NCBI GenBank assembly: GCA_004369045.1
Contig: ML213511.1
Span: 330,182 to 394,181, forward strand
DNA: 64,000 bases
Origin: Heliocybe sulcata
Lineage: Eukaryota > Basidiomycota > Agaricomycetes > Gloeophyllales > Gloeophyllaceae
Direction: 5' to 3'
The notes below the pieces were generated by a model. It made no database searches, was not told the origin of the DNA, and worked only from the letters and a program-made list of their open reading frames with translations. Numbering within the stretch: position 1 is the stretch's first letter; each line of letters starts with the position of its first letter. A program made the translations under genes and the position numbers. Shown in pieces: positions 1-64,000 of this stretch.

Positions 1-2
1 CC

Positions 3-989
3 GATGTCCCTCCGCAGCAGGTTGAGATACAGGCTCCCAAAGCTTCGGCGGCACCTCCCTCGTCCTTCTTGGACTTCGAAGCCCAGTCTCCTCCCACGTC
101 GCGAAGTACGTCCCCTCTGTATGCGCAAGGCATACCCACCATCCAGCGGGGCAGAGAGTCGCCGTTCCCGGCCAAGCCGCTGCTGCCTCCCGAGGATCGG
201 GAGCTGATCCAACGCGCCCGGTCACCGAACGGACGGTCGGCGTCGGCCATGGGGTATTACAGCCGGCCTTCAGAGCGCGTGCGGCGGGGGCAGAACCTGA
301 GCGAGGATGGCCTGGACTATTTGATCGCCGGGCGCCCGGGGCCTATGGTGCGGTCGCCGTCTGCCATCGCGCGCATGCGACCTGAGGTGTCTGCGTCGCC
401 TGAGGTCATGTCCGGGATCAATATCAGTGTTGAGCAGGCGTCGGAGGAAGCGGATGTGGAGGAGCGCGCGGAGTTGGACTCTGTGCTGTCTAGGTTCCGC
501 AATGGCGGTGAGGAGCGGGGTCAAGAGGTTGAGCCGAGCATCCCGGCTGGTGCTGTCAAAACGGTGCTTTCCCCTGGACTGCGATCGCCGAACAGCTATC
601 GTAACTCTCAGCGGCAGCCGCGGATCATCAAGGGACGAGACCCTGGGTATGAGCTCGAAGAAGACGAGGAGGAGGAGCCGGAGGAGTATGGGGAGATTGA
701 GGATGAGGTCATCGAGGACGACGACAAGTCGTACTATCCCGAGGAGGACAAGACCGCTGGCCGGAGCACGTTTTATATGCTGGAGAACGGCGAGGAGGAC
801 TTGCGGTACTCGATGTACACGGATGGGGACAGGACGAGCCGCGGCAGCTTCTTGAACGAAGATAAGAGCTGGGATGCGCGCGAGCGGTTCATGCGAAGGG
901 TTGCGGCGCTGTACGAGGAGACTGGGAGGGAGAAACCCCCGCCGGTGCCGAAGTTGGATCCTAAGCTCAAAGCCAAGTTTGGGGGCTGA
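3..989 (+). CDS. C-terminal part of an acidic, disordered protein (5' end outside window)
   Basis: The frame is open from the first bases and ends at a TGA at 989, so the start lies outside the window. The visible ~328 residues are rich in Ser, Pro, Arg and Glu, with many SP and RSP sites in the first half. A strongly acidic run of Glu and Asp follows around residues 215-245. A more ordered, charged tail carries WDARERFMRRVAALYEE and ends PKLKAKFGG. I see no transmembrane segment or catalytic motif. The acidic stretch and phospho-site-like repeats suggest a regulatory tail of a larger protein, but the family is not recognised. It is called coding because the frame stays open for almost 1 kb and the composition is protein-like. 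The long minus-strand frame across it is its shadow. Confidence 0.7.
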   Translation, partial: DVPPQQVEIQAPKASAAPPSSFLDFEAQSPPTSRSTSPLYAQGIPTIQRGRESPFPAKPLLPPEDRELIQRARSPNGRSASAMGYYSRPSERVRRGQNLSEDGLDYLIAGRPGPMVRSPSAIARMRPEVSASPEVMSGINISVEQASEEADVEERAELDSVLSRFRNGGEERGQEVEPSIPAGAVKTVLSPGLRSPNSYRNSQRQPRIIKGRDPGYELEEDEEEEPEEYGEIEDEVIEDDDKSYYPEEDKTAGRSTFYMLENGEEDLRYSMYTDGDRTSRGSFLNEDKSWDARERFMRRVAALYEETGREKPPPVPKLDPKLKAKFGG

Positions 990-1603
990 GTGTGTCGAGA
1001 ATGCTTTTCTCTGGGCGACTTGTCTTGCTTTTTTCTTGTTGTATTTGCTACACTTACCTGCCTCACTCCATTGCCTCGTCTTGCATCTTGGCCCAGATTT
1101 CGGTCTTGGACATACACGCTCGCTTTTCTTTGCCGATTGTCGGTCTGGTTCGGCTTCGTCTAGCCTCGCTGGCGGCAATGCGTAGACATCTGTACTGGCT
1201 CACTTTTCACTGATTCCCTTCTTGCCTTGATCATACCCCGCTGTGCGAAGTATCTAACTTGAATCTATGCTTTTCATATAGTTGCATGCAGATCTATCTT
1301 ACTGTAATATAGAGGGTACTCGGTTGATGATGGGCGTGAAGGGTGTTTCAGTCAACGGATCAAAGTTCTGAATTGGTCGAGCGGAGGGGCTATCGTGCAG
1401 ATGGTGGGTGCAAACAAGGAAGCAAAGCCGTCATGGCAGCTCGATGGAGAAGGGATAGCACAAAGACAGTATATACCGAGCACTCCCAAGCATATGTCAA
1501 TAGAAGTACAATGGAGATCCAAGCATAGCCGGATTTATTCGAACCATTATGCTCGACCGTAGCAGTCACAGCAAGTCGTCTTGTTACTGAGGGAAAGCGG
1601 ATG
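990..1603. other. intergenic, no gene seen
   Basis: This stretch lies between the convergent ends of the upstream acidic protein gene and the zinc protein gene. It is T-rich just after the stop, as expected for a fungal 3' UTR. No frame here has protein-like composition or recognisable motifs. Confidence 0.5.
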
Positions 1604-2249
1604 TTAGGAACAACCCAGTGGCCGATGAAGTAAACCATGCCTTGGAGCATCCTCTATGCAACAATTCCGACAGAAAGCCCTTCCGCAGCCAGGCATAAGC
1701 CGTTTGCTATGCTCCTCCCATTCCTCGTCCTTTCCCTGATCTTCATCCTCATCGTCCTGGAACTTTCTACGCTTTCCAGCCGGTGTAGCGTCCATATTTC
1801 CCTTGACGTTCATGTTCACGCTGCTCAACGACAAGCCCGCTCGTCGAGGAGACCGATCAGGCATCGCAGGTGGTGTAAGCGAGGATGCCAGACCAGGATT
1901 CAAAGCCGAACGCGTGTCGCATGTACGCGAACATACGGCACAGGTTGTCGCGTTACACCTAGAGATGCAACATCATTATACCATCATGTTTGAAAGACAA
2001 CAAGAGGAGACGCGAACCTCGGGCAGATGATTACAGGACATCCGCGAATATTCAGGGATCTGTGGCACGACTCGCAAGCGAGTGGTTTCGTCGGCCAGGA
2101 GAGCGCGTATTCCGCGCTTTTATCATCTACCGATTCTCCGTCATGCACGGAAGAGAGCGGCGCCAGCTTTCTCCTCTTGTTGGGAAGTCTCTTGACTGGT
2201 CCTTTCAACGAATGTATCAGATCAGGACTATTGGGACCAGCAGCCGCCA
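1604..2249 (-). CDS. Cys-rich zinc-binding protein (RING/IBR-like), 5' exon unresolved
   Basis: Two exons are readable. The upstream exon begins after an AG acceptor at about 2250 and encodes a basic stretch (KRLPNKRRK, possibly a nuclear signal) followed by LACESCHRSLNIRGCPVIICPR. An intron of about 60 bases (GTTCGC to CTCTAG) joins it to CNATTCAVCSRTC. A Ser-rich linker and acidic DDEDEDQGKDEE precede a final pair of zinc-ligand clusters, GCGRAFCRNCCIED. The spacing of Cys/His pairs (CxxCH, CxxC, CxxC, CxxxFCxxCC) points to at least two zinc sites folded as a RING- or IBR-like unit. I cannot find an ATG in frame with the first readable exon. One more upstream exon must exist between about 2290 and 2620, or the gene is 5'-broken. 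DNA or ubiquitin-related work is only a guess from the fold. Confidence 0.6.
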
Positions 2250-2622
2250 CTAACGGCTATTTGGAAAAGCGAAAGCAGCTGTCATCGCAGATACTTGTTC
2301 GGCAGTGAGTAGAGCACCAGGAGACCTGCGCGGAAGAAAGCCTCGCGATATGTGGACGGTCGACAGTCCGTCAGGCTGGACAAAGCGAGAGTTTCTGCCC
2401 GAGCCACACGCGATCGAACGTGTGGCCGCGACGGCACCGGGTTTATTCTTGATACCCGGAATCAGCGGAAGGTTCCGTTGATCTGAAAGTTCATTGGCTC
2501 CTGCATACCTATGAGCTCTCAAGACGCTTGTATATGCATGTCCGTGGCCTGACTACAGCAGGTGCCAGGCTCAGACGCAAGTGGTGATACAAAAATATAT
2601 GGGCTACTTCTGATCCCAAGAT

Positions 2623-4140
2623 TTAAACCCATCGCTGAACTATCACGCTGTTCACCAAACCCGCCTGCTCGATAGTCTCCGAGCCGTCCTCCAATACCCG
2701 GTTTGGGAACGTCGTGCCAATGGTGTACGGGCGAGCGTTGTTCTCCGGACGAGACCTGAAGAACAAGATTCCTAAGTGATGGGGTATCAGAAGTGAACAA
2801 TGCTTACGCGTTGATAAAGTTACGGATGTCCTTGACAGTATGCGTCAAGTTCATTCGTGCCACAAGCCTACTCAAGTGGATGAGAACATCGCCTCAGTGA
2901 CCGCTCCACCGTCGACATACCTTGTCCCATCAGCTAACCGGATCTGCACGCTCGTCGTAGGCTTGTTCTGGTCGACCTCAAACCGCGTATGGATACTCTG
3001 CGGCTCCCGATCAGGCCCGGCCGCAGAGCTGCCACTCGCGCTCGGGGTACCGCTAGCAGCAGGGAAACCTCCGGGCATATTCGCGCTCGACGCTGTTGCG
3101 CCCGCGCCAACGAGCGCGGCTAGAGGCGAGCCCAGCCGGTTGCCGGAGCCAGAGAAGGGCACGTCAGGACGCTTGGGCGGGGGTTGGTAGTCCTCGTTTA
3201 TGCGCCGTGCAACACGAAGCTCGACTGGTTGGCCTGGGAGGACGTCGAGGACGTGCGGTGGCGCGAGGCTGGAGATCAAGGTTAGTTTGGCGTGAAATTT
3301 GCACAGCGGACAGACGTACCCAGCTTCGATTTGCGCTAGTAGCCGCGCCTCTTCGGGGTTGTCATATCTCCTCAATTCGCCGTCTTCTACGCTGAAGCCG
3401 TCGCGCCAGAATGTGAGGTGACGTATGGCGGTCTCGGCGGCCTCGTTTGCTGCAAAGCGGCACCATTACACAGGGCAAGGACAGTGGCAGGACAGTGGCT
3501 TACGATCTGCCGCAGGTGCATTGGGATCGGGGATATAAGTACTCTCGACTTCGTCGCTGCCGAGAGTATGACCTCCGCCTGTGAAAATCGTAGGCTGGGA
3601 AGGACCCGCGGCACCCATGCCTATGCTAGGAGTCTGGCCACCTCTGTAGTTCATACAGTTAGACGAGTGGCCTTTTGATGCAGGAGACTCACTACTCACT
3701 CGAACGCCCTTCGCAAGATGTTCCGCACAGCATCCCCACCCGGCATGCCGCCGCCTGCTCTGTCGGGATTCTGCACTGAGATACCACTACGAAGCCATGA
3801 GTCGTCACAAGCCACTATATACTATCTGATACACACCTACGCTCTCCACCGGCATACCAGTCAACGGGCCCTTGATCGTCCTCCTCGTCATCATCTCCTC
3901 CGCCCATCGGTCCGGGACCCATTGGCCCACCCATCATTGGCGGCGGTGCACCTCCAGCTCCACCGCTGCTGCCGACGTCGCGCAGTGTCGCGATGCGTGG
4001 GCCGCCAGTGTTGCGGCTTGATGGTCTATTCGCGATCATAAATCGGACAGGATCAGGACAGATGCATTGTAGTTTGCTTACCTTGAATCGGGCTGTCCGG
4101 GATTGTTCCAGTCACCGATGCGTCCTAATCTCGGCGCCAT
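2623..4140 (-). CDS. SHP1: UBX-domain Cdc48/p97 adaptor, p47/Shp1 type (SEP + UBX)
   Basis: The start ([13 protein letters not shown]) is followed by several short introns. Gly/Pro/Met-rich and acidic linkers lead to [18 protein letters not shown], a characteristic p47 segment. Next comes the SEP domain ([20 protein letters not shown]...[12 protein letters not shown]), then [13 protein letters not shown] and a Pro-rich linker. The UBX domain follows: [16 protein letters not shown] to [18 protein letters not shown], with the usual R...FPNR turn that contacts Cdc48. It ends SVIVQRWV. In the family this protein recruits the Cdc48/p97 ATPase in ubiquitin-dependent membrane fusion, ERAD and phosphatase regulation. 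Oddly, the usual N-terminal UBA domain is absent and the readable product starts just before the linker. A UBA-less paralogue (UBXN2A/B-like) is therefore possible. It is divergent from NSE3 across a 370 bp intergenic region. Confidence 0.9.
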
Positions 4141-4510
4141 GTCTTTTGAGTGCTTGCTCGCTGTTGCCGACGACGATGGTCCAAGAGAAAGGTTGTAACA
4201 AAGATGGGTATGAAATGTATGGGTATGGGGAGGGAGATGACGCGGTCTAGTAAGACCCCGAACGCTGATCATTACCATTTCAGGCTGGAGTAGATATTAC
4301 TCTATGCAGAGAACTGTATGCTCCTTTCTTCTATCAGAAAACATATGGCTGTAATTGCATTCTGTCGACGAAGTTACATTACTTTGAGCGAGCATTGCGC
4401 GCCAATATCTTTAAGCACTTTCAGGGTGTCGGGTCTCTCTTCTCTTTCAGGAGCGCGTAGCCGAGACGCGTCTTGGGACGCGTCTCATTAATTTATCTCT
4501 TAACGCCACT
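4141..4510. promoter_or_regulatory. shared promoter region between the UBX adaptor and NSE3
   Basis: These 370 bases separate the two divergent start codons. The UBX-proximal half is unremarkable. The NSE3-proximal half carries a perfect GC-rich inverted repeat, described separately. No open frame here is credible. Confidence 0.6.
4463..4486. promoter_or_regulatory. paired ACGCGT (MluI cell-cycle box) inverted repeat
   Basis: Two ACGCGT cores (4466-4471 and 4478-4483) sit in a perfect inverted repeat with arms GAGACGCGTC and GACGCGTCTC around a TTGG spacer. The repeat ends 24 bases before the NSE3 ATG. ACGCGT is the known binding core of the fungal MBF (Mbp1/Swi6-type) G1/S regulator. Binding here is inferred from the motif and its position. 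Confidence 0.6.
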
Positions 4511-5855
4511 ATGGCCCGTTCAGGTCCTTCACGCTCTCGCCGCGCTACCCAACCCTTGCAACCAAGCCAATCTCAGCGTTCCCGTCCCGCTAGAGACGAT
4601 GAAGATGACGAGTCCAATGAAGAAGAGGTAGGAGAGGAGAACGAGGAGAATGACTTAGATGGAGATCTACGGCAGGACAGGGGAGAAAGCGTGCGCGACT
4701 CGCTATGTCTCAATGACATGAGGTTGATAGAGACCGCAGGAGGTATCGCGGAAGGCGAATGATTTGGTTAGGCTTGCGCTCTCCACAGAGCATAAGAGAG
4801 CCGCGCTGAGGCGAGACGAGATCAATAAGAAAGGTACCGTCCACAATGAACCGTGTTTGATGTAGGCTCACTGTAAGCGCAGTCCTGGGATCAAATACAC
4901 GATCCTTTACCGCAGTGCTGGAGCAAGCTCAAATGATCCTGCGGAAGACATTTGGCATGGAACTGGTGGAACTCCGATCCCGAGCAGGTCTCGAGCAAGA
5001 GGACAATGCTAATGCGGACGGCGAAGAGCGCACGGGTTTGAAGAAGAAAGGTTGCTTCGCCTTTCTGCATCATTCGGGCGACTAATTCAGGGAGACTTTA
5101 TCAGCGGCTGCTGCGGGATCCAAGACCTACATCCTTCGCTCTGTGCTGAGTGCTACCATAATTGAGCAAGCAGGCCTTACAGACGCAGACATCCTAGAGG
5201 AAGAGGCCGTCGACATGCCCGAAGGCGATGACGATGAGGAAGTCTACCGTACATACGGTAGCATCATCTCGTGGAGCCATTCCGACCAGTTGCAGGCGAT
5301 TGGTATTCTCTATACAATACTAGCCCTCATTCTTGTGAATGGGAAGGCCCTTGATGACCGTGCGTTCTGCAAATGGCTTCCTTGTTACTAGCTAATGCCG
5401 GTTTACTCTAAGTGGCACTCCGAGCATATCTGAAGAAGCTCCGTCTGCCGCAGAACGCTAGCGTCAACTTCACCACGATATCCACCCACAAATCGCTCTC
5501 CATCGACAGCTATCTGACACAACTCATCCGCCAAGGATATCTCGACCGTCACCGCGTCGGCGACAACGCGCAGAAGAAACGCGGACGCGCCGCGCAGACC
5601 CAGGGCGAAGAAGGTGCCGCATACGAGTGGAGGTGGGGAACCAGAGCTCAGAGTGAGGTGGGCGAGCTTGGCGTGGCCAGGTTTGTCGCGGAGTTCATGA
5701 TAGAAAGGATGATGGAGGAAGAGGCTGAGGACAGTGAGGAGGAAGGGGATGAGAGGGCCGCGAAGAAGAGGGCGGAGGAGAATAGGAAGAAGGTGGAGGC
5801 GATGATGAAGGCAATTCAGAGGGAGTCCAACGGGACTTTGAGCGATGTGAAGTGA
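4511..5855 (+). CDS. NSE3: SMC5/6 complex subunit Nse3 (MAGE-domain protein)
   Basis: The start MARSGPSRSRRATQ leads into an acidic N-terminal tail (DDEDDESNEEE...). Exons then encode the MAGE homology domain. They read EVSRKANDLVRLALSTEHKR, then LEQAQMILRKTFGMELVEL, then GSKTYILRSVLSATIIEQ, then SIISWSHSDQLQAIGILYTI, then ALRAYLKKLRLPQ and finally SIDSYLTQLIRQGYLDRHRV with YEWRWGTRAQSEVG. These are the winged-helix segments typical of Nse3/MAGE proteins. A long charged, probably helical tail (MIERMMEEEAEDSEEEGDE) closes the protein. At least four short introns are visible, including gtaccg...gcag and gtgcgt...ctaag. Nse3 binds Nse1 and Nse4 in the nuclear SMC5/6 DNA-repair complex and stimulates the Nse1 RING. 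The paired MluI box upstream fits S-phase expression. The product appears intact. Confidence 0.9.
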
Positions 5856-6952
5856 ACTTCGCGTAGCTGTTCCGCTATTCTTACTTACCGACTGCACTAC
5901 TACCGCATACTTCGATGGCGGGACTTACCTATCGTACTCACCTCTGATTATTTTACGTCTGTTGCTTTTCGGACCCTACTGAGCCACAATAGTGGCGTCG
6001 ACACAGGCACCCAAATACGCCACAATAGTCGGTCACATGCGTCCTTCGAAGTTCGTGCGCCACAACTCAGAATTCCTTGCCTTGCCTTCTGTTTCTCGGA
6101 GTCACAGGACAACCTTGAGTCTGCTCTCCCCTCCGTTTCCGAGAGTCGTCAAACTAGACAATGAACGCTCGGTGTCTATCTTCCTGAGTATTCCTTGTCT
6201 ACCGTGGCGATTCTCCGAAATAAGTGTCATCAAATCGTAAGTCGCGCTGTTGCCTTGTTCTCAGGCTGCCTATCTTTCAAAGACGTTCCTGCCCGCACAA
6301 CATCCCCGGAGAAGGCCAGTTCATAAGCAAATCAAAGGCTATCATTCGATGTTGGCTTTAGATAGAATTCGTGGGACCGTCGGGCGCCCTACAACATGGG
6401 GGAACTGCGAAGCTTAATAGTGAGTTCATTTGCCTTTTTGCACGTCGTAATGATGTTCTTATCATCTCCGGGTACATCATCACTCACAGGCTTATTCGCT
6501 CATTATGCGGGAGACAACCTGCCATCCAAGTTGCACCTGGCAGCTCTTGCGAGGGCCACCCTTGATCCATTCTGTTGCAGTATCGCGGATCACTGTTCAG
6601 CCTTGCCCCGGTTGCAAGGTGACCAAAAAATTTTCACGACCCGAGTACGCAGGGCGTGGCTTCGGTAGCCTGAAGTTACGAGGCCGGAACCTGTTTCGTT
6701 AACAATCGCAGCGACGCACAAGCCGCAATATCCATGAAGGGACACTACCTGGCGAATGATTATTCGAGACCTTATCTTAGCTGTTAAACTAGGCTGGGAT
6801 CGCATGTGTGCCAACGCCATGATCGGCATACGGGCCCGAAGGTGAAGGAAAACGTTCGCTCTGATCGCAGTAGCGTCATAGGTCAAACAGTATATGAACC
6901 CTAGCACTTGCCCAGAGCTACCACGAGCACACCACTCTCAGAACTCGCCGCT
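5856..6952. other. intergenic, no gene seen
   Basis: Open frames here are short, start at near-cognate codons and have no recognisable motifs. The last part must hold the promoter of the P450 gene, but I see no convincing TATA box. A CACAATAG string occurs twice (near 5985 and 6020) without obvious meaning. Confidence 0.5.
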
Positions 6953-9303
6953 ATGGCCCTCGAAGCCCTCAAATGGGTCCTAATCCCAGTGATCGTCCTC
7001 CTGGTACTCCTTCGTCTTCGAAGTCTTTTCACTCGGGGGCCTTTGCATAACATCCCTGGACCCAAAGCACCGTCTGTTATAACTGGTACAATGGTTGTAA
7101 ATGTCAGTATAGCACCTCGTTAACGTCTGTTCTTTAGGTCACTTGAAGGAGGTCTTCAATTCCAATCCATGGAACTTCCACCGTAGCATCTTGGAGCAGT
7201 ATGGATCTGTCGCCAAAGTCTCTGGGTTCCTAGGTGTATGTCACGCACACGCACTGTTTGGTGCCATCGTGTATTAACCGCGATCATTGCTCGGCTTTAG
7301 GAAGAGAGGCTCTATATTGTCGATCCTTTGGCCTTGTACCATATTGTCATCAAGGATCAATCATCGTATGATGAGCCTCGGTACTCCTATGCGTGAGTCT
7401 GTCTCGGCATGTCGGTGATACCAGAGCTTATCGTAAGCAAGGCTAAATTACCTGCTATACGGCGATGGGTTGAGTGCTGCGCAAGGTACTTGGAATCCGC
7501 TAATCCGGTGGACAGCTCATATTGTAACTTCTCAAAGGGGATGAACACAGGAAACAGCGGAAGATGCTCAATCCCATCTTTAGCCCTAAGCACCTGCGGG
7601 ACCTTGTTCCGATATTTAGGGACGTCGCCTATCAGGTTCGTAGCGCAGCTGTCTGAGACACCACGTGTCTTACTCTTATTGAAGCTTCGGGACGCCATTA
7701 CTGGGAAAATCAAAAACGGTGCCGAAGAGATCGATATGATGGACTGGATGACACGTACGGCATTGGAATTAATTGGGAGAGCCGGTCTTGGTTATAGCTT
7801 CAATATCATGGAGGAAGGTAGTGTTGATGAATACGGCTCGGCCGTCAGATCCTTGTTGTCAGAGTCCTTTCGCCAGTAGACTGTCTTGCGGTACTGATTT
7901 TTTCATCAACAGCCCAACTCTAGTGGACTTCGCCCTGCTCATCGGAACACTTCCTCACCTGACGAAAATAGGCTCGCCGAGCTTCCGCACGCGTGTGCTA
8001 GAGAAAATACCCATAAAGGGGCTTCGAAGCATCAAGGAGAAGGTCGACATTATGGAGAAGACGTCAGAGAAGATCTACCGCACGAGACTAGCCGCTCTAC
8101 AGCAAGTTAACGAAGTCTGGGACAAGCCGGCCGGCCGGAGCAAGGACATCATCAGCTTGCTATGTATGATCTAACCTCTCCAGTTACCTCATCAAGGTTG
8201 CTCACTTCGCATAGTAAGAGAAAATCTGAAGGCATCTGAGGAAGACCGTTTACCAGCCTCCCAAGTCGTTGGACAGATGACGTACGTTCAGTATACAGAT
8301 TGCAAGTCTTCGTACTGATATTGCGCCTCCAGGACCCTGATTTTCGGAGCTATGGATACGACATCATCTGCTCTCGCTCGAATTCTCTACTTGCTCGCCT
8401 TAAATCCGGGCGTCCAAGAGAAGCTCAGAGAGGAGGTCCGGACGGCTCACGCGAGCCGTGAATTCACCTACGATGATCTGGACAAGTTGCCATACATGGA
8501 AGCAATTATTCGAGAAACGCTTAGATTGTAAGTCGGTTTAGAGTCTGCTGAGAGTACGTAAGAGAAGGATATTGAATCAGTTTCCAGGCACCCTCCGCTC
8601 ACTGTGATGCATCGGGTGTACGTGCCCCCCTCTGCTCTATTAGTCGCTTTATGCTCATGATAAATGTGCAGAACCACACAGGACACGGTTCTTCCCTTGG
8701 GTACGCCAATCCGGGGCGTCGACGGCACCGTGATCACCGAAATACCACTTCCCCGGGATAGCAATCTCATGATTAGCATACTGTCCCTGAACCGAAACAA
8801 GGCGCTATGGGGCGAAGATGCGTATGAGTGGAAGCCAGATCGATGGCTGAAGCCCCTCCCTGCGGCAGTCATGAACTCCAAGATTCCTGGTGTATACTCG
8901 AATATGTACGTGGAATGGTATGGAGGTGCGACAATTGATTGTTTATTCATATTCCTCTTAGTATGACGTTCTGGGGAGGACCTCGTGGGTGCATGTGAGT
9001 GCGGACGCGCTCCTGTACTTGATTCATACTCATGAACGGGTGGTCGCAGCGGATTCAAATTCTCTCTCCTGGAAATGAGTACGTTCATTTATTTCGATAG
9101 GAATATCTCGGCTCACTTTCCGCCCCGCAGAGGTGGTCCTGGGTGTCTTGATGGAGTCGTTCCGATTCAAGTTATCAGATAAGGAGATTACTTGGGACAT
9201 GAGCATAATAACCGTTCCTCGGCCAGAGGGTTCAGATAGCAAAGCGCCTTCCCTACCTATGAAGGTGTCCCTGCTAGAACCGGAAGTGACAGTCGCTGGT
9301 TGA
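6953..9303 (+). CDS. cytochrome P450 monooxygenase (P450-1)
   Basis: A membrane anchor (MALEALKWVLIPVIVLLVLL) is followed by the basic/Pro hinge HNIPGPKAP. About a dozen short introns interrupt the gene. Readable landmarks are FNSNPWNFHRSILEQYGSVAK, LNYLLYGDGLSAAQ, the C-helix EHRKQRKMLNP, MDWMTRTALELIGRAGLGYS, the I-helix oxygen motif GAMDTTSSA, the ExxR motif ETLR, the PERF-like KPDRW, and the heme loop FWGGPRGCIGFKF with the axial Cys. It ends VSLLEPEVTVAG. All core residues are present, so the enzyme should be active: an ER-bound oxidase using a separate reductase. The substrate is unknown. It is closely related exon by exon to P450-2 at 45.9-48.3 kb. Exon 1 is 6953-7085. The exon near 7483-7636 starts after CTCAAAG and restores the C-helix. 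No frameshift is needed. Confidence 0.88.
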
Positions 9304-9674
9304 CGGGAAGACTCTCGGCAAGCGTTTATTATCTTTACCAGAGCCTCTAGTTGTGGCCTCTAGTTGTGATGCCGCTGGAATACTCGCCGGCAGATGCATA
9401 TATATTATTGATACACCATTGTACAGATACAAGCTCGTCATGTATTCTGACTTCTCTACAGACCGCCCGACGTAGATCTTGGAGTGGATCCAGAATGATT
9501 TCTGACGTGGATAGTCCGAGGCCATGGAGGAGAGTTTCCTCTTGGCCGCAATTGGTCTCAAGTGTTATTGCCGCGCGACTTGCATTGCAGGTGAAAGACC
9601 GCGAGTCATTCAAAAAGAATCCAACAGCCACTCGGGCCGTAATGGTCCTCCCAGTCCGCATTTGCGAAGAGGCG
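9304..9674. other. short interval between convergent genes
   Basis: The 371 bases between the P450-1 stop and the J-protein stop must contain both 3' UTRs. Frames here are antisense or random, and nothing coding is supported. Confidence 0.5.
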
Positions 9675-10545
9675 CTAAGTTGAAGCCGTGAAGCTCTCGC
9701 CGACCGTGCTCGCTGCCAGCAAAATCGCAGTTAGCAGTATGAATCTCGGATAGTTGATTGCGCCCCGTTCCTGTTCGCGATCCTCTTTACTCCTCCAATC
9801 GTCGACTCTGGTGCCAGTAGCCCGACGAACGTAGGGCGAGTTGGAGGGATTGTATGGGTACTGAGCATGGGCGTGACTGTTGTACTGAGGATTGGTGTAC
9901 GCAGAATGTCCTGGATCGTAGTGACGACCAGGCGGAGGGCGATACGTAGCTTGGGGCCTGTGAGGTCGTTCCCATGCGTGCGTCGCGCCCCGTCTGCGTC
10001 CTTCGTACGCAGCTTGAGAGTAGGGGTGATGAGCTGTGGCTGAATAGCCGGCCGTACGCCTCGCTGCGCTGGTTCGGGTCTCCAGCTCCCGGTCATAAGC
10101 GCGGCTTGAAAGGTTCAAAGTTCAAATGGACGTATCACAGGTTCAGTTGGTAGTCGAGCGTACCGCTTCCTGTCATCTCCTAGAGTAGCGTATGCATCGC
10201 TCGCTGCCTGGAACTTTGCCTTGGAACCTGGGTCATTGGAGACGTCCGGGTGGTGCACCTTGCTCAACTATATGGAACCCGTATGTTACTCTGAAGCCTA
10301 TCACAGGCACGCGGACAGAAGAGCACGCACCTTGTAGAAGCTCGTCTATCACGAGTGGCCAATTAAGCTCCCTCATTCATGCTGCACAGACGTAAGCCCA
10401 CCTTTATCTGACTCTTGGTGGCATGATGAGGAATCCCTAATGTCTGATAATGGTTTGACCTCCTCGCGGAAGTGGTAAAGTTCCGGATGGACACCTTTCG
10501 GCGGGGTATTGATTTCGACAAGCAGGGTCGCGAGGTTGATATCAT
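9675..10545 (-). CDS. J-domain protein with mitochondrial-type presequence and C-terminal membrane segment
   Basis: The N-terminus ([19 protein letters not shown] then [11 protein letters not shown]) is basic and lacks acids, with an RNFTTSARR-like cleavage region typical of fungal mitochondrial presequences. The J domain follows at once: [18 protein letters not shown], an intron, [10 protein letters not shown] with the HPD triad, then [21 protein letters not shown] and AYDRELE. Next is a low-complexity, Tyr/Pro/His-rich linker of about 110 residues. A hydrophobic segment ([18 protein letters not shown]) lies near the C-terminus. J proteins stimulate Hsp70 ATPase through the HPD motif. This architecture suggests an inner-membrane-anchored matrix J protein, though the exact orthologue is not recognised. 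At least two introns split the J domain. Confidence 0.82.
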
Positions 10546-10587
10546 TACAGAATTGTCAGATAAGCAAGCTTGAGCGATCTTGAGAAG

Positions 10588-12822
10588 GCTCAGCAGTAGA
10601 GTTTTGAGTCGTAGCGGTTGGCAGAAGAGCTAGAGGCAGAGTCTGCAGGGCGGTTATGCATTAATGTATACCACTTTCTCACGAAGTCGATCTTGTACCG
10701 CAACAACGATGACCCGCGGCTGAACTACATGTCTGCACGTCTCCCAGCGTCTCCCTGCTGGCACACTCTTCGTACTTCTATCAGGCTTCCGACAAAGTGT
10801 GATATACGATCCAGAACATTCAGGGGGTCCTTACTGGTTGCGCTCGTGATGTGCGGCTTGCGCTCACCTAGAAAAGACTCAGGACAAGATACCCTTCAGG
10901 TCTGGGACTTGAACTCGGAGCAAGTCTTCTCTACTTTCTTCACTCGTGGAATGCCATTTCATACGACTTCGGACGTGCAATGACATGGGCGCTTCCCGAC
11001 AACTCACTTGCGCGCGCACCTCCATGTCTTGCCTCGACGTCAGCCAAGGACTTCTCCTGCTATTATGGCATCTCCAGAAGGCACGGACGATCTGTCTGAA
11101 GTCTTTCGGTCTTGCGAATATCTAGTCTTCTACGGCACGACTATAGTCGGCTCTTGTTCCACCAATGGGCAGCAATGCGTCTCACGGTTCAAGCCCTCAC
11201 GTAACTCGGTTGCCAGCGGCCTCTAATTAGGAAGTCCCTTGCTGCAGCTCGGTCGACCTCCACAGAACACCGGAGTTGCTCTAGTACGCTTATACGAGTC
11301 GCTCGATGGTGAAGAATAGAATGCTACGCGACCTCTGTGCTACTGCCGACCCCGAGCGACATAATTACGGGCCCCCGGCTGTCTATAGTGCTCCATCTCT
11401 CAGCTGCTCGGAAGAACCTGTGTATAGGGTCTCGAAGTTGACGGCATAGCCATCTTGCTGGAATGTCTGGTTGTAGACTCTCGCTGGCTTCTGCTCACGA
11501 GGGTGGGCGACTTGCCTAAGGGCGTTGCTTCCCAGGACCTCGATACTTCTCTCCTCTTCGAACGTCCTACTGCTATGTCCAATACTGGCCTCCACCACCA
11601 TCGATCTTGACGACTGAACTGTACTCTACATTGCGGCCTCACTCTAAGGTGTCGCGATGCAATAGCTACCGAGCGTGGCTGAAACGAGAACCCCCCTGCG
11701 TCCACTTGCAGTGGCTTCCAATTGCCACTTCTGCGGTGCTGTGCGATGGCTGGACTCCGCCGCCGCCGCTTTTCGCTTTCTTGCTGCCTACCAGGATGGT
11801 CTCATCTCAAGCAAGGATGTCCCTCCCGTCGTCTGGTCGGAATGGAGGGTACAGCAAGCGGCGAGGATGGCGAGGGCGCCACGGATTGCGAGAGACTATA
11901 AAACGCTGTAGATGTAGGCCCCATTTTTTCATCACAATTTCCGAAGAACCACTCCAATCCATATAAATAACAATCAGCTTCAACGAACGAGATGTGCAAG
12001 CGTGTACAGTGAGTCCTACAGTCTGCAGAAACGTCATCCAGCGTTGACACCTTCGACAGAGACAAGATCGTCCGGGCTACCTGTCGCGTGAGTCCGACTT
12101 CAAGACTGTATAAGACGATGTCTGATATCTTCCTAGCATGTGGAATATACGTACCCAGTCAAAATATCTGACTGCGGCTCGCGTTCCTGTCGCGATTCCA
12201 GTGCGCATGACCCGTGCCTCATGACGACCAGAGGTCGCGCGGGCCAATGCGGTCACACTAGTGTACGTGAATTCTCATCTGTTGAGCTTGTGATGCTCAC
12301 GTTGATTTTAGGCTGAACCTATCACGGTTTACACTGTCCAAGGACAGGGAGAATGTTATGCTTGCGCCAGGAACCCTTGGGTCTAGCAGCGTTTACTCTC
12401 CTGGACATCTATCTATCTTGACTATCATCTCGCTGTAGCATAGGCTAGTGTTCTGAACTTCTGGACTATGGTTCTGAGTGTATCGTGTAGCTTTTGGTTC
12501 ATGGGTAATGCAATTATTACTTCAGACTTTCGCAGCAATGCAGCTCAAACAAGTGCAAAAAGAAAGCACATGACATACATCTATCATAGCGTCACAGAGG
12601 CTAGTTATCGAGAACTTCTGATCATTGTATACATCCTCCACTGCGTCCATAAACACTTCTATAATTCTGACGCCTCCTTTGACCCTCGGCAGACGGATAA
12701 CCCTAACCTCCTTAGCCCCGTTCGATAGAGTTCTCACCTACGAAGGAATGCAGATTGCTACTTTCTGCCTTTCTCCGTGACGATGTGACATACTCATGCT
12801 TGACAACTTCAAGTTTCAACGT
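10588..12822 (+). repeat. 2.2 kb dispersed repeat, copy A
   Basis: From GGCTCAGCAGT near 10588 to CTTCAAGTTTCAACGTT near 12822, this segment matches the reverse complement of about 29885-32135 through most of its length, with small indels. Long shared blocks include TTTCTCACGAAGTCGATC, GCGGCCTCTAATTAGGAAG, GCGTTCCTGTCGCGATTCC and GAATGTTATGCTTGCGCC. Pieces look formerly coding, for example a plus-strand frame containing WLDSAAAAFRFLAAYQDG near 11745-11800. The two copies keep different frames open, so both appear decayed. The family is not recognised. Terminal inverted repeats and target duplications were not found, so the origin (segmental duplication or old mobile element) is open. Confidence 0.7.
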
Positions 12823-13237
12823 TTTGCATTCCTGCAGCTGGGCAGGAATCCCGGCAACCGCTAGTGAGAAATAGTCTTGGCCGGCTGGCAGGATGTGGAT
12901 GTCATGAGACGTAGAGTGCCTGAAGCCGAGTTTTCCTTGTGCGCAAGTGTGTCATTCCATTAAGTATGGGGCAAGAGAGTACTCAAAGCACCATCATTCA
13001 GGCACGTTACCCTGGTTGGATGGAACTTTTGTCGAGCCAGAGACAGACAAGCAGACGTCAGAAAACGGGTTAGCGTACATGCTCTGAAGCCCTGCAGATA
13101 AGAGGACAGCTGACGCAGAATATGACACTCACGCTTTATCCCTGCCGCCGAACTGGCGATCGTGGTACTATTAACGAGCAAGAAAATGCGTCGTATATGG
13201 CTCTACATCAATACAGTGAATCTGATGCTCCTGGTCC
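12823..13237. other. intergenic, no gene seen
   Basis: This stretch lies between repeat copy A and the stop of the alpha/beta hydrolase gene on the minus strand. Part of it must be that gene's 3' UTR. No supported frame. Confidence 0.45.
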
Positions 13238-14457
13238 TCATAAATTACAGTGAATAGCCTGGCAGGTGGCTGCCCAGTACCTTGCAGGATGATCCCACTG
13301 GACCTGCCCATCTGTTTAGAAAAAGACTCGATGGCGCAAACAAGTCTCAAGATGGCACTCACAAAATGATTTACATCCTTAATCTCCTGGAACTGTATCT
13401 TGCGTATCCTCTTCCCCTGGGCAATACACTCTTTCCACCGCCGCTCCGTCTCAATGAACGCAAAAATACACGGCCAGTTCGTCCGCTCGCAGTACTGCCA
13501 GACGACCTCCGTTCCAGGCAAGACCGTGCTGACCGTCTCCTCGTCAAACAGAGCCCGCTCTCCCTGCTTGGCCAACTCGGGCTGCATCGAGTAGAACATC
13601 GGGAACTCGCTGCGCCCTGCGGGTGGGTAACATGCCTTGGCGAACTCCACGGCTGTCATGGTCGCGACGGAGGGACAGGAGCCCCGCCGAGAGAAGTCGA
13701 GCTGCGAGACGTCGCGAGAGGGGAGCCCCGGATGCGTGTAGTACCCGGACACCCATTCCGGGAAGTGTTGGAAGATGTCTGGTGGGTCAAGTTCGGTGTC
13801 GGTGAAGGGAGTGTAGCCGGGTGGAGATTCGTAACCGAACGTAGCGTATGCGGGATCTATCTCAGAGCCGTTAGGCAAGACTACGATACCGACACTTCTT
13901 CAATTCAAGGGGTGGGGCGTACCGAATAGGATCAACTGTCTAACATAAGCCTCCAGCTGGGTGAATGTCTCCTTGGGGACCGACTGCGGGTGTCCAAAGA
14001 GCGCAACAGGGGTTGCGCTGCCCAGAGACCAGCCCATGAGCGCGAAGCCACCTGCTCTGCGGTCCGTACTGATCCGTGGGATCTTCTGCGTCGTAGCAAA
14101 CCAGAGCAGAAAGTTGGCGGTGTCACGCGATATGACTTCCAGGGCTACTTTGCGCCCCTGGTTCATGTCTTCGAGCTCGGCTTCGGAATAGAGCGAAGAG
14201 GGCGGGTAGTCGCGTCGGTTTATGATCACCACGCGTACGTTGTCTCTTCCGCCGTACGGGAAGAGTCTGTCGAAATTGTCTAGTACGCGCCAGAAAGCTC
14301 AGTAGTCAGATACAGAGTCGTGGATACGCTGCTTACGTCCTGTAAACGCTGAACCATGATAGATTACGAGCGTGGTGTAGTCACTGGATCCTTGCACAGC
14401 GCCAGTATCCCTGTAGAAAATCTCGGTTCCTTCCGAGTCAATGGTAGCTAGGGGCAT
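13238..14457 (-). CDS. alpha/beta hydrolase (esterase/lipase-like)
   Basis: The start MPLATIDSEGTEIFYRDTG is followed by LVIYHGSAFTGHNFDRLFPY, with the HG oxyanion motif split by an intron at GGAC|GTAAGC. Then come NVRVVIINRRDYPPSS and the nucleophile elbow GWSLGS (GxSxG, catalytic Ser). Exon 3 runs from PNGSEIDPAYATFGY to IQFQEIKDVNHF. The last exon is best read from an acceptor GGGCAG at about 13305, giving HFVQWDHPARYWAAT with the catalytic His in NHFVQWD and a stop at 13238. The alternative acceptor ten bases earlier gives a non-homologous tail. The acid residue is not certain. There is no signal peptide, so it is probably intracellular. Substrate unknown. The catalytic core looks complete. 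Confidence 0.8.
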
Positions 14458-15488
14458 TCTGCGCGGTCAATGAGAAAGAGTCGATGAGCTTCACGTCGCC
14501 AGTGCCAACTTTTATCCTGGATAACAAGCAACATCGGCCATGCTCTGGGCCTCATGAATGGTCGATTACTGATATCGACTTCAAGGACCAAGTTGAATTT
14601 GTAGATGCTCGCCATTCGAAGCCATGATCCACCGGACGGTCCGCTAAAGAGCAGGAGCACCGGCTACGGGGTTTGTTCCTCGGTGCTGCATACACCATAC
14701 ACAACAACCTGGACGATATTTCGGCTGAGGCCAAAAGCTGCTTAATGTCTAGAAGTTCAAGAGATATATCGATAAAGGCTCGTTTGTGTAGTCGACACAG
14801 CGAGTTACGAGAGCGTACAAAGCTCGGCACGCATCCCATGTAGGCGGAATATCGATACTCCTTCGTCTCTTCGTCCGGACGTGCAGTACTGGAGCACATG
14901 ATTGTTCCGGTATTAAAAGACAGAACTGTGCGTTGAATGTTGAGTCCTAAGAGGTCTTAACCGTGCAGCAAATATCACAGCAGTAGTTCAGACCGTTGTA
15001 GTGGTACGGGAGCAACATAGTGGAAGTCCGGCCTCCGGAGACACCGGAGACACACGGTAAAATTCGGCTTCTATTTGTTACCGGTTTCCCTCCACACCAT
15101 CCCTGGTACTTAGGAAAGCTTGCCTGGATCTGAAAGTTCAGGAAAATACTGAAAGTGAGCGTCTCTCGATGTCTCCTTGAGCAGGGGTCGTGCCCAGCCA
15201 AAAGCATATACTTCTCGGGATGTCTGCGAGCCTGATCACAGCTGTCCTAGGTAGATCTCCTCCGGGCGTTTCATGGGTTTCCTACAGGTCTGTTACTTGG
15301 AATATCTGCCGTACGCGCGAAAGTTCTCCTGCCTCTCCTCGTCGTCTGTATGTACTACAGCCAGATTACTGAACTCAGCTTGTTCTTGGTGCACGAGTAT
15401 AAATATTCACCTGGCCTCCCGAGGCGTTGCAATATATGTGCAGATTGGCCCGGACGGATGGGAACTTGCTATGCATTCCGCCACTGCG
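14458..15488. other. intergenic, no gene seen
   Basis: Frames of up to 115 codons on the minus strand (around 14552-14899) have no recognisable motif, lack a plausible promoter and look random. The promoter of the alpha/beta hydrolase lies at the left edge. Confidence 0.45.
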
Positions 15489-15617
15489 CTGACACTGTGG
15501 GAAGCCTACCCGACAATACGAAGCGCCCAGGCCACTCGCATTGAGTGGGAAGGCAGCCTGTATTTAAGTGGCTGCACCGCTTATATCGACAAGGGGTAGC
15601 CCACTTATCAGGTGTGT

Positions 15618-15735
15618 CATTTTCCCTACTGGGAATCAGTGGGTGACCCAACTAGATATAAGCGGGTGACCCTACTGGGAATAAGCGGGTGACCCAACTA
15701 GATATGAGCGGGCGACCCTACTGTGAATGAGCGGG
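15618..15735. repeat. left subterminal repeat array of the CACTG element
   Basis: At least four copies of an AAGCGGGTGACCC-type unit alternate with ACTGGGAAT or ACTAGATAT spacers. This gives a roughly 25-29 bp periodicity. Such arrays are where transposases of this class bind in known families. Confidence 0.7.
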
Positions 15736-17884
15736 GTGCCCACGTACTCTGGTGTAGCCCCAGCACAGCTACCCTTCCGATTACATATCGCCCTGCGAGG
15801 ACCATCTCAAAACCCTCTATTAATCTATATACATCTATTGTAAATTACACTGTACTCTACAGTTGTCTACGAGCTCTCTGTCTGCAAGGTATGGCCTTCA
15901 ATGAATGCCTAAACACCCTTGAATGAGCCTGGAAGTCCACGTACTGATCTCCTGCCCTGATGGCACCTCCTCTGTCACTGCCCCATCCCGCACAGTACCC
16001 TCCACATTCAGCGCGTCGCCGACGACGACACCTACACCAACTATGGGCATGTTGTCCTTCGTGGAACTCACCCACCCTCGACATCTCCCCCGCAGCCCAT
16101 CTCGCCGTCCGACTCGTGCTGCCCAAAGACTTCGCCTCTGCCTCTGCCTTCACTGCCAGTCCAACGAAGGAAAGGAGTCAGGAGCAGGCACGACGGAGAA
16201 GATGCGGAAGTTTCCCGATACGCTTATTGCGGCAGCGCCCAGGAGATAGGCGTACCTCGCAATCCAGAAGACCCCGTGTTCCACCAGGTCCTCACGCATA
16301 TACACAGGCCCAACACCCTGCCTGTACAGTCCTCCGCTGATCCCTTGATGATCCCTTGATTCGTGGTGTACGATGGGCGTCGGGCGACTGCGCGATGCCG
16401 GCGAAGCGGGTCGGGGAGAAATGACGAGCAGAAGATTAACAATCGCGGCTTCGTCATCCGGCCTTCAGCTGCAAGATCGGTGATGATGACATCTGGGACG
16501 GACATCAGTGTGAGTATGAAGGACAGCGAGTTGATGCTCGCCGAGATGGGGGTGGTGGGTGAGGAGAGTGCGTACAAGTCCGAAAATGTCTGAGATGGAA
16601 GCATGTCAGAAGAAATCGGAGATGATGCTGGTGAGCGTACCAGTTACTGCGACAGCCATACGCATACACCGCCCAAGCGTCCTCGAGTGGATATATGCGC
16701 GGTAGTTAAAGCCATATCTCTCTTTGCCAGAAAGACTTACCCAGTCTTTGCTACCAGTGGTATTATCGCCCAATGCCAACTCCTTCACTCCGTCAGTCGT
16801 GAGCCGGGGCGGGTGTATGCGCAGTAGTTAGGTTCAAATGTGCCCAAAAGCCAGCGAGACTCACCATGGCTCATAGTACGCAGGCCTAGTCCTGCGCTCC
16901 GAAAGAGCAATGTACACATAGAACAGCCTCCTGCGACTTTACCGACAATGGCCTCGACGAACAACGATAACCTTGACGATGTTTCGCAAGCCGTCTTCCG
17001 ACACCACCGCAGCATACCACCTTGATGCTGTCCTGTTCGTGGTCGAATTCGGTGCTGTAGGGGTCGATTATTGCCCAGCGTGACAGACGGGACATTGGGT
17101 GCAACAGCGCCGGGCAGTGTTAGGGCAGGAAGCAAAAGACAGCAGTCGGATGACATCGGGAAGGGCCGCGACGCGTCAACTCCCGGATCACGTGACTCAC
17201 GCTCCATGACCTCACTTTCTCCGTCGCGTCTGGCTCTGGAACTCACATTTTCTGTATATTCTATGTATACCACCAACTAGTATAGTTTGTTCTTAGACAT
17301 TCAGCTATGACATGAAAAGTTCTGAGCCGACCGTGAGGGTGTCCTTCCGACAGCTCAGTGCCACCAGACCAAAGACTCTTTTGGGCAATGCTCGATCTCG
17401 CGGCGAGCTGTTTGTATCTATTTGGCTCGCAGCCAAACGGCAAGACAAACGGCAAGAGTCAGTGTCCCAGCACCGTCGTGTCCCAGCACCGTCGTGACAA
17501 CTTTTTGGCTCAGACAGCCATTTTCGCGATGGACTCTGAGTGAAAGATTTGTCAGAAATATATGAGGCTAGTGCAGACATTTATTTTAAAGTGGGGATAT
17601 CCTTGTCTGGGGTAAAATACAGTTATTATTTGACAGCCAAGCCTAATTTCCTTTAGAAAACCATGTCTGCACTAGCCCCAATGTTTAACAAAGACCAGAC
17701 TGCTGATTCAGAGTGCTAAGGCCTAAAGAGATGATAAAGAAATCTTGGAATTAGCATCTATTTTTGGGAAGTACTACCTCTGCTATTTTCTTGCATTTTT
17801 AACTGCTCCTTGGGGCAATTGCACTCCATATCAATGATATTGTCTAGTTCTGAGGCTCCCCATACCATGCACCAAAATTAGTGG

Positions 17885-18062
17885 TGCTGCCACTTTAAAT
17901 CAGTGGTTGTCCCACTGGTAAATCAGTGGGTAGTGGGAGGCCCTACAAATATAAGCGGGTGAACCACTCAGTGGGTCACCCACTTAATTCAAATGACCAG
18001 AATCCCAGTGGGTAACCCACTGATTTTGCAGAATCAGTGGGTGACCCGCTCAATGTCAGTGG
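17885..18062. repeat. right subterminal repeat array of the CACTG element
   Basis: There are several direct and inverted copies of CAGTGGGTGACCCACT-like palindromes, including AGTGGGTCACCCACTT, AGTGGGTAACCCACTG and AGTGGGTGACCCGCTC. They are separated by AT-rich spacers. It is the counterpart of the array at the left end. Confidence 0.7.
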
Positions 18063-18172
18063 ATTTTCTTCCCACAGTGCTGACGCGCTGACCGAACATC
18101 GATCAGTACGCGCTATGACGCGCCCTGATATCATATTCGCTGGCTCTGACTTCCTCTTCGTTCTACAGGTCC

Positions 18173-18181
18173 TGTATAAAT
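18173..18181 (+). promoter_or_regulatory. TATA box of the NmrA-like gene
   Basis: TGTATAAATAA lies about 55 bases upstream of the ATG at 18230, a normal distance for a fungal gene. It lies outside the transposon, about 95 bases from its right end. Confidence 0.5.
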
Positions 18182-18229
18182 AAGGCTCCGTGCGCTTGTC
18201 CTTCTGCGCGCTGTTAGTCTCTCCCCGTC

Positions 18230-19611
18230 ATGTCTCTCCCAATGTCGGCTCGTCTGGGTCGCGGTCAGTATGTCGTCGTTATTGCTGGTGCGACAGGTCA
18301 ACTTGGTACGAATATCTAGCTGGCCTACTTGAGTGATCCAGTCATGTACATCGCACACAGGAATGACTGTGTCGGAGACATTCCTTGACAAAGCCTACAA
18401 GCCGTTCTTCTCTTCCGTTGTCTGTCTCACGCGTAATCCTGACTCTGACAAGTCGAAGTCGCTTGCGGAGAAGGGAGCGACCCTTCGTAGGGTAGACGTC
18501 GCGTCCCATCAAACGTCCGAAGAGGATATTGTCGAAACACTGAAAGCAGTCCAGGCAGACATCTTGGTCAGCACTCTAGGTATCAACGATGCCGAAGCCG
18601 CAAATAAGCTCGCAAGAGCTGCTGTCAAGGCTGGGGTGAAGGCCTACTTCCCTAGCGAGTTCGGAGGGTGCGCGGCATCCAAAATCTGGTATACTGAGCC
18701 TTTTTTGAATAAGTGGCCGATAGAGACCACTGGAAGAACGACTTCCCTGACTTCGAGCACGAGGAATGGCTCCACAAGAAAAAGCATGTCACTTACGCGA
18801 AACAAATTGGCAAGGGCAAGATGAAGGTCGTCTCCGTCTACAACGGGATGCTGCTTGAAGATACCATCGGGGTGGGTTCGGCTGTTACCTCTCCTCCTAG
18901 GAATAAGCTGAAAGCATTTTCTGACCGTGTGTTTCGAACATAAAGCCCTGGTGTATGCGGTATCAGGTCCCTCAACATTGAATGACTGCTGACCGCCTGC
19001 CTTCAGTTGGCTTTGACACCCCCGGAGGCACCTACACCTGTGTTGGCCCTCGCAACAGCCCATTTGCTCTGACGTCGAAGACAGACATCGGACGCAGTCT
19101 CGTCTTCCTCTCCTTGCTCTGCATGTCCTCCCCAGATGAGGTCCCAGACGCAGTTCGCTTGGCCGGGAGCCTTGCGAGCGTCGAGGACATTGCCAATGCT
19201 GTGGGGAAGGAGAGCGGCAAGAAAATCGAGATCAAGGAGATAGACCTGAAGGAGTTCAAGCAGAAGACGAGGAGAGATACGCAGAGCGGCAAGGCTGAGA
19301 GCCCGGGACAGCATATCAGGTGCATGTTGAAACACGCTCCTTCGTCCTCTGCGCGTGGTAACCTCATTGATAAATCCCTAGAATTATGATCGGCGAAGGA
19401 AAGATGAACTTCGAGCAAAACGATAACGAGGTGGTGAATCCGAGGGGAAAGAACTGGAAGTGGAAGACTGTGGAGGATTATATCAGGGAAATGAAGGGCG
19501 AACCTTGCCGGGACTTGCTTAACGGAGAGGTAAGCTCAAACACTCTTGATTTCTCGCACATGCGGCACTGATATTTCCCTTTGATCGCAGAGACAACACC
19601 GTGCGTCTTGA
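18230..19611 (+). CDS. NmrA-like / isoflavone-reductase-like NAD(P)-binding protein
   Basis: Exon 1 (MSLPMSARLGRGQYVVVI) ends in the Rossmann motif AGATGQLG. An intron starting GTACGA splits the glycine-rich loop, which continues as GMTVSETFLDKAYKPF. Further landmarks are VVCLTRNPDSDKSKSLAEKG, RRVDVASHQTSEEDIVETL, ADILVSTLGINDAEAANKLA and VKAYFPSEFG. After another intron come DHWKNDFPDFEHEEW, KMKVVSVYNGMLLEDTIG, FDTPGGTYTCVGPRNSPF and ASVEDIANAVGKESG. The last exon ends NGERQHRAS. The family contains NADPH-dependent reductases and redox-sensing regulators. The intact GxxGxxG loop favours cofactor binding. The junction near 18660 must splice at GGAGG|GTGCGC, and the one near 18872 has two possible donors. 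The nearby CACTG element may affect expression. Confidence 0.82.
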
Positions 19612-19810
19612 AACTTGACCTCTTGTCCGGCCGGTTCGGCCACGATCGTTTATTTCCTATGTTTCCTGTGGCTTATTCGATGAGAACATTCAGTAGGCTA
19701 AAATGTTGAATTAATACGGCATGCGTAAGGACCGTTCTCCTAGCGGCCCGGCGTAACTGCTAAATGCTGTGGAGTCGGGTGGAATGCCGCGCCGTCTAAT
19801 TGTGGCATTC

Positions 19811-20799
19811 CTACGGGACATCTGTTACGACTCTAAGCCACTCTTCCTTCCACTCTTTCGCAGCCCTCTTTGGTCTGGAGGGCAGCAACGCGAGTATCGT
19901 CTTCTTCCCTTTGGTGCTGCTGGCAAGCAGTTCCAACCAAGAACCGACGAGCATCCTCAGAATTCTTGTCGATGGTGAGTCGTCTAGGAGTTCGACGGTG
20001 ATACATCTACAGGATTCATCGTCAACCTGGTAGCCGGCTGCAGAGGGATCTTCCAGCATGCGCTGGGTTACGCTGGCAATGTCGGTGTTTAAGGCGACTC
20101 CCAGAAGGTGGATGGATGATAGCCTGCTGCTGGTGCTGCGCATGAATTTGGATACCTGCGTGATTGCGGCGGAAAAGGTGCCAGTTGGTAGGTGTGATAG
20201 GTCGAATCTGACCTCAGTTAGGTTGGGAAATGCACCGCAGAGCGCCCTTCTTTCATAATCGTGTATCCTTTCAAGCTCAGCGGAGGACGTGTGGCTGGAA
20301 CTCACGGCGACGGGTTCTGGTGATGCGAGAACTGGCAGGTTGATTGTTAGATGTCGGAGACGAGGGAAGTGGATTAGATCAATGGCATCGTGAACGATGT
20401 TATCTTTGTTTGACAACAGACAGCTCAGTGTGTGGAGTGTCGGAGAGGCTGCTTTGTGGATGCTGCGCACTATATGGAAGTCGTCTCAGCGCAAGGCTGG
20501 GATTGTTGCAGCTGAGTCGGATACTGACCGGCAGAGCTACAATCCATGCCGCAGCTGCACTGGATAGATACAAAGAGATGGTGTATGCTGCTTCGTTCCT
20601 CGAGTGGAGCCTCCTGAAAAGCTTGCCAGAACTTGCGGGCCTTTGAGCAGCAGAGAATCGCAACGCTTCGGAACCTGTGTCGTTGCGCCACTGCGCAGTA
20701 GAGTTTGGACGTCTCCCGCAATGCGCAAGCGGTTTGTCCGCCATCAGAGCAAGCGAGGGAGAATATGCAGTCGAGCAGTTCCACTGCGAGGTTGTCCAT
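19811..20799 (-). CDS. F-box-like protein
   Basis: The N-terminus MDNLAVELLDCIFSLACSDGG, followed by ALRETSKLYCAVAQRHRFRS, is the short F-box form common in agaricomycetes (LxxELLxxIF...LRxTSKxxxxVAxxxRFRS). One intron lies near 20460-20530, including a GTATCC-type donor. The second exon encodes about 220 residues with leucine-rich-like patches (FPRLRHLTINLPVL, FPNLTEVRFDLSHL, RLSSIHLLGVALN). It ends EWLRVVTDVP. F-box proteins dock substrates to SCF ubiquitin ligases via Skp1. The substrate is unknown. A TTTATA (TATAAA on this strand) lies at 20903-20908. Confidence in coding is high, but the exact role is generic. Confidence 0.75.
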
Positions 20800-22019
20800 G
20801 GGTGTCGCGAGGAGAGAGGATATGCCGCGGCGTGGAGTACCCGGATGTTGACAAGACGCCGGTCAAGACACGTTCCAAGTGGGTGAGGTCGTTGGTGTAC
20901 CATTTATATCACTTCGTCCTTATCGCACTTTACTGAAGCGAGCAATGAATGTAAACTGCGATTCATGCACCTGTGTCGCGATCGTGGACCGGTGTCCGAC
21001 GGCCAAAGTGACTAAGGCTATACGCTAGGTGCATTGAGCATGTCGGCGATTGTCCCGCTAGACCTTGATTAGACCTGTATCGCGGATTTGTGGCTTGGCG
21101 AAGATGCAGGCGGGTTGGCGTCCTGGCTTGTCCTTAGTCTTCATAATACTGGAGCATCGAGCATATTGCATAGCCGCTCAGGCTTAAGTGCTGGTTTGTT
21201 GAGTACGACATTTCGTTCCACGCGGAGGAAGTTCCATTTAAGTCGGGCGTTATCGGTCTGCTTTCCCGCGAAGGTAGAATGAACGATCAACGGAGCAAGG
21301 CCTCGCTGCGGATGACGGCGCATGTGACGGATGGAGGTGCTTACAGTACGAGATGTTTGATAGACTTCTTCAACGGGATTTTGCCCCGGTAAGCAGGTTC
21401 ACAGCACAGACCAGTTTCGAGACAGCTGCAGTCCGACGATGTTGGTCCTCATGCCATTTAGCTTGGAAGGTCGATATCCAGGCTGGGACGGTCAAGTTTC
21501 ACCTTATGCATATCTATAGCCGTCGAAGTACTTGTCTTTTCTTTACCGCCAGTGATACAACGCCGCCAAGCAAGCCACGCCGGCCGTTGCCGATACATGA
21601 CTATGTATCCTCGTCTCGTGCTGGCGACTCGTGCACGCTCAGCATGATATGACCTTATTGTTAGTGACTGTAGCCTCACCTGGTGCTTTAGCGCTTTAGC
21701 TGCACCCCCCGCAGTCGTATCGTCTGTATCACGACGGCCTTATGGAATGGCGAGCGCTCGGGAGACCGTGATTTCCGCTTGACTGCCACGTCCAGACACT
21801 TGTGTACGGAATGCCTATATTTTGATATTTTGAACTGTAGAATCGATCGGCAGGCAAGCGGAGCGATATGACTCGCTCGAAGCTCGTTGGTACTTATGAT
21901 TTCAAATCTGGTCGAGACCTACTGCGCGATGTCGGGCATCTGACACGAATACTGCCGTCGACTCGTATAAAGCCCAGTACAGTCTGACTGCAGCCAGAAA
22001 AGTCTCGCGCACCTCCATA
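20800..22019. other. intergenic, divergent promoters, no gene seen
   Basis: About 1.2 kb lies between the F-box-like gene and the GNAT gene, which point away from each other. No frame here is convincing. A TATAAA at 21966-21971 is 49 bases upstream of the GNAT start and probably serves it. Confidence 0.5.
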
Positions 22020-22808
22020 ATGTCGTCGTCGAAAGTATACGACAATCTAAACTTCTGCTTCCCTGTCCGGGAATTATCCAACGATCGGTTGAAGTTGACT
22101 CCTTTCGTGGTGAGTCATCCACAATTTCTGCTGCAGATTATATATGAGCATTGATACGCACAGCCCTCGCTACATGCGTCGGAGTTCTTCAAAGTCGCTT
22201 CTCAATCCCAGGGGCTATATGCTCATGTCTCGAAGGGGCCATGGACGTCAGACCAAGAGTATGTGGACGAGTTCGTGCAAGGCACAGTACAAAATGACCC
22301 AGGGATGGTCATGTTCGCCATCATCGACAAAACGAAGCCCGCAACGTCGTATGATCCCGATGGGACCCTCGCCGGAACGATCACCTACATGAACAGCAAA
22401 GCCGGCCACCTCTCCACCGAGATCGGCTGGGTGCTCGTCCTGCCTCCCTTCCAACGAACCCACGTCACCTCCAACGCTGTTGGATTGCTTCTCCAATACG
22501 CGCTTGATTTGCCGGAGCAAGGTGGTTTGGCTTTGAGGAGAGTCGAGTGGCAGACAAGTACCGCGAACGTCCCGTCGCAGCGCGCGGCAGAGAGGATGGG
22601 ATTCCAGAAGGAGGGCGTTGTTAGGTGGGCGATGCGCTTCCAGCACGGTGCGAGCAAAGGAAAACAAGGGAATGGGAAGGAAGTGCCGAAAGGTCGGGGG
22701 AATGGGGACGATCTAGGGAGGGATACGGTGTTGTACAGTCTCTGCTGGGATGATTGGGAAGCCGGGGGAAGAGAGAAGATTCAGGCTATCATGGATAGAC
22801 GAGCTTAG
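22020..22808 (+). CDS. GNAT-family N-acetyltransferase (RimJ/RimL-like)
   Basis: Exon 1 (MSSSKVYDNLNFCFPVREL, then SNDRLKLTPFV) ends at a GTGAGT donor. The second exon starts after ACGCACAG with PSLHASEFFKVASQSQGLYA. The acetyltransferase core follows: GMVMFAIIDKTKP, then GTITYMNSKAGHLSTEIGWV (strands beta 2-4), LPPFQRTHVTSNAVGLLLQY (acetyl-CoA loop region) and ALRRVEWQTSTANVPSQRAA with ERMGFQKEGVVRWAM, the signature end of this GNAT subgroup. A Gly/Lys-rich insert separates it from DTVLYSLCWDDWEAG and the tail ending AIMDRRA. This cytosolic enzyme type transfers acetyl from acetyl-CoA to a small-molecule or protein amine, with unknown substrate. It appears intact. Confidence 0.85.
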
Positions 22809-25800
22809 TATTGGATCGCAAACTTGACTATGCCTCTAATTTGGAGCGTCCTGTCGACTGCGAAGCTTCCGGGTATATAAAGTGATACGACCAAACGATG
22901 CAGGAGCGACTCCGAAGATACTGATGTTTGGTGTGATGATAGAGAATAAATAAGCTTTCTGTTCCGGACGTGCAGTGAGCGAGCTCCTACCGCTCCATGC
23001 AATGGCACACTAAACCGCTTCTATATGACCATAGACACGCACAGCCATATCAGCTGCCTCGGAGTCGTGAGCGTGATGGAGTGATGTGCCAAACATGGAC
23101 CGTGGACCCACATTTACTTAGTCAGTGAAAGACTGAAAATAGCGTATATCGTGCGTTTCGACTGTGCCTGTCAGAACTGCGAGATCCGGTGAGCGGGAAC
23201 ATATCCCGGCGTCTCGCAACGGATAACTGATCCGAGCGTTCCATATAATGAGCAAGGCACCGGGGTTTTGGGAGAGTCTCCGTGAACAAAGGAAGTTCTC
23301 TATTCATTGCCGTTTGAACGTGCACTTTCATAACCTGCTACGGGCCGTCCGACCTTCCAGGAGAAAAAACGACCGTTTACGAAAGATGACCGTCCTCGGT
23401 CAGGATTCCGCACGAGTAACGGAGCATCACCGCAGAGCCAGCATAATATTAGCTTCACATGAGATTTGACCAAGGCTCGTGGTAGTCGGAGTCGACAGCC
23501 GGTCCGCTGAAGATCGAAGCGAGCACAGCAGTTGGTTGTGCGTAATTATGCGCTGCGGAGCGTGTACCCAATTTCGCCGTTCGCGATGACAGATATCGGT
23601 CAGCAAGCTCTGGGTCGGGACGAGTTGAACTGGAGGACATGTGTTGGCTCGACGCCGACCGACGTGGTAAAGACATTACCAACCGATTGTCAGTGGATCA
23701 TCGGGATGTAGCACGCCGCTTGTGAGATCGCTGTAGATGACGAGAGCATCGGTGGAAGTTCGGTGTTGCTAGGATAAGCCTGTAAGCTCCGCTAGCTCCG
23801 AGAGAAGAAGGCAGGAAGCAGAGTGTAAGGGTTGAGAGCCTCTGCGAACGCTGATATGCAATAATGTGTATCGCTTGAGAAAGACGGACGAGATAAGGTA
23901 GGCCTTTGTAGTCTGCATCCGAGCTAGTGCTCGTTTTCACGCGTCTTCATTGCCAGGGAGTACGGCAGAGGTACGGGTAATGCTTCCTGAGTCCTATTCG
24001 GGCATGTAGCAATCTTTAGCCCTGTTAAGCATAAGCATAGGCATTCAGCGACGGACTTCCTACCTTCCAGTTGCAAGATCCAACGGCTTCCGGAATCAGA
24101 ATCCAGCAACTGAACATGTCGGAGATGCGGGGAAGTTTAGGAGCAAGAGGCGCCGTATATGGAGGATCATCGGTCGATCCCATATAGATGCGCTGGATAT
24201 GGGGTGAATACATTGCTGGGGAAGGACAGAAGGAACTATGGCTAGATTGATGGAGGACCTGCCAGATCGGTTTCGAGCATCCTGCGTGTCGTTGTTGAAT
24301 CGATAAAGAGCCTACTAAGGATCCCGTAAGACGGCAAACAAGGAGAACTCGAGGTATGTAGGATGCTCGAGCTCGTGTCCCTGTAGACTCGCAAGTGCTC
24401 TTTCGAAAACTTCCACTCCTACAGGGACACGGACTTCATAGCGACTACGACGGTAGGTGTCAATGCATAGAGGTTTAAACCCAGCGAGCAGTTTAAAGGC
24501 CCTCGTGACCCTCCTCGGTCCCTGGGCCTGGTCGTCGAACGGATGCATCAAGATTCAGGACGCGCTAAGTCGCCTTCGAGGTCGTGCTCCGTCTCGAGGC
24601 CAATCTCGATATATGCCAAGCATCGAGTATTCGGAGGCAAAATGGCACTCAGCTGCCCTGCTGGGGGACCCAAGGTGGTTAGTGCAATCGGGTGCTGGGC
24701 GTGGTGGCGGTGAGGGCTGAAGTATCGATTTTGTGTTCAATATTCAATGGTATTGCAGAGCTTCGTTAACGTATGCGACATCAGAACAAAGCAGCGTATT
24801 ATTGGGGCAGACGGCCGCTGTGAGCACAAGTCCATTCAGGTTCATTCGTGCGTGGCAGCATGTGGGGGTGGGGGTGGGGAAGTGAGATGAGATAGGAATG
24901 AGCAAGCACGGACCCCAGAGACGGCGCTCAAGCTGCCGGTGGAATGACCGTGAAGGCCCACATTATCTCATGTGTTTAGAGTCACTCTGTCTTCTACTTT
25001 CATTTATCTAGTGCCTGTTAGCAGTAGTAAATGCATTAGCTGGGTTGATACTGACCAAAGGTAGGCGAGATGGTCACGGTCAAACTTCGCTCGCTACTGA
25101 TGCAAACTGGCTGACTTTGTGTGGTGCAAAAGAAGCTTGAATAGAATTACGACGTAATGTTCCCAGTTTCTGGTTTTTGAGAGAAATTATGGCTCTGGAA
25201 GCCAGAAACCAAATGGCAGAGTTGTAGCGCCTCTAGTACTATGCTCATTTAGGTATGGCTTTACCCTGTCCTTTCCATTTGTTCTTCTCACGCCACTTCT
25301 TTCCTGTCCGGACGGTCGTCATTGCACTCATCCGCAGCTTATAAGACGTTGGAGCCTTCACTCATAGCGTATATCTCTTTCCCCCCCTCCCCCGTCTTTT
25401 CCCCTTTCTCTCCCTTCCATCGCGTCCCTTGGTGATTACTCCCGACGTCTTGTGCTAACCTCTCGTGGAAACATTTGGACCCACAATCTTACAAACTGAT
25501 TGAGATTGGATTTGGGTGAGCATGTTTCAAGTCTTGTTTTCCTCCACCTTGGCCTCAAAGAGATCCGGCGTGACAGTCTGCGGCTCGGGTATTCAGGGTC
25601 TCTTGTTATCCCCCTAAGTTCCGGAAGCTGAGAGGCGGCGGGGTAACCATGGGAAGATGGATCTGGAGACGAAGCAGCGGTAACCGATGCCGACCGCGCG
25701 GGCCTTCCAATGAACAGCGTCATCGCGAGCGTTATCCTGCGTTCTCGGATCCGTGCAGGGTGGGGCACGCCAGGCACATGAGCATTCGGTAACGTAGCTG

Positions 25801-26142
25801 CGAACGTCCTCCTACTTTGGTGCAGGCTAACGGCTCATTCTACAGAGGAGTCCAGCGTTCTACTGGCTGGCAGCTGCTACGTGCATTGTAGGATCCGATC
25901 TGTTCGCAGCACATTGGCCGTCCGGGCAGGAAACGACATGGATCGGCTGTTCGGCAACATATATAAGCTTGGCTGAACTTACCCGGTCCGATACTTAGCA
26001 ATCATTGGATGACAGACTGCTGCTGATGGCACTGTTGCATCCTTGACGTCACAGCACATTCATATAAAATCTCCCCCGCAATGCTAGGGCGGTAATCCCT
26101 TCGGATTTACCACCTCCGCGACAGTCCCCAGCGAGTACCATC
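22809..26142. other. 3.3 kb without a supported gene; hexose transporter promoter at right edge
   Basis: Minus-strand frames around 24315-24551 and 24025-24213 have somewhat protein-like sequence (CIDTYRRSRYEVRVPVG), but no start or coherent splicing. They may be remnants of a lost gene. A G-rich stretch (GTGGGGGTGGGGGTGGGG, about 24864) and a polypyrimidine tract (about 25378-25425) stand out by composition. Nothing else is supported. Confidence 0.4.
26044..26069 (+). promoter_or_regulatory. CRE-like palindrome and TATA box upstream of the hexose transporter
   Basis: A perfect TGACGTCA (26044-26051) is followed 11 bases later by TATAAAA (26063-26069), about 75 bases before the ATG at 26143. 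TGACGTCA is the known target of ATF/CREB-type bZIP factors. Its use here is inferred. Confidence 0.5.
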
Positions 26143-27916
26143 ATGGGCGCTCTCTTCTATGTTCAAGGAGTGCCTATTGGCCCAGTGGCCGTCGCCCTCG
26201 CCCTCGTCGCCTCCATGGGCGGCTTCATCTTCGGCTACGACACCGGCCAGATCTCCGACATTCTTATCATGGACGACTTCCTCCTCCGCTTTGCCCAGTG
26301 CGGCACCCCCGGCGACCTTGCAACATGTGCATTTTCCACCGTCCGCGAAGGTCTCATCGTCGGCCTGCTCTCCATCGGAACCCTTTGCGGCGCCATCATC
26401 GGTGCTCCCACCGCTGACTTCTTGGGCCGACGCCGCGCCATGGTCTCCGAGTGTATGGTTTTCATCGTCGGCGTCATCATCCAGATCACTTCCACGACTT
26501 CGTGGGTCCAATTCGCCATTGGCCGTCTCGTGTCAGGCTTCGGTGTCGGCGCCCTCTCCGCCGCCGTTCCTATGGTGAGTTCACGCAGTTTATCTTGTAA
26601 TGCAATTCGATCGCTCATCATTCACTTCAGTACCAAGCCGAGACCGCTCCGCCTCAGATTCGCGGCACACTCACCGCCACCTACCAGCTCTTCATCACTT
26701 TCGGCATCCTCGTCGCCTACTGCATTTCTATAGGCACGCGCAACGTCGATGGGTCCGGCTCGTGGCGCGCTGTCGTCGGCATTGGTATTGCCTGGCCACT
26801 CATCCTCTCCATCGGTATCCTCTTCATGCCTGAGTCTCCGCGTTGGCTTGCCAAGCGTGAGCGGTACGACGAGGCCATGATCTCCCTTGCGCGCGTGCGT
26901 GGTGTCAGCAGGGCGGATGCGCCGAACCACATGCTCGTGCAGAAGGAGCTGGAGGAAATAAGAAGTGTTGAGGAGTATGAGCGGAAGATCAAGGCCGGTT
27001 GGTTGGAGTGTTTCCGCTTCGGTGACGGTCGCAAGACGGGTTACCGGACGCTCCTCGGTATGGCGCTGCAGAGTCTGCAGCAGCTGACTGGTGCCAATTA
27101 CTTCTTTTACTACGGCGCGACGGTCTTCCAGTCTGTCGGCATCTCCGACTCTTACGTCACCCAGATCATTCTCGGTGCGGTGAACTTTGGCTGCACGTTT
27201 GGCGGTTTGTATGTGATGGAGCGGGTACGTGGCGTTCTCTTTGACACGGCATCACGTGTACTGATTGCCATGTTCTAGTTTGGCCGTAGATACCCTCTTA
27301 TCATTGGTGGTGTGTGGCAAGCCATCTGGCTCTTTGTGTTCGCCTCCGCTGGATCAGCTGGTAACCCCAACGACAAGAGCATCGGTACCTGTGAGTTGAC
27401 TTCTTTCTCCCTCCACATCCTTCGTGTCTGACTCGACTTCCTTGCACAGTGATGATCGTCTCCGCGTGCCTGTTCATCCTGGGCTACGCCATGACCTGGG
27501 CGCCTGGTATTTGGATTCTCATCGGCGAGACATTCCCGACCCGTTCGCGTGCCAAACAAGGCGCGCTCGCCACTGCTAGCAACTGGCTGTGGAACTTCCT
27601 CCTCGCCTTCTTCACCCCCTTCATCGTGCGCGCCATCGGCTTCAAATACGGCTACATCTTCGGCGCATGCAACTTGCTGGGCGCGGCTGTCGTGTTCCTG
27701 TTCCTGTACGAGTCTAGCGATATTTCGTTGGAGGCGGTGGACCAGATGTACTCGGACCCGGCGTGCAAGCCGTGGACGAGCCGGCAGTGGGCGCCGCCGG
27801 GCTATGCGAACCGCACGGATTTGATTCAGCAGAGCCGCGCGGCGGAGGGTCATAAGCCGTTGGCGAGCGGGGCGCTGGAGGAGAGTCAGATGGAGACGGC
27901 GGAGAGGAAGGTGTAG
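26143..27916 (+). CDS. MFS sugar (hexose) transporter
   Basis: The exons are 26143-26574, 26631-27224, 27279-27390 and 27450-27916, all with good GT-AG borders, giving about 534 residues. Sugar-porter signatures are complete. Helix 1 reads SMGGFIFGYDTGQISDIL, loop 2-3 DFLGRRRAMV, helix 4 IGRLVSGFGVGALSAAVPMY, then ETAPPQIRGTLTATYQ, PESPRWLAKRERYDEA, helix 7 QSLQQLTGANYFFYYGATVF, and GETFPTRSRAKQGALATASN in place of the usual PTxxRxK. The common PETKG after helix 12 is replaced by YESSDISLEAVD. Twelve membrane helices are expected in the plasma membrane, importing hexoses by proton symport. The Asp/Gln/Gly pattern fits fungal monosaccharide rather than disaccharide carriers. The long minus-strand frames are its shadows. 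Confidence 0.93.
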
Positions 27917-28569
27917 AGGTTGACAGGACGCTCTAGAGTTGCAAAAGTTCGGTTCTTTGCCCATCCTCTTCCTAACGATCTTAATGCTTTGTATTTGTAT
28001 GATGTATTTCTAATAAGTTATCTAATTAGTGTTGTTGTTTGATGACCACTATTATATCTAATCGTACGTTCGCGATTGCCGAAATGGAAGAATGCACTGC
28101 GACTGTTGTCGCGGTACTGGGTTCGTCCGACTATCCCGCGTTCCCCACAATTCCCTACTACCCCGCATCGAAGCGTGAGCTTCGTGCCATGGGGCTTCCG
28201 GATGCTACGAGCTTACGAAGATCGTTCTTCCTCGAGACTAAAACTCAAACCTGATATGGCAGGCCCCCTACTATTGAGCCATGTTCTCGCCCAAAATGCA
28301 TAACGAGAGACGATGTGTCTAGGTCCGTGATATGGCCATATGGCAATCTCATGCATCTAATTCATAAGAACCTGTCATACTTGACGGCTCCCTCGTCTCC
28401 TTCTTTTACCTCGATTTGCGGTTGGGCGTTGCGGATCGCTGCTTCACAATTGAACTCGTCGAGGTTTGTCAGGGCATTGGGACAAGTCGGGTCTGGAGTA
28501 GCTAGAGGGGCGCTCCTATTTGTATTGTCATCAGACATGTCGGTGCTCGCTATTCAAAAGGAGACTAAT
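27917..28569. other. interval between convergent genes
   Basis: Transporter 3' UTR and downstream sequence. No supported frame. Confidence 0.45.
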
Positions 28570-28978
28570 TTACGCGAAGCTACCGGAAGGCGGGAGAATG
28601 GCGATACGCTTCTTGTGAGGACGAGCCACGCCCCTCTTGATTATGAAGGGGTCGACGTCAAAGTAGGACGCGGTTGAATAGATCGTTGTGAAGAGCGTTG
28701 TAATTGTGGATTCGGACGAGCTCGAGGGAAGTTAGGATCAGAGTGACTATGGATACTCAAGCGTCTCAGCTTACAGTGTCTGGGTCGGTGTTGGGGTCTG
28801 TGTACTGCGAGTCGCGACCAGAGCCATGAGCGTGTGGTTAACTAACTAGTAGAGGTCTGTAATCTGACCTGATGATCGAATATTGAACACCTGGTTGGAG
28901 GAGGTCGGGGCCAAGGGCTGGAGCGCCGAGCGCAGAGGCTGCGAACAGCGCGAGAGCAGATATGGCTTTCGGGTACAT
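28570..28978 (-). CDS. small predicted secreted protein (about 90 residues)
   Basis: MYPKAISALALFAASALG is a clear secretory signal with a likely cut after SALG or GAPA. It is followed by GPDLLQPGVQYSII. An intron from GTCAGA to GACTCGCAG joins to STQTPTPTQTL. A second intron (GTAAGC to CCTCGAG) joins to SSESTITTLFTTIYSTASYF. The tail is DVDPFIIKRGVARPHKKRIA, ending PPSGSFA. The reading depends on two inferred introns, but all three exons join in frame with canonical borders. Ser/Thr-rich sequence in the middle would be O-glycosylated. Two dibasic sites (IIKR, HKKR) fit Kex2 cleavage and could release an 8-9 residue peptide. It has no cysteines and is not a hydrophobin. The function is unknown. 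A plus-strand frame over it is the shadow. Confidence 0.5.
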
Positions 28979-28985
28979 TTCTTCG

Positions 28986-29090
28986 TTCAGTGGTTGTATG
29001 CGACGTCAAGCGCAACTCTGTAGACAAGAAAATGAAGGCTAGAAGACTCGATCAATATCCGTGCAGGAAGGTAGAGCGGGTATGAATGTA
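28986..29090 (-). repeat. fragment repeated at 32139-32245
   Basis: The block from TTGTATGCGACG to GAATGTACGC matches 32139-32245 in the same orientation at high identity. Shared blocks include TGTAGACAAGAAA, GAAGGCTAGAAGACTC and CAATATCCGTGCAGGAAGG. On the minus strand both read LPARIL.ESSSL.FLVY, suggesting decayed coding sequence. It abuts the start of the small secreted-protein gene. Confidence 0.6.
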
Positions 29091-29884
29091 CGCACTGTCC
29101 AGCACCAGAAGGAGGTTGGAGAGAATCGGGAAGAAAGGTCGACTCTGCAGTCTCATTGCAGAGCCTTATCATTATAAAGTTTTCTGAGGTTCTGAGAACG
29201 AGTTCTCTCTTTTTCAGCCTCCGGGCAAGTAGGGGAAGGCTAGTTTTGATTTCATCTCCAAGTGGCGCGTCCCATAGTCAAAGGTCCAGACATGTCACTT
29301 GAATATTTCGGTACGTTCGGGTGTCTCATCACAACCAATCGCCACAGATATTGTCATGGAACTCCTGGGCAGAGGAGTGTACGCCAGCATCGGTCTTGAG
29401 GAGAGAGCTCGAGATCTGACCGTAGGATGTGTCGCACCAACCAGGGCAGATGTGCATGTCTCCCTGGGTCAGCGCCAGCTCAAGTAACATTGAGGTAGTA
29501 GGCAGTCCCGCAGGCGACACAAATACTAGATGCGCTGGCCCGAGTCAGGCAATCGAATGCTGAAGTAGCTTGACTCCAGGTAGATCAAATTCGCACTGGT
29601 AACTTGGATCCGGAGAGCTTAGCGCGGGGCGAGAATTGTCTGTTAGTACAACCTATCAATAACTGAAATGCTTCAAATAGCCCCACGTAAGCAGGTATAA
29701 GGAAGACGTCCCACTGACGTCGGTCCAAGTAACGGCGACTGAGGCATTCTTGCGTACCCAACAATGTCGGTGAGGCAGTCACGAAGGGGAGAAGAGTACA
29801 AGGCATTTGCACAGATACAGCGGAGTGACCGCAAATAGTGCAGGTTACGGCGCTCCTTGCCAGCGGTGACTGAGGTTGAACGTT
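29091..29884. other. gene-poor stretch next to repeat copy B
   Basis: Short frames only. The part near 29815-29870 resembles 32240-32300 (GCAGATTACGG-like sequence), pointing to further old duplications. No supported gene. Confidence 0.4.
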
Positions 29885-32135
29885 GAACGTTGAAGCTTGA
29901 AGTTGTCAGGCGTGAGGATGTCACATCGTCACAGAGCACGGCAGAAAGTCGCTATCTGCATCCCTTCTAGGTCTTAAGCTCTCTATCGGACGAGCCTGAG
30001 GAGGTTAGGGTTATCCGTCTGCAGAGGGTCGGAGGAGGAGCCAGAATTATAGAAGTGTTTATGGACGCAGTGGAGGATGTATGTTCCCTTTGTTTACGAA
30101 TACAAGGATCAGAAGTCCTCGATATTGATAACCAGCTTCCACGACGCCACGATGAGATGTTATGGGCTTTCTTCTGCGCGTGTTCGAGCTGTATTAATTG
30201 TTGCGGAAGTCTGAACTATTGCATTACCCATGAACCAAAAGCTACACGATACACTCAGAACCATAGTCCAGAAGTTCAGAACACTAGCCTATGCTACAGC
30301 GAGATGATAGTCAAGACAGATAGATGTCCAGGAGAGTAAACGCAGCTAGAAATTCCAAGGCTCCCTGGCGCAAGCATAACATTCTCCCTGTCCTTGAACA
30401 GTGTAAACCGTGATAGGTTCAGCCTAAAATCAACGTGAGCATCCGCAAGCTCGACAGATGAGAATTCACGTACACTAGTGTGACCGCATTGGCCCGCACG
30501 ACCTCTGGTCGTCATGAGGCACGGGTCATGCGCACTGGAATCGCGACAGGAACGCGAGCCGCAGTCAGATATTTTGACCGGGTACGTATATTCCACATGC
30601 TAGGAAGATATCAGACATCGTCTTATGCAGTCTTGGAGTCGGACTCACGCGACAGGTAGCCCTGACGATCTTGTCTCTGTCGAAGGTGTCAACGCTGGAT
30701 GACGTTTCTGCAGACTGTAAGACTCACTGTACACGCTTGCACATCTCGTTCGTTGAAGCTGATTGTTATATGGATTGGAGTGGTTCTTTGAAAATTGGGA
30801 TGAAAAAATGGGGCCTACATCTACAGCGTTTTATAGTCTCCCGCAATCCGTGGCGCCCTCGCCATCCTCGCCGCTTGCTGTACCCTCCATTCCAGCCAGA
30901 CGACGGGAGGGACATCCTTGGATGAGATGAGACCATCCTGGTAGGCAGCAAGAAAGCGAAAAGCGGCGGCGGCGGAGTCCAGCCATCGCATAGCACGGGA
31001 AGGTGGCAATTGGAAGCCACTGAAAGTGGATGCAGAGGGGTTCTCGTTTCAGCCACGCTCGGTAGCTATTGCATCGCGACACCTTAGACCGAGGCCTCAA
31101 CGTAGAGTACAGTTCAGTCGTCGAGATCGATGATGGTGGAGGCCAGTATTGGACATAGCAGGTGGAAGTCAAGAGGAGAGAAGTATCAAGGTCCTGGGAA
31201 TCAACGCCCTCAGACAATTCGCCCACCCTTCTGAGCAGAAGCCAGCGTGAGTCTACAACCAGACATTCCAGCAAGGTGGCCATGCCGTCAGCTCTAGACG
31301 CTATGCACAGGTTCTCCCGAGCAGCTGAGGGATGGAGCACTTTAGACAGCCGGGAGCCCGGGCTTACATCGCTCTGGATCGGCAGTAGCACGCTGAGGTC
31401 GATCTTCTTCACCAGCGAGTGACTCGTATAAGCGTACTAGAGCAACTCCGGTGTTCTGTGGAGGTCGACGGAGCTGCAGCAAGGGGCTTCCTAATTAGAG
31501 GCCGCTGGCAACAGAGTTACGTGAAGCCTTGAACCGTGAGACGCATTGCTACCCATTGGTGGAACAAGAGCCGACTAAAGTCGTGCCATAGAAGAGTGGA
31601 TATTCGCAAAGCCAAAATACCACAAGCATGCAGATAATCATCGGTGCCTTCTGGAGAGGCCATAATCTAGCAGGAGAACTTGAAGTCCTTGGCTGACGTT
31701 GAGGCAAGACATGGAGGTGCGCGTGAATGAGTCTTCGGGGAGCGCCCATGCTATTGCACGTTCGACAGGCAGATGATATGGCGTTCCACAACTAAGGAAA
31801 GCAGAGAAGACTTGCTGCGAGGTCAACTCCCAGAGCCTGAAGGGTGTCTTGTCGTGAGTCTTCTTTAAGTGAGTGCAAGCCGCACATCACGCGCACAACC
31901 AGTAAGAACCAAAGTATCCTATATCGTAGCTCACGCTTTGTCGGAAGCCTGATAGAAGTACAGAGACGTTGTGCCAGTAGGGAGACGCTGGGAGACGTGC
32001 AGACAATGCGCAGTTCAGCCGCGGGTCATCGTTGTTGCGGTACAAGATCGACTTCGTGAGAAACTGGTATATCTAACCGCCTCATGCACTCTCCTCTACC
32101 AACCGCTACGACTCAATTGAACTCTGACACTGCTG
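29885..32135 (-). repeat. 2.2 kb dispersed repeat, copy B (inverted relative to copy A)
   Basis: The reverse complement aligns with 10588-12822 along its length. Long fragments of former coding sequence survive better here. One minus-strand frame (about 31010-31412) contains REN..IASRADGMATLLECLV. Another (about 31638-31826) contains RAIAWALPEDSFTRTSMSC. Indels relative to copy A switch frames between them, so both are degenerate. I do not recognise the ancestral protein. Copies A and B enclose about 17 kb of sequence. Confidence 0.7.
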
Positions 32136-32138
32136 GGC

Positions 32139-32245
32139 CTTGATGTATGCGACGCCAAGTGCAACTGCGTAGACAAGAAAGCGAAGGCTAGAAGACTCAC
32201 TCAATATCCGTGCAGGAAGGATAGTAGAGCAGATATGAATGTACG
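32139..32245 (-). repeat. second copy of the 28986-29090 fragment
   Basis: See the match at 28986-29090: same orientation, a few substitutions and a short insertion. It directly borders repeat copy B, so the repeats form a nested block. Confidence 0.6.
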
Positions 32246-32549
32246 CAGAGATACCGCGGAGAAAGCGCAGATAACGCAGATTACGGTGCTTGTTGCAAGC
32301 TAGCCTCGACAAGCACGATTCTGTGCGGGATACTTCTCGATTCGATAGGCAACGAGGTCAGAATGAGGTACCATCTCTTCGAATACACAAGGAACTAACA
32401 AGTGACTATGATCGTATACAGTGGGTATTACAAAACTACAGCTGATGAACAAGAAAAGTAAGTAAGAAACTCAGTAAAATATACAACAGCCAGAGGAGCG
32501 ATCCTCGTTTAACCACACTGGCTCTCTTCCCTTGATACATGAGGAATAC

Positions 32550-35327
32550 TCAATGAGCCCGGATGCCGAACAGCGCCAACATTTCCTCCAGCGTCAACTT
32601 ATGCCCCTTGATCCTCTCGCCGCTCAACGCTGCCACAGCAAGAGCACGCTTCTTCTCCTGCAGCTGCGACAAGCGTCAGCGTAAGGTGGTAGTGGAAGGT
32701 GGTAGCTAAGATACCTCAAGAATGCGACCCTCGATCGTGTCCTCTGTGGTCAATTTGTACACGTGCACGGGAAGCTCTTGACCGAGCCTATGCACGCGGT
32801 CGAATGCCTGTTCCTGTTGAACGTTGACGAGGTGAGTAGAGAAAGTGGCCACTAAGATCGACTTTACCTCGGTCGCCGGGTTCCACCATGGATCGGTTAA
32901 AATGACATTGTTGCACATAGTCAGGTTGAGTCCTTGGGAAAGGTCAGCACTGGACAGACGCGCACGATAAAGAACATTGGCTACCTATCCCACCCGCCTT
33001 CAGTGACACCAGAGCCACAGTTATATCAGAATCAGTCGCCAGCGTGTTGATAGCGTCAGTCCTCTTCTTGGAAGACATCTTCCCATCATCTTGCGAAACG
33101 TCTTGTCAATCCCAGAAGTCGGTATCTGCCAGAAGACTCACAGCGAATATATCGAATGTCCTGGTCATCCAGGAATGGCTCAATTAAATCTAGCATGGTG
33201 GTCCACTGCGAGTAGACAATCGTCTTCTCCGTGCCACCCGAGCGCTCGTGGATACGGGAAAGTAGACGAACGATGGCGCGTATCTTTGCGCTGTCTGGCA
33301 CGGCCTTCTGTGTGACCAGTACTTTCGGATCCTTGACTCTGTTTCGATACGATGAGTCTCTAAGGCAGGCTGACGTCAAGGAACTGTGCAAGCACCTTGC
33401 AGGTAATTTGCTAGGCCGTCGCCACCCAGCTGCTCCAACAGCCGCATCGCTTACGTCGACTTCGTCCAGCAACGCACGAGCCTCGGGCTCAGCTTCTGCC
33501 TCATTGTGCTCGTCTTCATTGTAGAACAGTCGGGGATGGTCGCATGCTGTTGCACAGTATCAGTCCAATGCGTCAAGCATGCAACGGCAACCATACCTTG
33601 CCTCAGCCGAAGAAGCCAAGTCAAAACATGAATGTAGTTGTATCGAATCTCGCCGGCCAGAACCATCTCCCAAACCTGATTTGTGATCCATGCCTCCACG
33701 GTATCATAGAATCTGCGCTCAGCACTGGTGAATGGGCAGGTAACGAGATTCACTGTGCGAGGTGGTAGGGTAACTATGGGACGGCCGTTAATGAGCGTGT
33801 CTTTCTTCCGGCGTATCATAACTCCGTTCAGATAGACCTGAACGGCAGCTGAGTCGATAAAATGGGATAAAGACGGGGAAGGCTCACATGTAGTTGTTGA
33901 ATGGCTCGACCTGATATGCCCCTTCTCAGTGGACGCGCCAACATCTCGTTGAAGCTATCCCACTCGCTTAGAGGAAGTACTCCAAGGAAGTGAAAGAGTG
34001 GATATAGGTCTTCCACCTTGTTCTGTCTGTAAAAGGACGGTGTCAGAAATATGCAGGTCCCAATACCGGAAATACCACGTACATTGGAGTACCGGTCATG
34101 CACCACCTGAACTTGCTTTGCAGTTCCCAGCAGGCTTTCGCTGTCTGCGTCGCCCGATTTCTGATCTCATGAGCTTCATCTGATATGCAGATTCGTGGAT
34201 GAAGGCATAAGTCCATTACCATATGTCGAACATACCCAGGATTATCCGTAGCCAGCGAACACCGAAAAGCGCAGTCTCTGTCTTACTCCTGACGATCCCG
34301 TAGGTAGTCACGACGATATCTGCACTCATCAGAATCTTGGGATCTAGGCATGGTGAGCTCGGCTCCTAGACAGATGAATAACAGATCAGAATCACCATGT
34401 CTCTGCTTCTCGTGATGCTCAAGAACACGCAATCCAGGGGCAAACCTAGCAGCCTCACGGATCCATTGGTTCTTGAGAGCCACCGGACACACGATTCTGC
34501 GACAAGTGGTTGAATGTGCGCTCGTGACTCTGGTATGCCACACTCACAGCGTGGCACCGGACCAACCTTCCTTCTTGTCCTCAACTGTCGCGCGTGCATC
34601 AACGATACGAACTAAGGCCTGGATGGTTTTGCCTGTGCTGTTTAAATGGCTAACGTTCATAGTCATTCTGCGCTGTAATAAAAGCACCACATTACCCCAT
34701 ATCATCTGCGATTATTCCACCTCTTCTTTTACCTGTCTCCCTATGCGCCATCCATTGTCGAGCATGGTTTTGATGTGGAAGGAGCTTCACACCAGGTGCA
34801 AATCCCTTCACAGTTTCAAGCTCCTTTAGGACACGATACTTGTCCTGGTGGGTAATCACATCTGGGACAAAGGGTCTCGCGACAGTATTGGTAGGGTCAA
34901 GATCGCCCGGCGGTGGATGGGATGTGGACGGTTCATCAGATTCAGTACCCTCCTTGAGGGAGGATTCTTCTTTGACCGCTTTAGCTGCAAACGTTTGCTT
35001 TCCGTTTAGAGCCCGTCCCTTCGGTTTCGAACTGGAGTGTTCCGCAGAAAGCTCTCCTACCAACTCAGCCTTCGCGGATGGCTCTTCCTTGACGACTTTG
35101 CTCGGAATCGCCGGCTTTCCAGCTGACACCCGTTTCCTCGGCTTCGGACTGAAAGGTTGAACTGGAGTCTCTTCCAGGGCATTGATTTCCACAGCTTTGT
35201 CCCTAGGCCTATGCCACTCTACCGTGAACAAATGGTACGGAATATAGAGTGGCATCGCTCACGGAATCCAAGGAGGCCTCATATCCTCGCCGTCCAGGAA
35301 TCGAAATGACTTTCTCGGCTTCTGCAT
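32550..35327 (-). CDS. SNF2-family DNA-dependent ATPase (no RING visible)
   Basis: The start [20 protein letters not shown] is chosen because the next intron (GTGAGC to GGTAG) joins in frame to [21 protein letters not shown] Lys/Ser/Pro-rich N-terminal region precedes the helicase. Motifs are: [18 protein letters not shown], then IIADDMGTGKT (Walker A, split by an intron), Ia [30 protein letters not shown] (DEAH), [44 protein letters not shown] with [12 protein letters not shown], and [22 protein letters not shown]. It ends [15 protein letters not shown]. The order fits the Rad5/Rad16/HLTF branch. However, the sequence between LLRLRQACDHPRL and NRVKDPKVL has no Cys/His cluster, so the RING typical of that branch is missing. 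Nuclear chromatin remodelling or repair is inferred. Confidence 0.88.
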
Positions 35328-35849
35328 TGCGAAGGAACCTATGATCACAAGTATTTGAGGTAAAGACAGACCTCAGTGCGTGGCCTCTGTCGCGGTCTCG
35401 CACTTTCCGGCGTCAGATCCCACTGGCAACGATGGGAGCCTACTGTAATAGTACGGGATAGCGAACGCTGGATCCTGAGACTGACGGCTGGATGAAGTCA
35501 ACCCTGAAGCTTGAAGCATAGGCCGGGTGTCCAAGTATATAAAGATATAATACACAGAGGATGCTGCGAGCACTACGTCGTACCGGGTGTGGAGCCAACG
35601 GGGTTGTGGAGAAGCTTCGCTTATCGGAGTCATCCATACACGAAATTAACACGGGACCGAGTCAGTGGCTCGAACAGTAGCTTGAACTAGATAACAAACT
35701 TCAAGGAATCGTCACGGTCAGTAGTAGAACCTACAGGTACGTCTGGCGGTTCGACTTAAGTCGTGCACCTCAGGAGCCTACATTGCGCGCTTAGGCAGAG
35801 GGGAAAGCAAATGAAGCTACAAAAGTAAATCGCAGATTGAAATAAGCAT
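35328..35849. other. interval between SNF2 gene start and permease stop, no gene seen
   Basis: It should contain the SNF2-gene promoter and the permease 3' UTR. A TATATAAAG-like string (about 35536-35544) is present but lies about 210 bases from the start codon. No supported frame. Confidence 0.4.
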
Positions 35850-38458
35850 CTAAGACTGCTTCAAACCACCCGCCTCCTTCTCTGTCATCTCCAGGTTTCC
35901 AGGTTCCATAACATTGATACCCATCTCCTCCGCTACAGAAGGACACCATGAGTCTCTCGCGGCGCTGATTCTGGGTCCCACACAACGTACCAGCAATCTG
36001 TTTGATGGGGCCAGTGAACCATTTCCTTGCGCTGATGAGCCAGAACCCGAAGCTATAAGTGCACACAATGCCGACCGCCACCACGGCGTAGTTGAGCGTT
36101 TGCGAGTCCACTGGGTTCTCTTGAGGAAGAATGAACACGATCGAAATGAACGCGATCCAAGCAACAGCGGTGACTGCAACGGGGTAGGAGAACTTGCCGA
36201 GGTGGAAGGGACCGCGGACGAAGCTTTTACGGTATATCACGCGAAGAGCGATGGGGATAGCTGGTGGTCCAAAGATCAGTTTATTCTATGCGAGTTTTTG
36301 ATAGGGTGTGACGCACCGTAAGAGATGTAAAGGCCAATAGTAGCGATACTTGTAGCGGCAGAGAAGGCGACGCTACTGCCCAGACTGGGCAATCCCAGAA
36401 TGAAGCTAAGTGTGCACGCAAGCCACACTGAGAAGGTATATCAGGACCTGCTGGTTGGCTCCCAATATTCAGAACGTACCTGTGCGGATCGGAGACTTGC
36501 GTTTCGGATCTACCTTGTGGAAGAACCTTGGGATGGCGCCGTCCCGAGAGAACGCGTACATCATGCGAGAATTTGACGTGACGGAGAATGTTCTAGGAGA
36601 AGAAACAGAGTAGATTAAGTGAGCTGTCGGCGGCGACATTGAGATACAGACCTACCCGCAGAAGTACATGCATCCGATAACAATAACCTATCATATGCAT
36701 TACTAATTAATACCAGTCCCGACGACTGATAGAAGGAATGCCGGTTGCTTACCATCAACACAATCGCTCCCTTCTGTCCGACGGTGTCAAGGAAGATTTG
36801 CGTCACCGGCTGACCCGTGGCCGAATTTAATGTCGCATCCAAATCCTGGATAGAGAATAAGAGACCGAGAAGAAGGAACCAGCCTAGGACGGCCGAAACG
36901 CCGATAGCCATGATGATACCAATGGATCCCGACATAGCGGCGTTATGGGTCTCTTCCGTCATCTGAATGCACAGTCAAGCCGTAAGTAAGGTATGTTGCA
37001 CTGATGGGCCGACGCTTACGTGCGCGCTGGCATCAAAACCTGCATTAACATGCAACATCAATATGTATTCGAAGTCACGTTGAGAACAGACACCCACCAG
37101 TCAAGGTATATTGCGCCATCAAAATACCAATAATTGACACATACGCGGGGCTCGCTCTCTCCGCCCATCCACCCGTGCCATCCAAAAACGTAGCAAAGAC
37201 GAATTTGCCGGACTGATGCGTCGGCGCGGCAGCGAGAATAGTTATCACGACAACGACAGTACCCAGTCCATGCCACCACACTGAAATATTGTTGAGATAC
37301 TTGAGCAGGTGCACCCCAAACGTGTTGATGAGTCCTTGTGAAACAAGAACGGCCGCGTAAATTCCGATTGTCGTGTTTGGTGTCGGGACGAAGGACGTGC
37401 CGAGCGTGCAGGCAGTGGAGATGAAGGTCGCGCATCCGAAACTGACGGAATTGAGCGGGCGGGAGAAAATGCAAGCATGTATGATGACAATACCTAATAC
37501 CGGTCGTGACCGCGACTTGCCCTAGCAAATTGAACCAGCCCGTAATCCATGAGGCGAACGCGGCATTCTTCGGTGGCGAAAGCATTGCAGCCCAGAAGTA
37601 GGGACCACCGCTTGTCGGATGTGCGCTGCAGACCTCTATTGGAAATATGTTCATTTAGCAGGGAGTTATTGTACAATACTTGTCGTAACGTACCTGCCAT
37701 AGCAAGCCCGACTGTCATAGTGAATACAGCTGGAAGGCAGCGTCAGGTTGCCTCTTTCATATTTGACACAAGAGAATTAGGACAATAAAGTATGCAAAGC
37801 CGCGACGCTCGTCCAGACCTTCATGGTACAGCTGCGCAGATCCCACTAGCTTGCTTATGAACGTAAAGCAGCCTATGCAGGATATGAACAACCGTACCCT
37901 CAGTCTGAGGTGTGAAGGTAGGGCTTGCAGACATGAAGATTTGGCTTGTGACCCCAAATTTGGTGCCTCAAAGGAAAGAAAGCGAATAGAAGACAGACGG
38001 CTACTAGTCGTCTACTCACCAACAATAATCCATCCCCAGACCATGGGGCCCGGTCCACCGGTATTCTGGCGAAAGCTCCATGAGAGTTCGCGTCCTCCGC
38101 GGAAGAACTATTCAAGCTCACCAAGCCATACAAGAACAGTGACGGCACCCCAGTCATAATACTGATGATGGAGAACGACACGCCGAAGTTCTGATCTCAA
38201 GCGATTGAGGACAGTCCATGGGTCCGCCATCTCCGCACTCACTTGCATGAGACTTAGATCTCGCCTGCAAATGTTTTCATCAGGATGATTATACCCGTCT
38301 TCAATCAGTGTGTCACGTACTTCAATTCCTGCTTATATCCCATCCTCGCCAACTCCGCCTCGTCGCTCTCCATATCCACCGGAACGGCATGCGTAGACGC
38401 TCTTGCCTGCGTACTCTTCTCTGCCTCGCTAGCGGTAGCAGTATGGGTATCCGACATG
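35850..38458 (-). CDS. APC-family amino acid/GABA permease
   Basis: A hydrophilic N-terminus (MSDTHTATASEAEKSTQ) leads to DEAELARMGYKQELK. The first helix region is RDLSLMQNFGVSFSIISIM, then TGVPSLFLYGL. Further landmarks are VCSAHPTSGGPYFWAAMLS (the conserved PTSGGxYxW signature), FASWITGWFNLLGQVAV, IGILMAQYTLTGFDASAHMT with EETHNAA (another family hallmark), TFSVTSNSRMMYAFSRDGA, RFFHKVDPKRKSPIRT and a C-terminal pair of helices. The last intron (GTACGT to TTCTGTAG) leads to a tail ending MTEKEAGGLKQS. About ten short introns are present. Twelve helices are expected at the plasma or vacuolar membrane. The family (Uga4/Hnm1-like) carries GABA, choline or amino acids by proton symport. Exact substrate not assignable. 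Confidence 0.88.
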
Positions 38459-38962
38459 GCTGTCGTCGAGGGCGAAGAAGGGCTCGGGCTGCATCTCGTG
38501 GTATTTATGTGGCAGAAGAGATAAGAGTGGCGTTTTGATCTAACAAGCGAATTGTATCTATCAGGGCGCTCGCCAAACTCCGAATACCTTCCGCTTGGGC
38601 TTCCTGTTTGGATACCGGCTATCATATATGTATATCATTGATTGCATATCCATGCAAAGGAGTACTACAGAGCATAAGATACATGCTTTTGAGAGCTACG
38701 AAACTACAGAATGTTGTGCGACCAGCGCTAGCGACAAATTAGCCCAGATGCCAAGTGTAAGATCCGAGGCGCCTGCTGTCTGACGCATCATTCACGGAGA
38801 ATGCACGTCTAGCAAGGTAATTACCGGTCAATATTGGCCAGCGGTGTATCTCCTGCGCCCATCGACCGACATTGGCAGGAGGGACCTGTCCCTAGAACGC
38901 TTGACGTCGGCACGAAGCCTTGCGATCGACTCTCGATGCGCACTGCATTATAGGGAAAGTCT
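38459..38962. other. interval between permease start and F-box gene stop
   Basis: Permease promoter plus F-box 3' UTR. An AT-rich run lies near 38630. No supported frame. Confidence 0.4.
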
Positions 38963-41467
38963 TCAAAGCGTGTACACCATAATCTCGCACATATCCCCTT
39001 CTGACAGCGCAGTCGACTACATAGTAGCACATATCAGCCCGAACCCCTACCACGACAAAGCAACACACTCACCTTCAATCCAATCAACCGTTCTTCATCC
39101 ATCATAAACCCACTAAAGCCCCACCACGACCCATGTGTGCCCTGAGGCACACGCGTAACCCTACTAACCATCCGATACGGCAGAGTGGTCTCCACCGGCT
39201 CCTTGAAGACTGCCTCGCACACAATTTGCGACGGTTCGAGTACGAGAGACGTTTCGACGACGTCTCCGTTCACGGTGGAATTGTTTCTGTCGTTTTCTCT
39301 TGACGGAGATAGGCTTGCCTCCTCGCCGTCGACGACCGGCCACGAAACCGGTGCCGGTTGAACTGGGGGTGTACTAGTGGGCGATGCTTCTTCATCCTGA
39401 AGGTAGCTGGGCCGAGGTAAATATGGTCGAAGATTGAAGTCGAGGACCTTGATTCTTTGTAGGACACCCTGCCCGGGTACGCGCGACTCTGTTACGCGCT
39501 CGGGCGGACAGACCACTCGTGTTCCGTGTACATATCTGTGGAAAAAGACATCAATACCTCGTACATGCTGAAATACCAGGTGAGACGGTGGATTGACACT
39601 TCGCAACCCTCATCCCAGAGCGCGCGACACGGGACCGACTTGCAAGCACCCATCTACCCGCCCTCCTCTTTCAGAGAAGCTTCGGTACTCACCTCAACCA
39701 ATGAAAATCCATATGACACACCACCATTCTGGCATTCTCCCTCCCCCAATCAGTCCACCACAGCAATCGCCCCTTCCCGAGCCACTCCTCATCCGTCCTC
39801 CTAATCAACTCCATAAACGTCTTGTTATGCACGTACATCGTATACCTAAATATCCTATCATCGACCTCGTACCGCAGTGTCATAACGTGCATGCGGTGTT
39901 CGTATGTATCAGTATAGAACGGAGCGCCCGTTTGAGGCGGGTTGGCAAGGTAAGGGCCTGCAGATATCAAAATAGTCAGTACTCGATCGCAGAACGCATT
40001 CCTGTTGATAAGAATTCCTCGCCTGTATGCGTCGCAAAATTGATAAGCGGCACCGCAAGCTGCGTTGGGGGCAACAACAGGACCGCCACCTTCTTCGGAG
40101 TCCTATTATTCTCACCCACCCTCGCATCTCTAGCGTAGTACGAGCTCAATCCTGTTGCATTATCCGTCAACACGGGACCCGATGGCGCCTGCGACTCCGT
40201 GCTGAAGGTGAACAGCTCGATCGAGCCCGGGGCACCGGTGTAGGTGATCATGTATGCACGCGGCGAGAGGAAGGCGAAGTCCCATGCTGCGGGGTTCAGA
40301 GTTGGTTCGGTGTCATACTGTCAAAGAAGGGGCCGAGTGTAAGGAAATACAGAGAGCAGGAGGTGGGACTTACGACACACACGCGGCCGTCTTTCCAGCT
40401 CCAGATGAGAAGGCCCGGCCCATCTGCCCAGAAGAAAAGACCGACGACGTCGTCTACGATCTGAATGAACGCGTTGCCTTCAAAACCAGATTTGTGGCAC
40501 AGCCAGGTAAGCCACGTGAATGCGGTATAAGGAAAGGTGACCGACCCTCACCAATTCTGAAAGGCGTGACGTGCCGGAAGATGGGGCATGTTGTGTTCGG
40601 GTGGTAGACATTGGTTGAGAGGGTGCGGAGATGAATCTGGACGATAGCGTGAGGAGAAGTGAGCGTCGGTCTACAGCGAATTGGTTTCAGCCATCAGAGG
40701 AGGGTATGAGATTGTATGTTGCATACCCATCATCGTGCTCGATCAGGACGATCAGATCCTGCGTCGGATCAATCGCAAAGTCCCTCGTCGGTATCCCAAT
40801 ATCGTTCCTGACAATCGTGGACCGGTTATCTAGTAGTATATGCACCACTCGTCAGCTGTACCGATACCAGCACCACGACACCGCGACTCACTGCTGCCGC
40901 GAGCGAAGTCGAACTGGCTTCCTTCGTTACTGACCCCTCCTCCACTCGGCGCATTCACCGGTCCTTGCGAAGTCGGCAGCCAACTAAACAAGAAGTGCTG
41001 ACTCCCAGGGACGACCCCAGGGCCCGCATGCATGCTCTTCGCGAACACACCCCCAACAAGCTCGTACGCCTGACAAGGGCCTGGCACCACAACCGTCGAC
41101 ACGCCCTTCCACTGTAGATACTTCCACGCGGCTCTCCTGGATCGTAGTGCGGCTAAGCAGGCATGAGCGTCCGTTTCTGAGGCCGACGGGTGGGGGAGGA
41201 GGCCGTCGTAGGCGAGCTCGAGGAGGTAGCGGATTTCGGCGGTTTGAGTGAGGGAGTAGAGGAATTTGCATGTCTAGAAGACGTAAACCATGTTATAATA
41301 GGGGGTTAGAGGGGTGTAGGAGGACTTACTGCCGCGCATTGAAGTATGGATATCCAGTCCAGGCTGCGGAGGATTAGGATCACGAGCTCTGGGGGGAGGT
41401 CGAGGAGCTTGAAAGACGTCTCATTGATGTCCATCATGCCAGTCTCGCCGTCTCTATCGTCAGCCAT
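38963..41467 (-). CDS. large F-box protein
   Basis: The start MADDRDGETGMMDINETSFK leads into the F-box LLDLPPELVILILRSLDWIS with ILQCAA. After an intron come TCKFLYSLTQTAEIRYLLEL and HACLAALRSRRAAWKYLQWK, the standard continuation in basidiomycete F-box proteins. The C-terminal ~550 residues form a beta-rich, propeller-like region with repeated short strands, such as RDFAIDPTQDLIVLIEHDD, VVGLFFWADGPGLLIWSW, DGRVCVYDTEP and HRMHVMTLRYEVDDRIFRYT. A last small exon after GTGAGT...ATGTAG reads STALSEGDMCEIMVYTL. It probably docks an unknown substrate on SCF. It is divergent from BET2, with only 129 bases between the start codons. It appears intact. Confidence 0.82.
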
Positions 41468-41596
41468 GCTGCCCAGTCCGTGAACGCAGCTAGTCGTCGT
41501 GCACACGACGGCGAGGAGAGAGATCCGTAATCTGAATTAAATCTGAATCAGACTTGCCGCCGGCGCGAGATCCCTTGCTCCTTCACTTCGTACGCC
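41468..41596. promoter_or_regulatory. compact bidirectional promoter, F-box gene / BET2
   Basis: These 129 bases separate two divergent ATG codons. No TATA box. A CTGAATTAAATCTGAATCAG stretch and a GC-rich block (GCCGCCGGCGCGAG) lie nearer BET2. Such short shared promoters are typical of housekeeping pairs. Confidence 0.5.
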
Positions 41597-42957
41597 ATGC
41601 CCCTCGACAAACTCTACGTCGACAAACATGTCGCATACATCAAGTCTCTCGGCGAGGTAAGCATCATTCAAACCAACTCTATCCCTCGTTGGCTTCACGG
41701 ACGTTCATCAGAACAAAGACGACCTCACCTACCACCTAACCGCCCACCTCCGCATGAACGCGATCTACTGGGGCCTCACCGCGCTCAGCATCATGAAACA
41801 CAAAGACGCATTGGACAGGGACGAGATGATTGAGTATGTGATGAGCTGCTGGGACGACGAGGCAGGTTTGCTTTCCCTCCCCTTCGTTGCGTATGGGGGA
41901 TGCTAAGAGGTCGAGCGCAGGCGCCTTTGGCCCGCACCCGGATCACGACCCGCACATCCTCTCCACGCTCAGTGCGATTCAGATACTAACCATGCAAGAC
42001 GCGTTATATCGCGTGGACGTTCCGCGTGTCGTCAAGTGTACGTCCTCCTCTTCTCCCCATCGCTTCCATCTCACACCAGTACCTAGTTATTCTGTCACTG
42101 CAGCAACCCTCCGGCGTCTTCGCCGGCGATTCATTCGGAGAGATTGACACGCGCTTCTCCTACATCGCCGTCAATGCGCTCTCGTTGCTCGGCCACCTCC
42201 ATGAGCTCGACGTCGATCGGACCGTGCAGTACATCTTAGCATGCAAGAATTACGACGGAGGGTTCGGGAATGTTATAGGAGCGGAGAGTCATTCCGGACA
42301 AGGTGCGTAGCGCTACTTGAGTCGAAGGCGGCTTGTTCTGACGGGTCGGCAAATCTAGTCTTCGTTTGCGTCGCCGCGCTCGCGATACTCGACCGGCTGG
42401 ATGTCATTGATGAGGAAATGCTGGGGTGGTGGCTCGCCGAGAGACAGCTGCCCAACGGAGGGCTGAATGGGCGCCCAGAGAAGCTCGAAGACGTTCGTCC
42501 TCCCATCCGCTCTTCGTACGAATGTCCACGGATGCTCTCGTAGGTCTGCTACAGCTTCTGGGTCCTCTCGGCGCTCGCGACGCTGAAGAAAATACCGTGG
42601 ATCGACTCGGACAAGTTGACGGCGTTTATCTTGTCCGCACAGGTGAGTTATTGCTACTCATCCATCAAGTGTAACGCGTCTTATGATGATAACTTCAGGA
42701 TCCGGAAAATGGAGGTATCGCTGATCGACCGGGCGACATGGTGGACGTGTTCCATACTCACTTTGGCATTGCAGGTAAGCATTTCTGTACTGCTTACTCG
42801 ATGAGTGCTCGAATGTTGACCTTTCTTAGGTCTGTCGTTGCTAGGATATCCCGGCTTAGAGGATCTGGATCCAGTGTACTGCATGCCAGCAAGTCTTATC
42901 GAAGCACGGGGACTACGCAAGGGGTGGGAGGCACTACCTCGCAGGACGGCTGCGTGA
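41597..42957 (+). CDS. BET2: geranylgeranyltransferase type II (Rab) beta subunit
   Basis: The start [20 protein letters not shown] is followed by [17 protein letters not shown]. Repeats of the alpha-alpha barrel of protein prenyltransferases then follow. They read [60 protein letters not shown] and [20 protein letters not shown]. The zinc ligands are visible: Asp and Cys in [13 protein letters not shown], and the His in [17 protein letters not shown]. It ends [11 protein letters not shown]. About nine short introns. It is the catalytic beta subunit that, with Bet4 and the Rab escort protein Mrs6, adds geranylgeranyl groups to C-terminal cysteines of Rab GTPases, needed for vesicle traffic. 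Length (about 330 residues) is normal. It looks complete. Confidence 0.93.
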
Positions 42958-43978
42958 AAAGACCACGATTTCGGTGCTCACCGAACTTGTCATCCACTGG
43001 TTACTCGGCGTAGCTTGCTAACCAAACGCCTTGATTTGATTCATTTCCTTGCGGCTATGTCGCTACTGTTCGCCTACTCTCTGGTAGCGCTGCGAATGGG
43101 CGACGGTGGCGAAGTAGTCTAAGATAATAAGTACATTGTTATTCAGTTCTTGCCCAACTGCTACGCCTTCGAGAGCCAAAAGCAGCAATAGGGAGCAGGG
43201 CCTTAGAGTCTTTAGCAGGAGTACTTTGTCCCGATATGGTCCTATCTGCTTCACGTTAATGCTTCTCTCTTACTTTTTTCTCTGCACAAGGCTGATGCAT
43301 AAGTACGTCATTTGTGAAGGTCCTTTGCGTTTATAAGGCGACGGTATCTGATTTTACACTCTGTCGTTTTTCCTCCTGCTTCTCCCACGTCTTGTGCGCA
43401 TGCATGGGATCCCCTCTTCAACAGTCTCCGAATTCTCCGGATAAAATCTCATAAGAGCGTCTCAAACTGTATCTTGCTGGGTAGTATGTATGCCGCTTGA
43501 AAGCGTTACCCTCTGACTTGAGCCCGAGAAAGCAATTGTCTGGTATAAAGACGGTGCGTCTTTACATCTACTGATATCTTGTTCTGTCGAAGGCATGGCT
43601 TTCATGGAATGACGCCGAAATAAGAGAATCGGGCGCGCAGCAACAATAGACCGCGGGCCTACTGTACCCCGAAGTCAGATCATATTCAAGTTCGCGCACC
43701 CACAAACCGCTCCTGTTGCAACAACGCTGGTCACAACGTCCACTCGCTGAGCTTGAACTATCCCCAGCCACCACTTCTGCTTGTCCTCGCATCTTTTATG
43801 TGTTGCTGTTGTAGAGACGCGGAGACAAAGAACGCGGTCACGGGATCATAACGCCGTGATCAGATACGCGCTTGGGCCGTCGTCATCGCATCAATCGCTT
43901 GTGGCTTGAGCACACGTGGACCTATAAAGAGCCTGACTCCCCGCCACTCGCCACTCATTCATCCTCGACTCTCTGCAC
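42958..43978. other. intergenic, promoter of the next gene at right
   Basis: No supported frame. A TATAAA at 43923-43928 lies 51 bases before the next ATG and is probably its TATA box. Confidence 0.5.
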
Positions 43979-45363
43979 ATGGCCACCATCACCGCTTCGC
44001 CAAGGCCTTTGCGACGTACCAGGACTTTCGAGAGTCTCCAAGACGTTATGCCTTCCGCTGGTCCCTCGAATACGGACAGTCTTGCATCTTCATCATCCGC
44101 AACATCGGCCACGACTTCATCACAACCTTCACACGATGTTGACGCCAATCGAGGCGACGAACCCAAGGCGCGGGGACGTACCTGGACGGTCGACAGTTCG
44201 GAGGACAGCATGCCTCAAGCTGGTCCAAGTAACATCCCATCCTCGTTCGGCTCTCCGCCACAACCATCGACCGCCACTCTGACCGGTGGGCGCGGCTTTG
44301 TTCCAGTACGTCGCACAACATTGCACACATAATATGACTTAATGTCCTGTAGCTACCGGGCCGAGAGCTCATCCGAACAACGCGCTCCCTCATGTGCCCC
44401 GCCTCGCCTCCCGCCCTCGCCACCCTGCCGTCTCCCTCTCAGCTGCCCTACGTCGCCAACCCTGACTCCGGCCCGCCCCCGCCTCGCAAGCACCGATCGC
44501 CCACCTCGCCCACCAACACCGAGCCCCTCGGCTACGATCCCTGCCCGCCGGGCCAGCGGGAGATCATGCAGACGCTGCGCGAGATGGGGATCAAGGTCCG
44601 GGACTTTGAGTATGAGGAGGGGACAAAGGAGCTAAGAAGGGCGTTGATGAGGAGGGAGACGGTTAGTACGGTGGTGTCGGAGGACAATGCGAGTGACGGC
44701 GGGCGGGGCGAGCAAGTGAGTGCTTCGTACACGAATCCTCCTGCATCCACCGAGCTCGGGACGAGTACCGACAATACCGTACGTCCATCGATTCCTCGTA
44801 ACATTAAGCTGAGCGTTTAAGGTTCTTCTTAGACACCCGCATCCCTGAACCTCGAGAAAGGCTCCCTCTTCCAGCGCCGCCGAACCACACCCCTTCCCGC
44901 GCCCACGCACGGAGCCCCGAAATTTGACTCCCCCGATACAATCCCGAAAAGTATTGGTAGTGGTCCTGGCAAGCGGCGCAGACTCGCTGGTACCGTACCC
45001 GCGCCTGCGAAAGGCAAAGATAAGGAGACATCGACGTCCGAGCAGCCCGCGAGGAGTGGGACCGTCGCCTCTTCGAACATGCGCCGTCAAGTCGCTGCTC
45101 GAGCTGGGACCCGGACAGACGCGACGAACGTCGGGAAAGGGAAGGCGAGCGCTGAAACTATCAGCGGGGAGGAAAATCTGGTGTCCAAGAAACGCGGGCG
45201 GGACTCGGACGACGCGTCGTCGAGCAAGCGTCGCAGCGTCGCCGTCTCAAGTCAGCCTCAGCCCCGCGCTGACCAGGCGCAGGGAAAGCGAGTACGCTAC
45301 GTCGCTGGATCTGCTGCACGGCCTCCGTCGACGCATGCGATGACGCTGCGTCGGCGCTCGTAG
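43979..45363 (+). CDS. disordered, basic protein of unknown function
   Basis: The start MATITASPRPLRRTRTFESL continues with DVMPSAGPSNTDSLASSSS. A second copy of the opening motif (RGRTWTVDSSEDSMPQAGPS) shows an internal duplication within the first 85 residues. Exon 2 contains a short ordered patch, LGYDPCPPGQREIMQTLREM with GIKVRDFEYEEGTKELRRAL, which might fold as a small helix-rich module. The C-terminal exon is Lys/Arg/Ser-rich, with bipartite-type nuclear signals (GKRRRLAG, KKRGRDSDDASSSKRRS), and ends HAMTLRRRS. Introns start at about 44308 and 44778. No known domain is recognised. A nuclear protein is inferred. A TATA box at 43923 supports the start. Confidence 0.7.
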
Positions 45364-45883
45364 ACGCGTATGCCATCGGGTTCAGACTTTTATGCCCTCA
45401 CGCGGGCGGAACGTATTGCCAGAAACCTACTTTCCGGGGACGGCCTTATGGCGTCGTAAAGCAATGAACAGGGAGCGACATCGACGGGCTGCGGGAGGCG
45501 GGGAGAGTGGTTAGACGAGAGGCGAGCAGGGAGCCATGGATTCGAGGTCATGATGTCCAGACAGGTGCTTCGCAATGTGTATCTTATACTTACCTGCTTT
45601 GTCGGATGTGTACTTTTACTTACCCAGCTGGAGCGTTCCCACTGTATCGATATCATTAGCGGTATAGCACTAATCAACGCAGCCTTTCATCGGTCGTGTG
45701 TAGTGTCGGCGGTGCCATTCTAAGTAGAGAGCCCTGCGGACTCGACGAGCGAATCGATGCATGGCATGGAGCGGTAATAAGAACAGATAGAGATGGGCTG
45801 TATATATAATGAGTACAAGTGCGATATAAGCGCGAGACGACTATGCATGCCCGAGCCTGCGTATACTAAGCCTCCACTTTCCC
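45364..45883. other. interval between convergent genes
   Basis: 3' UTRs of the disordered-protein gene and P450-2. No supported frame. Confidence 0.45.
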
Positions 45884-48329
45884 CTAGCCTACGAGCGTGA
45901 TCTTCATCGGAAGGTAGGGCGACTTGCCATCCGCAGGTGCACTCGCCGGGCGGGGGACGACAATTATGCTCATGTCCCAGGCGATGTCCTCGGTGAGCTC
46001 GAACTTGAATGTCTCGACGAGCACGGAGAGCACGGTCTCTGTAATTCAAATTCGAAATCAGGCCTGGGGAGGGAAAAGGGGAGGTGCGGATCAAGGAGGG
46101 CGACGTACTCATTTCGAGGAGGGAGAACTTGAAGCCACTAAAATCGCGCAGACAGTCAGTTCAGAAACTGGATGGGGCCACCGGCTTGGGCTCGCAACCG
46201 CCCTCTCGTACGGGATGGGGGCATAATCCTCATACAATAGTAAGGACGGTCACGAGCCTACCGCCGACTAGTCATCGACTTACATGCACCCCCTCGGTCC
46301 GCCCCAGAACGTCATGCTACACCCAAACTCGTCATCAATCCCTCACAGCACCGACGTAGACACGCACATATTCGAATAAACACCCGGGATCTTCGAGTCC
46401 GTAATTTCAGCTGGCAGAGGCGCGAGCCACCGCTCCGGCTTCCACTCGTACGCGTCCGCACCCCAGAGCGCCTTGTTGCGGTTGAGCGACAGGATGCTCG
46501 CGATGACCTTCGAGCCCTTCGGGACGGGGATCTCGGTCACGAGTGTCCCGTCCTGGCCGCGGATGGGCATGGACAGAGGGAGGACGGTGTCGTGCGTCGC
46601 TCTGGTGGGGAGGGTTTTAGTGAGTAGGAGGCGGGGAGGATAAGGATGGCGGAGAGTACCTCCGGTTCTGCATCGTGACGGGCGGATGCCTGGGCAGTAG
46701 AGCGGGTGTCAGCGCGGGAAGAACGGGAAGGTAAGAACGGACGAACAGGCGCAGAGTCTCGCGACATATGGCCTCCAGGTAGGGTATCTTGTCCAGTGTG
46801 TCGTACGTGAACTCGCCCGCTGCGTGCGCTTCGCGTACTTCGTGCCTGAGCTTGTCCTGCACCTCTGGATGCGTGGCGAGCAGATAGAGGATCTTGGAGA
46901 GCGCAGACGAGGTGGTGTCCATGGCGGCGAAGATCAGCGATCTTAATCGCCAATGTAAGCTCGAGTCTCGCGCATAGCGGGCAAGTGAGTCGCGTACGTC
47001 ATCTGCCCCAGAACCTGGGATACGGGCAACCGGTCTTTCTCGGAGGCAGTCAGATTCTCCTTTACTAAACGAGAGACGAACGTTAACGGCCAGCGCGGGG
47101 ACAGCGGCAACAGTTGCAGCGTACGTAGAAGGCTCATGATATCCTTTCCGCCGCCAACCTGTTTCGCGAGTTCGTCATCGCCGCGCTGCAGAGCGGTGAG
47201 TTTCTCCTGGTAAATCTGTTTAGATGTCTTTTCCATAATATCGATCTTTTCCTTGATCTGCTGGATGCCTTTGCTAGGGAGTGTCTCGACCGCCGCCCGT
47301 CGAAAACTGGGAGAACCGATTTTCATGAGCGGCGGGAGAGCGTCGCCAAATACCATGTAGTCCGAAAGAATTGGGCTAAGCCGGATGCGCATCAGGCTGA
47401 TTCAGTACGGTGGATGTGTGCGGCACTTACAATAAGCTTTTGATGGAAGATCCGTACTCGTCAATGCTGCCGTCTTGCATAACATTAAAGCTGTATCCAA
47501 GGCCCGCTCTGCCGATGAGTTCGAGTGCGGTCCTGGTCATCCAGTCGAGCATGTCGATCTCGGTAGCACCGTCCTTTATCTTGTTCGTAATAACGCTCCG
47601 GAGCTGACCAGACATGAGAGCATGTCAATTCACCAATATAACTGCCACTCTACCTCGTATGAGACATCGAGAAATATAGGAACCATATCACGAAGATGCT
47701 TCGCACTGAAAACCGGATTCAGCATCTTGCGCTGCTTCCTGTGTTCCTCGCCTAAGAGAATTCGCACGTCTTTACTGCGCGCTGTTACTAAACAAGACCC
47801 GGATTACCTTCGGCAGCAAGAACCCCATCCCCGAATAACAAGTAGTTGAGTCTTGGTGTCGTGTTTGGCTATCTTGCAATGGAGAGCAATGAAAGGGCTT
47901 ACCGATAGAAAAACCGAGGCTCGTCCCATTGGGGCAGCTCCTTAATGACGATGTGGTACAAAGCTAAAGGATCCGAAATGAATAGTCTCTCCTCCTAAGA
48001 GCATTGCCGTTAGAAATTGACAGTCCATGGATCAAAGTCAAATTACCCCAAGGAAGCCTGCGACTTTGGCGACCGATCCGTATTGTTCCAAAAGTGAGCG
48101 GTGAAAGTCCCATCCGTTACTGTCAAATATCTGCTTCAGATTGCCTACATCGTCCAGCTGTGAGTGCAGGTATGTCAATGTTTTGAACGCTCGCACCTGA
48201 GAGAAGGGAAGCAGAAGCCGGTCCCGGAATATTGTGGAAAGGCCCCCGTACGAACAAGTGTCGCAAGCGGTGCAATAGCAGAAGGCCGATGGCAGACAAA
48301 AGTCCCCATTGGATAAGTGAAAGAGCCAT
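45884..48329 (-). CDS. cytochrome P450 monooxygenase (P450-2), paralogue of P450-1
   Basis: A membrane anchor (MALSLIQWGLLSAIGLLLLH) precedes the hinge HNIPGPASA. Exon by exon it mirrors P450-1: FDSNGWDFHRSLLEQYGSVA, LNYLLFGDGVLAAEG, EEHRKQRKMLNP, LDWMTRTALELIGRAGLGYS, the I-helix AMDTTSSALSKIL, ETLRLF (ExxR), KPERWLAPLP and the heme loop FWGGPRGCMGFKF. It ends YLPMKITLVG. Introns sit at the same sites as in P450-1, showing duplication of a spliced gene at DNA level, not retroposition. All catalytic landmarks are present. Membrane-bound oxidase of unknown substrate. Base composition is more GC-rich in the C-terminal exons than in P450-1. TATATATA at 48384-48391 is about 55 bases upstream. Confidence 0.88.
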
Positions 48330-48383
48330 GATAGCGAAGAACGGGATTTCCTGTCGATTTTAGGTGTCACGGTTGACCCCCGG

Positions 48384-48391
48384 TATATATA
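48384..48391 (-). promoter_or_regulatory. TATA box of P450-2
   Basis: TATATATA on the minus strand, about 55 bases upstream of the ATG at 48329. Confidence 0.5.
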
Positions 48392-49834
48392 CGACGGGCA
48401 CTCGGAAGGCTCGGCCTCCGAGATTTACACAGCAGTCGTGCACATTTCGTGCAGATGCCCGTCCGGGCTAAGGTCTCTGCGTATCTACTGATCACCGGAG
48501 AATGTATGTGCGAGCGCCGAAGTCTTCCACGCCGATCCTAGGGCGACACAGTCGGCACTTGTGCTATGTGACCATGGGCGTGCCGTCAGTTTTACGCAGC
48601 CAAGGTAACATAACCTGGCCTCATTCTCCGGGAGCCAATCGCAAAGCCTTGATAGGAGGAGCCTGCAGCCTATCTGGAGCTATTTCCGTTCTTGTGTAGC
48701 AGTGACTTTATGCTACGCATGAGAGTCCGGGGTGGTTGGAGTAAGCTGGATTCTGGTCAGCATATACCGAAAATTGCGGGAGACAACGTCTTACGTCTGA
48801 GCTTCTCTTCCAGCCCAGTCCCACGCCAGTCCGCGAACAAATCTCGGTGTTCGAACCATATCAAGGCGGCCTTCTTGACGAACTCTCCCAAGAGGTCGGC
48901 CCTGCGACCACGAGCGGGTTGTATTTGATATCAGTATACACCGGTTCGGGCGGCATATATCCAGAAAGGATATTCTTCCGTGTAGTCATTGGCTTCCTCC
49001 TCGGACTTGAATCTTCGAACGCTGGTCGACCTACACTATGACCGCCCATGCAGACAGAATGACTGGGTTCATCGCATTGCTGCCAGCATCATGGCGAGCA
49101 GTGACCGGACAACCTCGGGACTACTTGAGGGTATTCAGTGCGGTGTAGATGCACAGGAAGTATGAGCGCGACAAAGAAGCATTCATAGTCGTCCTCAGGG
49201 ATTTGGAGGATATCGCGTACATCTCAGGGAAAGTTGCACAGCCCTGTCCGTACACGTGTCGCAAGGCTTGATGGGATCTGCGGCCACACCATTGGACTTT
49301 CTGCCAAACTTTCTCAGAAATTCATCGCACTAGAAATAAGTGAAAACTTGCCCTAAGACCTTGTATGTATGGGTTCAAGTCGTGGTGCACGAACGACGCT
49401 TCATCATGATGTAACAGTATATGGACAATCCTCAAGGCAAGGAGCGTCCAGCGACAGCGCTTATATACTTGGGCAGGTACTGGGAGCGCTCGATGGACCG
49501 TATCTGATACAGCGCACAGTGCAACGTTACCTCGCAAGAAGCGCTTCTGGAACCAGGTAGCATATCCTCTCAAAGCGATCGACACAAGCAGTTACATGAG
49601 GATGAACGACATGACCGCACAGGACAGCGCACGATAAGAAGTGCTCGCTCTAGTTACGAGATAGTTCGTAGAGTCCACGAGAGACGACCTATGGGGCCGA
49701 GATGGAATAAAGACATCAGTAAGGTCGGGCTGGCAGTTGCCGAAGCTGTGATTATAATCAGTGGCAAATCAGTGGCACATCATGCGCACCTTTTCCCTAC
49801 CTGCCACATCCGAGCCACCGACATATACCAATCA
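48392..49834. other. intergenic with possible coding remnants
   Basis: A plus-strand frame near 48800-49041 contains FEPYQGGLLDELSQEV and GLYLISVYTGSGGIYPERIF. It looks protein-like but has no start or splice partners I can join. No complete gene is supported. Confidence 0.35.
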
Positions 49835-50698
49835 ATGCATGGGATCACTCACCACCTCTTTACCGCCGCTGATGAGTCCGTCTGGCATCGAAACCCACTG
49901 GACGTGTTCACCCATGCCACAAGTAACAACAACGACCTGATCAACAGGGACGTTCACGGTGCTCGTCTTAACCCATTCGCGGGCGAGGCAAGCCACAGAT
50001 CCAAATGATTCCGGATGCAGTTGACTGACAGTTTAGTTGTTACTTTTACCCTGTAGTAAACGTAACAACAAACCGTTGGGAACCCGTCCGCCACACCACT
50101 GCAAATCAGCATAGTTCTTGGAATAATTTGCTGAGGAGCATCCCAAGGCGAACTACTCCCGAGGATGGGCAAGAATATGAGCTGGCATTGGCCATCATTA
50201 CCAAGGTCGCGTTTGCAGGGCTTGACGAAGTTTGCCTGTGGTGGAGTCGGAGCGGTCGAGGCTAAGAGATCAGCTTCTCAGCTTGCCGAGGGAGGGTGAG
50301 GAGACATACGAAGAGTTGGTTCGTGTCTACATCCAGATCCCGCGGACCCATTGGGAAGACCGCAAGTCCGAGAACTACCGTGAGATGAATGACCAAGACC
50401 TTCCACCCATTTCCTTAACACTTTGGCGGAAAACGAAGGGTATGATGAAAGCTCCTCCACCGTGGTACCTGAAGGTTTTAGTCGCAAGACTGAGAATACA
50501 TACGCCTCAGTAGTGGCTGGACCTCAGAAGAAGCGAGACATCCAGAACCCTTTCTGCTCGATACCGGAGCCGCGGCGAGTCTTCCCTTCCAAGTTTCTTG
50601 AAGATTGGGGGAATGGATGCAGCCGCCAGTCTAGGCAGCCGCCTCTTGTCTTCGTGCCAAAGCGGACAAGTATCCCGTGTGAGTGGGACTGCGAATGA
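49835..50698 (+). pseudogene. orphan family member alpha-1, broken
   Basis: It parallels the intact alpha-2 gene at 55341. The first exon starts MHGITHHLFTAADESVWHR and ends LNPFAGE at a GT donor. The second-exon homology then needs two frame changes. The segment LLSLPREGEETYEELVRVYI with QIPRTHWEDRKSE is in one frame. The tail ENEGYDESSSTVVPEGF, followed by YASVVAGPQKK, is in another, and the stretch before 50232 is in a third. Alpha-2 has the same three parts in a single frame. Two indels in a young tandem copy suggest a pseudogene. Sequencing error cannot be excluded without reads. It lies 375 bases upstream of beta-1, the same order as alpha-2 and beta-2. Confidence 0.5.
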
Positions 50699-50958
50699 GG
50701 GGGTATACTTGACGGAAGCGTCGGCGAATCTTACGGGGACAGGGCGCCACGCTCTGTCGACATAGTTGATAGTGTTATTAGCTTCCATTTCGTTCAACTG
50801 TGAGGGGGATATGAAGTCGGTTCGATATGTCAGGGTGCTTTCAATGACTTGCGGTTATGTTTCAGCCTGCAGAGATTTATCTGTATGGTATTTAGAGTCA
50901 ACACCATGCACGTAGATACCTTTCCAGGTCCAGAAGAGTCCAGGGCGTGGTACCGGCG

Positions 50959-50995
50959 TCGGCATCTGCCGGCGGCGCCGTAAAAGACGAACAAT
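50959..50995 (+). promoter_or_regulatory. shared promoter block of beta-1
   Basis: GGCATCTGCCGGCGGCGCCG followed by TAAAAGACGAACAATG, 93 bases before the ATG. Nearly the same block precedes beta-3, and a diverged one precedes beta-2. The TAAAAG string is at the expected TATA position. Confidence 0.5.
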
Positions 50996-51072
50996 GTGCA
51001 TCTTGATCTATCATCAACTTGACCATCGCCCATCACCTACGAGAATCCATCAGCATTGAATCCTCTTGCAAA

Positions 51073-52282
51073 ATGACATTCCCACTGGTAGTGCACAACA
51101 TGATCAAGTCGGGCCTCGCCAAGACTCTCTTGCGTTTATCTGGTTCCAAGCATGACCTAGCCCCAGCCCCTTCAGCAATGGCAGAGATGCTGCCATCGCA
51201 ATCGCCTGCCGAGCCGGAGAACTTATTCGATAAAGTCCAGGACAAGTATGCTGCCCTCCGGGAGTATATAGATAGATTCATTGGAGGATCGGTGCCAGCA
51301 GAGACAGTAAGCCGTCAGGAGAGGTATAGCAGAGGAAGGTGACTGATCTACGACAATTAGGCATCGATGCCAACGATACGGTTGGTAACACAGTCGGGGG
51401 ACAATGCAATTACTGCACAAAGCACCATCGACGTAATGGATGTCCCGCATTGCTCGACAATGGAGGAGAGTCTCGGATACGACAATACGGGGTCGCCGGG
51501 GATTTTGACCAAGCTGAACGACAAGGTGAGTGGTCCCTAAACGGGTTACCCTTGGAGCTATCAACTAAAAAATTGGTAATTAGCTGTCGCCCTTGACAAA
51601 CAACATTACCAACCTCGGCGAAACCGCACGCGACTGCTCACACCTCGATGGGTCCCAATGGTCCTTGAGTTCGCAGGACGACTTCAGCGCCGTCGAGGAG
51701 CTCACGCACGGAAGGAACATCACTGCTGTCGATGCCACCCTGTCCCCGGTCACCGACGCAGCAGCTGCCCTCGATAGAGACATCTTGCACGAACACGAGC
51801 TTCTCATGCAGGAGATTGCCAACCTCTCGTGCACCGACGATGATCTGGTACTGCGTGAACCGCGCCTTCTGGGACGTATCAGTTTCAACCCGTTCGCCGA
51901 CACTGACGACCGTCAGCCCACGTCGTCGCTTAACTCTGACACATCCTCCCTCTCGCTCCCCACCGTCATCACCCCTGTTAACTATCCTGTGGAGCTCGTA
52001 TACGAGAAGTCCGTTGAGCACCTCGTCAGCGCCGACGACGAGTTCGTGCAGGGCGGACAGCTTCCGCTCGCATCGCGGGTGATTCGCCCCCCTCCAGCCG
52101 TCGCACATCGAAACAAACTGCTCCAGATTCTCAACGAGGGTGTTGCAGAGATCAGTGAAGCTGGTGGGTGGGGCCACACACAAGCACCCTCTTGGTATCC
52201 GCGGGCGCACGAGTTGCCGGCGAGCATTTCCGACAGACGCTCGCTGCCATCGAGAAGCAGGGTCGTCTCTGGCGCGACCTAG
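51073..52282 (+). CDS. orphan family member beta-1, C-terminal frameshift
   Basis: Exons are 51073-51306 (78 codons), 51361-51525 and 51584 onward. Exon 1 ends with YAALREYIDRFIGGSVPAET, closely matching the exon 1 end of beta-2. Exon 2 starts ASMPTIRLVTQ, again as in beta-2. Exon 3 starts LSPLTNNITNLGE and later carries LPLASRVIRPPPAVAHRNKL, followed by LQILNEGVAEI, the best conserved motif of the family. After SWYPRAHELP the homology to beta-3 switches frame. LWRDLAAQNPMMGAMVMGP, the counterpart of FWRELAAPSPTMGTLIM in beta-3, is read only in another frame that stops at about 52374. The in-frame product ends at 52282 with an unrelated tail, so it is truncated or dying. No signal peptide, membrane helix or known domain. 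Confidence 0.6.
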
Positions 52283-55200
52283 CTGCGCAGAATCCGATGA
52301 TGGGCGCTATGGTTATGGGTCCTTGTCCTCCGTTGGGAGGTAAGAGATGTGTCACCGACGTGCACGATGAGTAAATGGTCTGGAGGAGCCGATAGCCAGT
52401 ATATAAACAAAGTTCACTTTCCGTTTTACCGCTCATGGGTTTGTAGTGTACGAGTAGATGATAGAATCGTCGTCGAGTTATTGTGCGGTTTTCTTTGCCT
52501 CGCGTATGATTGGGCGGAGCAGTCGAGGAGGAGAGTGTTCGCGTAGTTCTTTGGTTTCGCTGCTTGCCTATCTCACCGTTTGTATATCCAGTACAAGTCG
52601 CTTGCACAAAGATTCACCTCTGACTGCGTCAGGACCCTCCAACAAAGCCTAATCCGCGTCAAGAGCGAAACACGAGGCATTGCTGTCCCATCAGCGAAGC
52701 TCGGCAGATGCCGAAACAGGACAAGGGCACAACGAGTTCCCGCCACACCGAACCTCTCTTCAGTCCTGCATGTTTATGACCGCTAGAAGTCCTCCGATCC
52801 GCTTCAGAGAGGCGTCGGCCAGGTCCTGAGTGCCTCCTGGGTAGCTTCCTGATCATGCCACCGGTATGTGCAGGTCCTGTGAGTCTCTGGACGGTCGCAT
52901 AACTACCACCACAACTTCCTGATTCATAGCGTCAATAGGTCCAGGACGGTCACAAGCAAGGCTTGAGACGTCTATTTCTCGGATGGAACTGGATATTCAA
53001 CGCTCCGGAACCGGAAGTCATATAGTGGTCGTTTATGAGGACACCAGGCTTCCATTGGGCGCAGAGGCAATCGCAAGCGGCATACGAACGCTCAAGATCA
53101 GGGACGATCGGCAGCCTCTGTGACGCAACAGATAGCAACGACAACAAGCTCGTCCGGTGGACCGTGATTCCACTCCATGAGAGTAGTCTGCAGAGCTGGG
53201 ACGGACATCGGCACGCAAGGCATTAAGACAACTTGATTGCCACCATAAGCATCCCAACTTGGGAAAGCAATGCGAGCGGCTGAGAATGCGAGGGAGATAG
53301 AGAGGCGTCGAAACTATGGCATGGTCTGTGAGTTCATCGTTATGAGTGTCCGATGTCTGAGATGACGCCGGAGTTGTGCGTAGCGTCAACATCAACGCCG
53401 TGAGGATCTGAGCAACACTGGCGTCTGTCTGCTGATGTCGGAGATCCTCGAGAATACGAGGGTGCGTCCTGATACATATCGTCGGCTGAGGAAGTGGACG
53501 TCCGGGGCGAGTCGAGCTGCAGCTATTATCTTGGAGCCGTCAAACAAGATGTGGCGAGGGCGAGTCCTGAATGAGGAGGCAGTCCGTAAGTCTTTGACCT
53601 CTTCTGCAGCTACCCGAACGGGGTTTCTGATGCGCATCGTCATGTCGAACCGGGCCTGCATAGACTCATCCGCGACAGGACCCATCGATTGACTGACTAG
53701 TGCCATCCGAGTATAGACCGTATCCTTGGATATGCGTGCGTATTTCGCGAGTGCGACGACTGGGAGCCAGGCCTGAGGTATCTGGGTGACGGTATCTGGC
53801 TAAGGGCATCCGGGCTCGGTCCACGATGAGAGGTACTACTAAGATATTGATCCAGAGTCATGACGGTCGGTTTACCTGCCTCCAAAAGGCCCCGCGTCGC
53901 TTTACATATAACTTGTAGCAGCAACACGGACAATAGTTTTGGGATCTCGTCCGAGTGAGTACTTTCGTCTACACCGCCCTAATTTCGTCCACTGAAGAAA
54001 GAAAATCAGTTCAGCGTTGTCCAGATTAATGCCTGAGGCAGGAGTCACCGTCCAGGGAGTAGAATTGTGGTGCCTGAGGCTCCACCACCGAGGCAGCCAG
54101 TCATCCCTGTCGCCCAGGTAGGGTTGCCATACTCCGTGTCATATTCTCCCTCCCCGCTATCCCTGATTCTGAGGATGCTTTTTGCAAATTATCCTTCCGT
54201 CGTCTAAGAAGATATGCTGCTTTCCGCTTCCTCGCCTTCCAAAATATTCCACTCATTGTTGTCGCCGGTTCCCGGGCCTCCTATTCTGAGCGGATAGGGA
54301 GATGAAGTCACATAGCTCCTGAAGCGGCTATATATCGCATCCGGTCATCTCGAGGATATGCGATAGCGGAAGATGTTCGAGACACTGGCTTGATGAGAGT
54401 TCACTGGTCCGCTGCGTACCGTTTCACGAAGCATTCAGGGAAAGGTATCAAAAGCGTAAGCGTTCACATCAATAAGCAGAGTCGACCTCGGGAGTCCAGC
54501 GAGAACGTCGAGGATACGCCACAAGCCAGGACTGCCAGACAGCTACAGCTTGAGTCAAAAGGCTCGAGAATGGCATGCTTATGTGGACGCGGCTTGCCAC
54601 GCGACTCCCGCTGTCATTAGGTGATACCCGGAGAACCCATTCAAATTCAATCCCAAATTCAATCCTTGCAGTTCGTGCGTTTGCATATACTGTACCGCCC
54701 TTCGATCCTACAACGTTCGAGTGTATCTGAAGAATTACACAGCGCATTTCAAGGATGGCCGGAGTATATCGCAAATTCCAGTCTTCTCCCACACCAGATC
54801 GGAGTTGGCCGCAGTGGTCCTGGCGGGCACAATTCTTCTACCACTGGTCTGATAGCTAATTTAATTTGGAAGACTCTCAAACCTCTCAGCAAAAGTTCCC
54901 GGTGAGAGACCTACATCAACCAAGTACTTAAGTAATAGCCAGCAGCCTTTGCATAGATGCCACAGACGAGTACCATGATCGGTGCGGGCAGTGTTATAGC
55001 ATAGGCCTCAAGACGGTTACGATATTGATAGTGCTGCCAAGACATATCAGTATATGTCATAGTCCCCCGTCGTACAAATTTAGCCCGACCCATAGTAAAC
55101 TGCGAATGCAGGCAGGGATCACACAAGCAGGTATGGCGGGATAAACCGCATGAGCCCACAGAGCAGCACAGAGATGAAAACAACCAGCCCTGGTCATGGC

Positions 55201-55340
55201 CTAGACAATCCAACAGGCTACAGAGCAAAGGCATCGACAAGGTCCATGCACCGGCTCGTGCCGAAGGCGTGGATGCTAACGGTGGCACGCCCGCCTCTCC
55301 TCCTTCCTGCCACAACTCAGCCACCGACAGTTACCTTTCA
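52283..55340. other. spacer of tandem unit 1; no supported gene
   Basis: It contains a conserved block near 52665-52755 (see the separate repeat entry) and another near 54358-54480 that resembles 59420-59520. Frames such as the minus-strand one at 53392-53706 have no motif and are not conserved between units. An upstream exon of alpha-2 may lie in the last few hundred bases, because its frame is open from 55032. Confidence 0.4.
52665..52755 (+). repeat. conserved block downstream of beta-1 (tandem unit copy 1)
   Basis: GAAACACGAGGCATTG...AAGCTCGGCAGATGCCGAAA...CCGCCACACCG also occurs near 58083-58175 and 62400-62495, each time 280-400 bases after the end of a beta gene. It contains a short hairpin-capable CTCGGCAGATGCCGA. 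Confidence 0.65.
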
Positions 55341-56076
55341 ATGGGGAACATCGCCGAGTCCCTCTTTGCTGCTGGCATAGCTTCTATGCTGCCTCCCGCT
55401 CCATTCTACACATTCACCCATGTCCTCACCGACAACACCACCTTGAGCAATCGGGAATCTCAAGACAACAGGCGAAACCGTCTCAACCCACTGGCAGACG
55501 AGGTAAGCCCAAGAAATGACGTATCCCGGGTGCAGTCATCTAACAATTAGTTATTAGTTTCACCCAACGACAAAACCAATCACTAACCTACTGGGAACCT
55601 TACACCAAACCAGAGCCACTCGCCACGATTCTAAGAATCATGTGCTGGAGCGTGCCACCATGCACAAAAATACAGAGACAGACAAAGAGTATAACGAGGC
55701 ATGCAGCAAAGGCAGGATGGCAGGGCTAGGCGAAAATATACCTCTGGAGGAGTGGCAGTGGCGGAAACTGCGGGGTGAGCTTGACAGCCTTCCGGACAAT
55801 GAAGAGGAAAGGCACCACCAGATATGCCGTTTCTACATCGATATACCTCGTACGCCATGGGAAGACAGAAAGCTTGAAGGTTCTGGGGAGACACTTGACC
55901 CGGACCTGTCGCCAGCATTCTCCAGTCACCACGTGCCTCCTCTCGAGACCTCCGCTGAGGATGAAGAAGTGGACGATGACGATTCGTCAACGGTCGCAGC
56001 GGAGGACTCTGACTACAAGGGACGCCAGTCCTTCGCGGCAGTCGTGGCTGGATCTTTCAAGAAAGAGGGACATTAG
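55341..56076 (+). CDS. orphan family member alpha-2
   Basis: Exon 1 (55341-55502) starts MGNIAESLFAAGIASMLPPA and ends RLNPLADE. The intron is GTAAGCCC...TTATTAG, and exon 2 (55558-56076) reads FHPTTKPITNLLGTLHQTRA. It then encodes EWQWRKLRGELDSLPDNEEE, FYIDIPRTPWEDRK, an acidic DEEVDDDDSS stretch and the end FAAVVAGSFKKEGH. About 226 residues. The second-exon opening (PITNLLG) resembles that of the beta genes (NNITNLGE, NPITDLGL), with the same exon border, so alpha and beta probably share ancestry. The frame is open upstream to 55032 without an ATG, so an extra 5' exon is possible. Soluble and charged, with no recognised domain. It precedes beta-2 by 393 bases on the same strand. Confidence 0.55.
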
Positions 56077-56339
56077 TCGGATAGGCAGAGGAGAGTGCAC
56101 TTTTGGTGTCTGGCGATTCCTGAGGGGCACATCGTTCATGGTGTTACCGACTTCTCTTTCTTTCATTCATGTAAAATAACCATGTATCGTCGAGTCAATA
56201 TCTTCGGGTCGTGGGAGCTTTAGTGATTTCTCGAACATATTCTAGCCCTATAGCGAGCCATCTGTGAGCTTGTTTAGGCTGGATATGATGTAGAAACATA
56301 CCTTTCTAGGCCCAGAACGGCGAGGACCTAGCTCCGACA

Positions 56340-56380
56340 TCGGCTTCTGCCGGCACTGGCCGTTAAAAGGTCGGGCGATG
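56340..56380 (+). promoter_or_regulatory. diverged promoter block of beta-2
   Basis: CGGCTTCTGCCGGCACTGGC followed by CGTTAAAAGG, about 100 bases before the beta-2 ATG. It aligns with the blocks upstream of beta-1 and beta-3. Confidence 0.45.
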
Positions 56381-56469
56381 CGCGTTGTTATCCATCCATC
56401 ATCTTTACCACCGTCCACCACCTTCAACCACAGTTCAGCATCATACTCTCTTGCACGGCATAAGTCTCA

Positions 56470-57823
56470 ATGGCCAACAGCAAGGTGACGCCGGGGCCAG
56501 CGAGGGCATTGCGTCAAGATGCTTCCATGCACGGCCCTGTTCTTGCACACACGGCCGTCCCAGCGATGTTCACTTCTCGGTCGCTCCTCGCGTCGGACAA
56601 TGTGATTGATGAGACCTGCGGCTTCCAGTTCAGCGGAGGGTATGAGTATCGAGACAGAGAATATATAGATAGATTTGAACGAGGCGCAGTGCCGGCAGAG
56701 ACGGTAAGTGGTCGCGAGAGGTAAAGCTGAAGGAGGTGACTGATGTGCGGTGATAAGGCGACAATGCCAACCATAAGGCTGGTGACCCAGCCTCAGAACG
56801 TCCCAGCGGCTCTGCCACACCTCCCAAGCATAGGATATGCTTCCGATCTCCCGGATCACCAGACCATCGAGGAGAAGATCGAGTCCAGTGTTAGCGCGGT
56901 CCAAGATAGGGAGAAGGAACCAGGCCACAAAGTGAGGCCCGGTTACCACAGAGTTCCATTTAACGGTCACTAAAAGATCTGTAATTAGATGGTGCTCCTT
57001 ACAACCAATCCAATTACTGACCTTGGGCTGAGCGCCTCGCATAAACCTGGCACAAATTCGTTCGCTGCCGCACCAGTACTGGAAACTCTTGTACCAACCC
57101 GCACGATGGGACGAGACGCCCGAACAGGTTAACTGGACTGACTCCAGGTCCCTCGAGGAGCTCAGTCGGAAGGGACCCGTCACTATCGTCGAAACTGGGC
57201 CTCGACGAGTTGACGATGCCGTCTCAGTCCTCGATATCGAGCTCTTAGAACAGCACGAGCTCCTGGGGCAGGAGCTGGCGCCACTAGTGTCATGCGTCGA
57301 CGATCGCTTGGCTTCCTGCCCGGTGCAAGGTGAATCCATCACCCCGAAAGCCTTGGCCCAACTTGACGGTCTGCAGCCAGCCGCCGCGAATAACTCAAAC
57401 CTCACTCAGCTGTCGCTCCCTGGCCCCAACACGGTTCCTTCCAAGGGCAAGACCGGCATCCAGGAGAAGTCCGTCAAACCTCCTGTCAGCAATAGTGAGG
57501 AGTCCGTGCCGGAAGGCTACCTCTCGCCCACGGCGCGGGCCACGCTCGCTCCTACGCCTGTTGTTCTCCGTAAGAAGCCCATCCGGATCCTCGACGAGGA
57601 TCTCATTGAGATAACCGAAATTGGCTGGCGAAGCCACTCCGCGCGTATCCCGCAAGAACCCCGCCTCATCACGCTCGCCGCCGTCAGGAGCCGTGCGGCC
57701 CTCTTTCGAGAATGCGCGACGCATTGTCAGGTGATCGGTCAGCAGGTTCTGCCACTCCTCCTCCCCTGGGACAAGGCAGAATTAAAGTTAGTGCGAGAGC
57801 GCGCCAGGAGGAACCGCGACTAG
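56470..57823 (+). CDS. orphan family member beta-2
   Basis: Exon 1 (56470-56703, 78 codons as in beta-1) ends REYIDRFERGAVPAET. After a 54 bp intron exon 2 (56758-56931) opens ATMPTIRLVTQPQNV. The acceptor used by the paralogues (at 56988) leads into a frame that stops soon. An acceptor CACCAG at 57076 instead gives YWKLLYQPARWDETPEQVNW, an open frame to 57823. So either the splice site has moved or a frameshift exists. Exon 3 includes LLEQHELLGQELAPL (beta-1: ILHEHELLMQEIANL) and VVLRKKPIRILDEDLIEITE. The C-terminal part is AVRSRAALFRECATHCQ...WDKAELKLVRERARRNRD. About 384 residues with the alternative acceptor. No known domain, signal peptide or membrane segment. Sequence is strongly diverged while gene structure is kept. 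Confidence 0.6.
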
Positions 57824-58082
57824 GTTGAGTGTCCTGGCGTCTACTCGAGTATCACAAGAGACTTCGAATCTCCTTTCCACCTTCAGCCAATTCTCTGTCT
57901 GAGTTTCTGTTTCTTTGTACAATCAGGATTGCCGAAGTGAGGAGGAGGAGAGCGATGTTGTATTCCTTTAGCTTTGCCTGTCTGTACATTTCGCATGCCG
58001 TATATTCCAAATGAATTTGACGGCCCATGGGTTCCTCTTTCCCACCACGCGATGAATCTCAGAAGAACCCGGTCCGCTGCAA

Positions 58083-58175
58083 GACCGAAACACGAGGCAT
58101 TTGCGGTCCATCGCTCGGCAGATGCCGAAGCAGTACAAGCGCGAAATGAGTTCCCGCCACACCGCACATCTCATT
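58083..58175 (+). repeat. conserved block downstream of beta-2 (copy 2)
   Basis: GAAACACGAGGCATTTG...CTCGGCAGATGCCGAAG...CCGCCACACCG. See the copy near 52665. Confidence 0.65.
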
Positions 58176-60856
58176 CGTCCTCTGAGTCCATGGATGCCAG
58201 AAATCGCCTGAAATGTTACGTAGCGCTTCGCAGGTAGGTCTCCATGGATATGCTGTCTGTGCCACCGGCAATTGCAGCTGCAGTAAATCGCTCAGTCCTC
58301 GTATCTGCACTGCATCTGTCCAAACGACGAGATTATCGGCTATCCTGGACTTGCAATTCGAGGTCACAGAAGGTGACGAAGCTCAAAATCCTCGTTCGAG
58401 GCATTTGTTAGCGCGAGCTCTAGGGATCCATCCGCGCAGACCTGGCCACGAGTCTCAACACGACCTAAAGATGAGGGAAGATCCCCCGCTTAACAAGTCG
58501 GATAGAGAGATTGAGTAATTGGGCAACAGCGAGGGTGCAACTGTTCGGACTTCGCCACAATGTGGGACGATGATTGGCAGGATGGCAATCACTATCCTCA
58601 CATTGACGGCTACCGAGCCAGTATTTCGGATAGCCGGGCACAGAGGTAAGAGGGCGGCTGTAGAAGACCGACCGTATCCAACCAGGACCTGAGCCCATAC
58701 CAAGTTTACTGGGACGACAAGTACCCGAGATCTGGGCCAGAGGGGCAATAGGGCGACCAGCTTAGCGAGTCAGGGTAGGGAAGAGGCAAGAAACAGCTGC
58801 CTCCTAAAGCCATCGGCGTACCAGCCAGTACTGTGCCTCGAGCAGCAGGCGGTGGGTCCCTTTCCCACCGCTTTCAGCTACGCCCTGACGATAATTATCT
58901 GAGAACCGATATGACAGTCCGATTCGTAATCCACAGAGAGCGCCAGACTGCGTCGATTCGAGGCGAGGTGTATCCGAGTGATGGTTCGACAGGAACCCTG
59001 TGGCTGAGCTGCACTCGCCACGGTTTTGCCGAGGCAAGTACATCGGCGGGTATCATCCGTCCCTGCTTTCTGGAAACAGAGGTCCCCTTCAGTGTAGTCC
59101 AAGCGGACGTGCTAGACGACTGCTACTGCCCACAATGTTACAGTCCAGAGTGGAGCAGGCAGCCGGCATCAGAATGCCTTACGAAGGTTCAGGCTAGCCG
59201 TACGGCTCGCATCTTCTGGAGCATTCATCACTGAACGTTGGTCCTGGGTTTACATGACACTTACCGCAACCCATCGTCCTTCTATCCGAGCAAAACTTCC
59301 ACTCAGCGCTCCGGCAAGTGTGTGGAATAGCAACTGGGACGAAGTCGTGAGATGAAACCTATGGATTCCTGTAAAGATTTTCCACAGAGTCCCGTCGTTT
59401 CCAATGGGTGCGATACCATAAGATGTTCGAAGGCTTGGATTATGAGGTGTTCACTGTTCACCGTGTCCGCAGCGTGTCGTCGCACAAAAAGACACTGAAA
59501 ATATACGCGTTCATTACGATTTTCCGAGTCCAGTGTCGAGTTCTGACATGTTAGTCAAGTAGGAGCGAACAAGGGACGCGACGGAGTCGCAGTCAAGTCC
59601 TTCAGACTCCAGAGAACAGGCGAGGATTTCCGTTTGTGGACGCAGCTCCGCCACGCGACGATGATGCGATCAATGCATTAATTCACAAATTTAAAGCGTC
59701 AGTACTTCAGTCGCCCTCTGTGATGCCACTCTGTGCTTTACCACTCAGCCGATGGAGTTTGTACGCCTCTCATACAATGAAGGCAGCATCCTGGCAAGGG
59801 CGCAAAACCAATGGAAATTAAAAAGGTACTGGTTTCTTCCGCTAAATTAGCCACAATTGACCTTGCCGCCACATTGGGTCTTGATGCGTCTTAGAGCTTC
59901 CTCAAGGAGCCTCAATTCCAGCAAGCCCGATATCGAGCTTCAATTTCGTTTGCAAGGTGTTGGTCTGTGATCTGAAGCCATTCGATGTTCTGCGAGCCTA
60001 ATGATATAAGAAGCATACATTATATGACAGGTACTTCGACGTATGAGTACAAGGTACTGCCAGCCTTCCAGCGCAGAGGAAATTTGGACAGAACAGGAGA
60101 ACCGATAACAGGGAGACGCACAACACCTAGAATGTTGAGGGTGCGTCCCAACGAGTTGAAAAGACCTCGATACGGGCTTAGGGACCAGACGTAATTGATG
60201 CAGGCATGGCCAGGCATCCCGAGATGATAATTGGTGGCGCATCGGTACGATCGCTCTTTTCTTGCCTCGTGCCACAGCTCGGCCACTAGAGCGTACTGTT
60301 TCGATGGCTGAAGTCATCCTCGATAACTTGGTATCGTCGAAGCTTCGGTGCCTCCGCTGGACCGATCAACCCGTGCCACCACCGAAGACCAACCGAAGAC
60401 AGCGGGTTGCTATACGATAGGGGCCCATGCCACTGGAGAACAGGCTGATAGTCCGGCGTAGCAGTCGCTCATGGACCGAATTAGGAAGGTTAGTCGTTAT
60501 CTCTGCCCTGAGGACAGCACAACCGCGAAGCGAAGACACGGTAATCGGCTCCCATGGGTTTAACCATGGTGTAGGCGGAGGAGTCCATGGATGGAGCTTG
60601 ATCAACGAAGGGAGATTGTACCTTTCAGCGTAGCGCAGAGCTGCAATCAGTCAAAATATCGTAGTATTCCCAGAAGTTCGTTAAATGAGCATACATCGGC
60701 GGCGTGGCGTCGGGCGGATATGCCGCCCCCGAATTCTGCAGGAAGTCCTTCCAGCGTTCTAGGGAGGTATCTGCAGGATATCAGCGTAGATTGCACGCGT
60801 GGAGGAAACCCTTTAAGGCCCAAGGTAAGCGAAGGCCAGGGTCTCGGCCTCGGCAT

Positions 60857-60895
60857 CTGCCGGCGGTGACCATAAAAGACGAACAATGCGCGTAC
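60857..60895 (+). promoter_or_regulatory. shared promoter block of beta-3
   Basis: GGCATCTGCCGGCGGTGACC followed by ATAAAAGACGAACAATG, 78 bases before the ATG. It is almost identical to the beta-1 block although the proteins differ greatly. Confidence 0.55.
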
Positions 60896-60950
60896 TCACC
60901 TGTCTTCAACTTGAACCTCATCCATCGTCCACGACACTTAGTGCTTAGCC

Positions 60951-62129
60951 ATGGTTTTGCAATCGCTGGGATCTCTAAAGGATAAGCAGTTGAAATTGGG
61001 CTTCATGAAGACCCAAGACCGCTTGCTGCCGTCCAAGGGTGCCACCGTGGAAGCTCCAGCCCCTGCTGCCGCGACGCGGCCACCCCATGCGCCCGACGCG
61101 TCGAGTAACCCCAAAAGCGACCAAGGAATGGAGGAGAGAGGCAATCGCGAGACAATCGCGCGCGCCGATCGCACCGATCAAGCGTCCGCAGCCGTGGAAC
61201 AGGTAAGTCGTCGCGAGTCATGTGGCAGATCAAGACGGCTAATTCAGAGGGCTTAGTCGGAGACATCAACCGTACAGGCCGTGTCACAGCTACAAGACAG
61301 CGCGACCTACGCGTCGAGCGCCCCTCGCTTCATTCACATGTTTGACAGACTCTATGGTCTGACTACCGACGAATTGAACGAGTATTGGGCCATGGGCACC
61401 TCAGCCGAGAGGAATATTACCACGCTAAACCAAATGGTGAGTGTCACGGCGACATCTGGCTGCTCGTATTCCAACTAAAGGATCTGTCATTAGATGCGTG
61501 CCATAATAACACATCAAATTACAGACCTTCCGGCACAGTCCGCTCTGAATCCGCCTAGCGAGTGGGTCGCAACCAGGTTTGCTGCTCCGAGGCCAAAGCG
61601 ATGGGAGGAGAGACCAGAGTGGTGGGACTGCGATAAAATCTGCTATGTCGAAGCTGCGCAGCCCAACATCTCAGATGAACCCGAGGCATCCCCTCTCTCG
61701 CTTCCTGCCGTCGTTACTCCTCCCGACGCCGACATGTTCCTCGCCCAGAAGAAGCCCGCCGAGTTTCTCGTCAGCGACGACGACGAGATCGTCTCTGGCG
61801 GGTGCCTACCGCTCGAGGCTCGGGTCATTCGGCCCCCTACGCCTGTCGCTCACCGCCAGAAACTGCTCCGGATTCTGAACGGGCCGCTCGCAGAGATACC
61901 CCGAGCTAGCGCGCCAGCGCCCGCCTGGTACTCGATGCCATACACCAAACCGGTCAGCGCTGTCGGCAAGAAGACGACCCTCCTTGCGCCCGCTTCGATA
62001 GAGTATCGCGGCCGCTTCTGGCGCGAGCTTGCTGCGCCGAGTCCGACGATGGGCACACTCATCATGCCCCTCGCATATCGATGGGAGGAGGAGGACATGG
62101 CCGCGTTGCGGGAGGTGAAGCTCGAGTAA
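60951..62129 (+). CDS. orphan family member beta-3 (intact)
   Basis: Exons 60951-61202, 61257-61436 and 61494-62129 join in phase 0 with clean GT-AG borders, giving about 355 residues. Intron 1 is 54 bp, the same length as in beta-1 and beta-2. The N-terminus (MVLQSLGSLKDKQLKLGFMK) and exon 1 end are not recognisably like the paralogues. Exon 2 has APRFIHMFDRLYGLTTDELN. Exon 3 opens MRAIITHQITDLP and carries LVSDDDEIVSGGCLPLEARV, IRPPTPVAHRQKLLRILN and FWRELAAPSPTMGTLIMPLA, the C-terminal core shared with beta-1. It ends MAALREVKLE. Acidic and soluble, no known domain. It is the cleanest member and the best model for the family. Confidence 0.65.
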
Positions 62130-64000
62130 ACCTTGAAGCTGGAATGAAAGAATAGAAGTATAAATTTCTCTCGTTCCACCTTGTACGATAGCTGATTGGA
62201 GGATAGTCGTCGGGTTGTGCTGATTTTCTTTGTATCTCTTGTATGAATAGGATGGCGAGTTTGGGAAGAGGAGTGACCTCGTATTTCTTGTTGCTGCTTG
62301 TACTTATATCCCGCACTGTTTCCAACTTCGCAATGTATTGCTTGCACTATGGGAGTGAAAGTTTCATTACCACGACCAACCTGTCAGATGTGCTCCAGAA
62401 CGAAACACGAGGCACTGTAGTCCATCATTCGAAGCTCGGCGAGTGCCGAAACCCGCGCAAGGACGCGATGAGCCGCCGCCACACCGCCCCGTTCCTTCGT
62501 CCTGCACGTCCAGATAGACCAGACACCCTTGATCAGCTACAGCATATTTGATTGCCAGCTACTGAGCACTCAGCAGGCAGGTCCCAGACCATGTCGCGTC
62601 CGTGCCACCGGCGCCTGCAGCGTCCGTAAGTCTGATGCCAGTCGCGTCTGTACCGCATCCTCGAATATACTCACCGCGTCTGCAGAAATTGGGTTGTCGG
62701 AAGGGAGCCGGATGACAAGGCCAGCTGTACTAGACACCGACTGACCCTCGAACATGGCCAATGACGTGAAAACCATGGTAAGTAAGAGCACCATTGGTCC
62801 AATCGGCGAGAAGCGAGGCAGGAGTAGCAGTACTTCAAGATCGGAGAAGATCGAGAGGTCGGAAGACCTTGCGAAGATGATGGCGATGTTTCCTTGAAAT
62901 TGGTGAAATTGGATGGAGGGCCCTCGGGGGCTCCGCGTGCCGGCACGAGAAGACAAGGTTGTGCACGAGCTTGGGACAATGGTGACCTGAAGGTTCATCT
63001 AGAAAAGGTGCGTCAAGGTACAAATTACCCCACTCACGCAACCTAAGGTGCTGTGGGCAGTATGAAGAGAGCGCAGGTAAGATAGCGCCAAAATCAGGGA
63101 ATGCAGAGAGTCGAGAACACTGGGAGCATTCGTGAGTTTACTCTCCCAGGTGCTATGTTTGACATCAGCCGGTAATCTCCAGACGCAGTGCGAGTTCTCG
63201 CCTGCCCGCCGCATCGGTTTTCAGCAAGGAAGCGTCCGCAGGTGAGTGTTCGAATCTCTCATCGCCGGCGCGACTACCAGGAGGAGAGGCGACCGGTGAG
63301 TGGGTCCCACTCGCTCTGTCCAACACTGACGAAGGGGACTCAACAGTCGACAGACGATGGCCGTGAACGAGTGAAGCTAGGATCGTAGCGTCCAGGGTTT
63401 CAACAGCGTCGTGGACAGCACCCGTCAGAACCCCTGAGGAAGAAGCATGCTAGCTGGCACATTCCCGTCTCGTATATCCGTCAGCTGATTCCCCTCTCGA
63501 ATTCGAGAGGATACATTTCGTAAGCCATTCTCGCTGCGCCCGAGCAGAGATCCTGAGGATAGCTCCCTCATTCCCCAAGAGCCTCCGCCGGCAGCTCTGG
63601 CCCGCCCGCAGGTCCAGACACCGTGAAGATGCGAGATGGAACTGACACCCTCAGCTCATTTCCAAGAGCTCCGAGCGACGTACAGGGCATGCAATAGCCG
63701 AAGATGGTGGAAGTATAGTATTATCCGGCGAGTGTCGTGCAGCGCCTGTCTCATCCCACCAGAGTATTGAGGAGACTAAAGCCATAGCCGTCCAGATACT
63801 TTTCTATGTTCGGTACACTGTCACTCAAACCATTCGAAGAGGAGACGGGAGAGCCCTGCAGATGGGGAGAGCGATGGACCAGCTGTCGGGTGATGGGGAG
63901 AGTTGGACACGGTGCTTGCGGAGGGTAAGCCCGCACAACCGCGCGCCTTTTCGGGAAGTGTCCCGAAATAGCCCGGGTACCTTGATCTTGATGTAATCTC
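62130..64000. other. downstream flank of the array; one doubtful minus-strand frame
   Basis: It contains the third conserved block (62400-62495). A minus-strand frame at 62570-62998 (142 codons from ATG) includes MVLLLTMVFTSLAMFEG, which resembles a signal or membrane segment, then FEDAVQTRLASDLRTLQAPV. A decayed match (DAVQIRGLSDLL) lies in unit 2 near 58270-58330. It could be a small gene or chance. The rest to the window end has no supported frame. Confidence 0.3.
62400..62495 (+). repeat. conserved block downstream of beta-3 (copy 3)
   Basis: GAAACACGAGGCACTG...AAGCTCGGCGAGTGCCGAAA...CCGCCACACCG. The hairpin stem changes on both sides (GGCAGATGCC to GGCGAGTGCC), keeping some pairing. Confidence 0.65.

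What the first reader, a model, noticed from the sequence alone, without database searches (positions are those of the whole stretch)
49835..62129. Tandem array of an unrecognised two-type gene family (alpha/beta)
Three beta genes and two alpha genes lie on the same strand in about 12 kb, in repeated units of roughly 5.4 and 4.5 kb. The betas share exon number, a 54 bp intron 1, exon-1 length (78 codons in two of them), flanking blocks and a C-terminal motif RVIRPPxxVAHRxKLLxILN. Their proteins otherwise differ strongly. Alpha and beta share the start of their last exon (xITNL/xITDL), suggesting common origin. I recognise no known domain. Strong protein divergence on a conserved gene frame suggests fast evolution, as seen in conflict, recognition or host-interaction families. 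That role is inference.
Basis: partly seen in the sequence, partly recalled or inferred. Interest (0 to 1): 0.85.

Follow-up and report, generated by a model that had tools for sequence, protein, structure and literature searches.

The report
Fungal gene-pair array with PABP-binding motif
A fungal chromosome carries an unnamed, reshuffled cluster of eleven gene units whose smaller gene probably docks onto the cell's poly(A)-binding protein, a hub of mRNA translation, while its larger partner is of unknown function.

Summary
The window shows one edge of a 71-kb array (C9 379.8-451.0 kb of a 31.6-Mb fungal genome): 11 beta genes of three subtypes, 7 recognisable alphas, inferred alpha relics before the other 4 betas, 4 units inverted. 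Genome searches found no member elsewhere. The genes code for protein: dN/dS 0.37-0.64 in ten bootstrapped pairs; 11 of 14 coding gaps keep frame against 4 of 37 outside. Several copies are broken, including two of three window betas and one of two window alphas. 'No known domain' is partly wrong: alpha carries a canonical PAM2 motif (xxLNxxAxEFxP) built across its splice junction, and the genome encodes an MLLE domain, its known receptor, as in poly(A)-binding protein. Pfam scores for it are below cut-off. Beta has no known domain and lacks the motif's key Phe. A CGG-N6-CCG element is concentrated at gene starts and behind betas. Units look mosaic, with beta exon 3 apparently exchanged between otherwise similar units. 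Best reading: a birth-and-death array of co-regulated pairs, alpha docking on PABP, beta a divergent partner. Conflict or recognition is inference; no positive selection was seen.

The parts
49835..50699 (+). alpha-1 pseudogene (a1_60): exon 1 49835-49987, donor now GC, last-exon acceptor AG changed at about 50042-50043, frameshift and stop downstream
   Evidence: comparison with the intact copy a1_130; exon ends read by eye
50960..50971 (+). CGG-N6-CCG element in beta-1 promoter, 21 bp upstream of TAAAAG
51073..52374 (+). beta-1 (b1_61): exons 51073-51306, 51361-51525, 51584-52279 as read; frameshift late in exon 3 against copy b1_128
   Evidence: outer end by eye
52702..52713 (+). CGG-N6-CCG in the conserved block 3' of beta-1
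55252..55263 (+). CGG-N6-CCG upstream of alpha-2
55341..56076 (+). alpha-2 (a2_65), intact, 226 aa: exons 55341-55502 and 55558-56076; acidic protein, net charge -16
55482..55566 (+). PAM2 motif LNPLADE|FHP of alpha-2, built across the intron (55482-55502 plus 55558-55566)
   Evidence: consensus quoted in PMC9249222
56341..56362 (+). two overlapping CGG-N6-CCG elements in beta-2 promoter
56470..57823 (+). beta-2 (b2_67): exons 56470-56703, 56758-56931, 56989-57823; 2-bp gap near 57097 against four other copies shifts the frame, so probably a pseudogene
58116..58127 (+). CGG-N6-CCG in the conserved block 3' of beta-2
60260..60640 (+). inferred alpha relic in front of beta-3 (no protein match; alignment with the same place in front of b3_123, which matches the alpha-2 5' region by BLASTN)
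60851..60862 (+). CGG-N6-CCG in beta-3 promoter
60951..62129 (+). beta-3 (b3_71), intact, 355 aa: exons 60951-61202, 61257-61436, 61494-62129
62437..62448 (+). CGG-N6-CCG in the conserved block 3' of beta-3

Best explanation
A single-locus, birth-and-death array of co-regulated gene pairs in a fungus, probably an agaricomycete. Alpha is a small acidic protein whose PAM2 motif docks on the MLLE domain of the cell's own poly(A)-binding protein, so that alpha acts on translation or stability of mRNAs, much as small acidic PABP-interacting proteins do. Beta is a diverged relative that has lost or never had PAM2 and acts as partner or parallel effector. Both genes are switched on together through a CGG-N6-CCG site, probably by a Zn2Cys6 factor. 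Copies diversify by duplication, inversion and segment exchange, mainly of beta exon 3. Shown here: array, gene structure, coding constraint, PAM2 sequence and its conservation, a host MLLE, shared elements, mosaic identity pattern. Inferred: PABP binding, effect on mRNA, partnership of alpha and beta, the transcription factor, exchange as the cause of the mosaic.
For: The alphas fit the published PAM2 consensus xxLNxxAxEFxP, Phe included (PMC9249222, passages). PF07145 is the only Pfam match in N-terminal pieces (92-104 aa) of 5 of 5 alphas given, of 7 (E 0.002 to 0.19). Of 7 recognisable alphas 6 keep the motif, one with Phe for the first Leu and one followed at once by a stop; the seventh has lost its splice acceptor. 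In 4 intact alphas pN/pS is 0.35 in the 14-codon motif block, 0.80 before and 0.69 after (block chosen after seeing the alignment). The strict motif occurs 5 times in six frames of the genome, 0 in the reversed control. The genome has one MLLE match, with KITGMLLE. Coding constraint. Element: 37 of 38 CGGC-N4-GCCG sites in 154 kb lie in the array. Mosaic: b2_80 and b2_95 are 0.91 identical in alpha and 0.90 in the far 3' flank but 0.72 over intron 2 and exon 3; b2_95 and b2_109 have no difference in the 234 nt of exon 1.
Against: All PAM2 scores are below Pfam's cut-off of 20 bits (best 18.1). With whole proteins, only one of the two alphas scanned matched PAM2 (a1_130, E 0.084) and window alpha-2 matched nothing up to E 1. 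A 41-aa open frame at window 16754 scores 18.8 bits, so such scores alone do not prove function. The motif was noticed in a scan of all Pfam. No binding or expression data. Four of 11 units have no recognisable alpha, so not every beta needs one. Models of the last exons alone are too poor to show a fold (pLDDT 56 and 42). A 26-residue piece with the motif resembles apolipoprotein repeats (E 6e-10; profile E 0.0066), which I judge a composition effect.
Confidence: 0.45

Rival explanations
1. Recognition or conflict locus (allorecognition, spore-killing or other genomic conflict): paired genes under diversification, with exon 3 of beta as exchanged specificity cassette.
For: Tandem and inverted paralogues; mosaic b2 units in which exon 3 disagrees with its flanks; between subtypes the proteins differ more than the promoters and 3' blocks, by eye.
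Against: No dN/dS above 1 in any of ten pairs; one of 26 blocks of 30 codons reaches 1.02. Units with only a working beta, and one with only a working alpha, lie side by side, awkward for a strict toxin-antidote pair. No clear membrane or signal segment by hydropathy in 7 proteins. No population data.
Confidence: 0.2
2. Ordinary lineage-specific duplicated regulators of translation or mRNA fate, with no conflict, now in part decaying. This overlaps with the best explanation, so the odds need not sum to one.
For: Purifying selection on the tested pairs; many broken copies; conserved promoter element and PAM2.
Against: dN/dS is high for such genes (general knowledge), and the exon 3 pattern is not explained.
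Confidence: 0.25
3. PAM2 in alpha is a chance or unrelated motif; alpha and beta are lineage-specific, perhaps disordered proteins of another function.
For: Sub-threshold Pfam scores, no match in whole alpha-2, an equal score in a short unrelated open frame; a P450 gene duplicated inside the array hints at other neighbourhoods.
Against: Motif kept in 6 of 7 alphas, with synonymous change around it; strict form rare in the genome.
Confidence: 0.15

Closest known systems
Small acidic PABP-interacting proteins (animal Paip2; plant CID1/ERD15 class)
   Same: Short protein with PAM2 motif and acidic character; PMC4574140 describes PAM2 plus an acidic segment for both (passages)
   Different: No sequence family match; a paired, multi-copy array; PAM2 split by an intron; binding not shown
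Fungal PAM2 proteins Upa1 and Upa2 of endosomal mRNA transport
   Same: PAM2 motif and a fungal Pab1 MLLE partner (PMC9249222, passages)
   Different: No other Pfam domain in the two whole alphas scanned; multi-copy
Fungal mating-type loci (homeodomain and STE3)
   Same: Multi-copy, fast-diverging paired genes in a fungus (recalled)
   Different: STE3 and homeobox matches lie on other contigs, none in the array
Fungal spore-killer and allorecognition families
   Same: Clustered, divergent, partly pseudogenised paralogues (recalled likeness)
   Different: No shared domain found; no selection signature or genetic data

Membership tests
PAM2-containing MLLE ligands (alpha) | xxLNxxAxEFxP consensus with Phe | tested here: met
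   LNPLADEFHP, LNPHADEFRP, LNPHADEFHP, LNPFAGEFYP; one copy FNPHADEFRP; consensus from PMC9249222
PAM2-containing MLLE ligands (alpha) | score over Pfam PF07145 cut-off (20 bits) | tested here: not met
   11.9 to 18.1 bits in N-terminal pieces of 5 of 5 alphas; whole proteins 13.0 bits in one of two; for comparison 2 of 7 matches in the own genome pass
PAM2-containing MLLE ligands (alpha) | an MLLE partner in the same cell | tested here: met
   PF00658 at C3:454158, KITGMLLE
PAM2-containing MLLE ligands (alpha) | direct binding to MLLE | not testable with these tools
   needs a binding assay
PAM2-containing MLLE ligands (beta) | Phe at the junction position | tested here: not met
   Leu or Met follows the junction in 11 of 11 betas
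Paip2/CID1-like small acidic PABP ligands | PAM2 plus acidic character in a small protein | tested here: met
   220-279 aa, net charge -13 to -22 in 4 of 4 intact alphas; binding by the acidic part not tested
Paip2/CID1-like small acidic PABP ligands | sequence homology beyond PAM2 | tested here: not met
   no other Pfam match up to E 1 in the two whole alphas scanned
Mating-type locus | homeodomain or STE3 genes at the locus | tested here: not met
   14 STE3 matches on C11 and C16, 2 homeobox matches on C16 and C1
Toxin-antidote meiotic driver | killing of non-carriers | not testable with these tools
   needs crosses

The most novel reading that the evidence does not exclude
The array is a recognition or conflict system that works through the cell's own mRNA machinery: alpha anchors the pair on PABP, beta exon 3 is an exchangeable specificity cassette, and combinations of units set compatibility or killing. 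I recall no PABP-anchored recognition locus in fungi; this was not searched for exhaustively.
Probability: 0.1. Interest if true: 0.88.

Novelty: new variant of a known kind. Interest (0 to 1): 0.52.

Why it matters
If alpha binds PABP, this would be a whole gene array, not a single conserved factor, devoted to the PABP hub, with a co-regulated partner that seems to be remodelled by exon exchange. That would make a fast-evolving interface with translation testable in a fungus, and would give a first biochemical handle to a family for which Pfam and PDB sequence searches gave no full-length relative here.

Tried and rejected
Mating-type locus: rejected, STE3 and homeobox matches lie elsewhere. 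Transposable element: rejected as main reading, since DNA and protein searches find the family only in this array. Reading the CGG-N6-CCG pairs as terminal repeats around beta is less likely because 6 of 7 alphas also have one upstream; of these six, three have a TATAAG close behind, by eye. Apolipoprotein likeness: judged composition. Viral origin: 37 and 55 pattern matches in viral contigs, none confirmed. PDB by sequence: no match for beta up to E 10. Rfam: 0 matches at gathering level in window 44000-64000. Third gene behind the 3' element: no ORF shared by the subtypes seen by eye in the alignment; left open. The last-exon models were too poor for a fold search, so none was run. Pfam matches to transposase, DUF1129 and DUF7456 in betas (E 0.08-0.25) were judged chance. 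Literature: two searches aimed at such arrays returned no paper at all; three on PAM2 returned 344 (15 listed), 6 and 1 papers, none of the listed titles about such an array; one on zinc cluster factors returned 2. Of PMC9249222, PMC4574140, PMC5559640 and PMC4105795 I saw passages only. No statistical recombination test was run.
Full report
Where it lies. The window is C9:330182-394181 of a 31,634,890-base, 51-contig genome. STE3 (14 matches), KN-type homeobox (2) and DUF6533 (28) matches point to a fungus, probably an agaricomycete; that these families mark basidiomycetes is recalled. The species is not known to me.

Extent. I fetched C9:320182-474181 around the window and searched it with last exons of the window genes. 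The array runs from about C9 379.8 to 451.0 kb, 71 kb, so only its left edge is in the window. It holds 11 betas: 2 of type b1, 5 of type b2, 4 of type b3. It holds 7 recognisable alphas, one in each b1 and b2 unit. In front of the b3 genes I infer alpha relics: in front of b3_123 the alpha-2 5' region matches by BLASTN (73%), and the other three align with that place; no alpha protein match lies there. The right-hand four units (two b2, one b3, one b1) are on the minus strand. Whole-genome searches with one beta and one alpha last exon found 12 and 9 matches, all in this stretch; the tool scores only the best candidates. Three runs of N, of 3145, 345 and 75 bases, lie in the array, so copy number is a lower bound.

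Gene structure and coding evidence. Beta has three coding exons with phase-0 introns, intron 1 of 53-54 bp and intron 2 of 56-58 bp in 11 of 11 models. The models were picked by script within set lengths and without RNA data; one search lists other acceptors for b3. Alpha has two exons and an intron of 55-57 bp in the 4 intact copies. Intact by these models: b1_128, b2_80, b2_95, b2_109, b2_117, b3_71, b3_123 (7 of 11 betas) and a2_65, a2_110, a2_118, a1_130 (4 of 7 alphas). b3_88 and b3_100 end 36 codons early at the same place; b1_61 and b2_67 are frameshifted; a1_60, a2_79 and a2_93 are broken. Three of 11 units have both genes intact. Assembly error cannot be excluded for single indels. 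In the b2 units 11 of 14 distinct gaps in coding sequence are multiples of three, against 4 of 37 outside (Fisher P 8e-6; gaps within about 250 columns of either alignment end were left out). In ten chosen pairs dN/dS is 0.37-0.64, every bootstrap upper limit below 1. The 13 within-subtype beta pairs (b2_67 left out) give 0.32-0.61 over the whole gene and 0.27-0.72 for parts of it; the six alpha pairs give 0.47-0.65. Of 26 blocks of 30 codons the range is 0.26 to 1.02. So the family is protein-coding and under weak purifying selection; I see no positive selection.

Alpha carries PAM2. The conserved core of the 4 intact alphas is RR(S/N)R(L/F)NPxA(D/G)EFxP. It is built across the splice junction, LNPxADE ending exon 1 and FxP starting exon 2. 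This is the PAM2 consensus xxLNxxAxEFxP, whose Phe is described as the major determinant of binding to MLLE domains (PMC9249222, passages). In N-terminal pieces of five alphas PF07145 is the only Pfam match, with E 0.002, 0.0068, 0.022, 0.041 and 0.19, all under the cut-off. In whole proteins it was found in one of two (a1_130, E 0.084; none in alpha-2). As a yardstick the same model finds 7 places in the own genome, 2 over the cut-off; translations show SLNPHAPPFVF, FSVNAPAFVP and LNVAAPEFKP in three, and in two others my frame missed it. One of the 7 is a 41-aa open frame in this window, at 16754, with 18.8 bits: a warning that such scores alone prove little. The strict motif as a DNA pattern has 5 matches in the genome and 0 in the reversed control; alphas cannot match it because the intron splits them. 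Six of the 7 alphas keep the motif, a2_79 with a stop close behind it; a1_60 in the window lost the acceptor that builds it. Over the 4 intact alphas the block has pN/pS 0.35 against 0.80 upstream and 0.69 downstream. The genome has one MLLE match, with KITGMLLE. Alpha is acidic, net charge -13 to -22 in 4 of 4, with no clear hydrophobic leader in a simple hydropathy scan.

Beta. Three whole betas gave only Pfam matches of E 0.08-0.25, judged chance; no PDB sequence match for the last-exon profile; no usable model (last exon, three window sequences, pLDDT 42). The start of its last exon resembles that of alpha at DNA level beyond permutations (0 of 300 overall, b1 and b2; 1 of 300 for b3; 6 of 7 alphas used). 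Where alpha has Phe, 11 of 11 betas have Leu or Met. Whole last exons show no relation by profile comparison. So a common origin of this junction is likely, and of the whole genes possible.

Shared elements. CGG-N6-CCG occurs 73 times in the 154 kb, 57 of them in the array; the narrower CGGC-N4-GCCG occurs 38 times, 37 in the array. By place, sorted by me: 6 upstream of alphas (all but a1_60), 1 at the relic before b3_123, 11 at beta promoters, 5 more overlapping the b2 promoter sites, 11 about 300 bp behind the beta stops, 3 behind b3 units. The form CGGCNYCTGCCGGC, made from the beta promoters, has 17 matches in the genome: the 11 betas, by construction, and 6 elsewhere, against 3 for the reversed control. 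The block behind beta is conserved in 11 of 11 units. Zn2Cys6 factors typically recognise pairs of CGG triplets (PMC5559640, passages); that one acts here is inference.

Mosaic units. In the b2 group, b2_80 and b2_95 are 0.908 identical in alpha, 0.924 in the spacer, 0.825 in the near and 0.897 in the far 3' flank, but 0.719 over intron 2 and exon 3. There b2_80 matches b2_117 (0.928) and b2_95 matches b2_109 (0.867). b2_95 and b2_109 have no difference in the 234 nt of exon 1 but are 0.744-0.746 identical in the 3' flanks. Segment exchange between units, with exon 3 the main part, is the simplest account; no formal recombination test was run. The b3 group shows a milder form.

Mechanism and limits. 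I take alpha as a PABP-docking small acidic protein and beta as its co-regulated, diversified partner. Docking, effect on mRNAs and alpha-beta partnership are inferred. Units with only one working gene (b2_80, b2_95 and the b3 units; a2_65 with a broken beta) speak against an obligate pair within a unit, though other units could supply the partner. No relatives from other species were on hand: the own genome has no relatives in the search set and viral contigs gave none. Novelty is judged only against Pfam, PDB sequences, Rfam, viral contigs and the held papers.

Noticed in passing
window 16754-16798: A 41-aa open frame on the + strand matches PAM2 (18.8 bits; LSPNANSFTPSV read by eye); chance or an exon of another PAM2 gene.
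   Followed up: partly
window 46264-48833 and C9:431245-433800: A gene next to the array has an 85% identical copy inside the array between two b2 units. A piece of the inner copy matches P450 (E 3e-22); the one window piece scanned matched nothing.
   Followed up: partly
window 10585-12823 and 29886-32141: A 2.3-kb stretch is repeated in inverted orientation at 87% identity; possibly a mobile element.
   Followed up: no
window 63919-64000: 82 bases are repeated inverted at 97.6% on the far side of a 3145-base N run just after the window; possible hairpin or assembly artefact.
   Followed up: no
window 52650-52900, 58090-58300, 62390-62620: The block behind each beta, with CGG-N6-CCG and in most copies a further GTGCC-ACC-GGCAC-like palindrome about 150 bp on, is conserved over 11 units; promoter of an unseen transcript, antisense promoter and boundary element are open.
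   Followed up: partly
window 15600-15740 and 17900-18080: Short repeats of an AGTGGGTGACCCAC-like unit (seen).
   Followed up: no
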